Source of the DNA: Lacrimispora sphenoides
Lineage (GTDB): Bacteria > Bacillota > Clostridia > Lachnospirales > Lachnospiraceae
Reading direction: 5' to 3'
NCBI RefSeq assembly: GCF_900105215.1
Contig: NZ_FOIP01000001.1
Location: 1,820,001 to 1,884,000, forward strand
Length of the DNA: 64,000 bases
A program made the translations under genes and the position numbers. This document shows, one piece after another, positions 1 to 64,000 of the stretch. The notes beneath the pieces are model-generated. The model did not search any database and was not told where the DNA came from. It saw nothing but the letters and a program-made list of their open reading frames with translations. The stretch's first letter is position 1. The number at the start of each line of letters is the position of its first letter.

Positions 1-2
1 AA

Positions 3-65
3 GATACTGAAACTCACAAAGTTACAGTTATCCCAGGCAATAATCCAAAAAGCGGGGATATTTAA
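3..65 (+). CDS. 3' end of an unidentified gene (partial)
   Basis: Frame 3 is open from the window edge and encodes a 20-residue tail ending in PGNNPKSGDI before a TAA stop. The tail reads like a plausible hydrophilic protein end, whereas frame 2 hits a stop almost at once. Too little remains to name a family. The start lies outside the window. It is followed by about 170 bp without a gene and then by thioredoxin. Confidence 0.4.
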   Translation, partial: DTETHKVTVIPGNNPKSGDI

Positions 66-238
66 GATAATTATGATAAAACTATAAAAAGAGCACCGCC
101 GGTTGGAAAACATTGCAAAGGATGTACTGTTCATTATATGATCGGCGCATTCCCGGATTCGGAGTAATGTAGATAATTATGAATAAAAGGCGCTTTTCGT
201 GAATACACAAAAAGCAAGTCAAGAAGGAGGAACATGAT

Positions 239-559
239 ATGGCAGTTTTAACATTAACACAGGAGAATTTTCAAACAGAAGTGGCAGATAACAGCGGCAT
301 TGTGCTGGTGGACTTTTGGGCGACCTGGTGCGGACCCTGTAAGATGTTTGCACCGGTGATAGACGAAATTGCTGAAGGGAATCTTCCCGGCGTTAAGGTA
401 GGCAAGGTGGATGTTGACCAGCAGCCGGACTTAGCAGGACAGTTTAGGGTTATGAGCATTCCTACCCTTGTACTCTTTAAGGATGGTAAGGCGGCAGTCA
501 CTTCCGTAGGAGTGAAATCCAAGAAAGAAGTCCTTGAAATGATCGAGAAATTAAGATAA
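239..559 (+). CDS. trxA: thioredoxin
   Basis: A 106-residue thioredoxin, the usual length for the family. The redox-active site WCGPCK lies at about residues 31-36, and the cis-proline context SIPT occurs near residue 75. It would act as a cytoplasmic disulfide reductase fed by thioredoxin reductase, which is not in this window. The ATG start follows an AAGAAGGAGG ribosome binding site at normal spacing. It has its own terminator and seems to be a single-gene transcript unrelated to the choline operon downstream. Confidence 0.95.
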   Translation: MAVLTLTQENFQTEVADNSGIVLVDFWATWCGPCKMFAPVIDEIAEGNLPGVKVGKVDVDQQPDLAGQFRVMSIPTLVLFKDGKAAVTSVGVKSKKEVLEMIEKLR

Positions 560-566
560 ATACAGC

Positions 567-615
567 AAAGGCCACGGGTCTTCCGGTTAACCGGAACGTC
601 TGGTGGTCTTTTTTT
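567..615 (+). terminator. Rho-independent terminator after trxA
   Basis: The outer arms AAAGGCCAC and GTGGTCTTT pair with one G-U, an inner TTCCGG/CCGGAA stem stacks on them, and a run of seven T follows. Confidence 0.85.
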
Positions 616-677
616 ACAGTTTTTTACTGCTTCCGGTTGACATCTTTTTCGTATAAAATAGATAACATAAGTAGTTA

Positions 678-709
678 TTGACATTCCCCTATACAGGAAG
701 GATTATACT
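678..709 (+). promoter_or_regulatory. merR promoter with 20-bp spacer and dyad (MerR-type)
   Basis: The -35 TTGACA (678-683) and -10 TATACT (704-709) are separated by exactly 20 bp. The spacer holds a dyad, TTCC-N8-GGAA (684-699). An over-long spacer with a centred dyad is the hallmark of promoters activated by MerR-family proteins through DNA distortion. The promoter reads into the MerR-family gene at 796, so autoregulation is likely. The same layout recurs before the choline operon at 1764-1795. Confidence 0.8.
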
Positions 710-795
710 AAGTTAATCAGTACAAATAAACTCGTAATTGAAGAGGGAAACTATTAATGGATACATAGACAAGGCATATGCTTATGGGGGTTTCA

Positions 796-1629
796 ATGAA
801 AGAAAAAAAATTGTACTCAATTGGGGAAGTGAGTAAGATCTGCAACATTTCTATAAAAGCTTTGAGGTTTTATGATAAGATCGGGATCATATCTCCGGAT
901 ATGATCTGCAAGGAAAACAGCTACCGGTATTATAACAAAGAGTCGCTTTTGACTGTTCCGGTGGTGAAATACTACAAGCAAATGGGATTTAAACTGGAAG
1001 AGATGCAGGGGTTGGTCGAAGGAAATACTTATTATTACCTGGAACAGAATTTCCGGAACAAGATTGATCAGTTATGCCTTCAGGAGCAGCAGATCCATAA
1101 CAGCTATATTGCGGTTAAGGACTGGTATGAGCTGATACAGGAAGCCAAACTGGTGCTCCAGAATGATGTTCATGATGTTGCCGTAAAATATATACAACCG
1201 GCGACCTATTGCGGCATGGAGCAGGACTTTGACTACAATTACATGGAATCCATTATCAATATAGAATGGACCAATCACTTAGAGCAAGAAGAGAATGAGA
1301 TCACAGGACCGGTAATTTTAAAATTTGATTCATTTGAGGAAAAGATGGCAGGCAAATGCAGCCGCACCAGAATCATGCAGCAGGCCATTCATCCATGCAG
1401 GAACTGTTTGAACCGGCAGGTCTTTGGAGGTTTTATGGCTGCGTCGGTTTATCATATCGGAAAGCATGAAACGATTGATGAAGAATATGAGAAAATACTT
1501 AAATGGGCAGCTAAAAGGGGCTATAAGTGCGGGAAGGAAAGCTTCGAACGGTATGTGGTGGATTACTGGACCACCAGAAGCCGGGAGCAGTTTGTTTCAG
1601 AGATCATTGTTCCGATATACAGGGAATAA
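796..1629 (+). CDS. MerR-family transcriptional regulator
   Basis: A 277-residue regulator. An N-terminal MerR winged helix begins at about residue 5 (YSIGEVSKICNIS, then ALRFYDKIGI and SYRYY). A coiled-coil linker follows, and then a long C-terminal part of about 170 residues that resembles effector-binding MerR proteins. Several cysteines (for example HPCRNC, about residues 199-204) are visible. An ATG at 778 is in frame, but the ATG at 796 has a GGGGG ribosome binding site at good spacing, so I start there. It lies directly upstream of the choline microcompartment operon. Matching 20-bp-spacer promoters precede both it and that operon, so it is the probable choline-responsive activator. 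The ligand is inferred, not seen. Confidence 0.85.
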   Translation: MKEKKLYSIGEVSKICNISIKALRFYDKIGIISPDMICKENSYRYYNKESLLTVPVVKYYKQMGFKLEEMQGLVEGNTYYYLEQNFRNKIDQLCLQEQQIHNSYIAVKDWYELIQEAKLVLQNDVHDVAVKYIQPATYCGMEQDFDYNYMESIINIEWTNHLEQEENEITGPVILKFDSFEEKMAGKCSRTRIMQQAIHPCRNCLNRQVFGGFMAASVYHIGKHETIDEEYEKILKWAAKRGYKCGKESFERYVVDYWTTRSREQFVSEIIVPIYRE

Positions 1630-1654
1630 GGGAGCATGTTTTAGCGGTTGGCTT

Positions 1655-1703
1655 CCCTGGATACAGTATTCAGAAAGATGCTGTACCAGGGGGGCCCTTT
1701 TTT
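1655..1703 (+). terminator. Rho-independent terminator after merR
   Basis: CCCTGGATACAG pairs with CTGTACCAGGG (one bulged base) across a 14-nt loop, followed closely by a T-run. Confidence 0.75.
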
Positions 1704-1763
1704 GTTTTCCGGGCTGGTAGCGTTTCTCCCAATATTTGGAGCATAAAAAAGTTTAAAAACCTG

Positions 1764-1795
1764 TTGACATTTCCCCTAGGGGGAAGATTTATACT
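1764..1795 (+). promoter_or_regulatory. choline microcompartment operon promoter with MerR-type operator
   Basis: The -35 TTGACA (1764-1769) and -10 TATACT (1790-1795) are separated by exactly 20 bp. The spacer contains the perfect palindrome CCCCTAGGGG (1773-1782). It resembles the merR promoter at 678-709 in both hexamers, spacing and the TTCCCCTA half-site. Transcription would run through a roughly 150-nt leader into the first operon gene at 1951. Confidence 0.85.
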
Positions 1796-1950
1796 AAATG
1801 CATAGAAAAACACAAAGCGACTCCGTAAAATTAGTAACATTAACAGGCGTGATGTGTTTTCTAAACGTTTTCAGCTGAACGTGAAGAAAAAAGCAGAGAA
1901 ACATGCTAACTTGAATTTTGTGCAGCACCAATTGGGGAAGGAAAACTTAA

Positions 1951-2925
1951 ATGACGGAAGCACGAAAAAAATTTAAATCAATTGGCGTTACAACAGGCTT
2001 GATATCCGGTCTTATGTATGGGTTATATACCACATTCGTTTTGATCGCCGGTTATTACAAGCCTCTTGCCGGAGCGGTTGGGTTGTTTGCTGCTCCCTAT
2101 GTAACCTCGGGCCTGAATGATTTGTTTGCAGGCATCTGGCTGACCGCTTATAACGTAAAGACCGGAAGAATCCGGGAAATCGGAAGAAGCTTACGCCTGT
2201 TCCCGGGAAAAATCATTCTTATAGGCTCTCTGGTTGGCGGACCCATAGCAAGTGGAGCATACCTCATGGGACTTGCCATGGCAGGAGCTTACGCAATACC
2301 GATTTCCGCTATGTACATACTCTTTGGAGCATTGTTTGCAAGGATTTTCCTAAAGCAGAAAATCGTGCCGAGAGTAGGCATTGGAATGGTGATCTGTGTG
2401 GTTGGAGCGATTGTCATCAACTGGGTAAAGCCGGAAGGCAGCACTAATTTTACCCTTGGGATCATCTGCGCGTTTGTTGCGGCCATCGGCTGGGCTTTGG
2501 AAGGTGTATTCGCGGCTTACGGAAGTGCCATGCTGGATACCGATGTGGTAATCAACATACGCCAGCTATTATCCGGTATTGTGGATCTGATTGTTATTTT
2601 GCCGATGGTGGGAGGCATGGGACTTTTAAAAGGCACCCTGTTCTCATTACCGCCGGTTATGTGGCTGCTGGTTTCCGGACTTTGCGCTGCAATATCCTAT
2701 TTGTGCTGGTATAAATCCAACAGTACAATAGGCTGCGCCATGGGAATGTCACTGAATATTACCTACGCGTTCTGGGGTGTGCTGTTTTGTATCCTGTTTT
2801 TAAAACAGCCATTAACCCCGACTATTATCATTGGTTCCATTATTATCATTTTGGGCGCGGTTTTAGTATCCGTAGACCCATTTGAATTGCTCATGAAAAA
2901 GGAGGAAGTAAACAATGAAATTTGA
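1951..2925 (+). CDS. DMT-family (EamA-like) membrane transporter, copy 1
   Basis: A 324-residue, very hydrophobic protein with about ten predicted membrane helices, arranged as two EamA-like halves of the drug/metabolite transporter superfamily. It is the first gene of the choline operon, and its end overlaps the first shell gene by 11 bp. A close paralogue lies at 3205, so a transporter-shell-transporter order opens the operon. No BCCT, ABC or SMR choline transporter is present here. I infer that the pair moves choline in or a product such as trimethylamine or ethanol out. The substrate cannot be read from sequence. Confidence 0.85.
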
Positions 2926-3205
2926 TGCATTAGGAATGATTGAGACAAAGGGCCTGATCGGTTCTATCGAAGCTGCAGATGCAATGGTAAAGGCAGCAAA
3001 TGTTACTCTGGTTGGAAAAGAATTTGTCGGCGGCGGTCTTGTTACCATTATGGTAAGAGGTGATGTCGGTGCGGTAAAGGCAGCGACCGATGCAGGTGCG
3101 GCTGCAGCCCAGAGAGTTGGAGAACTGGTTTCCGTTCACGTAATTCCTCGTCCTCACGCTGAGGTTGAAACCATTCTTCCGAAAGAGAAAAAGGAGTGTA
3201 AATAA
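2915..3205 (+). CDS. BMC-H microcompartment shell protein
   Basis: A 96-residue single-domain BMC (Pfam 00936-type) protein forming hexameric shell tiles. The canonical start [12 protein letters not shown] is followed by the pore loop FVGGGLVT and the end [12 protein letters not shown]. It overlaps the upstream transporter, and its stop shares one base with the next start, so translation is probably coupled. It is almost identical to the operon's last gene (17784-18068). It would be a main small-pore facet tile. Confidence 0.95.
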
Positions 3206-4203
3206 TGAGTAACCAAGGAATGACATCTGCATCCGCGGATGCAAAAATGGCGGCAGTCAATAAAAAATTCAGGACAACCGGTATGACAACCGGTGCATTA
3301 TCCGGACTGACATACGGGATCTATACCGTACTTGTACTGGTGGCCGGATATTATGAACCTCTTGTCAGTGCGGCAGGACTTTTAGCAGGACCATATGTGT
3401 GCTCCGGCTTAAACGATCTTTTCGCAGGAATCTGGCTGACTGCTTATAATGCAAAAAGCGGCCGTATCCGCGAGATGGGAAGGAGCCTTAATACATTCCC
3501 TGGCAAAATGATTGTCATCGGATCCATTCTCGGAGGCCCCATTGCCAATGGCGCTTATCTGGTAGGTCTTGCCATGGCCGGTGCCTATGCGATTCCGATT
3601 TCCGCATTATGCAGTTTATTCGGAGCAATTTTTGCATGGATCTTCTTAAAACAGAAAATCACCAAGAGAGTTATGCTGGGTATGCTGGTATGTGTGGCCG
3701 GTGCCATCATCATCAACTGGACGAAGCCGGAAGGCAGCGATAACTTTACACTGGGAATTATCTTCTCCTTTGTCGCAGCAATCTGCTGGGCCCTGGAAGG
3801 TGTATTTGCCACTTACGGCGGAGCCATGATCGATACCGATGTTGCAGTAAACTTACGCCAGCTGATTTCCGGTGTTTTGGATTTATTCGTGATCCTTCCT
3901 ATCGTTGGAGGCCTGGGACTTCTTGGCGGAACACTTATGGCAGGAATACCAGCCATCTGGCTTGTAGTATCCGGTTTAAGTGCCGCAGTGTCTTTCCTTT
4001 GCTGGTATAAGAGTAATTCCACCGTTGGATGTGCTGTGGGAATGTCCTTAAATGTAACCTATGCGTTCTGGGGAGTTTTCTTCTGTATCCTGTTTTTGGG
4101 ACAGGCAGTGACACCTACGATTGTAATCGGTTCTTTTGTAATCGTATTTGGTGCGATTCTGGTAACCATGAATCCACTGGATTTATTCAGGAAAGGGGAA
4201 TAA
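3205..4203 (+). CDS. DMT-family (EamA-like) membrane transporter, copy 2
   Basis: A 332-residue paralogue of the transporter at 1951, with long identical stretches (for example [14 protein letters not shown] and [12 protein letters not shown]). It has a slightly longer hydrophilic N-terminus. The start ATG overlaps the shell gene's stop (TAATG). About ten membrane helices are predicted. The tandem copies arose by duplication and may form a heteromer or handle two substrates. Placement inside a choline-lyase operon points to choline or product transport; this is inference. Confidence 0.85.
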   Translation: MSNQGMTSASADAKMAAVNKKFRTTGMTTGALSGLTYGIYTVLVLVAGYYEPLVSAAGLLAGPYVCSGLNDLFAGIWLTAYNAKSGRIREMGRSLNTFPGKMIVIGSILGGPIANGAYLVGLAMAGAYAIPISALCSLFGAIFAWIFLKQKITKRVMLGMLVCVAGAIIINWTKPEGSDNFTLGIIFSFVAAICWALEGVFATYGGAMIDTDVAVNLRQLISGVLDLFVILPIVGGLGLLGGTLMAGIPAIWLVVSGLSAAVSFLCWYKSNSTVGCAVGMSLNVTYAFWGVFFCILFLGQAVTPTIVIGSFVIVFGAILVTMNPLDLFRKGE

Positions 4204-4207
4204 GGAA

Positions 4208-4489
4208 ATGTTATTACCTGCAAGAACAGCGGTTTTAAATTATTTATATGGAGTAGAAAATGCGGATATTGCCCAGATCATGGAGGCTTTAAAACCGCTT
4301 TACGGCGGAGAGCGCCAGTTTACCAAAGATCGTTACATGGATCATGTCATGTCTTTGGAAGCAAACGGTATGGTCAATTTATGCAGCTATGACCTGGATC
4401 AGAACGGGGAGCTGCGCATGCGCTACGAAATCAATGATGACGGAAGAAGCGCAGTTGACAAATATGTGGATAAGAAATACCGCAAATAG
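4208..4489 (+). CDS. small conserved hypothetical protein, possible winged helix
   Basis: A 93-residue soluble protein of unknown function, 4 bp after the transporter gene. Its pattern of short helices and a charged turn (YDLDQNGELRMRYEINDDG) resembles a small winged-helix domain, but I see no confident family motif. There is no signal peptide or membrane segment. Its place between transporter and shell genes suggests a role tied to the compartment or its regulation. Confidence 0.7.
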   Translation: MLLPARTAVLNYLYGVENADIAQIMEALKPLYGGERQFTKDRYMDHVMSLEANGMVNLCSYDLDQNGELRMRYEINDDGRSAVDKYVDKKYRK

Positions 4490-4509
4490 CATAGAGGAGG
4501 TTTACAAAG

Positions 4510-4806
4510 GTGAGATATTACGGCGAAGAAGCTTTAGGCCTGGTAGAGACCGTCGGACTGGTTCCTGCACTGGAAGCAGCAGACAAGATGCTTAAGGCAG
4601 CAGATGTAGAATTGATTTCTTATGAAAACGTAGGTTCCACCCTGGTGACCATTATGGTAAAGGGTGATGTGGCAGCGGTACGTTCCTCCGTGGAGGCAGG
4701 TGCAGAAGCGGCAGCAGCAATCGGCAAGCTGACAGCAAAGAACGTAATGCCAAGGCCGATTAAAGAGGTCGGAGACATTGTATCCGTACACGATATAGAC
4801 GCATAG
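4510..4806 (+). CDS. BMC-H microcompartment shell protein
   Basis: A 98-residue BMC-domain protein beginning EALGLVETVGLV, with a pore loop ENVGSTLVT instead of the usual GGG, so pore size or charge should differ from the 2915 tile. The GTG start at 4510 follows AGGAGG at good spacing. It sits in tandem with another BMC gene at 4824. Confidence 0.93.
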   Translation: MRYYGEEALGLVETVGLVPALEAADKMLKAADVELISYENVGSTLVTIMVKGDVAAVRSSVEAGAEAAAAIGKLTAKNVMPRPIKEVGDIVSVHDIDA

Positions 4807-4823
4807 AGAAAGGAAAACAGTAT

Positions 4824-5132
4824 ATGGAAAGATATGAAGCCATAGGCTCAATAGAAACATTTGGTCTGGTATTTGTTCTCGAAGCGGCGGATGCAATGTG
4901 CAAGGCGGCAGATGTGGAACTCATCGGCTATGAAAATGTAGCTTCCGGTTATATTTCTGTTTTAGTACGGGGAGATGTGGGAGCCTGCAAGACGGCTGTA
5001 GAAGCTGGAATTAAGGCAGTAAAGGATATGGGAGCGGATGTTTACAGTTCTGTAGTCATTCCAAGACCTCATCCCCATCTTGAAAAAATCATCAGACGAT
5101 ATGCCTTAAGTGTTGCTCCTGAACAGGAATAG
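4824..5132 (+). CDS. BMC-H microcompartment shell protein
   Basis: A 102-residue BMC-domain protein beginning EAIGSIETFGLV. The pore loop is ENVASGYIS, which carries a bulky Tyr near the pore and differs from all other tiles here. The C-terminus is longer and basic. The ATG follows AAAGGA. It would form a hexameric facet tile with a distinct pore. Confidence 0.93.
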   Translation: MERYEAIGSIETFGLVFVLEAADAMCKAADVELIGYENVASGYISVLVRGDVGACKTAVEAGIKAVKDMGADVYSSVVIPRPHPHLEKIIRRYALSVAPEQE

Positions 5133-5162
5133 CAGGCATCCCGGATGAAGGGAGAATCGAAA

Positions 5163-6659
5163 ATGAATTTTGTAGATAAAGACCTGCTCTCCATACAGGA
5201 GGCAAGGATTTTAATGGAAAGTGCACGGGAAGCCAGAGAGACCATGCTTACCTTCCCCCAGGAAAAGCTTGATCTCATTACGGGCACCCTGGCTGCGGCA
5301 GCAAAGGAACTGGCGGAGGAACTGGCGGTCATGTCCGCGGAAGAAACCGGATATGGACGTTTCCAGGATAAGTACGTGAAGAACACCTTTGTCTGCAATT
5401 TCCTGCCGGAACGTCTAAAAGATATGAGGTGTGTCGGCATCTTAGAACAAGACCCAAGGCTTAAAACCATGGCAGTTGGCGTTCCGGTGGGTGTAATTGC
5501 CGCCCTGACGCCGGCAGTGAGCCCGGTTTCTACCGCGATTTATAACATTATAATTGCTGTTAAGTCCGGCAATCCCATCGTGATCGCACCTCATGAAAGG
5601 GCAAGGAAGGTAACAGGCAGGCTGATTGACAGGCTGATGGAAGCAGGAAAATGCTGCGGGCTTCCGGAAGGAGCCATCGGGTATCTAAAGACAGTGACAA
5701 GGGCAGGGACTCTGGAGCTGATCCGCCACCCGGCAGCAGCCATGGTAGTCAACACCGGAGTGCCGGAGCTGTGCCGCGAGGCAGCAGAAAGCGGAAAACC
5801 TTATATCTACGGCGGTACTGGAAACGGACCGGTCTTTGTGGAACGGACTGCCGATGTAAGACAGGCGGTAGAGGATATCATTACAAGCCGTACCTTTGAT
5901 TACGGGATCGTGTCTGCAGCCGAGCAGTATATGGTGGTAGACAGCCTCATCGCAGCAGAAGTAAAAGCCGAAATGATTAAGAACGGCGCCTACTTTATGA
6001 ATGGGGAAGAGGAGAAAAAGTTAATTGACCTCCTTTGCCTGGAAAGCGGGAAGGCGGATACGGAAACCATGGGAAGACCTGCAGTAGAACTTGCGGTCAG
6101 AGCGGGATTTACGGTGCCTGATTCCACAACAGTACTGGTTTCCGAACAGAAGTATATTTCTGACAGGAATCCGTTTGCAAAAGAGCTTCTGTGTCCTGTA
6201 CTGGCTTATTACATCGAAAATGACTGGATGCACGCCTGCGAGAAATGCATGAGTCTTCTGGTTAACGAGAGCCATGGACACACCCTGGTAATCCACTCCA
6301 GGGATGAAGAAGTAATACGCCAGTTCGCCTTAAAGAAGCCGGTAGGCAGAATCCTTGTCAATACACCTGCCACTCTGGGCAGCATGGGAGCGACCACGAA
6401 CCTGTTTCCGGCCATGACCCTTGGAAGTATTACGACAGGCGCCGGAATTACGGCTGACAACGTTTCACCCATGAATTTCATCTATATCCGGAACGTGGGA
6501 TATGGAGTCCGGGATGCGAAAGAATTCCTTGGGGTTACAGGAAACGTTTCGGGCGGACATGAAAAAGCTCCTGAGACAAAAGGAGGAAGCGAAGATGCAA
6601 AAGCGCTCCTGAAACAGATTTTAGAAACCTTGTCCAGGGAGCTTGATGATAAGTGTTGA
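5163..6659 (+). CDS. aldehyde dehydrogenase-like protein lacking the catalytic cysteine
   Basis: A 498-residue protein of the CoA-acylating aldehyde dehydrogenase (EutE/PduP) family. The N-terminus (LLSIQEARILMESAREA) looks like a microcompartment encapsulation helix, as in the active homologue at 15534. The active-site segment here reads TFDYGIVSAAEQ. In the homologue it reads TFDYGTICASEQ, so the nucleophile Cys251 is Ser251. The codon is plainly TCT. This copy is therefore probably inactive as an acylating dehydrogenase. A structural, cofactor-binding or esterase-like role is possible. I start at ATG 5163, which has a GGGAG site, rather than at the in-frame ATG 5145. Confidence 0.85.
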   Translation: MNFVDKDLLSIQEARILMESAREARETMLTFPQEKLDLITGTLAAAAKELAEELAVMSAEETGYGRFQDKYVKNTFVCNFLPERLKDMRCVGILEQDPRLKTMAVGVPVGVIAALTPAVSPVSTAIYNIIIAVKSGNPIVIAPHERARKVTGRLIDRLMEAGKCCGLPEGAIGYLKTVTRAGTLELIRHPAAAMVVNTGVPELCREAAESGKPYIYGGTGNGPVFVERTADVRQAVEDIITSRTFDYGIVSAAEQYMVVDSLIAAEVKAEMIKNGAYFMNGEEEKKLIDLLCLESGKADTETMGRPAVELAVRAGFTVPDSTTVLVSEQKYISDRNPFAKELLCPVLAYYIENDWMHACEKCMSLLVNESHGHTLVIHSRDEEVIRQFALKKPVGRILVNTPATLGSMGATTNLFPAMTLGSITTGAGITADNVSPMNFIYIRNVGYGVRDAKEFLGVTGNVSGGHEKAPETKGGSEDAKALLKQILETLSRELDDKC

Positions 6660-6688
6660 AAGAAAAGCGTCTTTCAACCTTGAATTTG

Positions 6689-6726
6689 TGAATCAACTGG
6701 ATATGCAAGCATATCCGCTTGATTCA
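6689..6726 (+). promoter_or_regulatory. intra-operon hairpin before cutC
   Basis: A 38-nt, nearly perfect imperfect palindrome: TGAATCAA pairs with TTGATTCA and GGATATGC with GCATATCC around an AA loop. No T-run follows, so it is unlikely to be a terminator. It lies 36 nt before the cutC start and could be an mRNA processing or stabilising element that raises expression of the lyase relative to upstream genes. Confidence 0.6.
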
Positions 6727-6762
6727 TTAGGTGGCAAATAATTGAAAGAGAGGGAAACCAGA

Positions 6763-9306
6763 TTGGATATTCGTGAATTTTCAAATAAATTTGTAGAAGC
6801 AACGAAGAACATGACACCAGAAGAAAGAGCTTCTCTGATGAAAATGTTTGAAACTGTTTCCGATGAAATCAACAAAAAAGAGCCTGCTTCCCAGGCGGCA
6901 GTAAGCTTTGAGGGAGGAACGGAGTTACCGGATGGCATTACTCCCAGACTCCAGAATTTAAAGGAAAATTATTTAAAGCATAAACCATCAATTACAACAT
7001 ACCGTGCACGGGCCATTACCAAGATCGCTAAAGAAAACCCTGGTATGCCAAAGATCATGCTTCGTGCAAAATGTTTCCGTTACTGCTGCGAGACAGCTCC
7101 CCTTGTTATTCAGGACAACGAGCTCATCGTAGGTGCTCCCTGCGGCGCTCCCCGTGCAGGTGCATTCTCTCCGGATATCGCATGGAGATGGATGGTAGAT
7201 GAGATCGATACCATCGGAACACGTCCTCAGGATCCATTCTATATTTCCGAAGAAGACAAGAAAATCATGAAAGAAGAGCTGTTCCCATACTGGTCCGGCA
7301 AATCGGTTGATGAGTATTGTGAAGATCAGTACCGTGAAGCAGGCGTTTGGGAATTATCCGGAGAATCCTTTGTATCCGACTGCTCCTACCATGCCATCAA
7401 CGGCGGCGGAGACTCAAACCCCGGCTATGATGTAATCCTTATGAAGAAGGGCATGCTGGATATTCAGCAGGAAGCCAAGGATCATTTAAAAGAACTGGAT
7501 TATGAGAATCCTGATGATATTGAGAAGATTTATTTCTACAAATCCATTATCGATACTACAGAAGGCGTTATGATCTACGCAAAGAGACTTTCTGAGTATG
7601 CAGCAGAGCTTGCAGCCAAGGAAACCAATCCAAAGCGTAAGGAAGAACTGTTAAAGATCTCTGAAGTAAATGCTTACGTTCCTGCTCACAAGCCAAGAAC
7701 CTTCTGGGAGGCAATCCAGGCAGTATGGACCATCGAATCCCTGCTCGTAGTGGAAGAGAACCAGACCGGTATGTCCATTGGACGTGTGGATCAGTATATG
7801 TATCCATTCTACAAAGATGATATCGAATCCGGACGTATGAATGATTACCAGGCATTTGAGCTTGCCGGCTGCATGCTGATCAAGATGTCTGAGATGATGT
7901 GGATCACCAGCGAAGGCGGTTCCAAATTCTTTGCAGGCTACCAGCCATTCGTAAACATGTGCGTAGGCGGTGTGACCCGCAGCGGACACGATGCCACCAA
8001 TGATTTAACTTACTTACTTATGGATGCAGTTCGTCATGTAAAGATTTACCAGCCATCACTTGCATGCCGTATCCACAACAAGTCCCCGAAAAAGTACATG
8101 AAAAAGATCGTAGATGTGGTTCGTTCCGGTATGGGATTCCCAGCCTGCCATTTTGACGATGCCCACATCAAGATGATGCTTGCAAAAGGCGTATCCATTG
8201 AGGATGCACGTGATTACTGCCTGATGGGCTGTGTAGAGCCTCAGAAGTCAGGACGTCTTTATCAGTGGACATCCACTGCTTATACCCAGTGGCCGATCTG
8301 TATCGAGCTTGTCTTAAACAACGGAGCTCCTTTATGGTATGGCAAGCAGGTTTGCCCGGATATGGGTGACTTAAGCAACTTCAAAACTTACGAAGAGTTT
8401 GAAGCAGCTGTAAAAGAAGAAATCAAATATATTACAAAGTGGACCGATGTTGCTACTGTAATTTCCCAGCGCGTTCACAGAGACTTAGCTCCAAAGCCGC
8501 TCATGTCCATCATGTACGAAGGCTGTATGGAAAAAGCAAAGGATGTATCCGCAGGCGGTGCGATGTACAACTTCGGACCTGGTGTGGTATGGTCCGGACT
8601 TGCTACCTATGCAGACTCCATGGCGGCGATCAAGAAGCTTGTATTCGAAGAGAAAAAATATACATTAGAGCAGATAAACGAAGCGTTAAAGGCTGACTTT
8701 GTGGGATATGACCAGATTCGTACCGATTGCCTTAATGCTCCAAAATACGGAAATGATGATGATTATGCAGATTTAATTGCAGCTGACCTGGTTGACTTTA
8801 CAGAGCATGAACACAGAAAATATAAGACCTTATACTCTGTTTTAAGCCATGGTACCTTATCCATTTCCAATAATACCCCATTTGGACAGCTGACAGGCGC
8901 TTCTGCCAACGGCCGTAATGCATGGCTGCCTCTTTCCGACGGAATCAGCCCAACCCAGGGTGCAGACTTCAAGGGCCCGACTGCAATCATCAAGTCCGTA
9001 TCCAAGATGTCCAATGACAGCATGAACATCGGTATGGTTCATAACTTTAAGATCATGGCCGGTCTTTTGGATACTCAGGAAGGCGAAGAAAGCCTTATCA
9101 CCCTTCTTCGTACGGCCTGTATGTTAGGAAACGGCGAGATGCAGTTCAACTACCTGGATAACAATACCTTAATTGAGGCTCAGAAGCATCCGGAGCTGTA
9201 CCGCGACTTAATCGTCCGCGTTGCCGGCTATAGCGCATTCTTCGTAGAGTTATGCAAGGATGTACAGGATGAAATCATAAGCAGAACCATGCTGACACAT
9301 TTCTAA
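6763..9306 (+). CDS. cutC: choline trimethylamine-lyase (glycyl radical enzyme)
   Basis: An 847-residue glycyl radical enzyme that cleaves choline to trimethylamine and acetaldehyde inside the microcompartment. The active site GCVEPQ gives Cys490 and Glu492, and the radical glycine is Gly822 in RVAGYS. With a one-residue offset from Desulfovibrio alaskensis CutC, the choline-pocket residues are all present: Tyr209, Asp217, Phe396, Thr503 and Tyr507. This separates it from glycerol/propanediol dehydratases and pyruvate formate-lyase. I start at TTG 6763, which has a GAGAGGGA site and gives the usual DIREFSNKF start; another TTG at 6742 is in frame. It is followed 22 bp later by its activase. 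Confidence 0.97.
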
Positions 9307-9328
9307 AAGAAAGTTGAGATCAATCACA

Positions 9329-10282
9329 ATGGACCATGGAACGACAGGAGAGATTGAGCGTAAAGCGTTTATCTTTAACGTGCAGAAGTACAACATGTAT
9401 GACGGGCCGGGAATCAGAACCCTGGTATTCTTTAAAGGCTGTCCGCTCCGGTGTAAATGGTGCTCCAATCCAGAAGGAATGGTGCGGAAATTCCAGGTGA
9501 TGTATAAGCAAAATTCTTGTGTAAACTGCGGGGCGTGCGCTGATGTGTGCCCCGTAGGAATCCATGTGATATCCAAAGAGACGGGAAAACATGAAATCCA
9601 GCGGGAAAAGGATTGCATCGGATGCATGAAATGCAAGAATGTCTGCCCCAATGCAGCGCTTACCATTGCCGGAGAAGTTAAAACCATTTCAGAACTGCTT
9701 AAAATCGTGGAAGAGGATTCTGCCTTTTATGATATTTCAGGCGGCGGCGTAACTCTTGGCGGCGGTGAAGTGACTGCCCAGCCGGAAGCAGCTTTAAATC
9801 TGTTAATGGCCTGTAAGCAGGAAGGGATCAATACAGCAATTGAGACCTGCGGTTATACAAGTACGGAAACGATTTTAAAAATTGCGGAGTATGTGGACTT
9901 ATTCCTGTTTGATATCAAACATATGGATCCTGTCCGCCACAATGAACTGGTAGGTGTGAACAACGAACAGATCCTTACCAATTTAAAGGAACTGCTCCAC
10001 CACCGTTTCAATGTGAAAGTCCGCATGCCTATGTTAAAGGGGATCAATGACAGCCGGGAAGAGATCGATGAAGTCATTAAATTCTTAATGCCCTTCCGTG
10101 ACTATAAAAATTTTAAGGGAATTGATTTACTTCCGTATCATAAGCTGGGCGTTAACAAATACAATCAGCTTGATATGAAATATCCCATTGAAGGGGATCC
10201 AAGCTTAAGCCCGGAGGATTTAGACCGGATTGAAGACTGGATGAAGGAATATCAATTTCCGGTTACTGTAGTAAAGCACTAA
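9329..10282 (+). CDS. cutD: choline TMA-lyase activating enzyme (radical SAM)
   Basis: A 317-residue radical SAM activase that abstracts hydrogen from Gly822 of CutC. The SAM-cluster motif is CPLRCKWC at about residues 38-45. An inserted ferredoxin-like domain carries two further [4Fe-4S] motifs (CVNCGACADVC and CIGCMKCKNVC). The GGGE motif (LGGGEVT) follows. This is the standard glycyl-radical-activase architecture. The ATG at 9329 is chosen over an in-frame TTG at 9314; the ribosome binding site is weak in either case. Expression is presumably coupled to cutC. Confidence 0.96.
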   Translation: MDHGTTGEIERKAFIFNVQKYNMYDGPGIRTLVFFKGCPLRCKWCSNPEGMVRKFQVMYKQNSCVNCGACADVCPVGIHVISKETGKHEIQREKDCIGCMKCKNVCPNAALTIAGEVKTISELLKIVEEDSAFYDISGGGVTLGGGEVTAQPEAALNLLMACKQEGINTAIETCGYTSTETILKIAEYVDLFLFDIKHMDPVRHNELVGVNNEQILTNLKELLHHRFNVKVRMPMLKGINDSREEIDEVIKFLMPFRDYKNFKGIDLLPYHKLGVNKYNQLDMKYPIEGDPSLSPEDLDRIEDWMKEYQFPVTVVKH

Positions 10283-10298
10283 GAAAGGGGAAAAGGCC

Positions 10299-10637
10299 AT
10301 GATTGAGATGCAGCGTGTCATAGAGGAATCCGTTCCTGGTAAACAGGTGACCATCGCCCATGTGATCGCATCTCCCATTCCGGAGGTATATGAGTGCCTT
10401 GGCATCGATGAAATGGGAGCCATCGGAATTCTCACCCTGTCCCCTTTTGAAACCTCTATCATTGCGGCGGATATTGCAGCAAAGGCAGCAGATGTGCAGG
10501 TGGGCTTCTTAGACCGCTTCACAGGCTCTGTGATCATTGCCGGCGATGTGGACAGTGTGGAAACCGCTTTGACTGCGGTATGCGATACCTTAAAACGCGG
10601 GCTGGGTTATATGGTGCCTGCGGTAACCAAAACATGA
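10299..10637 (+). CDS. EutS/PduU-like circularly permuted BMC shell protein
   Basis: A 112-residue BMC protein with the N-terminal strand segment (RVIEESVPGKQVTIAHVI) typical of EutS/PduU, which forms a beta-barrel cap over the hexamer pore. The loop FLDRFTGSVII matches the EutS style. It overlaps the next gene by 4 bp (ATGA). Role: a shell tile with a capped pore, perhaps anchoring cargo or accessory proteins. Confidence 0.88.
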   Translation: MIEMQRVIEESVPGKQVTIAHVIASPIPEVYECLGIDEMGAIGILTLSPFETSIIAADIAAKAADVQVGFLDRFTGSVIIAGDVDSVETALTAVCDTLKRGLGYMVPAVTKT

Positions 10638-11065
10638 GAAAGAAAAGAATCATGATCATCGGCCCCGGCGGCAGCGGAAAGACTTCCCTGGCTCATGTCA
10701 TAAACGGTTTTATCGGTCCGGCCAGAAGAACCCAGAACATGGTGTATGGGGAAAAAACCTTAGATGTGCCGGGGGTTTACTTAGAAAGTCCCTGGATGCA
10801 TAAGCATATCATTGCGGCGGCACAGGATGCCTCCCATGTACTGATGCTGGTAGACCAGTCCTCATGCAGGGAAAGTTACCCGCCTGGATTTGCAAAAGCG
10901 TTCCGGGTTCCCGTCATCGGTGTGATTACGGGAAGCGGAGAAAAACCGGAACATGACGGCTGGTGTATCCGTCAGTTAAAAAAGGCAGGGGTTCGGGAGC
11001 CCTATTATCATATTAATCTGTCTGAACGGACAGGCCTTCAGGAATTAATGGAGGCGTTAAAATAA
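10634..11065 (+). CDS. EutP/PduV-like small GTPase-fold protein
   Basis: A 143-residue P-loop protein with Walker A GPGGSGKTS near its N-terminus and the short EutP/PduV layout. Relatives in the ethanolamine and propanediol systems have been linked to acetate kinase activity or to compartment positioning. Which of these applies here is open. The ATG start overlaps the EutS-like stop. An earlier ATG in another context is ignored because it would place the P-loop unusually far in. Confidence 0.83.
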   Translation: MRKKRIMIIGPGGSGKTSLAHVINGFIGPARRTQNMVYGEKTLDVPGVYLESPWMHKHIIAAAQDASHVLMLVDQSSCRESYPPGFAKAFRVPVIGVITGSGEKPEHDGWCIRQLKKAGVREPYYHINLSERTGLQELMEALK

Positions 11066-11087
11066 AAGGAAAGGAGGGAAATGTAAC

Positions 11088-12224
11088 GTGGAGCAATTTG
11101 TAATGAACACAAAAGTATATATGGGATCTTCCTGTCTGGATAAGTTAAAGGATCTTCCTGTAACAAAGGCTTATATTATCTGTGACCCCTTTATGGCCCA
11201 GTCCGGAAAGGTGAACTGGATTACAGAGCTTTTGCAGGAGAAGGGGAGCAGCTATGAAGTATTTTCTGAGGTAGTACCCGATCCGACCATTGAAGTCGTT
11301 TCAAAAGCCATAGGCGGAATGAAGTGTTTTGGTCCGGATGCAGTAATCGCCCTTGGCGGCGGCTCTGCCATTGATACGGCAAAGGCGTCTAGCCACATCT
11401 ACAGTCAGATGGGAAATGAAAGACTGTACTTAATCGCGGTTCCAACAACCAGCGGCACCGGTAGTGAAGTAACTAATTTTTCTGTTATATCCGACCCACA
11501 GGCCCAGGCGAAATATCCGCTGCGTTCCGATAGTATGGTGCCGGATGCAGCATTTCTTGATCCCCGCTTTACGGTGTCGGTTCCGCCTCACATTACGGCA
11601 GATACGGGAATGGATGTGTTAACCCATGCCCTGGAAGCCTATGTTTCAACCAATGCAGGTGATTTTACTGATGCCTGCGCGGAAAAAGCGGTGAGACTGG
11701 TGTGGAACTACCTGACACGTACCGTAGAAGAAGGAAGCGACATGGAAGCCAGAACTCACATGCACAATGCTTCCTGTCTGGCTGGAGTTGCGTTTAACGG
11801 AGCTTCCTTAGGGCTTTGCCACAGCATGGCTCATGCCCTGGGAGCGCGCTTTCACATTCCGCACGGAAGAAGCAATGCGATCCTGCTTCCTCATGTCATC
11901 AGCTACAACGCCGGTCTGGAAGACGCTGGCGAACAGAAAGCCTGCGGCAGGTATGTGGCAATTGCCAATATGCTTGGAATCGCAGCCGGAACAGATAAGG
12001 CCACGGTACACGGCCTGGTGCGTCACATCAAAAATCTGATGAACAAGATCAAAATACCGCAGCAGATTACAGACTTAAAGATTGATAAAGACGAATTTGA
12101 GCAGGCCATACGGGAAATGGCGGAAAAAGCCCTGGCTGATAACTGCACATTGACCAACCCAAGGGTGCCTACGGTAGAAGAGATTGAAACCATCTATCGG
12201 AAACTGTGTAAGGGGGGCTATTAA
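11088..12224 (+). CDS. cutO: iron-containing alcohol dehydrogenase of the choline compartment
   Basis: A 378-residue Fe-type (group III) alcohol dehydrogenase. It has the nucleotide-binding GGGSAID motif near residues 84-90 and metal-ligand histidines in LCHSMAHALG and HIPHG. It would reduce acetaldehyde to ethanol and regenerate NAD+ for the acylating dehydrogenase within the shell. The GTG start follows GGAGG. The stop overlaps the next start by one base. Orthologues in cut loci are called CutO. Confidence 0.9.
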   Translation: MEQFVMNTKVYMGSSCLDKLKDLPVTKAYIICDPFMAQSGKVNWITELLQEKGSSYEVFSEVVPDPTIEVVSKAIGGMKCFGPDAVIALGGGSAIDTAKASSHIYSQMGNERLYLIAVPTTSGTGSEVTNFSVISDPQAQAKYPLRSDSMVPDAAFLDPRFTVSVPPHITADTGMDVLTHALEAYVSTNAGDFTDACAEKAVRLVWNYLTRTVEEGSDMEARTHMHNASCLAGVAFNGASLGLCHSMAHALGARFHIPHGRSNAILLPHVISYNAGLEDAGEQKACGRYVAIANMLGIAAGTDKATVHGLVRHIKNLMNKIKIPQQITDLKIDKDEFEQAIREMAEKALADNCTLTNPRVPTVEEIETIYRKLCKGGY

Positions 12225-12838
12225 TGAAATTCATCACAGAAGATGATTTGAGGATTTTATTCAGAAGAGAACCCTTTACTTCTTATGATCTCCCTGCGGG
12301 AACCAGACTGACACCCGGAGCGCGCCAATTCCTGGTGGATAAGAAGATTCCCATAAGTGACGATCCCATGATGGTAAAACGAAAAAATGAGAAACCTGCA
12401 GAGAAAAAAGAAGAAGCACCGGAAAAAGAGATCTGCCGGGATCGTTTCTTGTTAAAAAAGAAAACGCTTCAGGCTCAGTTTCTGGAAACAGGTCTTGAAC
12501 TGTTAAATCGGGATGTATTGCTAGCAGAGCAGATATTTGCCCTGGAGCGTAAACTTTCTGATCTGGGGAAAGACGGCCGGGAAGTGGAATTTGGATTTGA
12601 GCCCTGCACCGGATTTCATAAGGAAAACTTTAACAAGCCTTCCGACGATTGCTTTGAGATCACAGGTTTTCATGCACAGTCAGAAAAGGGAAAGGAAATC
12701 GTTCTTCTGCACCGCCTGCGCTGCAGCGTAAGAGAGCTGGCAGCGGAAACAGAGAATGCAGGTCTTAACCCGTTCATCAACCGCTTATCACAGATGATAT
12801 GTCTGGAATATGGAGGAAAAACATGTCAAAGGAAGTAA
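12224..12838 (+). CDS. EutT-like protein without the adenosyltransferase metal motif
   Basis: A 204-residue protein whose first 50 residues (FITEDDLRILFR, LTPGARQFLVD) match the N-terminus of EutT-type cobalamin adenosyltransferases. It is shorter than EutT, and I do not find the HX11CCXXC metal site. The pathway here is B12-independent, so adenosyltransferase activity is not expected. A charged linker rich in Lys and Glu lies at about residues 50-70. It overlaps eutJ by 16 bp. Function unknown; probably a structural or assembly factor kept in glycyl-radical compartments. Confidence 0.75.
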   Translation: MKFITEDDLRILFRREPFTSYDLPAGTRLTPGARQFLVDKKIPISDDPMMVKRKNEKPAEKKEEAPEKEICRDRFLLKKKTLQAQFLETGLELLNRDVLLAEQIFALERKLSDLGKDGREVEFGFEPCTGFHKENFNKPSDDCFEITGFHAQSEKGKEIVLLHRLRCSVRELAAETENAGLNPFINRLSQMICLEYGGKTCQRK

Positions 12839-13668
12839 TAACATTTGATGGCTGCAATGAGCTGGTGAGCCAGTTTGAAGCAGTTGTTAAGCAGCCCGTT
12901 AAGGGAAGCTCCTCTGTTTACTATACCGGAGTCGATCTGGGAACGGCGTGTGTGGTACTGGCTGTTTTAGATGAGAACTACAAACCTGTGGCAGGCGCTT
13001 ACCGGTATGCGGATGTGGTCCGGGATGGAATGGTCGTGGATTACATCGGTGCGATCCGGATTGTTCGGGAGCTTAAGGAAGAACTGGAGGAAAAGCTGGG
13101 CACAGAATTGATTTATTCGGCTGCAGCCATTCCTCCGGGCACCGATTCCCTGGATGGCGGAGCGATTAAAAACGTGGTTCAGGGAGCTGGATTTGAAATA
13201 ACGGCCCTTCTCGATGAGCCTACGGCGGCAAACGCAGTTTTAAAAATTAAGAATGGTGCAGTCGTGGATATCGGAGGCGGCACCACCGGAATCTCCATTT
13301 TAAAAGATGGAAAGGTGGTGTATGTAGCGGATGAACCAACAGGAGGAACTCATTTTTCCCTGGTGGTCTCCGGTGCTTATCAAATGTCCTTTCAGGAGGC
13401 AGAGGTTTATAAGAGGAAAGAAGAACACCATAAAGAACTGCTGCCGGTTTTAAAGCCGGTTGTGGAGAAGGTGGCTTCCATCATAAAACGCCATATTGAA
13501 GGACACGATGTTCAGGAAATCTACTTGGTAGGCGGAACCTGCTGCCTGACTGGGATTGAAGCAATCATTGAAAAACAGACGGGAATCAGGACGAGAAAGC
13601 CTGAGAACCCAATGTTTGTAACTCCTCTTGGAATCGCATTTTCCTGTACGCAGGAAGAGCTGGCATAA
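12823..13668 (+). CDS. eutJ: EutJ-like actin/Hsp70-fold chaperone
   Basis: A 281-residue protein of the ASKHA fold. The phosphate loop region YTGVDLGTACVVLAV and the second motif VVDIGGGTTGISIL are clear, followed by LVGGTCCLTGIE. EutJ proteins are thought to assist folding or reactivation of compartment enzymes. The ATG follows GGAGG inside the end of the EutT-like gene. Confidence 0.88.
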   Translation: MSKEVITFDGCNELVSQFEAVVKQPVKGSSSVYYTGVDLGTACVVLAVLDENYKPVAGAYRYADVVRDGMVVDYIGAIRIVRELKEELEEKLGTELIYSAAAIPPGTDSLDGGAIKNVVQGAGFEITALLDEPTAANAVLKIKNGAVVDIGGGTTGISILKDGKVVYVADEPTGGTHFSLVVSGAYQMSFQEAEVYKRKEEHHKELLPVLKPVVEKVASIIKRHIEGHDVQEIYLVGGTCCLTGIEAIIEKQTGIRTRKPENPMFVTPLGIAFSCTQEELA

Positions 13669-13682
13669 AGGATGTGGACAAT

Positions 13683-13988
13683 ATGGAATACCGTATAATT
13701 AAATCACCGTCACAGGGAACCATGGATATCTTAAACCGCAGGAAGGGCTCCGGCACTTCCTCGCCCATAGGACCAGTGGATGCAGTGGGGCTGGTACAGG
13801 GCAGAATCATCGAAATGGTTTGCGCCGCAGATGTGGCAGAAAAAGCAGTAGGTGTTACGGTAGAAGACATCAGAGGAAGCTGCCCGCAGAACATGATCAT
13901 GCTTGCGATTTTTGGAGATACGGCATCGGTAGAGGCAGCTATGGATGAAATTAAGCAAAGAGAGAAGAGAGGGGTGGAAGAATGGTAG
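13683..13988 (+). CDS. BMC shell protein with a cysteine in the pore loop (GrpU-like)
   Basis: A 101-residue BMC protein with an N-terminal extension (RIIKSPSQGTMDILNRR) before the BMC core GPVDAVGLVQG. Aligning it with the tile at 2915 puts GSCPQN where FVGGGL forms the pore loop, so six cysteines would ring the hexamer pore. GrpU, a shell protein of glycyl-radical compartments, binds an Fe-S cluster at its pore; a similar role here is an inference. The ATG at 13683 follows AAAGGA. The stop overlaps eutN by 7 bp. Confidence 0.8.
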   Translation: MEYRIIKSPSQGTMDILNRRKGSGTSSPIGPVDAVGLVQGRIIEMVCAADVAEKAVGVTVEDIRGSCPQNMIMLAIFGDTASVEAAMDEIKQREKRGVEEW

Positions 13989-14245
13989 CGGCCAGATTGA
14001 TTGATAACATATGGGCCACCAGAAAAGCGGAGTCCTTAAATGGGTATAAATTTATGCTTGCCGAGATCATTGGAGGCACACGGGAAGGCGAGCGGCTGAT
14101 TGTAGCAGATATCATCAGCGCGGGAATCGGTGACCGTGTGATCATTTCCACCGGCTCTTCTGCCAGGCGGATGCTGGGAAGCGATGAGATTCCAGTCGAT
14201 GCCGTAGTAATTGGGATCATTGATGAAGATTGCCAATTTATATAG
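13982..14245 (+). CDS. eutN: EutN/CcmL-family pentameric vertex protein
   Basis: An 87-residue BMC-P protein. It starts MVAARLIDNIWATRK, continues with KFMLAEIIGG and IGDRVIISTGSSAR, and ends VDAVVIGIID, as in EutN. Pentamers close the twelve vertices of the shell. It is the only BMC-P gene in the operon. The start overlaps the upstream BMC gene. Confidence 0.95.
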   Translation: MVAARLIDNIWATRKAESLNGYKFMLAEIIGGTREGERLIVADIISAGIGDRVIISTGSSARRMLGSDEIPVDAVVIGIIDEDCQFI

Positions 14246-14260
14246 AAGGGAAGTGATCAT

Positions 14261-14890
14261 ATGAAGCAGTTGATTTGTGCAAAAGATGTAGAAAAGTTAA
14301 ATGCTGAGGGAAAAAAGGTATTTTACGTGGAAACCGGAAGTATCATCACTCCGTCTGCTAAGGATGCAGCAGATTCATTCGGTATCAAATTCTGCGATAA
14401 GCCAGAAGAGCAGACACAGGCTCCGGCTGCTTTCGCAGCCATGGATATGGACAGCGAGAAAATTTATATGGTACTGAAGACTTTAATGGAAAAGGGTTTT
14501 TTAAATGATATTTTAAAACCCTACGAGTCTGAAAGCCATGGAAACGGTCTCAAAGTGGTTCGTGGAAGTTCTGTGAAAATGGATGTATTTGATACAGGAG
14601 ATCCATCTGTCAAAGCTTACTACCAGGAGCTGGTAAGCAAAGAGGAATCCCATATCAGTGCAGGTTTCCTTGTGATCGACCATTCCAGCTTTGAATGGGA
14701 ATTGACCTATGAAGAGATCGACTATGTAATCGAAGGAACCTTAACCGTTACCATTGACGGAAAGACCTATACGGCAAAAGCCGGAGATGTGCTCTTTGTA
14801 CCGTCAGGCTCCAAGGTAATCTGGGGTTCCCCAGATAAAGCAAGAGTATTTTACGCAACGTATCCGGCAAACTGGGCTGATTTGGTTTAA
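14261..14890 (+). CDS. eutQ: EutQ-like cupin protein
   Basis: A 209-residue protein. The N-terminal segment (about residues 1-50) resembles EutQ, and a C-terminal cupin barrel (YVIEGTLTVTIDGKTY, then AGDVLFVPSGS) spans about residues 120-205. EutQ has been reported to act in acetate kinase activity and compartment assembly in Salmonella. Which applies here is unknown. The ATG at 14261 follows GAAGTGATC. Confidence 0.87.
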   Translation: MKQLICAKDVEKLNAEGKKVFYVETGSIITPSAKDAADSFGIKFCDKPEEQTQAPAAFAAMDMDSEKIYMVLKTLMEKGFLNDILKPYESESHGNGLKVVRGSSVKMDVFDTGDPSVKAYYQELVSKEESHISAGFLVIDHSSFEWELTYEEIDYVIEGTLTVTIDGKTYTAKAGDVLFVPSGSKVIWGSPDKARVFYATYPANWADLV

Positions 14891-14901
14891 GGAGGTAAAC
14901 A

Positions 14902-15507
14902 ATGCAGGCACTTGGCTTTATAGAAACAAAAGGCGTGCTGGTGGCTATTGAGGCGGCAGATGCCATGTTAAAGGCGGCAGACGTGTCTCTTCTGGAAAAG
15001 ACCAAAGTCGGCGGAGGTCTCGTCGCTGTTACGGTGACCGGCGATGTGGCGGCAGTAAAGGCAGCGGTGGACGCCGGAGCAGCAGCGGTAGAACGCATAA
15101 ACGATGCTGCTTTAGTAACACGCCATGTTATCGCCAGGCCTCATGATGAGCTGACGGCTGTAATCGGCGGAGGTACTCCTGACGAACCGGAAAAAGAACC
15201 AGTTCCGGAAACCGCAGAAGAACCAGCAGCTGAGGTACCTGAAGAGATACCGGCAGAAGAACCAGTCGAAGAATCTTCCAATGAACCGGAAACGGTGGAT
15301 ACCATAAAGCGGGAAACCGTGGACTTGTGGATGAAGCAGGACGGTCTGGAAGAGACCATGAAGATACTTGAAGATATGAAGGTAACAGAGCTTAGGACAC
15401 TTGCCAGAGAATATCCGGAATTCAGTATAGCTGGACGAGAGATTTCAAAAGCAAATAAAACCCTGCTGCTGGAAGAATTCGGGAAGTATTATGGACAGAA
15501 TGATTAA
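14902..15507 (+). CDS. BMC-H shell protein with acidic linker and C-terminal helical domain
   Basis: A 201-residue protein. A standard BMC domain (residues 1-95, pore loop VGGGLVA) is followed by a Pro/Glu-rich linker of about 35 residues. A 60-residue C-terminal part ends with a Rho-N/SAP-like helical motif (MKVTELRTLAREYP, ISKANKTLLLEEFG). Extensions on BMC tiles face one side of the shell and can recruit cargo or cell components. The binding partner here is unknown. Confidence 0.88.
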   Translation: MQALGFIETKGVLVAIEAADAMLKAADVSLLEKTKVGGGLVAVTVTGDVAAVKAAVDAGAAAVERINDAALVTRHVIARPHDELTAVIGGGTPDEPEKEPVPETAEEPAAEVPEEIPAEEPVEESSNEPETVDTIKRETVDLWMKQDGLEETMKILEDMKVTELRTLAREYPEFSIAGREISKANKTLLLEEFGKYYGQND

Positions 15508-15533
15508 TATTTTTAGAAAGGGAGAACGGGAAC

Positions 15534-17081
15534 ATGGAAAATTTTGATTTTGATTTACGTTCCATCCAGGAAGCAAGGGATTTAGCCAGATGCGGTGAAG
15601 CAGCCGCAAAAAAAATTGCCGGATTTACGGCAGAACAAATTGACACCATTCTTAAGAGTATGGCAAAGGCAGGAGAGGAACACGCTCTTTGCCTGGCAGA
15701 GATGGCTGTAGAAGAGACAGGCTTTGGAAAGGTCATGGACAAGGCATATAAGAACCATGCTGCTTCCACTCTTTTATATGAAGAAATAAAAGATATGAAG
15801 ACAAGAGGAATCCTTGCAGAGGATACCGTGAATAAGACCATTGATGTGGCAGAACCGGTAGGACTTGTAATGGGTATCGTTCCATCTACAAATCCAACCT
15901 CAACTGTATTTTTTAAATCCATGATCGCCATTAAATCCGGAAACGCAATCGTATTTTCTCCCCATCCTTCTGCTGCAAAATGCACTCTGAAGGCTGCGGA
16001 GGTTATGAGGGACGCTGCAATTGCAGCAGGAGCACCGGAGGGAATCATCGGCTGTGTATCCATGCCTTCCATGGGGTCTACCAATGAACTGATGAAGTGT
16101 AAGGAAGTCTCCGTTATCATTGCAACCGGCGGCCCGGGTATGGTAAAAGCTGCATACAGCGCAGGAAAGCCAGCCATCGGCGTAGGTGCAGGAAACTCAC
16201 CGGCTTACATAGAAAAGACGGCAGATGTGAAGCAGGCAGTAAAGACAATCCTTGCCAGCAAGACGTTTGACTATGGTACCATCTGTGCTTCCGAGCAGTC
16301 CATTATTTGTGAGGAGAGCAATCACGCAGAAGTTGTAGCAGAGTTAAAAAGCCAGGGCGGTTACTTTATGACAAAGGAAGAAACCGACAAAGTCTGTGCC
16401 CTGTTATTTAAAAACGGCCATAACATGAATGCCAAATTTGTTGGCCGTTCTCCTCAGGTGATTGCCCAGGCAGCCGGAATCCAGATTCCGGAAGGGGCCA
16501 AGGTCCTCATCGGAAAACAGGAAGGTGTCGGAGAGGGATATCCATTATCCTACGAAAAGCTGACAACTGTACTTGGTTTCTACACAGTAAAGAACTGGGA
16601 AGAGGCCTGCGGCTTAAGCATCCGCCTTTTACAGAACGGAATCGGACATACCATGAGCATTCATACCCAGGACAGGGATATGGTTCTTAAGTTCGCTGCA
16701 AAGCCTGCTTCCAGAATCCTTGTAAATACAGGCGGAAGCCAGGGTGGAACCGGAATCAGTACAGGCCTTCCGATTTCCTTTACATTAGGATGCGGAACCT
16801 GCGGAGGAAGCTCTGTTTCCGAAAACGTGAGCCCGAAACATCTCCTTAATGTGAAAAAGGTTGCTTTTGGTATTAAAGATTGCTCCACTATCGCAGCAGA
16901 TGATCCAACCTTTACCTGGAAAGACAAAACCCAGGATGCTTCCTTTAGCCCTGCTGATTTCGTAGCTTCTTTTGATAAAAAAGAAGATGTGGCCTCTTCT
17001 GCCTGCCAGGGAGGAAACGATGACAATGAGAAGCTGGCAGCTCTTGTAAAAGAGATTGTACTTGCCATGAAAGGCCAGTAA
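15534..17081 (+). CDS. cutF: CoA-acylating acetaldehyde dehydrogenase
   Basis: A 515-residue aldehyde dehydrogenase of the EutE/PduP type converting acetaldehyde, CoA and NAD+ to acetyl-CoA. Catalytic Cys251 lies in FDYGTICASEQ. The N-terminus (DLRSIQEARDLARCGEAAAKK) is an amphipathic encapsulation helix, and the C-terminal helix (NEKLAALVKEIVLAMK) may be a second one. It is paralogous to the Cys-less protein at 5163. PduL follows 25 bp downstream and would use its acetyl-CoA. Orthologues in cut loci are called CutF. Confidence 0.93.
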   Translation: MENFDFDLRSIQEARDLARCGEAAAKKIAGFTAEQIDTILKSMAKAGEEHALCLAEMAVEETGFGKVMDKAYKNHAASTLLYEEIKDMKTRGILAEDTVNKTIDVAEPVGLVMGIVPSTNPTSTVFFKSMIAIKSGNAIVFSPHPSAAKCTLKAAEVMRDAAIAAGAPEGIIGCVSMPSMGSTNELMKCKEVSVIIATGGPGMVKAAYSAGKPAIGVGAGNSPAYIEKTADVKQAVKTILASKTFDYGTICASEQSIICEESNHAEVVAELKSQGGYFMTKEETDKVCALLFKNGHNMNAKFVGRSPQVIAQAAGIQIPEGAKVLIGKQEGVGEGYPLSYEKLTTVLGFYTVKNWEEACGLSIRLLQNGIGHTMSIHTQDRDMVLKFAAKPASRILVNTGGSQGGTGISTGLPISFTLGCGTCGGSSVSENVSPKHLLNVKKVAFGIKDCSTIAADDPTFTWKDKTQDASFSPADFVASFDKKEDVASSACQGGNDDNEKLAALVKEIVLAMKGQ

Positions 17082-17105
17082 AAACAGCAAGGAAGGAGAA
17101 CAGGA

Positions 17106-17741
17106 ATGGATAAGTATGAAGCGGTAATCAAACTCTTAATGGAAGCCGTGAAAGCGGAATCCGGAACAGATGAGTTTCGAATACCAGTTGGCGTTTCCAA
17201 CCGCCATGTACATTTGTCCCAGGAAGACTTGGATGCTCTTTTCGGTAAGGGATACGAACTGACCAAGATGAAGGAGTTATCCCAGCCGGGTCAGTATGCA
17301 TGCAAGGAAACGGTTACCGTATGCGGCCCTAAGGGAGCCATTGAGAAGGTCCGTATATTAGGTCCGGTCAGAAAACAGACTCAGGTCGAGGTTCTGGCAG
17401 CAGACTGTTTTAAGCTTGGAAAGAAATCTGAGCCTAAAATGTCCGGTGAATTAACCGGAACGCCAGGGATCACCCTGGTGGGACCAAAGGGTTCCGTTCA
17501 AACAAAAGAGGGCTTAATCATCGCCCAGAGACACATTCATATGACTCCTCAGGATGCCTTGAAGTTCGGCGTTCATGACGGTCAGACAGTTAGTATTCAG
17601 ACAGAGGGGATCCGCGGCGGTATTTTTCATCATACGGCAATCCGCGTAACCGAAACATCAAGCCTGGAATGCCATCTTGATACGGAAGAAGCAAATGCCA
17701 TGGGACTTGGCAGCTCTTCTGGCGTAACCATTGTAAAATAA
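17106..17741 (+). CDS. pduL: PduL-type phosphotransacylase
   Basis: A 211-residue PduL phosphate acyltransferase converting acetyl-CoA to acetyl phosphate and recycling CoA inside the shell. Zn-ligand histidine clusters are visible: NRHVHLSQEDL (about residue 30), AQRHIHMTPQD (about 140) and FHHTAIRVT. The N-terminal 20 residues form an amphipathic helix of encapsulation type. The family is unrelated to Pta. The start follows GGAAGGAGAA. Confidence 0.95.
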   Translation: MDKYEAVIKLLMEAVKAESGTDEFRIPVGVSNRHVHLSQEDLDALFGKGYELTKMKELSQPGQYACKETVTVCGPKGAIEKVRILGPVRKQTQVEVLAADCFKLGKKSEPKMSGELTGTPGITLVGPKGSVQTKEGLIIAQRHIHMTPQDALKFGVHDGQTVSIQTEGIRGGIFHHTAIRVTETSSLECHLDTEEANAMGLGSSSGVTIVK

Positions 17742-17783
17742 GTGAACCATTAAAAATTAATTATAAATCAGGAGGATTTAAAA

Positions 17784-18068
17784 ATGAAATATGATGCATT
17801 AGGAATGATTGAAACAAAAGGTTTAATTGGATCCGTTGAAGCAGCAGATGCTATGGTCAAAGCAGCAAACGTTACCCTGATCGGTAAAGAATTTGTAGGC
17901 GGCGGTCTTGTTACTGTTATGGTAAGAGGCGATGTAGGTGCTGTTAAGGCAGCTACCGATGCAGGTGCAGCAGCAGCTCAGCGTGTTGGTGAGCTTGTAT
18001 CTGTACATGTAATCCCACGTCCACATGCAGAAGTTGAAACAATTCTTCCAGGTACAAAAGAAGCATAA
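17784..18068 (+). CDS. BMC-H microcompartment shell protein
   Basis: A 94-residue BMC-H tile, nearly identical to the one at 2915 except at the C-terminal tail (ILPGTKEA against [10 protein letters not shown]) and a few conservative changes. It has a strong ribosome binding site (AGGAGG) and a slightly longer leader (42 bp), so it may be highly translated as the bulk shell tile. It is the last gene before the operon terminator. Confidence 0.95.
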
Positions 18069-18082
18069 TTAATAAATTTGAT

Positions 18083-18129
18083 AAGGTCTGTTTTTTACGG
18101 GTTCTTCCTGCAAAAAACAGGCCTTTTTT
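18083..18129 (+). terminator. Terminator of the choline microcompartment operon
   Basis: AAGGTCTGTTTTTT pairs with AAAAAACAGGCCTT around a 15-nt loop and runs into six T. It ends a polycistron of about 16 kb. Confidence 0.88.
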
Positions 18130-18199
18130 CAACATTTTTTTTAAAAATGTACAAAAATAGAAAGTTTATTGGAGTGTCAAGTTAAATTTCCGTATATAA

Positions 18200-18228
18200 T
18201 AGACAAAATATGTTTTTTTAGGTATAAT
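18200..18228 (+). promoter_or_regulatory. Candidate promoter of the ATP synthase operon
   Basis: TAGACA (18200-18205) and TATAAT (18223-18228) are 17 bp apart, upstream of atpZ. Another TATAAT at 18195-18200 could serve a second start site. Confidence 0.55.
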
Positions 18229-18267
18229 ACCAATTATATGTGCAGGATGCAGAAAGCAGGTGTAATT

Positions 18268-18603
18268 ATGCGACATAAAAAGAGCGTAATGAGAAGTTTC
18301 ATGATGGTGACCCAACTGGGGATCAGTGTCATGGTACCTGTATTTGTATGTATTCTTGCCGGTTACTATATTGACCGGTATGCTGGGACAAAGCTGATAT
18401 TATTATTTATGGTTCTGGGGTTTCTGGCTGGGGGATTCAATGCCTATAAGCTGGCAAAGGCTACACTGGCCATGAATGAAAGGGAGGAGTGGGTTGAGGA
18501 TCAGAAGGAGCGCGTGGAGCGGCAAGCAGAGGCTGGACCCAAGGTGCATAAACCGAAGCAGCCAAGCCGCGTGAAAGGACATGATGATGAGAAACTTTCG
18601 TAG
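18268..18603 (+). CDS. atpZ: AtpZ/AtpI-like ATP synthase accessory membrane protein
   Basis: A 111-residue protein with two membrane helices (about residues 12-32 and 40-60) and a charged C-terminal tail. This AtpZ (F0F1 gene 1) type often opens atp operons and is linked to c-ring assembly or Mg2+/Ca2+ handling. Several in-frame starts exist upstream. I choose ATG 18268 because AGCAGG lies 7 nt before it. Confidence 0.8.
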   Translation: MRHKKSVMRSFMMVTQLGISVMVPVFVCILAGYYIDRYAGTKLILLFMVLGFLAGGFNAYKLAKATLAMNEREEWVEDQKERVERQAEAGPKVHKPKQPSRVKGHDDEKLS

Positions 18604-18618
18604 ACAGGAGGATTTGTA

Positions 18619-19020
18619 ATGGGGAAGGAAACAAAGAATCTGATGCTTGAGGTTTCTGCCGGAATTGTTATTTTCACGGCAGTGGCTATGCTAGGTGCAT
18701 TATTTATGTATCCAAGTCGTGCTGTTTTTGCAGGACTGATTTTGGGAATGGTGTTAGCTCTGGCCATGTTTTTATCCATGGCTATGGTGCTTGAACGTTC
18801 TATGAAGACGGAAGATCCAAAGGCTGTTCAGAAGCAGAGTATTATTAGTTCAGTCCTTCGCTATCTGCTGCTTATTGTCATACTGGTGGCAGTTATTGTC
18901 CGGTTTTCGAACTGGTTCAATCCGGTCGCAGTAGTAATCGGAGTCCTCGGACTCAAGGTTGGAGCATTTTCTCAGCCTATTATCCACAAGATCGTGGCCA
19001 ACAGGACAAAGGGAGAGTAA
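18619..19020 (+). CDS. atpI: AtpI-like ATP synthase subunit I
   Basis: A 133-residue protein with four predicted membrane helices, located between atpZ and the a subunit. This is the usual place for the assembly factor AtpI, which helps build the c-ring. Sequence motifs of AtpI are weak, so position carries much of the call. The ATG follows AGGAGG. Confidence 0.78.
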   Translation: MGKETKNLMLEVSAGIVIFTAVAMLGALFMYPSRAVFAGLILGMVLALAMFLSMAMVLERSMKTEDPKAVQKQSIISSVLRYLLLIVILVAVIVRFSNWFNPVAVVIGVLGLKVGAFSQPIIHKIVANRTKGE

Positions 19021-19068
19021 TCTCCTTTGCGGTCAAGTGGGATCTCTTAAGAAAGGAGGCTTAAGCGT

Positions 19069-20063
<995 letters not shown>

Positions 20064-20136
20064 AGATCAGAATGGCGGGAGGCATAAGCCTGCCCTCAGA
20101 ATGGGGAAAGAATAAAGAGCGAAAGGAGGCGAAACC

Positions 20137-20652
20137 TTGGATCGATTATTGGGATTTGACCCACAGCTGCTTTTCGATTCGTTTGTAACAGGCATCAATA
20201 TATTCATCCTGTTTTTTGCGTTATCCTATATGCTGTTCAATCCGGTACGGGAAGTGCTGGAAAAAAGAAGACAGAGGATTGCGGGAGAATTAAAGAACGC
20301 TGCCGACGATAAGGAAGCAGCGCGGGCAATGAAGGAAGAATATGAAGCCAGACTTCTTGAAGTTAAGAAAGAGGCAGAAGGAATCTTAGAGGATGCCAGA
20401 AAAAGAGCGAAACAGCGTGAGGCAGAGATTATTACAGAAGCCAGGGAAGAAGCGGACCGCATTGTTACGCGGGGCAGCCGTGAGGTGGAACTGGAGAGAA
20501 AGAAAGCACTTGATGATATGAAGGATCAGATCATATCCATCGCTTCTGTTATGGCCGGCAAGGTCGTAGCTGCTTCCATTGACACTACGGTGCAGGATGC
20601 CCTGATTGACGAGACTTTGAAAGAGATGGGTGAAAGCACATGGCAAAGCTAG
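20137..20652 (+). CDS. atpF: ATP synthase F0 subunit b
   Basis: A 171-residue stator protein: one N-terminal membrane helix (about residues 10-30), then a long charged coiled coil rich in Glu, Lys, Ala and Arg. It starts with TTG at 20137, supported by a strong GAAAGGAGGCG site, and overlaps atpH by 13 bp. Confidence 0.93.
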   Translation: MDRLLGFDPQLLFDSFVTGINIFILFFALSYMLFNPVREVLEKRRQRIAGELKNAADDKEAARAMKEEYEARLLEVKKEAEGILEDARKRAKQREAEIITEAREEADRIVTRGSREVELERKKALDDMKDQIISIASVMAGKVVAASIDTTVQDALIDETLKEMGESTWQS

Positions 20653-21188
20653 TATCAAAGGTATACGGCGATGCATTGTTTGAGGAAGCTCTTAATAAGC
20701 AGGAAGTGGACGCTTTGTTTGAGGAAGTGAAGAGCCTGCAGGTGATCTGGCACGAGAATCAGTCATTGGCGGAGCTTCTTAATAATCCGAAGATTGTAAA
20801 GGAAGATAAAATCGGCATTATTAAGAATATTTTCGGCGGACGCGTATCGGATGACCTGATGGGTTTTCTGGCAGTCATTGTCGACAAAGGCAGGCAGAAG
20901 GAGATTCCGGCAATCTGTGAATACTTCATTAACGCTGTCAAGGAATATAAGAAGATCGGCGTGGCCCATGTGGCCAGCGCTGTTGAATTAAATGAAGGGC
21001 AGAAGGCCCGGCTGGTAGAAAAGCTGTTAAATACAACTCAGTACGTAGATTATGAGATGGATTATCAGGTTGACCCGTCAATCATTGGCGGTATGGTAAT
21101 CAGGATCGGAGACCGGGTGGTGGATTCCAGCATTAAAACGCAGATTTACGAACTGCGCCGCAGCCTGTTAAAGCTGCAATTGACCTGA
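20640..21188 (+). CDS. atpH: ATP synthase F1 subunit delta
   Basis: A 182-residue soluble delta subunit. It has the N-terminal helical bundle (YGDALFEEA) and the C-terminal conserved end (IIGGMVIRIGDRVVDSSIKTQI). It links the b stalk to the alpha3beta3 head. Translation is coupled to atpF through the overlap. Confidence 0.94.
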   Translation: MAKLVSKVYGDALFEEALNKQEVDALFEEVKSLQVIWHENQSLAELLNNPKIVKEDKIGIIKNIFGGRVSDDLMGFLAVIVDKGRQKEIPAICEYFINAVKEYKKIGVAHVASAVELNEGQKARLVEKLLNTTQYVDYEMDYQVDPSIIGGMVIRIGDRVVDSSIKTQIYELRRSLLKLQLT

Positions 21189-21265
21189 TTTCCACTTTAC
21201 TGCTCATGTTTTTTACATGAAGGTAAGCCTGAGTTTAGGAAATCAGTTGTCCGGAGAGCCGTTAG

Positions 21266-22813
<1,548 letters not shown>

Positions 22814-22829
22814 AGGCAGGTGAACAATC

Positions 22830-23684
22830 ATGGCATCCATTAGGGATATCAAACGAAGAAGAGACAGTATTTCCAGTACCGAACAGATTACGAAAGCCAT
22901 GAAGCTCATATCTACCGTTAAGCTGCAGAAGTCCAAGGCTAAGGCAGAGGAATCCAAACCCTATTACGAAATGATGTATGATACCATAGGCTCCATGCTG
23001 CGCAAATCCGGCAGCATAGACCATAAGTATTTAAAGGCAGGAGATTCTAAGAGAAAGGCAGTCATTGTCATCACTTCAAACCGTGGACTGGCAGGAGGCT
23101 ATAACAGTAACATTGCCAAGATGGTTCATGGAGATGAGAGGCTTACGCCGGAACTTACGGATGTTTATGCCATTGGGAGGAAAGGGAAGGAAGCACTGGT
23201 AAGAAAGGGATATACGATCGCCGAGGATTATTCTGAGGTGATCAATGAACCGATCTACCGCGATGCGGCCGATATTACCATGGAGCTTCTGGATGCATTT
23301 GGACAGAACCGGATAGGTGAAATTTATCTGGCTTATACATCTTTTAAGAATACTATGACCCAAGTACCGACTCTTAAAAAGCTTCTCCCGGTTGAAATGG
23401 AAAAGGGAAGCGAAAAAACGGATCTGACTTTAATGAACTATGAGCCGGATGAGGATCAGGTATTGGATTCCATTATTCCTAAGTATATGAGCAGCATGAT
23501 CTATGGCGCTTTGCTGGAAGCCGTTGCAAGTGAAAACGGAGCCAGAATGGCGGCCATGGACTCTGCGACCAATAATGCGGAAGAGATGATAGAAGAACTT
23601 GGACTGGCATATAACCGGGCAAGACAGGGGTCTATTACCCAGGAGCTTACCGAGATCATAGCCGGAGCCAATGCGATTTCATAA
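22830..23684 (+). CDS. atpG: ATP synthase F1 subunit gamma
   Basis: A 284-residue gamma subunit, the rotor shaft. Its N-terminus (IRDIKRRRDSISSTEQITKAMK) and C-terminus (ASENGARMAAMDSATNNAEEMI) are family-typical. The start is 17 bp after atpA with AGGTG as ribosome binding site. Confidence 0.96.
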   Translation: MASIRDIKRRRDSISSTEQITKAMKLISTVKLQKSKAKAEESKPYYEMMYDTIGSMLRKSGSIDHKYLKAGDSKRKAVIVITSNRGLAGGYNSNIAKMVHGDERLTPELTDVYAIGRKGKEALVRKGYTIAEDYSEVINEPIYRDAADITMELLDAFGQNRIGEIYLAYTSFKNTMTQVPTLKKLLPVEMEKGSEKTDLTLMNYEPDEDQVLDSIIPKYMSSMIYGALLEAVASENGARMAAMDSATNNAEEMIEELGLAYNRARQGSITQELTEIIAGANAIS

Positions 23685-23705
23685 GGTAATCGAACTTCAT
23701 TTTAG

Positions 23706-25136
<1,431 letters not shown>

Positions 25137-25147
25137 GGGGTGGGAAT

Positions 25148-25546
25148 ATGGCTGATTTATTCAAACTGCAGATCATTACTCCGGAACGGAAGTTTTACGA
25201 GGGAGAGGCTTCCATGGTGGAGCTTACTACCACGGAAGGGGATATCGGCGTATACCGGAATCATATCCCCATGACTGCCATTGCTGCCCCGGGAGTCTTA
25301 AAGATTCACGAGGAGGGCGGAGTGAAGAATGCGGCCCTGATGTCTGGTTTTATTGAGATTTTACCGGAGAAGATCGTCATTATGGCGGAAGTTGTGGAAT
25401 GGCCGGAAGAAATCGATACAAGCCGTGCAGAGGAGGCTAAGATTCGTGCAGAGCGCCGCTTAAAAGAACAGAGCGGAAAAATTGATAATGCAAGAGCGGA
25501 AGCTGCTCTGAGAAGAGCTCTTATAAGGCTTTCACTTACAAAGTAA
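25148..25546 (+). CDS. atpC: ATP synthase F1 subunit epsilon
   Basis: A 132-residue epsilon subunit: an N-terminal beta-sandwich (LQIITPERKFYEGEASMVEL) and a C-terminal helical hairpin rich in Arg, Ala and Glu. It completes the operon 11 bp after atpD. Confidence 0.95.
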   Translation: MADLFKLQIITPERKFYEGEASMVELTTTEGDIGVYRNHIPMTAIAAPGVLKIHEEGGVKNAALMSGFIEILPEKIVIMAEVVEWPEEIDTSRAEEAKIRAERRLKEQSGKIDNARAEAALRRALIRLSLTK

Positions 25547-25549
25547 CGA

Positions 25550-25591
25550 AAAGGGATTTGAACCTATTAAAACAGGTTCAAATCCTTTTTT
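25550..25591 (+). terminator. Terminator of the atp operon
   Basis: AAGGGATTTGAACCT pairs with AGGTTCAAATCCTT around an 8-nt loop and is followed by six T. Confidence 0.88.
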
Positions 25592-25727
25592 ATTGACCTG
25601 CTGGGAAGCGTTATGGTATCATTATTGCAGTTAAAATGCAGGAATTTGGGATAATCCGGCATTTATGGATTAAACCTTTTTTTTGTGGTATACTATTAGG
25701 CAGATTATACAAACAGGGGGATAAATT

Positions 25728-26657
25728 ATGAAGAAAACATCATTAGTGATTATGGCGGCGGGCATTGGAAGCCGGTTTGGCGGAGGAATCAAACAGCTGG
25801 AACCGGTAGGACCAAGCGGTGAGATTATCATGGACTATTCCATATACGATGCACTGAATGCCGGATTTGACAAAGTTGTGTTCATCATAAGAAAGGATCT
25901 GGAACAGGATTTTAAGGAGATCATAGGAAAGAGGATCGAAAAGATTGCTCATGTGGAGTATGCTTATCAGGAACTTGATGACCTTCCAAAAGGTTATACA
26001 AAGCCAGCCGAAAGAACAAAGCCATGGGGAACCGGCCAGGCACTTTTATGTGCCAAAACGGTGATTCATGAACCTTTTGTCGTCATCAATGCGGACGATT
26101 ATTATGGAAAAGAAGGTTTTATAAAGATTCATGAATACCTGGTGAATGAGATGGATCCAATGTCAAAGCCTTTTGATATCTGCATGGGAGGATTTGTTCT
26201 TGGCAATACCTTAAGCGAAAATGGAGGAGTAACCCGTGGAGTATGCCAGGTGGATGAAAGAGGAATCTTAAAAGGGGTTACAGAGACGTACGAGATCAGG
26301 CAATGCGATGACTGGGCGGAAGGCCGCAGTGAGGAAGGAACCCCGGTGAGGATCCCTTTGAACCAGAATGTTTCCATGAATATGTGGGGGCTTTCCCCTG
26401 CGTTTCTTGAGGAACTGGAGGGAGGATTCCCCGGATTTTTGGCCGGTTTAAAAGAAGGGGATGTGAAAACGGAATATCTGCTTCCTAAGATCATCGATAA
26501 GCTTGTCGGGGCCCAGAAAGCGCAGGTAACGGTGCTTGAAACAAGAGACCGGTGGTTTGGCGTGACCTATAAAGAGGACAAGCCCGCTGTGGCGGCGGCT
26601 ATCCGAAACCTGGTTTCCGAAGGTGTATATCCGGAGCGCCTGTTCGATGTGAGGTAA
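25728..26657 (+). CDS. sugar-phosphate nucleotidyltransferase family protein
   Basis: A 309-residue NTP-transferase-fold protein. The nucleotide-binding signature is AAGIGSRFGGGIKQ near the N-terminus. A conserved VINADDYYGKEGF supplies a metal-binding Asp, and the C-terminus ends with WFGVTYKEDK. It is a paralogue of the gene at 33066, which sits beside a sugar kinase and GalE, so it probably makes a UDP- or other NDP-sugar. This copy stands alone with its own terminator. Substrate unknown. Confidence 0.82.
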   Translation: MKKTSLVIMAAGIGSRFGGGIKQLEPVGPSGEIIMDYSIYDALNAGFDKVVFIIRKDLEQDFKEIIGKRIEKIAHVEYAYQELDDLPKGYTKPAERTKPWGTGQALLCAKTVIHEPFVVINADDYYGKEGFIKIHEYLVNEMDPMSKPFDICMGGFVLGNTLSENGGVTRGVCQVDERGILKGVTETYEIRQCDDWAEGRSEEGTPVRIPLNQNVSMNMWGLSPAFLEELEGGFPGFLAGLKEGDVKTEYLLPKIIDKLVGAQKAQVTVLETRDRWFGVTYKEDKPAVAAAIRNLVSEGVYPERLFDVR

Positions 26658-26666
26658 TAATAATAA

Positions 26667-26706
26667 ACGGTTTTCTGATCGGTTGTCTATCAGAAAACCG
26701 TATTTT
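26667..26706 (+). terminator. Terminator after the 25728 nucleotidyltransferase
   Basis: CGGTTTTCTGAT pairs with ATCAGAAAACCG, followed by TATTTT. The stem is strong and the U-tract modest. Confidence 0.75.
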
Positions 26707-26789
26707 CATTTAAGGGGATTTTGCACTTTCCCTTTTTGCTTTGCATATTATAGTGTTGTATAAGCAGAAAGCAGGGAGTGATAACAGCC

Positions 26790-27494
26790 GTGCCGATTAA
26801 CCCGGATTATACTTATGGAAACAGATTTCAGGAACTGGAGCCATATATGCTTTATGGCGATAGGAGTGCCGCAGAGCGTTCCTTTGAAAGAAAAGATTCC
26901 ATTGTACAGGATTTGGAATATTTACAAGGAATGTACCCAGGACATATGAAACGTTTGCAGGAATACGTAGTTTCAGCGTGTGATCATCTGGATTATAAAA
27001 ACAGTCCCATGTATGACGAATATCCGGATCGTTTGATGATCAACCAGGTCTGCGATTCCATCTGTGACCAAATACGCAGGGATGGTATCCTAATTGATGA
27101 ACTGGCAGCAGAACCAGTAGACACAGAACAGTCGGCTGCAGAGCAGGAAAGTGCAGAACAAATGGAGTGGGGAGCAGACGAGATGGATGAATCGGATCTG
27201 TTGTCTCAGGACCGTGATTCGTCATGGGATCAACCGTGGGGGCCAAGAGGTCCGAGAGGTCCAAGAGGTCCAAGAGGTCCAAGAGGACCGTGGGGGCCAA
27301 GAGGGCCATGGGGACCCTGCGGACCATGGGGGCCATGTGGTGGACCGAGAGGACCGTGGGGACCATGGGGGCCATGGGGACCGAGAGGACCTTGGGCCCA
27401 GAGTCTCGATGATGGTTGGTTAGATGGCGTTGTTAATGTACTTCTGCTTAATGAAATGCACCGCAGGAGATGCCGCAGCGGACTTTGCACATAG
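26790..27494 (+). CDS. Gly-Pro-X repeat (collagen-like) protein
   Basis: A 234-residue protein of unknown function. Residues 1-115 form a soluble alpha-helical domain (for example [14 protein letters not shown]). An acidic stretch follows, and then 17 Gly-Pro-X triplets (about residues 150-202, X being Arg, Trp or Cys, with one extra Gly as an interruption). A short tail ends in [10 protein letters not shown]. There is no signal peptide or anchor. Collagen-like repeats in spore formers are often on spore surfaces; this is only analogy. I start at GTG 26790, since the in-frame GTG 26778 has no room for a ribosome binding site. The AGGGAG site is 11 nt upstream of the chosen start. Confidence 0.75.
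27241..27396 (+). repeat. Tandem 9-bp repeats encoding Gly-Pro-X
   Basis: Degenerate direct repeats of GGNCCNNGN type inside the gene at 26790. They differ at wobble bases, for example GGTCCAAGA, GGACCGTGG and GGGCCATGG. Such a tract is prone to slippage and copy-number change. Confidence 0.85.
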
Positions 27495-27565
27495 GGAGAA
27501 GAGAAGCAGCAGCTAAATCAATGTCAGTAAGTTAAGCTAAAAATCAACGTCATAATAATTTACAA

Positions 27566-27607
27566 AACAGTTGAAAGATTATAACTAGTTCTTTCAACTG
27601 TTTTTTT
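27566..27607 (+). terminator. Terminator after the Gly-Pro-X gene
   Basis: AACAGTTGAAAGA pairs with TCTTTCAACTGTT, followed by a run of T. Confidence 0.85.
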
Positions 27608-27613
27608 GCATCT

Positions 27614-27644
27614 GAATAAGACAGATCAAAAATCTGCTTTATTC
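27614..27644. repeat. Hairpin sharing a 12-mer with the 48301 element
   Basis: GAATAAGACAGAT and ATCTGCTTTATTC form a 13-bp stem with one mismatch around a 5-nt loop. The 12-mer AATAAGACAGAT is identical to part of the main stem of the repeat element at 48301-48426. It could be a decayed relative of that element. Confidence 0.5.
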
Positions 27645-28068
27645 ATACCGGATCCCCCTAATATTTAACCAAGAAGCATTGGTTTATCTTTTTCTGCAAT
27701 AATTCTTGCTAGAATAATTGTAAAATATCCCAAATTGTTTATTAAGATTTTTTTAATATTACCACCTAATCCTTATACTCATTTTCATATACAGTAGTCG
27801 TAGCACTACCAATAATTCGCACTAACATTATACCACGACAACATTTTAACGAAATATAGTCGTAATTATCGCGTTTTTTTTCTTCCTAAACGTAATTTTT
27901 TTTTCATTAGCCACAATTCCCAAGATTATACATTACCTCATATCTATGATTTGCAGCACCGGATGCCCGGCGTTTAACGAATGTTTAAGAAATTTTTCAT
28001 TGTAGTTTTGGATATTATTGTATACAATAAAGAAGACAAGGTTGAAGAAAAAACAGAGGAAATTCAGG
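27645..28068. other. AT-rich intergenic region without a recognised gene
   Basis: About 420 bp of AT-rich sequence with several poly-T and poly-A tracts and no convincing ORF on either strand. It must hold the promoter of the gene at 28069. I see no clear riboswitch or RNA gene; a small RNA on either strand cannot be excluded. Confidence 0.5.
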
Positions 28069-30546
28069 ATGAATCGATTAGTTAAAAAAATAGGAATCTT
28101 ATCTGCGGTTTTTATTGCGGCAATCGCAGTTTATTTTATGTGGAATCAGAAAGATACAGAAAAAAGTGATGTTATGGTGTATACCTCCATGGAGGAGGCG
28201 GCTTTGCCTGTGGTATATTCCGATATGTACGGAAGAAAGATGAACCTTCTCCATGGGTACACCCAGGATATGAAGCAGGCAGTTTCCAGGGAAGCCCTTA
28301 CCGTCCTTCCTGCAGACAGGTCTATGAACATACAGATCTCGGATTATAAAGGCAGCATCCAGGGGATTGAGTATGAAGTCCGAAGTATGGATCTGGGACG
28401 TCTGGTGGAACGGACAGAGGTAAATACATGGAACGAGGGAGAGGGAGGTGTCACGGCCACGCTTCCGATTCAGAACCTTTTGACAAAGGATAAGGAATAC
28501 CTTCTCATCCTGACGCTGGATACCTCCGGGAATGGGAAGCTGCTTTATTATACCCGCATTATATGGACGGACAGCACCAATGCAAAGGATATGATCGATT
28601 TTGCAGTTGATTTTACGACCCGGACCTTTGATTATGATCAGGCCCGGCAGCTTACCACTTATCTGGAAACCAGCGAGGGAGAGGATAACAGCTCCCTTGG
28701 CCATGTGACCATTCGCTCCAGCTTTTCCCAGCTCACATGGGGAGGGCTTTCCGTGAAACCGGAAGGAGACATAAGGGTTACTCTGAAAGACTTAGATGGA
28801 GTCATGTGCAGCGTGAAACTGGACTATGAGGTGACCAGGAACGGAGAAGATGATATTCAGGAGTTTTATGAGGTGGAAGACAGTTTTACCATGAAATGGG
28901 ACAGCAGGCGTATCTACCTTATGGATTTTGAACGCAATACCAATCAGGTGTTTTCCGGCCAGAAAGGATTGTTCTCCGGTAAACGGATTATGCTTGGGAT
29001 TACAAACCCGGATGAAATACGAACGGCTAAAAGCCCGTCAGGGGATTGCCTGGCCTATGTGGTAAACCGTGATCTCTGGGCCTTTGACCAGAACCGTGAG
29101 CATGCGGTAAAGGTGTTCTCCTTCCGAAGCGGCGAAGACGATGGGCTTCGCAGCGGCTACAACCAGCATGATATTAAGATATTGTCGGTCAAAGATAACG
29201 GGGATGTGGATTTTCTGGTTTATGGGTATATGAACCGTGGGATTCACGAGGGAAGCTTAGGTGTCGCCATGTATCAGTACAGCAGTCAGGACAACGCCAC
29301 CACGGAGCGTTTCTTCACTCCCGTGACCCTGTCCTTTGAGGTACTTAAGGAAGACATCGACCAGCTGGCTCATGTGGGAACCAATGGGATGCTTTATCTG
29401 ATGTCGGACCGGGCGGTTTACGGTATTGATTTAAACAGCAATGAATATATGGTCCTGGCGGACTCCCTGGTTGAGGGCGGATATGCGGTCAACAGCAGGT
29501 CGAGCCGTTTTGCTTGGCAGGAGAGCAGTGAACTTTATGGAGCCGGAGTGGTTCATCTCATGGATCTGGATACCGGAGTGAAAAGAGAGATAACCGGCGG
29601 CGAGGATAATATTTACAGGCCCCTTGGATTTGTAGGGGATGATTTCATTTATGGAATTGCCCGAAAAGGCGATGTGTGGGTGCAAAACGGAAGGACAAAG
29701 GATGCTCCCATGTACCGGATCGAGATCATGGACCAAAGCGGAAAGATCGTTAAGGAATATGAACATGAGAATGTTTATATTGCAGATGTGTCCGTGGATA
29801 ACAGCAGGATCCATCTTACTCAGGTATCAAAATCCGGTGATCAGTCTTATGTGGCTTTTAAACAGGATACCATTGTCTGTAATCAGGAACTTGCAGACGG
29901 AGAGATGGAAGGCATTGGCTGGTATGCCTCGGAGGACAGGAGAAAGCTGTATTTTGTCCAGCTGGATAAAGACGCGGTGAGCCGGGAAATAAAAATTGCG
30001 GTTCCCAAAAAGGTAGCCTATGAAACCACGGAAGTGGTGGAGCTAAAGGGGAATTCCAGAAACCAGGAAAACCTGTTTTATGCCTATGGGGGAGGCCATT
30101 ATCTCGGAGGCAGCCGAAGCTTTACGGATGCCCTTGCCCTTGCCTATGACAAGATGGGAGTTGTGACCGATAAGAATCAGGAAATCATATGGAGCCGGGT
30201 GAACCGTCCGCCGGTCCGCAATATGAAGGAGCCTCTAAAAACAGGAGCAGCCTTTCTGCGGAACCTGGAAGGGTTTAGTGATAACAGCTTCTATGGGGAT
30301 GGAGTCCTTATGTTAGATGCCAGGGGCTGTACGTTAAGCCAGGTATTGTATTTCATCGGCCATGGATGTCCGGTGGCAGCCTATACTATTCAGGGCGGCT
30401 ATGTGCTCCTTTCCGGCTATGATTCCTATAATGTTACGGTCTATAATCCAGGAACCGGAGAGAGCCAGAAGATGGGCTTAAATGATGCCTCTGCATACTT
30501 TTCCGGCCAGGGGAATGACTTTGTCTGCGGAGTATTTACGGAATAG
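28069..30546 (+). CDS. large membrane-anchored protein with degenerate C39-like C-terminus
   Basis: An 825-residue protein of unknown function. One N-terminal membrane helix (about residues 5-25) should place the rest outside the membrane. The middle (about 280-600) contains repeated beta-strand-like stretches compatible with a propeller. The last 150 residues resemble a peptidase C39-like fold: YGGGHYLGGSRSFTDALA, then IGHGCPVAAY, GGYVLLSGYDSYNVTVYNP. The expected catalytic Cys is absent and the HAVV-type His is Tyr, so it looks like a pseudo-peptidase. The ATG at 28069 is preferred to the in-frame TTG 28018 because AGAGG precedes it. Confidence 0.7.
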   Translation: MNRLVKKIGILSAVFIAAIAVYFMWNQKDTEKSDVMVYTSMEEAALPVVYSDMYGRKMNLLHGYTQDMKQAVSREALTVLPADRSMNIQISDYKGSIQGIEYEVRSMDLGRLVERTEVNTWNEGEGGVTATLPIQNLLTKDKEYLLILTLDTSGNGKLLYYTRIIWTDSTNAKDMIDFAVDFTTRTFDYDQARQLTTYLETSEGEDNSSLGHVTIRSSFSQLTWGGLSVKPEGDIRVTLKDLDGVMCSVKLDYEVTRNGEDDIQEFYEVEDSFTMKWDSRRIYLMDFERNTNQVFSGQKGLFSGKRIMLGITNPDEIRTAKSPSGDCLAYVVNRDLWAFDQNREHAVKVFSFRSGEDDGLRSGYNQHDIKILSVKDNGDVDFLVYGYMNRGIHEGSLGVAMYQYSSQDNATTERFFTPVTLSFEVLKEDIDQLAHVGTNGMLYLMSDRAVYGIDLNSNEYMVLADSLVEGGYAVNSRSSRFAWQESSELYGAGVVHLMDLDTGVKREITGGEDNIYRPLGFVGDDFIYGIARKGDVWVQNGRTKDAPMYRIEIMDQSGKIVKEYEHENVYIADVSVDNSRIHLTQVSKSGDQSYVAFKQDTIVCNQELADGEMEGIGWYASEDRRKLYFVQLDKDAVSREIKIAVPKKVAYETTEVVELKGNSRNQENLFYAYGGGHYLGGSRSFTDALALAYDKMGVVTDKNQEIIWSRVNRPPVRNMKEPLKTGAAFLRNLEGFSDNSFYGDGVLMLDARGCTLSQVLYFIGHGCPVAAYTIQGGYVLLSGYDSYNVTVYNPGTGESQKMGLNDASAYFSGQGNDFVCGVFTE

Positions 30547-30559
30547 AAAACGCGTTCTC

Positions 30560-30587
30560 TTTACAAATTCATAAGATATGTTATAAT
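30560..30587 (+). promoter_or_regulatory. murA promoter
   Basis: TTTACA (30560-30565) and TATAAT (30582-30587) with a 16-bp spacer, 66 bp before the start codon. Confidence 0.65.
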
Positions 30588-30653
30588 CATAAAAGGCTAA
30601 TGGAAAAAATTTAAGAAATTTGTAATAGATAACATGATAATCAGAGGTGTGAA

Positions 30654-31946
30654 ATGGAGCAGTATATTATGAAGGGCGGAAATCCCCTGGTCGGTGAAGT
30701 GACCATTGGCGGAGCAAAGAATGCCGCTTTAGGAATTCTGGCAGCAGCGATCATGACAGATGAGGATGTTCTGATCGATAATTTACCTGATGTCAGAGAT
30801 ATAAATGTGTTGCTGGAGGCTATAGAGGAGATCGGTGCCAAGGTAGAGCGGATTGACAGACATACGGTCTGCATCAATGGAAAGACCATCCGGGAAGTTT
30901 CGGTAGATGATGATTATATCCGTAAGATCAGGGCTTCCTATTATTTTATAGGAGCCATGCTTGGCAAATACAAAAGCGCCCAGGTTCCCCTTCCGGGAGG
31001 CTGTAACATCGGAAGCAGGCCCATTGACCAGCACTTAAAAGGATTTCGCGCTCTTGGAGCTGATGTGAGGATTGAACGGGGGGCCGTAATTGCCCATGCC
31101 ATTGATTTGGTGGCAAGCCATATCTATCTGGATGTGGTAAGCGTTGGGGCTACCATCAACGTCATGATGGCTGCTACCCTTGCAGAGGGACAAACGATAC
31201 TGGAAAACGTGGCAAAAGAGCCTCATGTAGTTGATGTGGCAAACTTTTTAAACAGTATGGGTGCTAACATCAAAGGCGCCGGCACGGATACCATCCGTAT
31301 CCGTGGGGTGAGAAAGCTCCATGGAACCGAATACTCCATCATTCCGGACCAAATTGAAGCAGGTACCTTTATGTGTGCTGCTGCCATCACCCGTGGAGAT
31401 GTTATGGTAAGAAATGTCATCCCTAAGCATTTAGAGGCCATTTCTGCAAAGCTTTTGGAGATGGGATGTGAGGTTGTAGAGTTTGATGATGCGGTCCGTG
31501 TAGTAGGGAAGTCCTATCAGAAACATACCGATATCAAGACACTTCCATATCCGGGATTTCCAACGGATATGCAGCCTCAGATGACAGTGACCCTGGCCCT
31601 TGCAAAAGGCACCAGCGTAGTTACAGAGAGTATTTTTGAAAACCGTTTCCGCTATGTAGATGAGCTTTCCCGTATGGGAGCAAATGTCAAAGTAGAAGGA
31701 AATGTAGCCGTTATTGACGGTGCAGATGGCTTTACCGGGGCGTTTGTCAACGCTCCTGATCTCCGTGCAGGTGCAGCGCTGGTGATTGCCGGATTAGCTG
31801 CGGATGGATATACGGTTGTGGATGAGATCGGATATATCCAGAGGGGCTATGAATGCTTTGAAGAAAAGCTACAGGGCCTTGGCGCCATGATTGAAAAGGT
31901 AGATTCTGAACATGAAGTAAAGAAATTTAAATTAAAAGTAGGCTAG
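30654..31946 (+). CDS. murA: UDP-N-acetylglucosamine 1-carboxyvinyltransferase
   Basis: A 430-residue MurA catalysing the first committed step of peptidoglycan synthesis (phosphoenolpyruvate plus UDP-GlcNAc). The active-site loop PGGCNIGSRPIDQH carries Cys117, the residue alkylated by fosfomycin. The conserved N-terminal KGGNPLVGEVTIGGAKNAA is complete. Firmicutes often carry two MurA paralogues; only one is visible here. It has its own promoter and terminator. Confidence 0.96.
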   Translation: MEQYIMKGGNPLVGEVTIGGAKNAALGILAAAIMTDEDVLIDNLPDVRDINVLLEAIEEIGAKVERIDRHTVCINGKTIREVSVDDDYIRKIRASYYFIGAMLGKYKSAQVPLPGGCNIGSRPIDQHLKGFRALGADVRIERGAVIAHAIDLVASHIYLDVVSVGATINVMMAATLAEGQTILENVAKEPHVVDVANFLNSMGANIKGAGTDTIRIRGVRKLHGTEYSIIPDQIEAGTFMCAAAITRGDVMVRNVIPKHLEAISAKLLEMGCEVVEFDDAVRVVGKSYQKHTDIKTLPYPGFPTDMQPQMTVTLALAKGTSVVTESIFENRFRYVDELSRMGANVKVEGNVAVIDGADGFTGAFVNAPDLRAGAALVIAGLAADGYTVVDEIGYIQRGYECFEEKLQGLGAMIEKVDSEHEVKKFKLKVG

Positions 31947-31968
31947 GCGGGGATATTTCCCGCCTTTT
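31946..31968 (+). terminator. Terminator after murA
   Basis: GGCGGG pairs with CCCGCC around GATATTT and runs into TTTT, starting at the last base of the stop codon. Confidence 0.75.
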
Positions 31969-31989
31969 CCTATCGTTTGAGCCCCGGGG

Positions 31990-32898
31990 CTATTGCTTTT
32001 CCATACCTTTTTCCGAAAGTGACCGTATGGAGGTGGCATATTCCGACGGCGTCATCCCGGTCAGCTTTTTGAACTGCCTGGAAAAATAGTGGACAGAGGT
32101 ATAACCCAAACGGTCTGCAATTTCAGTAAAGTTCAATTGGTTGCTGCGGATCAACTGCTTGGCTGCGTCGATTTTCATGCCGGTAAAGAAATCGATGACC
32201 CCGCAGCCATATGCTTTATGGAAAATTTTCTGCAGCTGCGACCGTCCGGTTAGATTATCCCGGCAGATGGTTTCGATGGTAAGGTGTTCCCCGATATGCT
32301 CCTCCATATATCGGATGATGCGGTTATGTGCATCTCCGTGCATGGGACTTGCAGTGACCCGTCCCGTGGAAATCTGCTCCGGATTTGAAAAGTATCTGCG
32401 GTAAAGATGGATGATCAGCTCTTCTAAATAATTTCCGATCAGCTGCTCTGCTCCAAAGGACAGGGAAGGCTGCCTTCGCACCAGTTCCTCCTGGTAGGGA
32501 TTGTCAAGCCTTCCTGAAAAGGCATTCCTTGCCTCAATGATGATTTGCGCCAGCAGAGCCATCTCCGTCTCCTGTACGGACAGGACTTCTCCCTCAAAGG
32601 ATTTCATGAAGGGAGAGTTGCATTCAAAGCTTACCACCACCAGATTGGGTGCAACAGTTCCGTTGGTCAGGATGTTGTGAAACTCCCCGGGCTTGTGGAA
32701 GATGATGTTTCCCCGCTTTAAAGGAATCCGCTTATCTCCGGCCATTACATCGATGACTCCCTTGTCAACGCACACGAACTCCCAGAAGTCATGGCTTTCC
32801 CCTGGAAAGGAGAAATCGCTCATGTATTCAAAATAGTGAATGGTTATAACCTTTTTAACAATCGCTGAGGAACGCAGCTGGGTGCTTTTATATACCAT
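31990..32898 (-). CDS. AraC-family transcriptional regulator (copy 1)
   Basis: A 302-residue AraC regulator: an N-terminal cupin sensor domain (about residues 20-110, with HDFWEFVCVDKG and HKPGEFHNI) and a C-terminal double helix-turn-helix ending FTEIADRLGYTSVHYFSRQFKKLTGMTPSEYA. It is divergent from the nucleotidyltransferase-kinase-GalE operon at 33066 and probably controls it. It is closely paralogous to the regulator at 38868. I start at ATG 32898, with a GGAGG site. The frame stays open to 32949. Confidence 0.92.
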   Translation of the reverse strand: MVYKSTQLRSSAIVKKVITIHYFEYMSDFSFPGESHDFWEFVCVDKGVIDVMAGDKRIPLKRGNIIFHKPGEFHNILTNGTVAPNLVVVSFECNSPFMKSFEGEVLSVQETEMALLAQIIIEARNAFSGRLDNPYQEELVRRQPSLSFGAEQLIGNYLEELIIHLYRRYFSNPEQISTGRVTASPMHGDAHNRIIRYMEEHIGEHLTIETICRDNLTGRSQLQKIFHKAYGCGVIDFFTGMKIDAAKQLIRSNQLNFTEIADRLGYTSVHYFSRQFKKLTGMTPSEYATSIRSLSEKGMEKQ

Positions 32899-32981
32899 GG
32901 AAACCTCCTTCCGTCCAGATGTGAATGTGTTATAGACAGTATACCACATTCCATGGTAAAATGGTGAGAAGAGAACGATAA

Positions 32982-33009
32982 TGCAAATTAAATAATAAAT
33001 AGTGCAAAT
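32982..33009 (+). promoter_or_regulatory. Candidate AraC operator (direct TGCAAAT half-sites)
   Basis: TGCAAAT occurs at 32982 and 33003, 21 bp apart (two helical turns), just upstream of a -10-like TATACT (33030-33035). AraC proteins bind direct repeats with such phasing next to -35. The extended half-site GTGCAAATA recurs at the promoter of the other AraC locus (39832-39840). Confidence 0.55.
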
Positions 33010-33065
33010 ATCTTTTGGCCTGCATTCATTATACTGAGGTTAATAGAATTTAGGAGGTAACATCG

Positions 33066-33995
33066 ATGAACAAGAAACCGGTTCTGGTAATTATGGCAGC
33101 AGGTATGGGAAGCCGCTACGGTGGCTTAAAGCAGATTGATCCTGTAGATGCCCATGGAAACAAGATCATTGATTTTTCTATCTATGATGCAGTTTGGGCT
33201 GGATTTGAAAAGGTTGTCTTTATCATTAAGAAAGACATTGAACAGGAATTTAAAGAAAACATCGGGAACCGCATGGCGGCTCATGTGCAGGTAGAATACG
33301 TATATCAGGAGCTTGATAAGCTTCCGGAAGGTTATGAGATACCGGAGGGAAGAGTAAAGCCCTGGGGAACAGGACATGCAATTTTATGCTGCAAGGACGT
33401 GGTAGACGGACCTTTTGCAGTTATTAATGCAGATGATTACTACGGAAGAAGTGCCTTTGTTTCCATTTATAACCAGCTTAATAAGGTTTCTGACGGGGAG
33501 AAATACCAGTACACCATGGTAGGCTACCAGCTTTACAACACCCTGACGGAAAACGGTCATGTGGCAAGAGGTGTGTGCAGCACCGATGAAGCAGGAATGC
33601 TCGTTGACATTCATGAGCGGACCAGGATCGAAAAGCATGGCGACATGGCGGAATTTACAGAAGATGACGGGAAAACCTGGACTGAACTTGGAGAGGACAC
33701 CATCGTGTCCATGAACATGTGGGGATTTACAAGCAGCATATTAAAGGAGCTTGAGGAACGGTTTGCCGCATTTTTAGACAGAGAGCTTCCTGTAAATCCG
33801 TTGAAGTGTGAATACTTCCTTCCCTTTGTGGTTGATGAGCTGTTAAAGGAAGACAAGGCAGAGGTTTCAGTACTTAAGAGCGTGGACCGCTGGTACGGAG
33901 TCACTTACAAAGAAGACAAAGAGACGGTGGTAAGTGCCATCAAAGAACTGAAAGAAGCTGGCCTGTATCCGGAAAAGCTATGGGAGGAAAAGTAA
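33066..33995 (+). CDS. sugar-1-phosphate nucleotidyltransferase family protein
   Basis: A 309-residue NTP-transferase with the signature AAGMGSRYGGLKQ and metal-site segment VINADDYYG. It is paralogous to the gene at 25728. It overlaps the kinase gene by one base (TAATG) and is followed by galE. The trio matches the uridylyltransferase, N-acetylhexosamine 1-kinase and GalE set of the lacto-N-biose/galacto-N-biose route. A UTP:sugar-1-phosphate uridylyltransferase role is therefore inferred. Confidence 0.82.
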   Translation: MNKKPVLVIMAAGMGSRYGGLKQIDPVDAHGNKIIDFSIYDAVWAGFEKVVFIIKKDIEQEFKENIGNRMAAHVQVEYVYQELDKLPEGYEIPEGRVKPWGTGHAILCCKDVVDGPFAVINADDYYGRSAFVSIYNQLNKVSDGEKYQYTMVGYQLYNTLTENGHVARGVCSTDEAGMLVDIHERTRIEKHGDMAEFTEDDGKTWTELGEDTIVSMNMWGFTSSILKELEERFAAFLDRELPVNPLKCEYFLPFVVDELLKEDKAEVSVLKSVDRWYGVTYKEDKETVVSAIKELKEAGLYPEKLWEEK

Positions 33996-35107
33996 TGGGA
34001 GACGCACAGTGCGGAAAAATCAGAGAGGCCATCGGGCTTCTGACCTTTGAGGGAGAGCCGGTTTCATGGAACCGCTATGGTAGCGGTCATATTAATGATA
34101 CATTTCGTCTGATCTGCAAGACAGAAGAAGGGGAAAAACACTACATCATCCAGAGAATCAACCATGAAGTCTTTAAGGATCCGGTTTCTCTTATGAGAAA
34201 CATTGCAGGCGTCACTTCCTTTTTGCGGGAAAGGATTCAGGCTCAGGGCGGAGATCCGGCCAGGGAGACGCTTAATATTGTAAAAGCAAAAGATGGTAAG
34301 GATTACTGTCAGGACAGTGACGGAAATTATTGGAGAGGCTATCTTTTTATTGGAGGGGCCACCACCTATGATAAGGTAAGACAGCCGGAGGATTTCTACC
34401 GGAGCGGTAAGGCATTCGGGCGGTTTAAACGCCTGCTGGCAGAATACCCGGCAGATGAACTGGCGGAAACCATTCCTAATTTCCACAACACCCCGGTTCG
34501 TATGGAAGCCTTTAAGGCGGCTGTGAAAGCAGATATCTGCGGCCGTGCCCATCTGGTAGAGGCTGAAATAAAATTCGCCCTTGACCGGGAGAAAGAGGCA
34601 TCCATTGCCATGGATATGTTAAAGGAAGGCAGGCTTCCTCTCTGTGTTACCCACAATGATACTAAGCTTAATAACATCATGATCGATGATGAAACAGGGG
34701 AAGCCCTGTGCGTGATTGACTTGGATACGATTATGCCAGGTCTGTCCATCTTTGATTTTGGCGATTCCATCCGTTTTGGGGCCAATACGGCAGAAGAGGA
34801 TGAGCCTGATGTGAGCAAGGTATCCTTGTCCCTTCCTCTGTTTGAGACCTATACCAGGGGATATATAGAGGGTTGCAAGGGAAGTCTGACGACAGAGGAA
34901 AAGGAGATGCTTCCTATGGGAGCAAAGCTGATGACCTTTGAGTGCGGCGTCCGCTTCCTTACAGATTTCCTTCAGGGAGATACTTATTTCCATACAAGCA
35001 GAGAAAATCACAATCTGGACCGTACCAGAACCCAGTTTGCTCTTGTAGCCGACATGGAAAAGAAGTGGAATGAGATGGAAGAAATTGTCCGCAAGAGTGA
35101 AAAATAA
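33995..35107 (+). CDS. aminoglycoside-phosphotransferase-fold sugar kinase, NahK-like
   Basis: A 370-residue kinase of the APH fold. A nucleotide loop (YGSGHINDTFRL) lies near residue 30, and the catalytic segment THNDTKLNNIMID is followed by the metal-binding VIDLDTIMPG. The pattern GSGHINDTF plus IIQRIN is typical of N-acetylhexosamine 1-kinase (NahK/LnpB). Substrates would be GlcNAc or GalNAc phosphorylated at C1. I start at ATG 33995 with GGAGG 8 nt upstream, rather than at 33980. Confidence 0.82.
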   Translation: MGDAQCGKIREAIGLLTFEGEPVSWNRYGSGHINDTFRLICKTEEGEKHYIIQRINHEVFKDPVSLMRNIAGVTSFLRERIQAQGGDPARETLNIVKAKDGKDYCQDSDGNYWRGYLFIGGATTYDKVRQPEDFYRSGKAFGRFKRLLAEYPADELAETIPNFHNTPVRMEAFKAAVKADICGRAHLVEAEIKFALDREKEASIAMDMLKEGRLPLCVTHNDTKLNNIMIDDETGEALCVIDLDTIMPGLSIFDFGDSIRFGANTAEEDEPDVSKVSLSLPLFETYTRGYIEGCKGSLTTEEKEMLPMGAKLMTFECGVRFLTDFLQGDTYFHTSRENHNLDRTRTQFALVADMEKKWNEMEEIVRKSEK

Positions 35108-35157
35108 TTCACTTGAGTCATTCGTAAACAAAATATGAAAAAGAAAGAGGAGAGAAT

Positions 35158-36174
35158 ATGAGAATATTGGTAACCGGAGGCGCCGGATATATCGGCAGCC
35201 ATACATGCATTGAGCTTTTGGAACAAGGTCATGAAGTTGTTGTAGTGGATAACCTTTGTAACTCCTCCAGGGTGTCCCTGGAGCGGGTAGAAGGCATTAC
35301 CGGGAAAACGGTGACCTTCTATGAAGCAGACCTTTTGGACCGGGATGCATTAGATGCGATATTTGATAATGAGAAAATCGATGCTGTCATCCATTTTGCC
35401 GGATTAAAGGCTGTGGGAGAGTCCGTTGCCAAACCTTTGGAATATTACCACAATAACATCACCGGAACTCTGATTCTGTGTGATGTTATGAGGGAGCATA
35501 AGGTAAAGAACATCATATTCAGCTCCTCAGCAACCGTATACGGAGATCCGGCTTTTGTGCCGATCACGGAAGAATGCCCCAAAGGTGCCATTACCAATCC
35601 TTACGGGCAGACAAAAGGCATGCTGGAGCAGATCCTCACAGACCTTCATACCGCTGATCCGGAATGGAGTGTGATCATTCTCCGCTATTTCAATCCTGTT
35701 GGCGCTCATAAGAGCGGTTTAATCGGAGAAGATCCTGCGGGAATCCCCAATAACTTAACACCCTACATTACCCAGGTTGCAGTCGGCAAGCTGAAAGAAG
35801 TCGGAGTATTTGGAAATGACTATGACACACCTGATGGAACCGGAGTCAGGGATTATATCCATGTGGTAGATCTGGCCCTTGGGCATGTAAAAGCCCTTGA
35901 AAAGATGGCCTCCTCAGAGCCATTGGTACGTATCTATAATCTGGGAACCGGGCAGGGCTTTAGCGTGCTTCAGATGATCGAAGCGTTTTCTAAGGCATGC
36001 GGAAAAAATATCCCATATTCCATCAAGCCCCGCCGCCTAGGCGATATTGCAGAATGCTATGCAGATGCAGCTCTTGCTAAAAAGGAGCTTGACTGGGAAG
36101 CAAAACGCGGAATTGACGAGATGTGTGAGGACTCCTGGAGATGGCAGTCCGGGAATCCTAACGGATACAGGTAA
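35158..36174 (+). CDS. galE: UDP-glucose 4-epimerase
   Basis: A 338-residue extended-SDR epimerase. The NAD-binding motif GGAGYIGSH is at the N-terminus, the active-site SSSATVYG and YGQTK supply Ser, Tyr and Lys, and the product-binding VRDYIHV is present. It interconverts UDP-Glc/UDP-Gal, and in this operon perhaps the N-acetyl forms as well. It has its own AGAGGAG site 50 bp after the kinase. Confidence 0.95.
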   Translation: MRILVTGGAGYIGSHTCIELLEQGHEVVVVDNLCNSSRVSLERVEGITGKTVTFYEADLLDRDALDAIFDNEKIDAVIHFAGLKAVGESVAKPLEYYHNNITGTLILCDVMREHKVKNIIFSSSATVYGDPAFVPITEECPKGAITNPYGQTKGMLEQILTDLHTADPEWSVIILRYFNPVGAHKSGLIGEDPAGIPNNLTPYITQVAVGKLKEVGVFGNDYDTPDGTGVRDYIHVVDLALGHVKALEKMASSEPLVRIYNLGTGQGFSVLQMIEAFSKACGKNIPYSIKPRRLGDIAECYADAALAKKELDWEAKRGIDEMCEDSWRWQSGNPNGYR

Positions 36175-36338
36175 AGGCTAAGGGGCCTTTGCCCTGCATG
36201 ATGCACCGGCTGGTCTTAATGGTGGCCAGCCGGGAGCAGATTGCTCTATGATTTCTTTTCAACCCATCAAAGAGCTATTATTTCAGATTACCGTTGGACT
36301 TTAATACTGATAAAATATGAATTTATTTTGAGGTAAAG

Positions 36339-36698
36339 ATGAAGATAAAAAAGATGTTGAAACAGGTCAGGAATAATTATGTCATTGAACAGGTGAGAAA
36401 AATTAATATTCCAGAATTTGAACCGGATAAGATCATGCGGTATCATATTATTTTTTCTGGAAGAGTACAGCGCGTTGGTTTTCGCCTGGAAATAGAGCAG
36501 CTGGCATTAAGATTAAAATTAACTGGATGGATAAAGAACCTTGAGAGCGGAAATGTAGAAATGGAAATTCAGGGAATGAAAAATAAAATAGACTACTTAT
36601 TGGAGTTTATGAATTCGCTGAAACGTATTAAAATAAGCCAAATGCAAAAAGATATAAGAACTGTTTTAAACCAGGAAGATGAGTTTAAAATAATTTAA
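36339..36698 (+). CDS. acylphosphatase-family protein
   Basis: A 119-residue protein whose residues 33-118 form an acylphosphatase domain. The phosphate loop SGRVQRVGFR supplies the catalytic Arg, and GWIKNLESGNVE supplies the catalytic Asn. Normal loops read GxVQGVGFR, so one Gly is Arg here (VQRVGF), which may change activity. The basic N-terminal extension of about 30 residues is unusual. It has its own leader, and the neighbours give no clear partner. It would hydrolyse acyl phosphates. Confidence 0.82.
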   Translation: MKIKKMLKQVRNNYVIEQVRKINIPEFEPDKIMRYHIIFSGRVQRVGFRLEIEQLALRLKLTGWIKNLESGNVEMEIQGMKNKIDYLLEFMNSLKRIKISQMQKDIRTVLNQEDEFKII

Positions 36699-36863
36699 TT
36701 ACAAGTTTTTTACTATCGTGATAATTAAAACTGATAGTTTCCGTTGTCAAAGTATCTATCCTTAGGATTTTCATTCCATGGACGGGTACTTTTTTCTTTT
36801 GTTTGGCTGTCAATTACAAAAGGATTACATCAATTTTAGTAGTAAGAATTAAGAAAGGAACGT

Positions 36864-36905
36864 ATGTCTGTATATTGCATACATAATGAGAATGCAAATT
36901 ATTGA
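36864..36905 (+). CDS. possible 13-codon leader ORF before the PP2C-like gene
   Basis: An ATG at 36864 has an AAAGGAA site directly upstream and encodes MSVYCIHNENANY before TGA. It overlaps the PP2C start at 36886 in another frame. It may be a leader peptide for translational coupling or simply chance. Confidence 0.3.
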   Translation: MSVYCIHNENANY

Positions 36906-37710
36906 ACAATTCATAGCGTCAAAGTATGGTGATGATGCTTTATGTGAGGATGGGTTATTTATCAATGATAAATTTATTGCTGTAATGGATGGAGTCACTG
37001 CCAAAGGGGATATTTTATGGAACAATAAGACCAGCGGATTTCATGCGAAGGAAACTCTGTTGAATGCTATGGAACAATTAAACGGAAGTGAAAGTGCGGT
37101 TCAGGTATTGGAATATTTAAATTCCCAGCTTCATAAGCAATACAATGGCAACGATGATTTTTTTCTTAAAAATACAGCGGAGAGAATACGGTCTACCATT
37201 GTGATTTACAGCCGCAGATATCAACAGATTTGGTGCTTTGGAGATTGCCAATTCAGCATTAACGGGCAAGTGTTTCAAGAAGAAATGGAAATCGATCTAT
37301 TGCTGGCGGAAGTGAGATCAGTATATCTTCAATCAGAGCTTATCAGCGGAAAATCAGTAGAAGAACTATGTATTTCCGACCCATCTCATGAAATTATCTT
37401 TCCTGTCATAAAAAACCAGCTATACTTTTCCAACTGTGATAAAGGCGGCAAGTATGGATTTAATGTATTGGATGGTTTTTGTGATGATTTTTCAAAGATA
37501 ATCATCCGTGACGTGGAAGAGGGGGATACGGTCATATTAGCATCTGACGGATACCCCAGATTAGAACCATCATTGTATGAAAGCGAGTTGTATTTAAAGG
37601 AACTTAAGGAACATGATCCGTTGTGCATTGAAAATTATAAAGCTGGGTCAGGTTTCACAAACGGAAAAACCGCCATTGATGACAGGACTTATATAAAATT
37701 TGTGATATAA
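36886..37710 (+). CDS. PP2C-like phosphatase-fold protein
   Basis: A 274-residue protein with PP2C landmarks: a conserved Asp-Gly segment (NDKFIAVMDGVTAKGD) near residue 30, VILASDGYPRL near 215 and a terminal DDRTYIKF. These supply the metal-binding aspartates. The family is Ser/Thr phosphatase-like, but this version is divergent and could act on other phosphomonoesters. The AAGGA site at 36855 is nearer to a 13-codon ORF at 36864 than to ATG 36886, so translation may be coupled or the true start may be an uncommon codon. Confidence 0.7.
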   Translation: MRMQIIEQFIASKYGDDALCEDGLFINDKFIAVMDGVTAKGDILWNNKTSGFHAKETLLNAMEQLNGSESAVQVLEYLNSQLHKQYNGNDDFFLKNTAERIRSTIVIYSRRYQQIWCFGDCQFSINGQVFQEEMEIDLLLAEVRSVYLQSELISGKSVEELCISDPSHEIIFPVIKNQLYFSNCDKGGKYGFNVLDGFCDDFSKIIIRDVEEGDTVILASDGYPRLEPSLYESELYLKELKEHDPLCIENYKAGSGFTNGKTAIDDRTYIKFVI

Positions 37711-37737
37711 AGATATAAGGCGGACAAGTAAGCAAAA

Positions 37738-37770
37738 CAAAGACTTCACCACATACCGGTGAAGTCTTTG
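37738..37770. terminator. Bidirectional terminator between the PP2C-like gene and metF
   Basis: CAAAGACTTCACC pairs perfectly with GGTGAAGTCTTTG around 7 nt, with T-runs on both strands. It serves the converging genes on each side. Confidence 0.85.
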
Positions 37771-37775
37771 TTTTA

Positions 37776-38639
37776 TTACTCCCGAATCAGCTGATGAACC
37801 GCTTCGTGTATTTTCTTTGCTATGTAAGGATTGTTCATTGTATAAAGATGAATGCCATTGACTCCGTGCACAACAAGATCAACAATTTGATCAATTGCAT
37901 AAGCAATGCCTGCATCACGCATTGCATCCGGATTATTTTCGTACCGGTTCATCATCGCAATGAATTTCGAGGGCAGTTCCACATGGCAGAGTGATACCAT
38001 GCGTTCGATCTGCTTCTTATTGATTACCGGCATAATGCCTGCTTCAATCGGGACATGGATCCCTGCGAGGGAACAGCGTTCCTGAAATCGATAAAGATAG
38101 TCATTATGGAAGAAAAGCTGTGTAATTAACTGATCCGCTCCAGAATCCACCTTTCTCTTCAAATTGTGAATGTCTTCAATGAGATTCTTTGATTCCGTAT
38201 GCCCTTCAGGATAGCAAGCCGCTGTTATGTCAAAATCTCCATGCTCCTTAATAAATGAAATCATATCACTGGCATAGGAAAAGTCACCTCTGGGCTGATT
38301 GGGATCTAAAATATCTCCACGGAGCGCAAGGATATTTTCAATTCCATTTTGCTTAAAATTCTCCAGCTGATAAAGCAAATCTTCTTTCGAAAGACCGGCA
38401 CAAGTTAAATGGGCCAAACTTTCAATATTGTATTGACTCTTAATCGTGGATGCAATTTCACAGGTTGTTTGATCGTTGCCATTGCCGCCTGCTCCATAGG
38501 TTACGCTGATAAAGTCGGGATTCAGTTCATGCAAAGCATTAAGTGTATTGTAAATTGTCTGGATAGAATCGGTTCTTTTGGGTGGAAAAACTTCAAAAGA
38601 TAACGTCGCCTTATTTTTTAAGATATTAGATAGTTTCAT
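37776..38639 (-). CDS. metF: methylenetetrahydrofolate reductase
   Basis: A 287-residue MTHFR-family TIM barrel with the family motifs SFEVFPPKRTD at the N-terminus, FISVTYGAGG, and GADQLITQLFF for flavin and folate binding. It reduces 5,10-methylene-THF to 5-methyl-THF for methionine synthesis. It is transcribed alone, converging on the PP2C-like gene. metK lies 7 kb away under SAM-I control, whereas no SAM-I element precedes metF here. Confidence 0.93.
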   Translation of the reverse strand: MKLSNILKNKATLSFEVFPPKRTDSIQTIYNTLNALHELNPDFISVTYGAGGNGNDQTTCEIASTIKSQYNIESLAHLTCAGLSKEDLLYQLENFKQNGIENILALRGDILDPNQPRGDFSYASDMISFIKEHGDFDITAACYPEGHTESKNLIEDIHNLKRKVDSGADQLITQLFFHNDYLYRFQERCSLAGIHVPIEAGIMPVINKKQIERMVSLCHVELPSKFIAMMNRYENNPDAMRDAGIAYAIDQIVDLVVHGVNGIHLYTMNNPYIAKKIHEAVHQLIRE

Positions 38640-38867
38640 TTCTTAACCGCCTTGCTGCCTGAACCATGTATTCAAGACTGGGTTTAGGGCCGGCCTTGTC
38701 TTCGCAGCAAAGTCCCTTCTATTTATTTTACAACAAATAATAACACGGGAATGGGGTTATTACGTAATACCAAATAAATATAGATACCTATAGATAAAAA
38801 CTATGACTCACATTGCTGCAATAAGGCAAACTGGCCAGTAATATTCCCTAAGAATTCAGACAAAAGC

Positions 38868-39776
38868 CTAATGGCTTGTTTCACGCAGTATATTTTTCTC
38901 AGACAGCTTTTTTATGGAGGTGGCATACTCCGAAGGGTTCATTCCGGTCAAATGCTTGAATTGCCTGGAAAAATAGTGTACTGAGGTATATCCTAGCTGA
39001 TTGGCGATCTGGGTAAAATTAAGCTTCCGGTTCCGGATGAGCTGCTTGGCCGCATCGATTTTCATACTGTTAAAATATTCAATGACGCCGGTGTTCCCCT
39101 TTTCTGAGAAAAGCTTTTTTAACTGGGAAGTGCTGATTAAATTATCCCGGCTGATCTGATCAATGGTCAGCTGGCTGCAGATGTTCTTTTCGAAATAACA
39201 AAGGATAGTTTCATAGATGTCTTCTGCGGAAGGGGTGTCCTTAAGGAGGGCAGGAGCCTGTTTGGCTGAAAAGGAATGGCGGTACATTTGTATCAGGAAC
39301 TGTTCCAGATAAATCTTAATCATCTGCTCTGCCGCAAAGGGCCCGTGGTCCTTTCGTACCAGCACTTCCTGATAGGGATTGTCAAGTCTTCCTTCAAAGC
39401 ACAGGCGCGCCTCTGCAATGATCCGTGCCAGAAGCTCCTGCTCCTCTTGCCCAACCTTAAGTATCTGCTCTTTAAAAAAGGACATATGAGGCGATTGGCA
39501 GTCAAATCCTATGACCACAAGGTTGGGAGCAATGACCCCATTGGCTAGAACCCTGTGGAATTCATTTGGCTGATGGAAAATAACCTCTCCTTTTTGAAGC
39601 GTCAGCCGTTCATGATCAGCCACCACATCCACTTCTCCCTTATCAACACAAAGCAATTCCCAAAAGTTATGAGATTCCCCCGCAAACGTGAAGTCGCTCA
39701 TATATTCAAAATAATGGATGCTGATGATCCGGTGTATGGTCACCTCTTCTGTTAATTCCGTATACTTATATTTCAT
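38868..39776 (-). CDS. AraC-family transcriptional regulator (copy 2)
   Basis: A 302-residue AraC protein of the same length and architecture as the one at 31990, with long conserved stretches (IHYFEYMSDF, CVDKG, APNLVV, GRLDNPYQE, LGYTSVHYFSRQFKHLTGM). It is divergent from the ABC sugar importer at 40013, the likely target. The ATG at 39776 follows AGGGGG. The two paralogues may respond to the same or related sugars. Confidence 0.92.
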   Translation of the reverse strand: MKYKYTELTEEVTIHRIISIHYFEYMSDFTFAGESHNFWELLCVDKGEVDVVADHERLTLQKGEVIFHQPNEFHRVLANGVIAPNLVVIGFDCQSPHMSFFKEQILKVGQEEQELLARIIAEARLCFEGRLDNPYQEVLVRKDHGPFAAEQMIKIYLEQFLIQMYRHSFSAKQAPALLKDTPSAEDIYETILCYFEKNICSQLTIDQISRDNLISTSQLKKLFSEKGNTGVIEYFNSMKIDAAKQLIRNRKLNFTQIANQLGYTSVHYFSRQFKHLTGMNPSEYATSIKKLSEKNILRETSH

Positions 39777-39822
39777 ACATTTCCCCCTGGTTTCATAGAC
39801 TAAATGCTTTTGCCTTTACAAA

Positions 39823-39850
39823 TGCAATATTGTGCAAATAGTATATAATT
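39823..39850 (+). promoter_or_regulatory. Candidate AraC operator and -10 of the ABC importer
   Basis: TGCAATA at 39823 and TGCAAAT at 39833 form two half-sites 10 bp apart, followed by TATAAT (about 39845). The extended GTGCAAATA is shared with 33002-33010 at the sister locus. Confidence 0.5.
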
Positions 39851-40012
39851 TACCTGTATTTTAACTTCTAATTATGAAAAAAGCAAATGATAAAAATCTA
39901 AATTGTTAAAAATGATGACCTTTTGTACAAAGCATTTTGCCCAAAAGTATAATAATATAGATTCACCAAGAACATCTGACAGAAAAGTCGGATAACATAG
40001 GGAGGTAAAATT

Positions 40013-41323
40013 ATGAAAAGACGTTTTATGGGTATTATGCTAAGTGCGGTCATGGCTGCCGGTCTTCTGGCAGGATGCGCAGGAGGGGCCACCACTGCAA
40101 CCACAGCTGCTGCAGCTGGCGGAGCGGCCACAGATGCACCGAAGGAAACGGCTGCAGGCGGCGGGGAAGGGCTTATTTACTGGTCCATGTGGGAAGCAAC
40201 AGAGCCTCAGGGCCAGGCGATCCAGATGGCAATTGACAAATTCACTGCAGATACAGGAGTGAAGGTTGATGTTCAGTTTAAGGGACGTACGGGAATCCGT
40301 GAAGGTCTGCAGCCGGCTTTGGATGCGGGAACCAACATTGACTTATTTGACGAGGATATTGACCGTGTAAATACCACATGGGGACAGTACTTAATGGATC
40401 TGGAGGATTTAGTAAAGACTTCCGGCTATGAAGCCAACGCCAATGCAGGCTTAATGAGTGCTTGCCGGGAAGTGGGAGATGGAACATTAAAATCCATTCC
40501 TTACCAGCCCAATGTATTTGCATTTTTCTATAATCAGACTATTTTCGATGAGGCAGGAATCAAGGAGGTGCCAAAGACCTGGGAAGAGCTTGACGCAGCA
40601 TGCCAGAAGATCAAGGATGCAGGCTACACTCCCATTACCTGTGATGACGCTTACATAACAGCCATGTTTGGCTATCATATGTCCAGACTTTTAGGCGAAC
40701 CGGGAACAGAGGCTGTTGTAAAGGAAGGCAAGTGGGATGACCCGGCAGTTCTTAAAACAGCTCAGGCTTATGAAGCCTTTGCACAGAAAGGGTATTTTTC
40801 AGAAACGATTGCTTCCAACGTATGGCCTGCCGGACAGAACCAGGAACTTGCACTTGGAACAGCAGCCATGTATTTGAACGGCTCCTGGCTTCCAAATGAA
40901 GTAAAGGATATGGCAGGAGAAGACTTTAAATGGGGCTGCTTCAGCTATCCGACAGTGGAAGGCGGAAAAGATGGTACCAATGCCTCCAACTACGGTGCTC
41001 AGGTTTTGGCGATCAACAAGAATTCCAAAAATGGAGAAAATGCATTTAAGCTGATTGAATACATCACCCAGGGAGAATTTGACAAGAAGATGTCCGAACT
41101 GTCTATGGGTATTCCTGCAGATTCCAGAAATTCAGAGTGGCCGGCACAGCTTGCCAGTGTGAAGCCTGTTATGGAGAGCTTAAGCGTGCGTTATCCCTGG
41201 GCAGCCGGAGCGGAAGCCAATGCTGACTTAACACCGATTATTAAAGAGAACTTTATGAAGCTTTGCGGAGGTTCCATTACAGCGACTGGGTTCGTGGATG
41301 CTCTTAAAGCAGCAGGCAAATAA
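40013..41323 (+). CDS. ABC sugar transporter substrate-binding lipoprotein
   Basis: A 436-residue type-1 solute-binding protein. The lipoprotein signal peptide (KRRFMGIMLSAVMAAG) ends in lipobox LAGC at Cys22. An Ala/Thr-rich linker follows, then the mature domain (IYWSMWEATEPQGQ). It belongs to the carbohydrate uptake-1 class. The two permeases downstream complete the importer except for the ATPase, which is presumably the shared MsmK type. The sugar is not identifiable; the neighbourhood hints at an amino-sugar or galactose-containing saccharide. Confidence 0.93.
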   Translation: MKRRFMGIMLSAVMAAGLLAGCAGGATTATTAAAAGGAATDAPKETAAGGGEGLIYWSMWEATEPQGQAIQMAIDKFTADTGVKVDVQFKGRTGIREGLQPALDAGTNIDLFDEDIDRVNTTWGQYLMDLEDLVKTSGYEANANAGLMSACREVGDGTLKSIPYQPNVFAFFYNQTIFDEAGIKEVPKTWEELDAACQKIKDAGYTPITCDDAYITAMFGYHMSRLLGEPGTEAVVKEGKWDDPAVLKTAQAYEAFAQKGYFSETIASNVWPAGQNQELALGTAAMYLNGSWLPNEVKDMAGEDFKWGCFSYPTVEGGKDGTNASNYGAQVLAINKNSKNGENAFKLIEYITQGEFDKKMSELSMGIPADSRNSEWPAQLASVKPVMESLSVRYPWAAGAEANADLTPIIKENFMKLCGGSITATGFVDALKAAGK

Positions 41324-41404
41324 TCCGGATCAATAGAATTTTATGGTGGCACCGCTTTGGCGGTGTCACCCTGTAATTAAGGAAAGCCGGGGGAGGTATT
41401 TAAC

Positions 41405-42310
41405 GTGAAGAAGAATAAGACAATGATTGCCGTATTTCTAACACCGGCAGTATTAATGTTTGTCCTTGTATTCCTTTATCCCATTTTTAGGACAATTTTA
41501 ATGAGCTTCTTTAAAATTGAAGGAATCACGGATTCAATGACCAAGTGGCAGTTTACCGGATTGGCCAATTACAGTAAGCTTGCGTCGACCAGCTTATTCC
41601 GCATTTCCATGTGGAATCTGTTCCGCATCTGGTTAATAGGCGGACTGGTTGTTATGTCTCTCGCTCTTTTGTTTGCAGTGATCCTCACCAGCGGGATACG
41701 CTTTAAAAGCTTTTTCAGGGCAATGATCTATCTTCCCAACGTAGTCAGTGCGGTCGCCCTTGCGACCATGTGGCTTCAGTATGTATACAGCCCTAAGTTC
41801 GGTCTCCTTAAAAATGTATTTTCCGCCATGGGGCTTAAATACTTATCCAAAGTCCAGTGGCTTGATAATGATCATAAATTCATGGCCCTGCTGGTTGCCT
41901 ACTGTTTTGGCATGGTAGGATATCACATGCTGATATTTGCAAGCGGGATCGAGCGGATCGGAGAGGACTACTATGAGGCAGCCACTCTGGATGGAGCAAA
42001 TAAGGTAAACCAGTTCCGCTATATCACCCTTCCTCTGTTAAAGGGGGTATTTAAAACCAATATCACCATGTGGAGCGTTACATCGGTGGGCTTTTTCGTC
42101 TGGTCCCAGCTGTTTTCAACGGTTACGGCGGATACCCAGACCATTACTCCCATGGTTTATATGTATATGATGATTTTTGGTGCAGGCAACAGCATGACCG
42201 AGCGGAATGCAGGCCTGGGTGCGGCAATCGGTGTCCTTTTAAGCATCTGTGTGGTTGCGGTATTCCTGCTATGCAATAAACTGATAAAAGAGGATGATCT
42301 GGAATTCTAA
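41405..42310 (+). CDS. ABC sugar transporter permease (MalF-like)
   Basis: A 301-residue inner-membrane permease with six predicted helices and the EAA loop (YYEAATLDGANKVNQFRYITLP) that contacts the ATPase. It starts with GTG after GGGGGAGG and pairs with the permease at 42323. Confidence 0.92.
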   Translation: MKKNKTMIAVFLTPAVLMFVLVFLYPIFRTILMSFFKIEGITDSMTKWQFTGLANYSKLASTSLFRISMWNLFRIWLIGGLVVMSLALLFAVILTSGIRFKSFFRAMIYLPNVVSAVALATMWLQYVYSPKFGLLKNVFSAMGLKYLSKVQWLDNDHKFMALLVAYCFGMVGYHMLIFASGIERIGEDYYEAATLDGANKVNQFRYITLPLLKGVFKTNITMWSVTSVGFFVWSQLFSTVTADTQTITPMVYMYMMIFGAGNSMTERNAGLGAAIGVLLSICVVAVFLLCNKLIKEDDLEF

Positions 42311-42322
42311 GGAGGGGGATCT

Positions 42323-43198
42323 ATGGCTAAAAAGAAAGGGTTTATGGAGCCATTTAACTGGAAAAGAGAGCTTAAGCTTTTTCCGGGATATCTGCTCCTT
42401 AGTGTTTGGATATTATTTACCATTGTATTGCTGGGCTGGGTGGTAGCCGCCAGCTTTTCTACGACAAAGGCCATCTTTTCAGGCCATGTTTTGTCCCAGG
42501 GAATTCATTTTGAAAACTATGCAAAGGCCTGGACTAATTCCAATGTGTCCGCTATTTTCTTTAATTCCCTGATGTATTCCGTTATTTCATGTACGCTTCT
42601 TGTTTTGATCTGTGCGCCTGCCGCGTATGTATTGTCCCGCTTTCGCTTTGCAGGGAATAAGATGATCCAGACCAGCCTTGTGTCTGCCATGGGGGTGCCT
42701 GTGGTCATGATCGTTCTTCCCCTGTTCAGCCTGATCGCCGGTATGAACGTGTTAAACAACTACATTGCAAACAAAGCGGTGCTGATATTTCTTTATGTGG
42801 GGATCAATGTTCCTTATACAACAATTTTTCTTCTCACATTTTTTGCCAATATCTCCAGAGCCTACGAGGAAGCGGCGGCTATTGACGGCTGTCCGCCCAT
42901 GAGGGCTTTCTGGCTGATCATGTTTCCCATGGCTCAGTCCGGGATCATAACGGTTACTATTTTTAATTTTATTAATATATGGAATGAGTATTTCATTTCC
43001 CTGATTTTTGCCAACTCCGACAGGGTACGGCCGGTTGCGGTAGGGCTATATTCCATGATCAATTCTATGAAATATACAGGAGACTGGTCTGGAATGTTCG
43101 CATCCGTTATCATCGTATTTCTTCCTACCTTTATTCTTTATATCTTTTTGTCGGAGAAGATCATTGCCGGCATTACCGGAGGCGGAGTCAAAGGTTAA
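42323..43198 (+). CDS. ABC sugar transporter permease (MalG-like)
   Basis: A 291-residue permease with six predicted helices and an EAA loop (YEEAAAIDGCPPMRAFWLIMFP). It is separated from the partner permease by 12 bp with GGAGGGGG as ribosome binding site. No ATP-binding protein follows. Confidence 0.92.
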   Translation: MAKKKGFMEPFNWKRELKLFPGYLLLSVWILFTIVLLGWVVAASFSTTKAIFSGHVLSQGIHFENYAKAWTNSNVSAIFFNSLMYSVISCTLLVLICAPAAYVLSRFRFAGNKMIQTSLVSAMGVPVVMIVLPLFSLIAGMNVLNNYIANKAVLIFLYVGINVPYTTIFLLTFFANISRAYEEAAAIDGCPPMRAFWLIMFPMAQSGIITVTIFNFINIWNEYFISLIFANSDRVRPVAVGLYSMINSMKYTGDWSGMFASVIIVFLPTFILYIFLSEKIIAGITGGGVKG

Positions 43199-43221
43199 TG
43201 GCTTTGCTGGATAAAATGATA

Positions 43222-43309
43222 AAAAACCTCCTGCTTTACGCGGACTGTACAATAATTCGTTTAAATAGAAGAATTATTTTTTGCAGCCAAGGAAAGGCAG
43301 GAGGTTTTT
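43222..43309. terminator. Bidirectional terminator between the ABC importer and the symporter gene
   Basis: AAAAACCTCCTGC pairs with GCAGGAGGTTTTT, with an inner AATAATTC/GAATTATT stem. Its ends supply T-runs on both strands for the two converging genes. Confidence 0.78.
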
Positions 43310-43314
43310 CGTTG

Positions 43315-44700
43315 TTATTTATCTATGACCGGAATCGGCGTTTCGTCCCTTTCATCTAAGTGGCTCAGATAGTACTTTGTATCCTTTGCCACAACGCCCG
43401 ATAAAAGCAGAACAGCCACAAGATTGGGAATCGCCATCAGTGCGTTTAGGATGTCTGAAATCGTCCATACCAAATCCAGAGACAGTACAGGACCGACAAC
43501 TACGATTGATACGAAGATGATTTTATAGGGCAGCATCCCCTTGGTGCCGAATAAGTACTCGCAGCATCGTTCCCCGTAATAAGACCAGCCTAGAATGGTG
43601 GAATAAGCAAAAGTAATGATTCCAACTACCAGAATCACCGGCCCAAGCACAGGAATCTGACTGAAAGCAGCGGTGGTCATCTGTCCGCCGTTTTGTATCA
43701 TATCCATGTTGATGTCCGGGTTTTTCATTATGGTCGAAACAAGGACCAGACCAGTCATAAGGCAGACAACAACCGTATCCCAGAAGGTTCCGGTTGAGGA
43801 AACCAGCGCCTGACGCACCGGATTACGTGTCTGCGCAGCCGAAGCTACTAACGGTGCGGAACCCATACCGGACTCATTGGAAAATAAGCCGCGGGCAATG
43901 CCGTACTGCATGGCAAGCATAATACCCCGGCCAACCAGCCCGCCTGCAACCGCACCGGGTTTAAAGGCCAGGGTCACAATCGCCTTAAGTGCAGGAAGGA
44001 TGAAATCAGCATTGATACTAAGAATGATCAGACAGCCTGCCACATAGAAAGCCGCCATAAATGGTACAAGCTTCTCGCACACCGTTGCGATGGACTTGAT
44101 GCCGCCGATAATAACCACAGCAGTAATAACACCGAAGACAAGGCCGATTGCAATGCGCGGGATCGGCAGCGGTACGTTGTTTTCGATAATCTCAGCGATG
44201 GCATTGATCTGAGTCCCGCTTCCAATGCCAAAGGAAGCAAACAGGGCGAATAGTGCAAAGAGTACGCCAAGCCACTTTAAGCCCAATGCACGCTCCAGTG
44301 CATACATGGCACCTCCCTGCATTCGTCCATCCTTCGTCTGCACACGATATTTAACTGCAATCAGGGATTCAGAATATTTGGTAGCAATGCCGAATACGCC
44401 GGTGAGCCAGCACCAGAGAACAGCACCCGGGCCGCCTAAGAACACCGCCGTGCCAACTCCCACAATATTGCCGGTACCGATGGTAGAAGCAAGGGCAGTA
44501 GTCAGCGCCTGAAACTGGCTGACCTCACCTGGTGAATCAGGGTCTTTTGTTACAGACAGCTTAATGGCTGTAAAGGTTTTTCGCTGGATAAAGCCTGTAC
44601 GCACGGTCAAAAATAAGTGAGTGCCAAACAGCAGTACAATCATGGGTAACCCCCAAATTGCTGAGTCCAGCTTGTTGAAAAATTCATTAATTGCTTGCAT
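43315..44700 (-). CDS. AGCS-family sodium:alanine/glycine symporter
   Basis: A 461-residue Na+-coupled amino acid carrier with about ten membrane helices and the AGCS signature region (GTGNIVGVGTAVFLGGPGAVLW). The glycine riboswitch in its leader points to glycine (and alanine) as substrate. The RNA would switch the gene with glycine level, and the AGGAAGGG site precedes the ATG. Confidence 0.93.
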   Translation of the reverse strand: MQAINEFFNKLDSAIWGLPMIVLLFGTHLFLTVRTGFIQRKTFTAIKLSVTKDPDSPGEVSQFQALTTALASTIGTGNIVGVGTAVFLGGPGAVLWCWLTGVFGIATKYSESLIAVKYRVQTKDGRMQGGAMYALERALGLKWLGVLFALFALFASFGIGSGTQINAIAEIIENNVPLPIPRIAIGLVFGVITAVVIIGGIKSIATVCEKLVPFMAAFYVAGCLIILSINADFILPALKAIVTLAFKPGAVAGGLVGRGIMLAMQYGIARGLFSNESGMGSAPLVASAAQTRNPVRQALVSSTGTFWDTVVVCLMTGLVLVSTIMKNPDINMDMIQNGGQMTTAAFSQIPVLGPVILVVGIITFAYSTILGWSYYGERCCEYLFGTKGMLPYKIIFVSIVVVGPVLSLDLVWTISDILNALMAIPNLVAVLLLSGVVAKDTKYYLSHLDERDETPIPVIDK

Positions 44701-44736
44701 TGGTTTTCTACTTCCCTTCCTTCATGTTTTTTGATA

Positions 44737-44763
44737 AAAAAAGAGCGGGATATACTCCCGCTC
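44737..44763 (-). terminator. Riboswitch-associated intrinsic terminator
   Basis: On the minus strand, GAGCGGGA and TCCCGCTC form the stem, followed by seven U, between the glycine aptamer and the symporter start. It is the likely expression platform. Confidence 0.82.
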
Positions 44764-44811
44764 ACAAAAAAACAGAGATCACGCGATATTCCAAAAAGAA
44801 AGGGAAAAATC

Positions 44812-44893
44812 GCCTCTGTCCTTTTGCCTGAGAGTTTCGCGCCTAAGCGCTTGCCCCTTCGGCCCCTGCATAGCTGCAGATGTCTCCAGAGTG
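44812..44893 (-). promoter_or_regulatory. Glycine riboswitch (single aptamer)
   Basis: The minus strand reads CTCTGGAGAC, then GGGGCCGAAGGGGCAAG, then AAACTCTCAGGCAAAAGGACAGAG, the conserved glycine-aptamer core. CTCTG and CAGAG close P1. Only one full aptamer is visible; upstream sequence may form a partial (ghost) partner stem. Confidence 0.9.
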
Positions 44894-44963
44894 CCATCCG
44901 TCCACGGTCTGCGCTGGGCGCATTCCACAGATTTCATTTGGCGAACATTTTAAGAATAGCGTC

Positions 44964-44992
44964 ATTATACATTATGGATTAAATTTTTGCAA
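44964..44992 (-). promoter_or_regulatory. Promoter of the glycine riboswitch transcript
   Basis: On the minus strand TTGCAA (44992-44987) and TATAAT (44969-44964) are separated by 17 bp. Confidence 0.7.
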
Positions 44993-45028
44993 GAACTTTA
45001 TCCATGGATGCATTGGAATAGAATTCCC

Positions 45029-45057
45029 TTGACAGCCGTTTTTAAATACGATAAAAT
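45029..45057 (+). promoter_or_regulatory. metK promoter
   Basis: TTGACA (45029-45034) and TAAAAT (45052-45057) with a 17-bp spacer, upstream of the SAM-I leader. Confidence 0.75.
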
Positions 45058-45113
45058 ATACATGCACTAGAAACAACTTACAATTGAATAACAAATGAAA
45101 AGTACGTAATATC

Positions 45114-45241
45114 CCTTATTCAGAGTGATGGAGATACAAAGGATCTGTGAAGTCACGGCAACCCCGACCGAAAATGATGGCCTTGGCCAGAAATGAGCGG
45201 CTGGAAGGTGCCAACCTGAGCGAGAAATCGAGCAATAAGAG
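45114..45241 (+). promoter_or_regulatory. SAM-I (S-box) riboswitch
   Basis: CTTATT (45115-45120) and AATAAG (45234-45239) close P1. The core contains CAGAGTGATGGAG, GAAGTCACGGCAACC, and GGAAGGTGCCAACCTGAGC, as in S-box aptamers. It should shut off metK when S-adenosylmethionine is abundant. Confidence 0.93.
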
Positions 45242-45262
45242 GATTTGATACATTGTTGAATC

Positions 45263-45295
45263 AAGTCCGCATTGCTGCGGACTTTTCTTTTTGTT
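45263..45295 (+). terminator. SAM-I expression-platform terminator
   Basis: AAGTCCGC pairs with GCGGACTT around ATTGCT, followed by TTCTTTTT, just before the metK ribosome binding site. Confidence 0.85.
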
Positions 45296-45330
45296 ATTCC
45301 CCCATGTGATATCAAGGAGGAAATGACAAC

Positions 45331-46518
45331 ATGGAAAAATTATTATTTACATCCGAGTCCGTTACAGAAGGACATCCGGATAAAATGTGTGACCAGATCT
45401 CTGATGCGATTTTAGACGAGATGTTAAAGCAGGATCCCATGAGCCGTGTGGCTTGTGAAAGCTGCTGTACCACAGGTCTTGTTATGGTTATGGGAGAAAT
45501 AACGACCCATGCATACGTAGACATACAGAAAGTGGTACGGGAGACCGTAAGGGAAATCGGCTATGACCGTGCAAAATACGGGTTTGACTGCGATACCTGC
45601 GGCGTGATCGTAGCTCTGGACGAGCAGTCTGCTGATATTGCCTTAGGCGTTGACCGGGCCCTGGAAGCAAAGGAACATAAGATGTCTGATGAAGAGATCG
45701 ACGCCATCGGAGCAGGAGACCAGGGGATGATGTTTGGCTTTGCCAGCAATGAAACCGAGGAGTATATGCCATACCCCATCGCCCTTGCTCACAAGCTGGC
45801 CCTTCGGCTTACCAAGGTACGCAAGGATGGAACCCTTACTTACCTCCGTCCTGACGGAAAGACCCAGGTAACCGTAGAATATGATGAGAACGGCAATCCT
45901 CTCCGCTTGGATGCGGTGGTTTTATCCACTCAGCATGATGAGAACGTGAGCCAGGAGCAGATTCACACGGATATTAAAAAGTATGTATTTGATGAAGTTC
46001 TGCCTGCAGAGCTGGTGGATGAGAAGACTAATTTCTTCATTAATCCTACCGGACGCTTTGTAATCGGCGGACCTCACGGAGACAGCGGCCTGACCGGACG
46101 TAAGATTATCGTAGATACCTACGGCGGCTATGCACGTCACGGCGGCGGAGCATTCTCCGGAAAGGACTGCACCAAGGTAGACCGTTCCGCTGCTTATGCG
46201 GCACGTTATGTTGCAAAGAACATCGTAGCAGCAGGGCTGGCTGACAAGTGTGAGATCCAGCTTTCCTATGCCATCGGTGTGGCACATCCTACTTCCGTTA
46301 TGGTAGATACTTTTGGAACCGGAAAATTAAGCAATGAAAAGCTTGTGGAGATCATCAGGGAAAACTTTGACCTGCGTCCCGCAGGAATTATTAAGATGCT
46401 GGATTTACGCCGCCCGATCTACAAACAGACGGCAGCTTACGGACATTTTGGTAGAAATGACTTAGACCTGCCATGGGAGAAGCTTGATAAAGTTTCACTT
46501 TTAAAGAACTATTTATAA
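45331..46518 (+). CDS. metK: S-adenosylmethionine synthetase
   Basis: A 395-residue MetK making SAM from methionine and ATP. The N-terminus ([20 protein letters not shown]), the ATP-binding segment [10 protein letters not shown] and the [16 protein letters not shown] loop are intact. The SAM-I riboswitch in its leader gives end-product control. AAGGAGGAAATG precedes the ATG. Confidence 0.98.
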
Positions 46519-46533
46519 TCTTCATATATAAGG

Positions 46534-46582
46534 AAGATGCCGCAAAATCAGCTGGTTTACAGCTGACTAGCGGCATCTTTTT
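46534..46582 (+). terminator. Terminator after metK
   Basis: AAGATGCCGC pairs with GCGGCATCTT, followed by T-rich sequence. An inner CAGCTGG/ACAGCTG stem adds stability. Confidence 0.85.
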
Positions 46583-46683
46583 TCAATTGATATATACAGT
46601 AAGACTGATTCTCAGGGCATTGTTTTCGCTGAATGCAGGGAGTCTGAGGAAACAATGGGACAGGGGATTCATGCTTTTTAAGG

Positions 46684-46753
46684 TTTGGCACTAAAACTAG
46701 CGCCAAATCCTTGTTTCTTCCAGTTGAAATCTGAAGTTGACATTGATTATAAT
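46684..46753 (+). promoter_or_regulatory. mtlA promoter with MtlR-type operator
   Basis: An inverted repeat TTTGGC...GCCAAA (46684-46707) lies 16 bp before TTGAAA (46724-46729), which is 18 bp from TATAAT (46748-46753). The same arrangement, with the same 16- and 18-bp gaps, precedes the EIIA gene (51979-52049). It is the probable site of the MtlR-family activator at 49814. Confidence 0.75.
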
Positions 46754-46839
46754 AAGGCTATCGAAAGGAATTGATTGGCCAATCATACCTGACACGGATC
46801 ATGCAGCAAATACTATATAATTAAGTGAGGGTATGTAAT

Positions 46840-48234
46840 ATGAAAGAGAAGGTACAAGTATTTGGCCGCTTTTTAAGCGGTATGGTAATGCCGAACATCG
46901 GTGCATTTATTGCATGGGGACTGATTACGGCATTGTTTATTCCGACCGGCTGGTATCCAAATGAAGCAATTGGTGCCCTGGTCTCCCCTATGGTTTCCAT
47001 GCTGCTGCCGCTGCTTATTGCTTATACAGGCGGTTCAGTAGTCTACGGACAACGTGGCGGCGTCATCGGTGCAATCACAGCCATGGGCGTGATTGTTGGC
47101 TCCAGTATTCCTATGTTTATGGGGGCAATGATCGTGGGACCTGTCAGTGCCTGGGTGATTAAGAAGTTTGACCGAAAGATCGAGAGCAAGATCCCTGCCG
47201 GATTTGAGATGCTGGTAAATAACTTTTCCCTCGGCATCATCGGTGCCATCCTGACGGCGATCGCCTTAAAGGGAGTTGCTCCTTTTGTTGAGGTGATGAA
47301 CCGGGTGATGGAGTCCGGAGTTGGTTTCTTTGTGGATCACAGGCTGCTTCCGCTGGCAAGCGTTTTTATTGAACCTGCCAAGATCTTGTTCCTTAACAAT
47401 GCCATTAATCATGGAATCCTGTCTCCTATGGGAATCCAGCAGGTGGAGGAAATCGGAAAGTCCATATTCTTTCTTCTTGAGGCGAATCCGGGCCCTGGAC
47501 TTGGCGTTCTACTGGCTTACTGTCTTGCAGGAAAAGGATCAGCCAAAAGCTCAGCTCCCGGCGCAATTATCATTCACTTTTTAGGCGGAATCCACGAGAT
47601 CTATTTCCCATACATACTGATGAATCCCCTTTTACTTCTGGCGGTGGTATCAGGCGGAGCCAGTGGAATCTTCGTATTCCAGCTCCTTGGTGTTGGACTG
47701 ACTTCACCCGCATCTCCTGGAAGCATCCTTGCTGTTCTTGCAATGACACCAAGAGGCGGATACTTTGGAGTATTAGCAGGTGTTACGGTGGCAGCTGTGG
47801 TTTCCTTCCTAGTAGCTCTTCCCTTGCTGCGGTTTACCGGAAAAGGCGGGGATTTGGAAGAGTCAACGGAAAAAGTGAAACAAATGAAGCAGGAGTCTAA
47901 AGGAAATCAGACCCCAGAAAAGAAAGTTATGCCAGCCGGATCCATTAAAAAAATTGTGTTTGCCTGTGATGCAGGCATGGGCTCCAGCGCTATGGGCGCT
48001 ACCATATTGAAGAAAAAGCTGGCGGCAGCAGGATTCGGAGATATTGAGGTAGTTCATTCACCCGTATCTTCCATTCCCAAGGATGCTCAGATTGTGGTAA
48101 CTCATAAAGAACTGAAGGAGCGTGCGTCCCGCAGCAATCCTGAGGCGGAACTGATTTTAATCACTAATTTTATGGCGGCACCGGAATATGATGAGTTGGT
48201 GGAAACGTTAAAAAATAAACAAACAGATTTATAA
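46840..48234 (+). CDS. mtlA: PTS mannitol-type EIICB component
   Basis: A 464-residue PTS permease. The EIIC part (about residues 1-340) has membrane helices and the family motif GGIHEIYFPY. A hinge leads to a EIIB domain (about 375-460) with the phosphorylatable Cys in FACDAGMGSSAMG. EIIA is separate (52084). It would import and phosphorylate a hexitol, by family mannitol. I start at ATG 46840 because GTGAGGG serves as its ribosome binding site; the upstream in-frame GTG has none. Confidence 0.92.
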   Translation: MKEKVQVFGRFLSGMVMPNIGAFIAWGLITALFIPTGWYPNEAIGALVSPMVSMLLPLLIAYTGGSVVYGQRGGVIGAITAMGVIVGSSIPMFMGAMIVGPVSAWVIKKFDRKIESKIPAGFEMLVNNFSLGIIGAILTAIALKGVAPFVEVMNRVMESGVGFFVDHRLLPLASVFIEPAKILFLNNAINHGILSPMGIQQVEEIGKSIFFLLEANPGPGLGVLLAYCLAGKGSAKSSAPGAIIIHFLGGIHEIYFPYILMNPLLLLAVVSGGASGIFVFQLLGVGLTSPASPGSILAVLAMTPRGGYFGVLAGVTVAAVVSFLVALPLLRFTGKGGDLEESTEKVKQMKQESKGNQTPEKKVMPAGSIKKIVFACDAGMGSSAMGATILKKKLAAAGFGDIEVVHSPVSSIPKDAQIVVTHKELKERASRSNPEAELILITNFMAAPEYDELVETLKNKQTDL

Positions 48235-48300
48235 GATGAAATAGACAGCCTTCCTGGTATCCGATTGTGAATCATGGTATAATGTACACGAAAGCAATGA

Positions 48301-48426
48301 GCAGTGCGAAATAAGACAGATATAAAATTTCGTTGTGCCTGCACATAAGAAATTTTATATCTGTCTTATTTCATAGGGCGAATGCCCGTGAGCTGGTAAA
48401 ACCTACGGTTTTACCAGCTGCACTGC
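48301..48426. mobile_element. MITE-like nested inverted-repeat element
   Basis: A 126-bp element with 7-bp terminal inverted repeats GCAGTGC/GCACTGC. Inside is a perfect 24-bp inverted repeat (48308-48331 with 48349-48372) whose loop itself pairs (TGTGC/GCACA), then GGGC/GCCC, then a perfect 13-bp repeat AGCTGGTAAAACC/GGTTTTACCAGCT (48391-48419). No coding capacity. A 9-bp direct repeat ATGTACACG lies outside it at 48282 and 48449. It sits in the 246-bp gap before the second EIICB gene. Confidence 0.65.
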
Positions 48427-48480
48427 GGACCTAAGGTACAATAAATTTATGTACACGGATTCAAAAGGGGAATCATATAA

Positions 48481-49827
48481 ATGAAGTTTGCGGGGAGAAT
48501 ACTGAAGTATTACAGCAGAGTAATTGCCGAATGCATACCTTTGTTTGTGACAGCTGGGCTGCTGTCAGTCATATCGGCAGTGATATTCCAGAATAAATAC
48601 CTGCCTGAAATGTCCAATATTTTATCTTTTCTGGTAATTCCGGTATTTATGGGATACAAAGCAGGCACAATGTGCGGCGGGGATGTCGGCGGTTTAGCCG
48701 GTACCCTTGCCGCTTCTGCTGTTGTCATGGCAGAACCTGCTTCTGCCATGATTTTGTCTGCCATAGCAGGCAGCATTGCCGGTTTTTTATCCCGAAAGGG
48801 TCTGGACCGGATCAAGCACCGGATTCCGGCAGGGTTTGAGATGCTCTTTAGCAACCTATATATATCAGGGCTTGGTTTATTAGCCGGAGCACTTACCCAT
48901 TACACGCTGGTACCAGTGGCTGCATGGCTGCTCACCTTTCTGGGAAACGGCTTATCACTAATGATCGCAAAGGGAGTCATCCCTTTCATCAGCTTTGTGG
49001 TAGAACCATTAAAAATCATTTTCTTTAATAACTGGATCAATCACGGCTTTTTCCTTCCCCTGGGATTGGAGCAGATGAAAACGCAGGGAAGCTCCATCTT
49101 ATTTCTCTTAGAGACCAATCCTGGTCCAGGATTTGGAATTCTCCTTGCTTATGCCCTGGTATACCGGAATATGAGAAAGCAAATGCTTTCCAGCCTTATT
49201 ATTCAGTCCCTGGGCGGCATCCATGAGGTTTACTTTCCTTATGTGCTGTCAGATATCCGGTTATTAGCTGCTGCCATAGCCGGCAGCATTGCGGGAAATT
49301 ACTGTTTCATGGTCACCGGAAGCGGGCTTCTGGGACCGGCTTCTCCCGGAAGTATCATCACGATCATGATTATGGCAGACAAAAAGCATTGGCTTGGAAT
49401 CCTTATGGGGATATTTGTATCTGCCGGGGTGACTTGCCTCCTGTCCTGCCTGATTATGTCTGGAAAGAAACTAAAAACTATTGCTGAAGAAGAAATACTA
49501 CAGAAAGATGAAGGGATGCCAATGAAGAAAATGGAACATGCCAAAATCTATTTTGTTTGCGATGTTGGCATGGGCTCCAGTGCCATGGCCAGCGCGCTGT
49601 TTAAGAAAAGGCTGAAGTTAGAAGGCTTAACAGGTATTGAAGTGTTTCATGTATCGGCTGACCGCATTCCGCCTGACGCGGATGCGATTGTATGCCAAAA
49701 GGATTTTGCCCGTTCCCTGTCAGGGATTGATAAACCATGCTTTACAGTCAATAATCTCACGGATATGTCTGGCTATAGGGAACTCCTGAACTGGTTAATG
49801 GGAGGTGGAGAAGATGGCAGTTCATGA
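48481..49827 (+). CDS. second PTS mannitol-type EIICB component
   Basis: A 448-residue paralogue of MtlA. The EIIC segment has GGIHEVYFPY and the EIIB segment FVCDVGMGSSAMA with its Cys. Sequence is clearly divergent from the first copy, so the substrate may be a different polyol. It overlaps mtlR by 14 bp and would be translated with it. Weak promoter evidence (TATAAT 48278-48283) and the repeat element lie upstream. One EIIA gene would have to serve both permeases. Confidence 0.85.
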   Translation: MKFAGRILKYYSRVIAECIPLFVTAGLLSVISAVIFQNKYLPEMSNILSFLVIPVFMGYKAGTMCGGDVGGLAGTLAASAVVMAEPASAMILSAIAGSIAGFLSRKGLDRIKHRIPAGFEMLFSNLYISGLGLLAGALTHYTLVPVAAWLLTFLGNGLSLMIAKGVIPFISFVVEPLKIIFFNNWINHGFFLPLGLEQMKTQGSSILFLLETNPGPGFGILLAYALVYRNMRKQMLSSLIIQSLGGIHEVYFPYVLSDIRLLAAAIAGSIAGNYCFMVTGSGLLGPASPGSIITIMIMADKKHWLGILMGIFVSAGVTCLLSCLIMSGKKLKTIAEEEILQKDEGMPMKKMEHAKIYFVCDVGMGSSAMASALFKKRLKLEGLTGIEVFHVSADRIPPDADAIVCQKDFARSLSGIDKPCFTVNNLTDMSGYRELLNWLMGGGEDGSS

Positions 49828-51919
49828 TTTTACACCCAGGATGCAGCAGATCGTCCTGGCTCTTCTTAATGAGGACGGGCCAGTTCCCGTTAAGCAGCTC
49901 GCGGATCAGATCCATATCAGCAAAAGAACGGTACAAAGGGAGCTGGAGTATATTCCCAGAGTGTTAAAAAAATACGGGCTCACCTTTTGCTCAAAAACGG
50001 GAACCGGCATATGGCTGGAGGGAGATAAAGATCAGATGGAAGCCCTAAAGGCTGAACTGGAAGAGGATGATGCTCTTGATGTTTCTGACCGGATTGAACG
50101 TCAGAAGCGCCTTACCCTGGAGATTCTAAAGGATAAGACCTTAAAAAAGCTATATTACTACAGTGATTTATTTGGAGTCAGCGAAGCCACTGTCAGTTCG
50201 GATTTAGAGGTGGTAAAAGAGTGGTTTCACAAATATCATCTGGAGATAAAGAGAAAACCTGGATATGGTGTGTTTATTGAGGGCAGCGAACGGGATTTCC
50301 GCCGTGCCCTGCGCGTGTTTATTGATGAAAACATCCATACAGAGATCATACAGGAGATGTATGAAGACAGGAACCAGTCTGTATTAAATGTGATTCAGAA
50401 TAAAAGTGAGCGTAATATTTACCGGATCTTGGATGACGATATTGTAAAAAGGGTAACAGCCTGCATCTTAAGAATCCGGGATAAACGCATTCTGAATTTA
50501 ACCCAGGATTCCTACCTTGGGCTGGTGATCCATGTGGCAATTGCTGTGAACCGGATCCGAAGGCAGGAGATCATTGAGGAAAACCCCCTCATGACGGACA
50601 GTTTGCAAAATGATCAGGATTATGATCTGGCAAAGAGAATCACCCAATCCCTGGAAGCTGAATTTAAGATTCAGATCCCGGAAATTGAGTGTGCCTATAT
50701 TTGTCTGCATATTAAAGGTTCCAAAATCCAGCAGCTGAATATAGATGAGAAGTCAAGAAGTGAAATAGAGGAATCCAGAGAACTGTGGGATGTGGTCAAT
50801 GAGATGATCGACTGCTATGACGACAGCATTGCCTATCTGCTAAAGCAGGATGAGGAATTTGTAATCCAGGGCTTGATTGCCCATCTTAAACCGACTCTGG
50901 TCCGCTTAACCAATGGCATGAAGATCCAGAATCCCTTGCTGGAACAGATTAAGCAGGATTATCCGGTCATATTTGAACGGTGCAGAACCGTTGCAAAGGT
51001 GATCGAAGGGCGGTATGGATATGAAGTGCCGGAATCAGAGATTGGGTTTCTTGCCATTCATTTCGGTGCGGCAGAGGTTCGGATGGAAAGCAGGAAGGAA
51101 AGCCGGAGAAAGGTGAATATAGGGATCGTCTGCGCCAGCGGGATCGGGATCTCACGGCTTATGTCTTGCAAGGTTGCCAGGGATTTTGCAGACAGGGTGG
51201 AGTTATCGGTCTATGGAATGACGGATCTGTCTCCTTACGTGCTGAGCAAGACGGATTTCTTTGTATCCACCATACCCATTAAGGAGGAGGCTGATATCCT
51301 GTATGTAAGCCCCCTGCTTCCTGCTGAGGATATGGAGCAGATCGCAGGAAAGGTGCGCCGGTGTGAATTTATGCCTAAAAAACAGGATAATAAGGAGTTC
51401 ACCATTCAATTAGACCAGGTGAATTTTATTGCCGTTCAGATAAAAAATGTCATTCGACTTATGGAATACCAGAGGGTAAATAATGGGATCACCTTTGAGG
51501 AACTGCTGATTGCTGTCAGCGAGAAGCTGGCTGCCTATCCGGAACGGCAGAGCATCATTCAAGAGGATTTAATGAGGAGAGAACGGCTGTGCAGCCAAAT
51601 ATTTCCGGACTTAAGCTTTGCCCTGCTTCATGCCAGGACGGAAGGAGTGGTAAAGCCGGTGTTTTCGGTGTGCCAGACAAAGGATGGAGAGCCATTCAGC
51701 GACCCTTATTTTAAGGGAGTATGTGTTGTCTTAATTATGCTGGTGCCAAAGGATGATCATGAAGTGGAAAACAGCGATATTCTGGGCGTGTTAAGCGAGC
51801 GGCTGATCGAGGAGGAAGAGTTCTTAGAAGCGGTGAGACATGGAGGAAAAGAGGAGATCAGAGCCTTGGTATCCCAGTATTTAAACCAATATTTCAAACA
51901 GTATCTGGATAAGATATAA
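49814..51919 (+). CDS. mtlR: MtlR/BglG-type PRD transcriptional activator
   Basis: A 701-residue regulator. Domains in order: helix-turn-helix (residues 1-70, ISKRTVQRELEYI), second DNA-binding segment (about 100-160), PRD1 (about 190-290), PRD2 (about 300-405), an EIIB-like domain (about 415-500, IVCASGIGISRL with Cys) and a EIIA-like domain (about 550-700, LLHARTEGV with His). Phosphorylation by the PTS would adjust activity to hexitol supply. ATG 49814 has GGAGGT upstream and overlaps the EIICB gene. Confidence 0.92.
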   Translation: MAVHDFTPRMQQIVLALLNEDGPVPVKQLADQIHISKRTVQRELEYIPRVLKKYGLTFCSKTGTGIWLEGDKDQMEALKAELEEDDALDVSDRIERQKRLTLEILKDKTLKKLYYYSDLFGVSEATVSSDLEVVKEWFHKYHLEIKRKPGYGVFIEGSERDFRRALRVFIDENIHTEIIQEMYEDRNQSVLNVIQNKSERNIYRILDDDIVKRVTACILRIRDKRILNLTQDSYLGLVIHVAIAVNRIRRQEIIEENPLMTDSLQNDQDYDLAKRITQSLEAEFKIQIPEIECAYICLHIKGSKIQQLNIDEKSRSEIEESRELWDVVNEMIDCYDDSIAYLLKQDEEFVIQGLIAHLKPTLVRLTNGMKIQNPLLEQIKQDYPVIFERCRTVAKVIEGRYGYEVPESEIGFLAIHFGAAEVRMESRKESRRKVNIGIVCASGIGISRLMSCKVARDFADRVELSVYGMTDLSPYVLSKTDFFVSTIPIKEEADILYVSPLLPAEDMEQIAGKVRRCEFMPKKQDNKEFTIQLDQVNFIAVQIKNVIRLMEYQRVNNGITFEELLIAVSEKLAAYPERQSIIQEDLMRRERLCSQIFPDLSFALLHARTEGVVKPVFSVCQTKDGEPFSDPYFKGVCVVLIMLVPKDDHEVENSDILGVLSERLIEEEEFLEAVRHGGKEEIRALVSQYLNQYFKQYLDKI

Positions 51920-51934
51920 TATAAAAGCAAGGTG

Positions 51935-51964
51935 AAAGCCGGGCCCAAAAGGGTCCGGCTTTTT
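51935..51964 (+). terminator. Terminator after mtlR
   Basis: AAAGCCGGGCCC and GGGTCCGGCTTT pair around AAAA and are followed by TTTT. It separates mtlR from the EIIA operon. Confidence 0.85.
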
Positions 51965-51978
51965 CTGTTGATTTCAGA

Positions 51979-52049
51979 TTTGGCGTTATCAGATGGCGCC
52001 AAAAGCCATTTTGTTTTCATTGAAAAGGAGGAGATATCACCCCTATAAT
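51979..52049 (+). promoter_or_regulatory. EIIA-fruK-dehydrogenase promoter with MtlR-type operator
   Basis: TTTGGC...GCCAAA (51979-52003) is followed after 16 bp by TTGAAA (52020-52025) and after 18 bp by TATAAT (52044-52049). The promoter parts and spacing match 46684-46753 exactly apart from a 1-bp longer operator centre. Confidence 0.75.
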
Positions 52050-52083
52050 TTAGTTAGAAAGTTAACACAGGAGGGCAAGAAAC

Positions 52084-52554
52084 GTGTTTGGCTACGGGAA
52101 AAAGAATGTAGAGAAGAGTGCAGAGCTTCTGGAACTTGGGAATATCCGTTTAAATTGTAAACCCGGGGAAAAGGAGGCGGTAATAAGGGAGGTAGGGCAG
52201 CTGCTTTATCAGTGCGGCTGTGTAGAAGAATCCTACATAGAAGCAATGCTTCAGCGTGAACTGACGTTTTCCACAAATATCGGCAATGGAATTGCACTTC
52301 CCCATGGCGTAGAGGCAGCTAAAAAATCGGTTAAGCACTCCGGCATTGCAGTTATGGTATTCCCTGAGGGAACAGACTGGGGGGGAGAAATGGTAAAACT
52401 GGTCATAGGGATTGCAGGGGCAGGAGAGGAGCATTTGGAAATACTCTCAATCATCGCAGACTGCCTGGCCGATCCGGCCGATGTGGAACGGATCACCGGG
52501 TGCAGTGCAGAAGAAATCCATACCATGTTTACAGGAAAGAGGTGTCCGCAATGA
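52084..52554 (+). CDS. mtlF: PTS mannitol-type EIIA component
   Basis: A 156-residue EIIA protein of the fructose/mannitol class. The phosphorylated His lies in IALPHGVE (about residue 80). It starts at GTG 52084 after AGGAGG. It would carry phosphate from HPr to one or both EIICB proteins. A 4-bp overlap (ATGA) couples it to the kinase gene. Confidence 0.92.
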   Translation: MFGYGKKNVEKSAELLELGNIRLNCKPGEKEAVIREVGQLLYQCGCVEESYIEAMLQRELTFSTNIGNGIALPHGVEAAKKSVKHSGIAVMVFPEGTDWGGEMVKLVIGIAGAGEEHLEILSIIADCLADPADVERITGCSAEEIHTMFTGKRCPQ

Positions 52555-53486
52555 TCGTTACAGTCACGATGAATCCGGCCATTGATAAAACCGTAGATAT
52601 TGACCGGTTTGAACGGGGAGATTTAAACAGAATAAAACGTGTGGAGTTAGATGCCGGAGGAAAAGGCATCAATGTTTCCAAGACCATTAAGGAATTAGGC
52701 GGTGAAAGCATTGCCATGGGGTTTTTAGGAGGAACCAGCGGCACCATCATTAAACATGTGCTGGCTGACCAAGGCATTCAGACAGATTTCGTTGAAGTAA
52801 AAGGGGAGACGAGAACGAATCTGAAGGTGGTGGAGGAAAATGGAGAAGTAACAGAGCTTAATGAACCTGGACCTGAGGTGTCAAAAGAGCAGTTAGAAGA
52901 TCTTCTGGAAAGACTGAATGGTTATGCAGGCCCTGATACGCTGTTTGTACTTGCAGGAAGCATACCGGCAGGCATACCAACGGATATATACCGGAGGATC
53001 ACGGAAGAGGTTCACCGGAAAGGAGCAAAGGTGCTGCTGGATGCAGATGGCCCGCTGTTTGCCGAATCCTTAAAAGCAGCACCGGATATGCTAAAGCCTA
53101 ACCGTTCCGAGCTGGAGCGTTATTATCAGATGGATTACCGAGCATCGGAACAGGAGCTGGTTTCCATGGGAGAAAAGCTGCTGGACCATGGAACCGGTAT
53201 GGTAGCGATTTCCCTTGGTCAGATGGGCGCTTTATTTTTAACAGGGGATAAACGGTACCGGTGCCCCGGGCTTCGCGTGAAAGCCCATTCAACCGTGGGA
53301 GCCGGAGATGCCCTGGTAGGGGCCATGGCTTACGCCTGGAATGAGAAGCTCCCCCTTGAAACTTGCATCAGATTATGCATGGGAGCCTCGGCAGGTGCGG
53401 TTACAAGTATAGGGACTAAGCCGCCTAAGCGCAGTCTGGTAGATGAACTGATGCCGCAGGCTGAATTGCTGGAAATCCTGAAGTAA
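52551..53486 (+). CDS. fruK: 1-phosphofructokinase-type kinase
   Basis: A 311-residue PfkB-family kinase. The substrate motif GGKGINVSK lies near residue 37 and the ATP/anion-hole motif VGAGDALVGA near 248. This is the FruK/LacC group: fructose 1-phosphate or a related ketose phosphate goes to the bisphosphate. There is no fructose PTS next to it; it lies between EIIA and a polyol-phosphate dehydrogenase, which implies that the pathway yields a ketose 1-phosphate. The true start is ATG 52551, overlapping EIIA. Confidence 0.88.
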   Translation: MIVTVTMNPAIDKTVDIDRFERGDLNRIKRVELDAGGKGINVSKTIKELGGESIAMGFLGGTSGTIIKHVLADQGIQTDFVEVKGETRTNLKVVEENGEVTELNEPGPEVSKEQLEDLLERLNGYAGPDTLFVLAGSIPAGIPTDIYRRITEEVHRKGAKVLLDADGPLFAESLKAAPDMLKPNRSELERYYQMDYRASEQELVSMGEKLLDHGTGMVAISLGQMGALFLTGDKRYRCPGLRVKAHSTVGAGDALVGAMAYAWNEKLPLETCIRLCMGASAGAVTSIGTKPPKRSLVDELMPQAELLEILK

Positions 53487-53515
53487 ATTGATAAATAAGG
53501 TTGGAGGATAGAAAT

Positions 53516-54790
53516 ATGAAAACAAAAGCAGTAAGAATGTATGGCACAGATGACTTAAGGTTGGAAGAGTTTGAACTTCCGCAGATTGCTGAAAATGAGA
53601 TTCTTGTAAAAATCATGAGTGACAGCATCTGCATGTCTACTTATAAACTGGTAAAACAGGGGAAAAAGCATAAAAGAGCTCCCCAGAATATAGATACCAA
53701 TCCGGTGATTGTTGGTCATGAATGCTCAGGGCTGATTGTAGAAGTGGGAAAGAAGTGGCAGGAACAGTTTCGGCCGGGACAAAAGTTTTCACTGCAGCCT
53801 GCTTTAAATTACATGGGAAAACTGGATTCGCCGGGATATTCTTATGAATTCTGCGGAGGCGCCTGTACATACTGCATCATGCCAAACGAGGTTATGGAAC
53901 TGGGCTGCCTGCTGGACTACACGGGAGATAGTTTTTTTGAGGCATCTTTGGGGGAACCAATGAGCTGTATCATAGGCGGATTTCATGCCAACTATCATAC
54001 CAACAAACGGAATTATGATCATGCCATGGGGACCAAAGCGGATGGAAGTATCCTGATCATGGGAGGCTGCGGACCGATGGGTCTGGGAGCGGTCAGCTAT
54101 GGCCTTCAATTTGAAAATAAGCCGAAGAGGATAGTCGTTACGGATATCAGCGATGAGCGGATCGCCCGGGCCAGGGAAGTGATTTCAGAAGAATCCGCAA
54201 AGGAGAGAGGGATCGAACTGCTTTATGTAAATACCGATAAGATGGAGGATCCCATTTCTGATTTATTGGCTATTACAGGCGGCCAGGGCTACGATGACGT
54301 GTTTGTATATGTTCCTGTGAAAGAGGTTGCAGAGATGGGAGATAAGCTTCTGGCCTTTGACGGCTGTATGAACTTCTTTGCCGGTCCATCAGACAGCCAG
54401 TTTAAGGCAGAAATCAATCTTTATAACTGCCACTATACAAGTACTCATATCATGGGAACCACCGGCGGTAATACGGCTGATCTGATTGAGGCCAATAAGC
54501 TCTCGGCAGAAGGAGCCATAGAAGCGGCAGTTATGGTCACCCATGTAGGAGGGATTGACAGCATTGCAGAAGCAACGAAGAATCTGCCTTCCATTCCTGG
54601 TGGAAAGAAGCTTGCCTATACACAATTTGATATGCCTTTGACAGCCATTGAAGACTTTGAAGTGCTGGGCAGCACTGATCCGCTGTTTAAGAAACTAAGC
54701 GATTCCTGTAAGGCGCACAAGGGATTATGGAATGGGGAAGCAGAAAAGATTCTATTTGATCATTTTGGAATAGATCCAAAGGAATTGTAA
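53516..54790 (+). CDS. zinc-dependent polyol-phosphate dehydrogenase, L-sorbose-1-phosphate reductase-like
   Basis: A 424-residue medium-chain zinc dehydrogenase. The N-terminal lobe has the catalytic-zinc Cys (SICMS), GHECSG with His and Glu ligands, and a Rossmann motif (GGCGPMGLGA) near residue 185. The N-terminus (KAVRMYGTDDLRLEEFELP) and the GYSYEFCGGACTYCIMPNEVME region resemble SorE, which interconverts sorbose 1-phosphate and glucitol 6-phosphate. Here it would oxidise the PTS-made hexitol phosphate next to the phosphorylated carbon, giving a ketose 1-phosphate for FruK. No MtlD is present nearby. The exact hexitol is inferred. Confidence 0.8.
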   Translation: MKTKAVRMYGTDDLRLEEFELPQIAENEILVKIMSDSICMSTYKLVKQGKKHKRAPQNIDTNPVIVGHECSGLIVEVGKKWQEQFRPGQKFSLQPALNYMGKLDSPGYSYEFCGGACTYCIMPNEVMELGCLLDYTGDSFFEASLGEPMSCIIGGFHANYHTNKRNYDHAMGTKADGSILIMGGCGPMGLGAVSYGLQFENKPKRIVVTDISDERIARAREVISEESAKERGIELLYVNTDKMEDPISDLLAITGGQGYDDVFVYVPVKEVAEMGDKLLAFDGCMNFFAGPSDSQFKAEINLYNCHYTSTHIMGTTGGNTADLIEANKLSAEGAIEAAVMVTHVGGIDSIAEATKNLPSIPGGKKLAYTQFDMPLTAIEDFEVLGSTDPLFKKLSDSCKAHKGLWNGEAEKILFDHFGIDPKEL

Positions 54791-54817
54791 ATTTTAAATA
54801 AAGATTAAAGATCTTGT

Positions 54818-54858
54818 ATGCTGTATCCTTCCATTTATAGGAGGGATACAGCATTTTT
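54818..54858 (+). terminator. Terminator of the EIIA-fruK-dehydrogenase operon
   Basis: ATGCTGTATCC pairs with GGATACAGCAT, followed by TTTTTA. Confidence 0.85.
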
Positions 54859-55069
54859 AATCAGCTGTAAGGAAATGGCAGGATTAGAGTTTCCCTTTTT
54901 TAATCGCCCGGATGTCTTTGTTTCCTGGTAAATTTCGGGAATTATGCAATAATGCCGTAAATTTTAGAATTGTTTTATAAATTCTCTTGTCCATGTGTGT
55001 TATAATACCCTAAGAAATATTAATTTTTCGTTATAAATAAAGTTTCAGAGCATGGGAGAGACGAGAATA

Positions 55070-56566
55070 GTGAAATTAAGATTGAGAACCCGTCTTGTTG
55101 TAGCATTTTTGATTATAACGGTGATCCCTCTGATCCTGATCTTTGCAGTGGTGGCAGGGCTTGGCAATTACCAGATGAAGGCGTTCCGCAAAGCCTATGA
55201 TATAACGGAACAGATCGATCTTCTGTCAAGCAATTCCCTGCAGTTATTTAACCGCCTGACCCGGTCGGAACAAAAGGAAATCGGCCAGATCTTACAAAGT
55301 GACCCAGGGCAGTTTCAGGATGCGGATTTTTTGGAAAAGCTTAATGAGAATCTGGCAACAAAGTATGCCTATATGATCGTCCGAAAGGGAGATTCCCTGA
55401 TTTTTGACGGGAACAGCCATATCACCCAGGGCTTTTATGACCAGCTTCCCAAATATGAGGAAATAGACAGTAACGTTGACGGTGCTATTTATCTGGATGG
55501 GGAGACACAGCATCTGGTAAAGCAGATGGATTTTATGTATCCTGATGGGAACAAGGGGAGCGTATTCATTGTTTCCAATGTGAATGGTCTTCTTCCAGAG
55601 ATCAAGGTCATGATGGCGGAAATGCTGACGGCCATCATTATGATCATCGTATTTACTGATGCGATCCTTATGATGTGGGTATACCGGTCTGTGGTAAGTC
55701 CCCTGGGAAGGCTTCAAACAGCCACCAAGAATATACGGGATGGAAATCTGGATTTCTCTCTTGAGGTGGAGAATGACGATGAGATCGGACAGCTTTGCCA
55801 GGACTTTGAGGAGATGAGGATCCGCCTTAAGGAATCTGCAGCAGAAAAGGTGGAGTATGATAAGGAAAACAAGGAGCTGATCAGCAATATTTCCCATGAT
55901 CTAAAGACTCCCATTACTGCCATTAAGGGGTATGTGGAGGGAATCATGGATGGGGTTGCTTCCTCCCCGGAAAAACTGGACCGTTATATCCGGACCATCT
56001 ACAACAAGGCCAATGACATGGATAAGCTGATTGATGAATTGACCTTTTATTCAAAAATTGACACCAATAAAATCCCTTATACCTTTTCCAAGATCAATGT
56101 GGCCGGCTATTTCAGAGACTGCGTCGATGAAGTGGGACTTGAGATGGAAGACCGCAGCATTGAACTGGGATATTTTAATTATGTGGATGAGGATGTGATG
56201 GTCATCGCAGACGCAGAGCAGCTGCGCCGGGTCATTAATAATATTGTCAGCAATTCTGTAAAATATATGGACAAGAGGAGCGGGATCATCAACATCCGGA
56301 TTAAGGATGTGGGAGACTTTATCCAGGTGGAAATTGAGGACAACGGTAAAGGTATTCCGGCAAAGGATCTGCCCAGTATTTTTGACCGGTTTTACCGCAC
56401 TGATTCATCCAGGAATTCCTCTCAGGGCGGAAGCGGAATCGGTCTGTCCATTGTTAAAAAGATCATTGAGGATCATGGAGGCCGGATCTGGGCTACCAGC
56501 AAGGAAGGCATTGGAACGGAGATACATTTTGTTTTGAGAAAATACCAGGAGGTCATACAGGAATGA
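55070..56566 (+). CDS. sensor histidine kinase
   Basis: A 498-residue membrane kinase. Helix 1 (residues 8-30), an extracellular sensor of about 140 residues and helix 2 (about 185-210) are followed by HAMP, HisKA with ISNISHDLKTP (phospho-His) and HATPase with NSVKYMD, DNGKGIP and GSGIGL. GTG 55070 with GGGAGAG upstream is preferred; ATG 55052 is in frame but poorly preceded. It is translationally coupled to the response regulator by a 4-bp overlap. The stimulus is unknown. Confidence 0.93.
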   Translation: MKLRLRTRLVVAFLIITVIPLILIFAVVAGLGNYQMKAFRKAYDITEQIDLLSSNSLQLFNRLTRSEQKEIGQILQSDPGQFQDADFLEKLNENLATKYAYMIVRKGDSLIFDGNSHITQGFYDQLPKYEEIDSNVDGAIYLDGETQHLVKQMDFMYPDGNKGSVFIVSNVNGLLPEIKVMMAEMLTAIIMIIVFTDAILMMWVYRSVVSPLGRLQTATKNIRDGNLDFSLEVENDDEIGQLCQDFEEMRIRLKESAAEKVEYDKENKELISNISHDLKTPITAIKGYVEGIMDGVASSPEKLDRYIRTIYNKANDMDKLIDELTFYSKIDTNKIPYTFSKINVAGYFRDCVDEVGLEMEDRSIELGYFNYVDEDVMVIADAEQLRRVINNIVSNSVKYMDKRSGIINIRIKDVGDFIQVEIEDNGKGIPAKDLPSIFDRFYRTDSSRNSSQGGSGIGLSIVKKIIEDHGGRIWATSKEGIGTEIHFVLRKYQEVIQE

Positions 56567-57252
56567 GCAGAATTCTGATAGTAGAAGATGAAGAAAGCAT
56601 TGCAGAGCTGGAGAAAGATTATCTGGAGCTGAGCGGATTTGAGGTTGAGATTGAGAATAACGGAGAAGCAGGACTTCATAAGGCCCTTCATGAGGACTTT
56701 GATCTGCTGATCCTGGATCTGATGCTGCCGGGAGTGGATGGCTTTGAAATATGCAGAAAGGTCAGAGAAGTAAAAAACACCCCGATCATCATGGTTTCCG
56801 CTAAAAAAGAGGACATTGATAAAATCCGGGGCCTGGGGCTGGGAGCCGATGACTACATCACAAAACCCTTTAGCCCAAGTGAGATGGTTGCCCGTGTAAA
56901 AGCCCATCTGGCCCGTTATGAAAGGCTGATCGGAAGCGGAGTGCCGGACAACGAGATCGTTGAAATCCGGGGCCTTAAAGTCGATAAGACAGCCAGACGG
57001 GTATGGATCAATGGAGAGGAAAAGAATTTTACCACAAAGGAATTTGACTTATTAACCTTCCTTGCCCAGAATCCAAACCATGTATTTACGAAGGAAGAAC
57101 TGTTTAATAAAATATGGGATATGGAATCCATCGGTGATATCGCTACAGTTACCGTCCACATCAAAAAGATCAGGGAAAAAATCGAATTCAATACGGCTAA
57201 GCCCCAGTATATCGAGACGATCTGGGGAGTCGGTTACCGGTTTAAGGTATAA
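56563..57252 (+). CDS. OmpR-family response regulator
   Basis: A 229-residue regulator: receiver domain (residues 1-115; phospho-Asp in LLILDLMLPGVDG, Lys in YITKPF) and a winged-helix DNA-binding domain (about 130-229; FTTKEFDLLTFLAQNP, VTVHIKKIREKI). It is the cognate partner of the kinase at 55070. Confidence 0.96.
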   Translation: MSRILIVEDEESIAELEKDYLELSGFEVEIENNGEAGLHKALHEDFDLLILDLMLPGVDGFEICRKVREVKNTPIIMVSAKKEDIDKIRGLGLGADDYITKPFSPSEMVARVKAHLARYERLIGSGVPDNEIVEIRGLKVDKTARRVWINGEEKNFTTKEFDLLTFLAQNPNHVFTKEELFNKIWDMESIGDIATVTVHIKKIREKIEFNTAKPQYIETIWGVGYRFKV

Positions 57253-57254
57253 AA

Positions 57255-58013
57255 ATGAAGGAAAAATTATACGAGATACCTTTAAATGATGCCATAGATG
57301 CAGACGAAGAGTGCCTGTTCTGCTTTCTTGAGAAAAAAGCGGAACAGGAGCTTATGGATTTTGTATTAGGTTCCTGCGCTTCCTATATGGAAAGCGATAC
57401 GAGAGAAGCCACAGACCGGTCAGGCTTTTGCCGGATCCATCAAAAGAAAATGTTTGATTACGGCAATGCCCTGGGAAATGGCTGGATCTTAAAAACCTAT
57501 TATAAGAAACTGATAAAGGAAATGAAGGAAGAATTTAAGGAGTATGCTCCCGGAAAAACCTCCTTAAAGGACCGCCTTACGGGAAAGACAGGAAACGGAA
57601 ATTCCATGGCTGCCTGGATCGAGGGGAAGGAAAAGACCTGCTATATCTGCGACCGGTTTTCTGAAAGCTATGAACGGTATGTGGCAACCTTTTTCCACCT
57701 TTATAAAAAGGATTCTGTTTTTCGGGAAAAGCTTGAAAAAAGCAAGGGATTCTGCCTTCACCACTTTGCAGATCTGTGCAGCGGAGCGGATAAATATTTA
57801 AATGACAAGGAGCGGAAGGAATTTTATCCTGTCATTTTTCAGATCATGGAACAAAATATGGAGCGGATATCCGGTGATGTCGACTGGTTCATTGAGAAAT
57901 TTGATTATTTAAACAAGGATGCGGATTGGAAGCAGTCAAAGGACGCCGTTCAGCGTGGGATGCAAAAACTGCGGGGCGGATACCCGGCAGATCCTGCCTA
58001 TAAGCAGCGGTAA
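57255..58013 (+). CDS. DUF6062-family protein
   Basis: A 252-residue protein of unknown function that begins 2 bp after the response regulator stop. It carries paired Cys/His motifs: CLFC (about residue 16), FCRIHQKK (about 57), CYIC (about 129) and FCLHHF (about 167). The repeated CxxC...CxxH layout suggests metal binding. The family is common in Lachnospiraceae. Being third in a two-component operon, it may modulate or be an output of that signal. Confidence 0.8.
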   Translation: MKEKLYEIPLNDAIDADEECLFCFLEKKAEQELMDFVLGSCASYMESDTREATDRSGFCRIHQKKMFDYGNALGNGWILKTYYKKLIKEMKEEFKEYAPGKTSLKDRLTGKTGNGNSMAAWIEGKEKTCYICDRFSESYERYVATFFHLYKKDSVFREKLEKSKGFCLHHFADLCSGADKYLNDKERKEFYPVIFQIMEQNMERISGDVDWFIEKFDYLNKDADWKQSKDAVQRGMQKLRGGYPADPAYKQR

Positions 58014-58015
58014 GC

Positions 58016-58861
58016 TTACCGGCTAAGACGCTTAAACTGTCCGGGCGTATAGCCTGTGGTCTGGCGGAAGGTGCGGATGAAGTTGGAATAATCATGAAAG
58101 CCTGATAAATGGCAGGCTTCTAAAACCGTATGTCCCTGGGATAGCAGCTCCTTTGCCAGAGCCACCCGCTTTACCACGATATACTGGAATATGCTGCTTT
58201 CTGTTTCAGATTTAAATAAGTGGCTGATATAATATTTATCAAGGGAAAGAGCCTGGGAGATAGAATCCAGGGTCATGGGCGTTGTTAAGTTTTTATCAAT
58301 ATAACTCATGATTGCCTGGGCCCTATGGGGCTTAGGGGCTGTTCCTCCGGGGCTTGTCTTTTGCCAGGCCCTGTTAATAAGAATAAGAATCTGGAGCAAT
58401 GTGGTCATTGCTGTTAAGTCGCCGCCGTAGGAGCTGCGATTTTTTTTTGCCTCATGAAGACACTGGGCCATGGAAACCAGGTTCTCGTATTCCTCTTTTG
58501 AAAGCAGGACTAAGTTGCCTATGGCAGGTTCCCGGTGGAAACATTCTAACAGGTTGGTGTCAGGGGTACAGTAAGGGCGGATAAAGGCGGGGTTCACATG
58601 AATGACCAGGCGGGTGAAGGCTTCGCTTGTGGTGTTGATGGCCTTGTGGATCTCCCGGTTGGAAAACAGGATTAAATTTCCCGGGTTCATATCATAGCAT
58701 GCATTTTCCACAAAATACTGGATATGGCCGTCCATGAGCAGATAGATTTCATGGCTGTTGTGCATGTGAAAATCCACGTTTCCGGCAATCTGGCTGGTGG
58801 TAAAATCACAGCTGAAAGGCTCGGTAAATTCGCTGTAATGGTAAAGGCTCTCCTTTTTCAT
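58016..58861 (-). CDS. AraC-family transcriptional regulator (copy 3)
   Basis: A 281-residue AraC protein: cupin sensor domain (about 15-110, HMHNSHEIYLLMDGH) and C-terminal double HTH ending FIRTFRQTTGYTPGQFKRL. It is divergent from the oxidoreductase operon at 58984 and only loosely similar to the other two AraC proteins in the window. The stop converges with the DUF6062 gene with 2 bp between, so no terminator separates them. Confidence 0.9.
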   Translation of the reverse strand: MKKESLYHYSEFTEPFSCDFTTSQIAGNVDFHMHNSHEIYLLMDGHIQYFVENACYDMNPGNLILFSNREIHKAINTTSEAFTRLVIHVNPAFIRPYCTPDTNLLECFHREPAIGNLVLLSKEEYENLVSMAQCLHEAKKNRSSYGGDLTAMTTLLQILILINRAWQKTSPGGTAPKPHRAQAIMSYIDKNLTTPMTLDSISQALSLDKYYISHLFKSETESSIFQYIVVKRVALAKELLSQGHTVLEACHLSGFHDYSNFIRTFRQTTGYTPGQFKRLSR

Positions 58862-58907
58862 GGCTTCCTCCTGAAATAGACAATTTATGCATGCTTCTAG
58901 TCAATCT

Positions 58908-58941
58908 ACGCAAACAAATTGCGTCAAGAACAGTATATAAT
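58908..58941 (+). promoter_or_regulatory. Candidate operator and -10 of the oxidoreductase operon
   Basis: ACGCAA and TTGCGT (58908-58924) form an inverted repeat with a 5-bp centre, 11 bp before TATAAT (58936-58941). It is the probable site of the divergent AraC regulator at 58016. Confidence 0.5.
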
Positions 58942-58983
58942 AAATCTATCATAGAAAGAAGAAAAAGAAAAGAGGAGGTAGTC

Positions 58984-60003
58984 ATGGTTCGGGTTGGGAT
59001 AATCGGCTGCGGAAACATCGGGGGAGTTCATACCATGGTACTGAATGAAATAAAACAGGTTAAGCTCTGCGCTCTGGCAGATATCCGCCTGGAACGGGCA
59101 GAGGAATACTCGGCCCGTTTTACGGATGGAAAGGCGAGGGCTTATGATTCCATGGAGGAAATGCTTGAGAAGGAAGCGCTTGACGTGGTCCATATCTGCA
59201 CGCCCCACTACTGCCATGTGCCTATGGCAGTAAAGGCCTTAAAGAAAGGGCTTCATGTATTTATGGAAAAGCCGCCTGCCATAAGCAGGGAGCAATTCGA
59301 TGAGCTTTTGGAGGCTTCCGGCCAGAGCGGGGGCAGGTTAGGCATCTGTTTCCAGAACCGGTATAATGAAACAACAAAAAAGGTAAATGAGCTTTTGGCA
59401 CAGGGGACCCTCGGGAGGATAAAAGGCGGAAGGGCCTTTGTTACCTGGCACAGGGATGCTCCTTATTACACAGAGAGCGGCTGGAGGGGAAAGCTTGAGA
59501 CAGAGGGTGGTGGTGCGTTGATCAACCAATCCATTCACGCCTTGGATCTGCTTCTTTCCTGGCTCGGAAAACCAGTGAGAACAGAAGCTTCCATGAGCAA
59601 TCACCATCTGAAAGAAATTGTGGAGGTGGAGGACACCCTGGAAGCCTATATGACTTTTACGGATGGAACGGATCCGGTAAGCGCCAGTTTTTATGCCACT
59701 ACGGCTTACGCCATGGATGCACCGGTTTTCTTAGAGATTGCCTGTGAAAATGGGTTTGTCCGTCTGGAAGGAAACTCTGTCTGGTATCAGATAAAAGGGC
59801 AGGAGGAGCCGGTGGTTTGGCAGGCGAAAAAATCTTCTCTGCTGGGAAAGACCTATTGGGGCAGCGGGCACGAAGCCTGCATCAGAGATTTTTATGATTG
59901 TCTAGAAACCGGGAAGGCCTATTTCAATGACCTTGCCTCGGTTCAGAATACATTTTACACCATGATGGATATTTATGATTCTGCAAGAAATGAGGGGAGA
60001 TAG
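58984..60003 (+). CDS. Gfo/Idh/MocA-family oxidoreductase (first)
   Basis: A 339-residue NAD(P)-dependent sugar/inositol dehydrogenase-like protein. N-terminal Rossmann motif is GIIGCGNIGG, EKPP occurs near residue 95 (the conserved catalytic Lys), and a C-terminal GFO/IDH/MOCA domain follows. Candidate substrate: a sugar or cyclitol. ATG 58984 follows GAGGAGG, 93 bp into a longer open frame. It is followed after 3 bp by a related enzyme. Confidence 0.9.
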   Translation: MVRVGIIGCGNIGGVHTMVLNEIKQVKLCALADIRLERAEEYSARFTDGKARAYDSMEEMLEKEALDVVHICTPHYCHVPMAVKALKKGLHVFMEKPPAISREQFDELLEASGQSGGRLGICFQNRYNETTKKVNELLAQGTLGRIKGGRAFVTWHRDAPYYTESGWRGKLETEGGGALINQSIHALDLLLSWLGKPVRTEASMSNHHLKEIVEVEDTLEAYMTFTDGTDPVSASFYATTAYAMDAPVFLEIACENGFVRLEGNSVWYQIKGQEEPVVWQAKKSSLLGKTYWGSGHEACIRDFYDCLETGKAYFNDLASVQNTFYTMMDIYDSARNEGR

Positions 60004-60006
60004 GAC

Positions 60007-61161
60007 ATGGATAAGGTAAGACTTGGTATTATCGGAATTGGAAACATGGGAAGCGGGCACTTAAAGAATATTCTTGAAGGAAAGGTCCCGGAGATGGAAG
60101 TGACTGCGGTAGCGGACCGCCAGGAAGGCAGAAGGGCCTGGGCTAAGGAGCATTTACCGGAGTCGGTTGTTGTTTTTGAAGAAGGAAAGGATTTAATCGC
60201 AGCAGGCGTATGCGACGGAGTCTTAATTGCAGTGCCTCATTACCAGCACCCCGAACTGACCATTGATGCCATGAACCACGGACTGCATGTAATGTGTGAA
60301 AAGCCTGCGGGAGTTTACACCAAGCAGGTACGGGAAATGAACGAGGCAGCTAAAAAATGCGATCGGGTCTTTGGCATGATGTTCAACCAGAGGACCAACT
60401 GTATTTACCGGAAAATGCATGAACTTGTAACCGGCGGGGAACTGGGAGCCATCAAGCGGGTCAACTGGATCGTAACGGACTGGTACCGCACCCAGTCCTA
60501 TTATGACTCAGGAAGCTGGAGAGCTACCTGGGATGGAGAAGGCGGCGGCGTACTGTTAAACCAGTGTCCTCACAACATGGATTTAATCCAGTGGATCTGT
60601 GGAATGCCAAGCAAGGTACAGGCATTCTGCCACAACGGAAAATGGCATGATATTGAAGTGGAAGATGATGTAACAGCTTATTTGGAATATCCAAACGGGG
60701 CCACGGGTGTTTTTGTCACCACAACCGCAGATGCACCGGGAACAAACCGGTTTGAGATCACTTTGGAGATGGGGAAACTGGTCTGCGAAAATGGCAAGCT
60801 CATGCTTCATAAGCTGGCTGAAAACGAGCGTACCTTCTGCAAAACGGCAAAGGGCGGATTTGATACTCCGGAATGCACGGTGACAGAGGTTGAAACGGAC
60901 GGGGAGAATGAACAGCATGTTGGAGTTTTAAAGGCATTTGCAGGCAGAATCCTTCACGGCACGCCCCTTATTGCGGAAGGCGTGGAAGGAATTAACGGTC
61001 TGACCTTATCAAATGCCATGCATTTATCCAGCTGGTTAAAGAAAGAAGTGGAGATTCCCTTTGATGAAGATTTATTCTTAGAAGAGCTTAATAAGTGCCG
61101 CAGTGAATCCAGGAAAAAAGAAGGAACCGGCGTGGTATTTAACACAGAAGGAAGCTATTAA
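60007..61161 (+). CDS. Gfo/Idh/MocA-family oxidoreductase (second)
   Basis: A 384-residue homologue with the Rossmann motif GIIGIGNMG, CEKPAGVY near residue 98, and a full C-terminal domain. It differs in length and sequence from the first copy, so the two may act in sequence on one substrate (for example oxidation then reduction in an epimerisation) or form a heteromer. The start follows GGGGAGATAGG. Confidence 0.9.
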   Translation: MDKVRLGIIGIGNMGSGHLKNILEGKVPEMEVTAVADRQEGRRAWAKEHLPESVVVFEEGKDLIAAGVCDGVLIAVPHYQHPELTIDAMNHGLHVMCEKPAGVYTKQVREMNEAAKKCDRVFGMMFNQRTNCIYRKMHELVTGGELGAIKRVNWIVTDWYRTQSYYDSGSWRATWDGEGGGVLLNQCPHNMDLIQWICGMPSKVQAFCHNGKWHDIEVEDDVTAYLEYPNGATGVFVTTTADAPGTNRFEITLEMGKLVCENGKLMLHKLAENERTFCKTAKGGFDTPECTVTEVETDGENEQHVGVLKAFAGRILHGTPLIAEGVEGINGLTLSNAMHLSSWLKKEVEIPFDEDLFLEELNKCRSESRKKEGTGVVFNTEGSY

Positions 61162-61237
61162 GAAACACCCTTCGGGTATCCCTTTATGCCTAAAGTGCAT
61201 GGGCAGCAAATAGGAAATGGAAAAAGGAGAAACGATT

Positions 61238-62086
61238 ATGTGGGATGGTATTCTATTATCTGGTTTTGCAGATGAAATCGATATGGATTTAGGAAAACAG
61301 ATTGAAGTATTAAAGAAGCTTGATATTCATCATGTAGAGATGCGGGGCGTTAACGGCAAGGGCCTGGTCGAGTATTCGATCAATGAAGCAAAGGAAATCA
61401 AAAAGCAGCTTGATGAGGCAGGCATCCGTTTATCTTCCGTTGGTTCTCCTATTGGAAAAATAAAAATTACCGATGATTTTGCCCCTCACATGGAGCTTTA
61501 CAAGCATACGGTGGAAATCGCCCATTTGATGGATGTTACATACATCCGTATGTTCAGCTTCTTCATGCCAGAAAATGAAAGCTATACTCCTTACCGGGGA
61601 AAGGTCATGGATCAGCTGGGACAGTTTGTTGATTACGCAAAGACCAGCCAGGCCGTGCTTCTTCATGAGAATGAAAAGGATATTTACGGAGATGTGGCAG
61701 ACCGCTGCCTGAAAATCATGAAGGAATTCTATGGGGATCATTTTAAGGCAGTCTTTGACTTTGCAAATTTTGTTCAGTGCAAGCAGGATACTCTGGAAGC
61801 TTATGAGATGTTAAAGCCCTACATTGCCTATATCCATGTAAAGGATGCCCTGTGGTCTGATGCCAGTGTGGTTCCGGCAGGCATGGGAGACGGACATGTG
61901 GAAGAAATCTTAAAAATGCTCAAAAACTGTGGATATAAGGGATATTTATCTCTGGAACCTCATTTAAGCGATTTTGCAGGATTCAGCGCTTTGGAGCAGA
62001 ATGCAGCAAATAAGAAAAAATTGAGCGGAGAAGAGGCCTACACCATGGCCTATGAGTCACTTAAGAAAATACTTGAATCAATTTAA
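61238..62086 (+). CDS. sugar phosphate isomerase/epimerase-type TIM barrel
   Basis: A 282-residue protein of the AP-endonuclease-2-like TIM barrel family. It has the N-terminal GFADEIDMDLGKQIEVL and metal-ligand segments (LHENEKDIYGD, FDFANFVQ, YIHVKDALWS and LSLEPHL). Such enzymes accompany Gfo/Idh/MocA oxidoreductases in inositol or unusual sugar catabolism. The ATG at 61238 has AAAGGAG upstream. Confidence 0.88.
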   Translation: MWDGILLSGFADEIDMDLGKQIEVLKKLDIHHVEMRGVNGKGLVEYSINEAKEIKKQLDEAGIRLSSVGSPIGKIKITDDFAPHMELYKHTVEIAHLMDVTYIRMFSFFMPENESYTPYRGKVMDQLGQFVDYAKTSQAVLLHENEKDIYGDVADRCLKIMKEFYGDHFKAVFDFANFVQCKQDTLEAYEMLKPYIAYIHVKDALWSDASVVPAGMGDGHVEEILKMLKNCGYKGYLSLEPHLSDFAGFSALEQNAANKKKLSGEEAYTMAYESLKKILESI

Positions 62087-62147
62087 CGATATCCCATATT
62101 CCTGCCGACTGGCTTATAAATGCAAGAGTGAGAAAAGAAAATGTCAC

Positions 62148-62176
62148 TTGTAATTTGTCTGACAAGCTGTTATAAT
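62148..62176 (+). promoter_or_regulatory. gntR promoter with embedded GntR operator
   Basis: TTGTAA (62148-62153) and TATAAT (62171-62176) are 17 bp apart. A perfect palindrome TTGTCTGACAA (62155-62165) fills the spacer. The FadR-type consensus (TnGTCnnACnA) fits, so the regulator should repress itself. Confidence 0.7.
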
Positions 62177-62193
62177 GCATCTCAAGGAGATTA

Positions 62194-62889
62194 ATGCTTA
62201 TGAAGATTCAAAAATCGAATGTAACAGCTCAGATTATTGAATATATGAAATCCAACATTGAAAACGGCATCTGGAGAGCCGGTGAGATGATTCCGTCGGA
62301 GCATGTTCTTACTGAGGAGCTTTCCGTATCTCGGGCAAGTATCCGTACGGCGATTCAGCAGTTCATTGCATTGGGACTGATGGAGAGCCATCATGGAAAG
62401 GGAACTTATCTTATTTCAAATGATATGTCCGTCTTTCGGAAAACCGGCAGAAAAGATCATTACTATAGCATGGAAGACATTGTCCAGTCTCTTCAGTATC
62501 GAATTATCGTAGAGAAGGGGACGGCCCAGTTGGCAGCGGAGCATATCACTCCGGAGGGGTTAAAGCGGCTGGAAGCTTATCTTGATGAGATGAAACGAAG
62601 TGTGGGAGATTCGGATGGGTTTGTGCGCAGCGATATGATGTTTCATCAGGAGATTTCAGAAGCCTCCGGTAATCTGCTGCTTAAGCACGGTTTGTGTGAA
62701 GTGCTTACAAACACGAGAGAGTACCATCATCAGCTGAATGAGCTGGTTGGATATAAAAACGGCATCTATTATCATACGATGATTCTGGAAGCGCTTAAGA
62801 ATCGGGATGGGAAAAAGGCAGGACTGCTGATGGAAGAGCATCTGCAGACTTCCATGAAAGATGCGCTGGACTCAGAAACTGAATCATAG
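62194..62889 (+). CDS. GntR-family (FadR subfamily) transcriptional regulator
   Basis: A 231-residue regulator. Winged helix (residues 10-75; AGEMIPSEHVLTEELSVSRASIRTA) and C-terminal FCD effector domain with the metal/ligand His and Asp pattern. AGGAG is 4 bp before ATG 62194 and 10 bp before ATG 62200, so the start is ambiguous by two codons. It lies upstream of an SDR dehydrogenase, and a second operator-like site (62943) precedes that gene. FCD regulators commonly sense organic acids such as uronates. Confidence 0.92.
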   Translation: MLMKIQKSNVTAQIIEYMKSNIENGIWRAGEMIPSEHVLTEELSVSRASIRTAIQQFIALGLMESHHGKGTYLISNDMSVFRKTGRKDHYYSMEDIVQSLQYRIIVEKGTAQLAAEHITPEGLKRLEAYLDEMKRSVGDSDGFVRSDMMFHQEISEASGNLLLKHGLCEVLTNTREYHHQLNELVGYKNGIYYHTMILEALKNRDGKKAGLLMEEHLQTSMKDALDSETES

Positions 62890-62908
62890 TTCATTATATT
62901 TTAGCCCC

Positions 62909-62930
62909 GGCATGACGAGCCGGGGCATAA
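62909..62930 (+). other. GC-rich hairpin after gntR
   Basis: GCCCCGGC and GCCGGGGC pair around 6-7 nt, without a following T-run. It may attenuate transcription or mark an mRNA 3' end; termination is doubtful. Confidence 0.5.
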
Positions 62931-62942
62931 GATAGAAGATAC

Positions 62943-62953
62943 TTGTCAGACGA
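62943..62953 (+). promoter_or_regulatory. Second GntR operator-like site
   Basis: TTGTCAGACGA resembles TTGTCTGACAA in the gntR promoter (9 of 11 positions). It lies 53 bp before the dehydrogenase start. Confidence 0.5.
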
Positions 62954-63005
62954 CTAACAAGATGAAAAGCAAGTTAAGGTATTGGAGGAAAAGGAGAACA
63001 AAGGG

Positions 63006-63779
63006 ATGGAAATTAAAAATTACACAGATTTAACCGGGAAAAAGGCAATCGTAACAGGTGCGGCACAGGGATTGTGTCATGGAATGGCGGAAGGCCTTTT
63101 GGAAGCAGGAGCAGAAGTCTGCATCATTGATATCAGCCCAAAGACTCTGGAGGCAGCGAGAGAGTTTTGTGACAGAGGTTACATTTGCCACGGCGTGATT
63201 GCGGATCTGGGAGATGATGATGACCTGGAGAACGGCTTCCATGCTGCAATCACCGGCATGGGTGGGCATCTGGATATTCTGGTCAATGGTGCAGGTGTGC
63301 AGAAGCGTCATAAGTCAGAAGAATTTCCCATTGAGGATTGGAATTTTGTAATCAATATAAACTTGAATGCCGTGTTCAAGCTCTGCAAGCTTGCCGGGCA
63401 GCAGTTCTTAAAACAGCAGAGCAAAGGAAAAATTATCAACATTGCTTCTATGTTGTCCTTTTTTGGTGGTTATACCGTGCCTGCATATGCGGCATCCAAG
63501 GGAGGCGTGTCACAGCTTACAAAAGCTCTGTGCAATGAGTGGGCAGCTGCGGGTATCAATGTCAATGCACTGGCACCTGGTTACATGGATACGGAAATGA
63601 ACGCTTCACTGACAGAACCGGATAACCCAAGATACAACGAGATAACGGACCGTATCCCGGCACATGTATGGGGGACTCCGGAAGATATGAAGGGACCATG
63701 CGTTTTTCTGGCATCAGCAGCCTCCGATTATTTGAATGGTGCGGTTATTCCAGTAGACGGCGGATATCTGGTCCGGTAA
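63006..63779 (+). CDS. SDR-family dehydrogenase, KduD/gluconate 5-dehydrogenase-like
   Basis: A 257-residue classical SDR: TGAAQGLCHGMA (cofactor loop), NGAG, catalytic Ser (INIASML) and YAASK. The end (GAVIPVDGGYLVR) is typical of KduD and gluconate 5-dehydrogenase enzymes acting on 2-keto-3-deoxy-gluconate or gluconate. I start at ATG 63006 after AGGAGAAC; the frame extends to a TTG at 62982. The GntR regulator and the following dehydrogenase suggest uronate or sugar-acid use. Confidence 0.88.
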   Translation: MEIKNYTDLTGKKAIVTGAAQGLCHGMAEGLLEAGAEVCIIDISPKTLEAAREFCDRGYICHGVIADLGDDDDLENGFHAAITGMGGHLDILVNGAGVQKRHKSEEFPIEDWNFVININLNAVFKLCKLAGQQFLKQQSKGKIINIASMLSFFGGYTVPAYAASKGGVSQLTKALCNEWAAAGINVNALAPGYMDTEMNASLTEPDNPRYNEITDRIPAHVWGTPEDMKGPCVFLASAASDYLNGAVIPVDGGYLVR

Positions 63780-63791
63780 GGAGGCTTTCCT

Positions 63792-63947
63792 ATGATAGCT
63801 GGAAAGTTTACAAAAGAACGAATGGAAGGCTGGAGATATATTTCTGCAAAAGACAGAGGACTGCATGAGGTAATTTCACAGGGGGATACAGATTCGGCCA
63901 TGACAGAATGTAACTGGATTAAAAGGTTGGAAAGGAATGGACAGTGA
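63792..63947 (+). CDS. small protein of unknown function
   Basis: A 51-residue ORF with AGGAGG 6 nt upstream. It lies between the SDR gene and the next dehydrogenase, and its stop is 2 bp before the next ATG. Charged, with no membrane segment. The good ribosome binding site and tight spacing make it probably translated. No family recognised. Confidence 0.55.
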   Translation: MIAGKFTKERMEGWRYISAKDRGLHEVISQGDTDSAMTECNWIKRLERNGQ

Positions 63948-63949
63948 TC

Positions 63950-64000
63950 ATGAAAAGACGAACATCGATTTATTTGCCGCAGTTTACGGTTGGTGAGGAG
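63950..64000 (+). CDS. start of a probable iron-type alcohol dehydrogenase (partial)
   Basis: ATG 63950 opens a frame reading MKRRTSIYLPQFTVGEE to the window edge. The YLPQFTVGEE start resembles glycerol-dehydrogenase-like proteins of the Fe-type alcohol dehydrogenase family. Only 17 codons are visible, so the call is provisional. Confidence 0.4.
   Translation, partial: MKRRTSIYLPQFTVGEE

Follow-up and report, generated by a model that had tools for sequence, protein, structure and literature searches.

The choline locus and its gene order

The window analysed here, a stretch of 64,000 nucleotides from Lacrimispora sphenoides (contig NZ_FOIP01000001.1), contains a merR-type regulator gene, followed by a terminator-like hairpin and a run of GRM1-type choline microcompartment genes (1951-18068), all on the forward strand. 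The regulator gene (796-1629) encodes a protein of 277 amino acids with a MerR helix-turn-helix (HTH), a long helix and a GyrI-like (BmrR-type) ligand domain. Its translation probably starts at the ATG at 796 rather than at 778, because a relative carries a stop codon between these two positions. In another genome (G014), the gene was considered as a disrupted copy and this was rejected, as its in-frame stop lies upstream of the likely ATG and the gene reads intact.

The microcompartment run opens with an EamA/DMT transporter (1951-2925, PF00892), a candidate choline importer judging by its context, followed by a BMC shell protein (2915-3205, PF00936), a second EamA/DMT transporter (3205-4203, PF00892), a 93-aa PadR-like winged-helix protein (4208-4489), a first aldehyde dehydrogenase (5145-6659), the choline trimethylamine-lyase gene cutC (6742-9306; TIGR04394, 1689 bits, cut-off 1050) and the gene of the CutC activase, cutD (9314-10282; TIGR04395, 569 bits, cut-off 360). 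The remaining GRM1-type genes (10299-18068) encode shell proteins, an alcohol dehydrogenase and EutJ-, EutQ- and PduL-like proteins; among them are a gene matching PF06249 (14261-14890) and a second acetaldehyde dehydrogenase (15534-17081; TIGR02518, 746 bits). Part of the ORFs in this last portion was checked against Pfam/NCBIfam and the other names were assigned by reading. With CutC and CutD above their cut-offs and BMC shell proteins present, the locus belongs to the GRM1 type I CutC loci. One of the two aldehyde dehydrogenases in GRM1 loci is described as lacking the catalytic Cys (Axen et al., PMC4207490), and in the window, as judged by eye, a Ser residue replaces it in the first copy (IVSAAEQ, compared to TICASEQ in the second), which scores 479 bits with TIGR02518, under the cut-off of 620.

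Two promoters with a 20-bp spacer

Upstream of merR lies a promoter with TTGACA (678-683) and TATACT (704-709), and upstream of the choline operon a second one with the same hexamers (1764-1769 and 1790-1795). Both have exactly 20 bp between the boxes and a dyad of the TTCCCC/GGGGAA type in the spacer (TTCCCCTATACAGGAA in the merR promoter, 678-709, and TTTCCCCTAGGGGGAA in the choline-operon promoter, 1764-1795), as the initial annotation had read them; by eye, six of eight positions pair in the former and seven of eight in the latter. A palindromic operator within a promoter spacer of 19-20 bp is the arrangement expected of the MerR family, and both promoters appear to have it. In a simple terminator scan, the dyad of the choline-operon promoter was itself flagged as terminator-like.

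Hexamer spacing was rejected as stand-alone evidence, since the hexamers with a gap of 19-21 bp (TTGACN-N19..21-TATACT) occur at 14 sites in the genome and the reversed pattern, at 17 sites, is no rarer. Once the dyad is included (a degenerate pattern with at most three mismatches), just two sites are left in the 5.93-Mb genome, both of them in the window, and none for the reversed pattern. A search for the exact 32-mer promoters in viral contigs gave no match.

Within the genus, both promoters with the exact 20-bp spacer are present in all 25 sampled genomes (own genome included), one ortholog of this sample being frame-broken. When 12 genus loci are aligned, the merR promoter does not vary in 27 of its 32 columns, although the sequences on either side do diverge. 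The proposal that the architecture is one of MerR-type activation, and that the regulator controls its own gene, thus gains weight: a MerR HTH occurs together with 20-bp promoters confined to two genome sites and retained in 25/25 genus genomes, and one of these operator-type promoters precedes merR itself, which suggests autoregulation. The frame-broken merR belongs to genome G023 (L028/L031), where both promoters are kept; this may be a sequencing error or a real loss.

The regulator protein

The MerR HTH is recognised above the cut-offs of two Pfam models (PF13411, 43 bits, cut-off 21.6; PF00376, 41.7 bits, cut-off 28.2), as is the GyrI-like ligand domain (PF06445, 40.3 bits, cut-off 26). 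The AF2 model, computed as a monomer, has a mean pLDDT of 83.8 and a pTM of 0.66, and its closest folds are BmrR structures and EcmrR, among them BmrR with acetylcholine bound. A GyrI-like domain over the cut-off and a predicted overall fold like that of BmrR mark the protein as probably of BmrR type.

In a weak sequence alignment (about 20% identity, no coordinates used), E251 falls opposite Glu253 of BmrR, which we take to be a drug-binding residue; E253 mutants of BmrR are named in PDB titles. Tyr219, Tyr231, Trp258 and Glu269 are conserved in 81/81 proteins, His220 in 80/81 and E251 in 78/81, a set that would suit a pocket binding a small quaternary amine and may be read as such. The protein further matches NCBIfam NF053782 over its full length (348.9 bits, E 2.1e-104, residues 7-282 of the 283-aa reading), which together with its linkage to cut genes places it close to this family; it falls below the equivalog cut-off of 450 bits, which three of ten tested relatives pass (L082, L095 and L071).

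Linkage of the regulator to CutC

The initial annotation tied the regulator to choline degradation, and the distribution of both proteins bears this out. In a sample of 397 genomes of the family, CutC is found above cut-off in seven, and the MerR protein (E <= 1e-50) in the identical seven (own genome included); 12 further genomes contain weaker glycyl radical enzymes below the cut-off and are without the MerR protein. A phylum-wide sample of 398 genomes contains CutC in 14 and the MerR protein (E <= 1e-40) in three, all three being among those 14 (own genome included). As 11 of these 14 CutC genomes are without it, this regulator is one of several control types.

Relatives were collected with a profile of 26 orthologs against genome contigs, and the best 80 of 144 were taken; they come from Lachnospiraceae, other clostridia, Enterococcaceae, Lactobacillaceae and Desulfobacterota. 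The fetched stretch includes CutC in 64 of these 80 loci. Among the other 16 genomes, ten have CutC above cut-off elsewhere, two have partial matches (711 and 560 bits) and four have neither, possibly because these four assemblies are incomplete. In plasmids, a protein search found MerR relatives (44% identity) solely in five records of Enterococcus raffinosus, plasmids of about 1 Mb.

The 11 CutC loci without the regulator served as a control. Their CutC is 66-67% identical to that of the window in nine and 81% in two, and a promoter-like operator was found in none of them, the single match (six mismatches) falling within the coding sequence of cutC. Of 63 windows taken 5' of cut genes in these loci, three had a best candidate with a 19/20-bp spacer and none contained the operator. 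It should also be noted that this control is weak by itself, because at an equal threshold just two of the six MerR-bearing loci in the same comparison show a promoter-like operator.

The operator beyond the genus

A scan of related genomes for the stretched promoter and its dyad had been suggested. Within the best 80 of 144 relatives, 64 loci (L048-L111) were taken as lying outside Lacrimispora. The genus operator, with at most six mismatches, occurs there at 56 sites, where a first-order Markov model predicts 3.4; the sites are spread over 31 loci, and 33 have none. Fifty of the 64 loci have a choline-locus transporter or shell gene within 4 kb of merR, and in these the spacer of the best promoter candidate measures 20 bp in 29, 19 bp in 11 and another length in three, seven having no candidate. 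The 40/50 loci with a 19- or 20-bp best candidate stand against 21 of 310 control windows (20 bp in nine and 19 bp in 12, the 74 candidates as a whole ranging from 15 to 24 bp), the controls being random, mostly coding stretches of the same loci. Eight of the ten loci without such a candidate belong to Lactobacillales, in which the operator seems to have drifted. Of the 11 loci whose best candidate has 19 bp, seven bear record names that place them in Desulfobacterota.

Of 120 genomes from the order to which a Halodesulfovibrio assembly belongs, 13 contain the regulator, at 16 loci. The operator (at most five mismatches) is found in 13 of these and absent in three when 20-kb stretches are searched, mostly before a transporter gene or before divergent cut genes, with 21 sites in total compared with two in one Markov replicate; in a narrower view of about 1.5 kb around merR, it is found in 3/16. 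From 17 hand-picked operators with 20-bp spacing, the rough consensus TTGAC-a-TTCC-n-C-n-n-A-n-GGG-n-A-n-G-n3-TATacT was drawn. Six loci of the Desulfobacterota type (L082, L087, L089, L095, L171 and L172) have two operators each: the first precedes the transporter, the second precedes shell or cut genes and has a weak -10 box. Among the matches listed, six loci (L106, L110, L111, L049, L050 and L058) have, just 3' of merR, palindromes that are perfect or nearly so (AAAAGGTTCCCCTATAGGGGAACCTTTT is an example); they look terminator-like, yet their stem resembles the operator core.

Terminator, leader and a PadR-like protein

Between merR and the choline operon, a hairpin followed by a T run (1650-1703) has the predicted fold of a terminator; the surrounding segment 1625-1712 folds with -35.4 kcal/mol (z -3.77), and the simple terminator scan did not have the hairpin 1650-1703 in its list. 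Such a terminator-like hairpin after merR would set the gene apart from the choline operon and would make a second promoter necessary for the genes that follow.

The predicted transcript of the choline operon would start close to a conserved leader hairpin (1803-1863) with ten pairs, three of which show compensatory changes among 14 sequences. In the alignment, 96.4% of the cells are paired, compared to 37.6-63.6% for slid versions. Three measures exceed shuffled alignments (reached by 0/500) and the slid versions are likewise exceeded; two measures are not above the shuffles, namely pairs changed on both sides (reached by 167/500) and further pair types (491/500). The single-sequence fold is unexceptional (z -0.61). 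A second leader hairpin, ACGTTTTCAGCTGAACGT (1865-1882), is nearly invariant and hence offers little covariation evidence, and the leader (1803-1882) carries the conserved loop motif UUAGUAAYAUU. The leader model matches a single copy in the genome, and over 51 sources the clear matches outside Lacrimispora are confined to L048-L050, all of which were in the training set. An Rfam search of positions 1-19000 of the window, leader included, gave no match.

The 93-aa product of the gene at 4208-4489 is modelled by AF2 with a pLDDT of 95.1 and has its best folds in the PadR/LmrR type, the PadR Pfam match being below cut-off. Relatives of it occur in 60 of the 80 loci (best 80 of 144 MerR relatives), in two phyla, and the model suggests that it is possibly a second regulator. 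One may go further and imagine that a single MerR lineage recognises one operator code (TTGAC-n-TTCCnCnnAnGGGnA, spacing of 19/20 bp) and so governs the choline microcompartments of Bacillota and Desulfobacterota, and that the lineage of the window has stacked the covarying leader hairpin and the conserved PadR-like protein on this control as a two-step choline switch; we regard this extended scheme as speculative and rather doubtful.

A proposed choline switch and its alternatives

Taking these data together, merR very probably encodes a dedicated, BmrR-type, choline-responsive activator of the cut operon, which also activates its own gene. Its ligand and the activation itself we infer from the conserved pocket residues and from the mode of action of the family, whose members switch on promoters with spacers of 19-20 bp by reducing the effective separation of the two boxes (PMC1526738). 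A MerR dimer would sit on the dyad in the two stretched 20-bp promoters, that of merR and that of the choline operon, both of which would be weak without ligand, the -35 and -10 boxes being out of phase. Choline or a close quaternary amine would then bind to the aromatic and acidic pocket of the C-terminal domain, the ligand-bound dimer would twist the spacer and bring both boxes into register, and RNA polymerase would start transcription of merR and of a cut operon that presumably extends over about 16 kb.

The alternative that survives best, unlikely as it is, holds that the protein senses another cation (betaine, carnitine, trimethylamine or a ligand of the multidrug type), with the choline operon being one output and the EamA proteins acting as exporters rather than importers. 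BmrR and EcmrR, the closest solved relatives, are multidrug-type sensors, and Axen et al. term one GRM1 transporter an MDR efflux transporter (PMC4207490); however, a multidrug regulator would not be expected to track CutC as tightly as in the identical seven of 397 genomes, and within the genome the operators are confined to the choline locus. Considerably less probable is that the protein mainly represses both promoters and leaves activation of the operon to another system. Repressors do exist among MerR proteins, Pfam matches and promoter data do not separate activation from repression, and the operon itself encodes the PadR-like protein. Nevertheless, spacers of 19/20 bp are the hallmark of promoters that this family activates (PMC1526738), the near-consensus hexamers fit promoters in need of untwisting, and NF053782 bears the name of an activator. 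That the likeness of both promoters reflects chance or shared ancestry and has no regulatory meaning can practically be dismissed, since, even if the long-spacer hexamers alone are no commoner than their reverse, the sites with the dyad number just two in the genome, persist in two phyla while their flanks diverge, and have no promoter copies in the 11 CutC loci without the regulator.

A choline-responsive, self-activating switch would be of wider interest because TMAO, a compound linked to heart disease, is formed from the trimethylamine that CutC releases from choline. Once the switch and the DNA code it reads are known, one can predict in which bacteria of the gut and the environment the pathway is turned on, and tell this type of control from the two-component and PocR types. 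Choline reporters could be built on it, and the natural ligand of a BmrR-type regulator becomes accessible to direct experiment.

Comparison with known systems

A MerR-type regulator for choline clusters is already known. The family model NF053782 (ChlnTransRegdde3219) is named 'choline utilization transcriptional activator' and probably refers to Dde_3291 of D. alaskensis G20, the digits apparently being swapped. According to Kuehl et al. 2014, the MerR-like Dde_3291 reportedly is a choline-dependent activator; choline fitness experiments of that study are cited in PMC4215793. In the genome of C. indolis, moreover, a COG0789 regulator heads the grp-BMC locus (PMC4149025), so that the initial statement that no MerR-family control had been described for cut operons does not hold. 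For GRM1 loci, Axen et al. note the presence of 'a predicted transcription factor' and, at some of these loci, of PocR-type proteins (PMC4207490). Our literature search, conducted mostly without full texts and with Kuehl et al. 2014 outside its coverage, yielded no description of the operator or of the 19/20-bp rule; an operator common to two phyla and the rule itself may be new. The window resembles the NF053782 system in the full-length protein match and in the linkage to cut genes, but its merR is served by a separate 20-bp promoter and lies ahead of the operon, and in the Desulfobacterota loci merR often lies beside the transporter or divergent from it, unlike in the window.

With BmrR of Bacillus subtilis, the protein shares the HTH, the GyrI-like domain, the overall fold and the Glu253 position at about 20% identity, whereas BmrR regulates a drug transporter and the window MerR adjoins a catabolic microcompartment. 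The BmrR scaffold can hold a choline ester, according to the title of structure 3q5s. The metal regulators MerR, ZntR, CueR and CadR likewise have a palindrome in a 19/20-bp spacer, and MerR controls its own gene, as is proposed here (PMC1526738); unlike them, the window protein has a GyrI-like C-terminal domain with no metal site, and its operator reads TTCCnC..GGGnA. The GRM1 choline operon of C. ljungdahlii offers a further contrast: its GRM1 genes are choline-induced, but a histidine kinase and a response regulator are what is listed as regulators at that locus (PMC12016505), and the promoters there were predicted to be of the sigma54 type, both unlike the MerR protein and the stretched promoters of the window.
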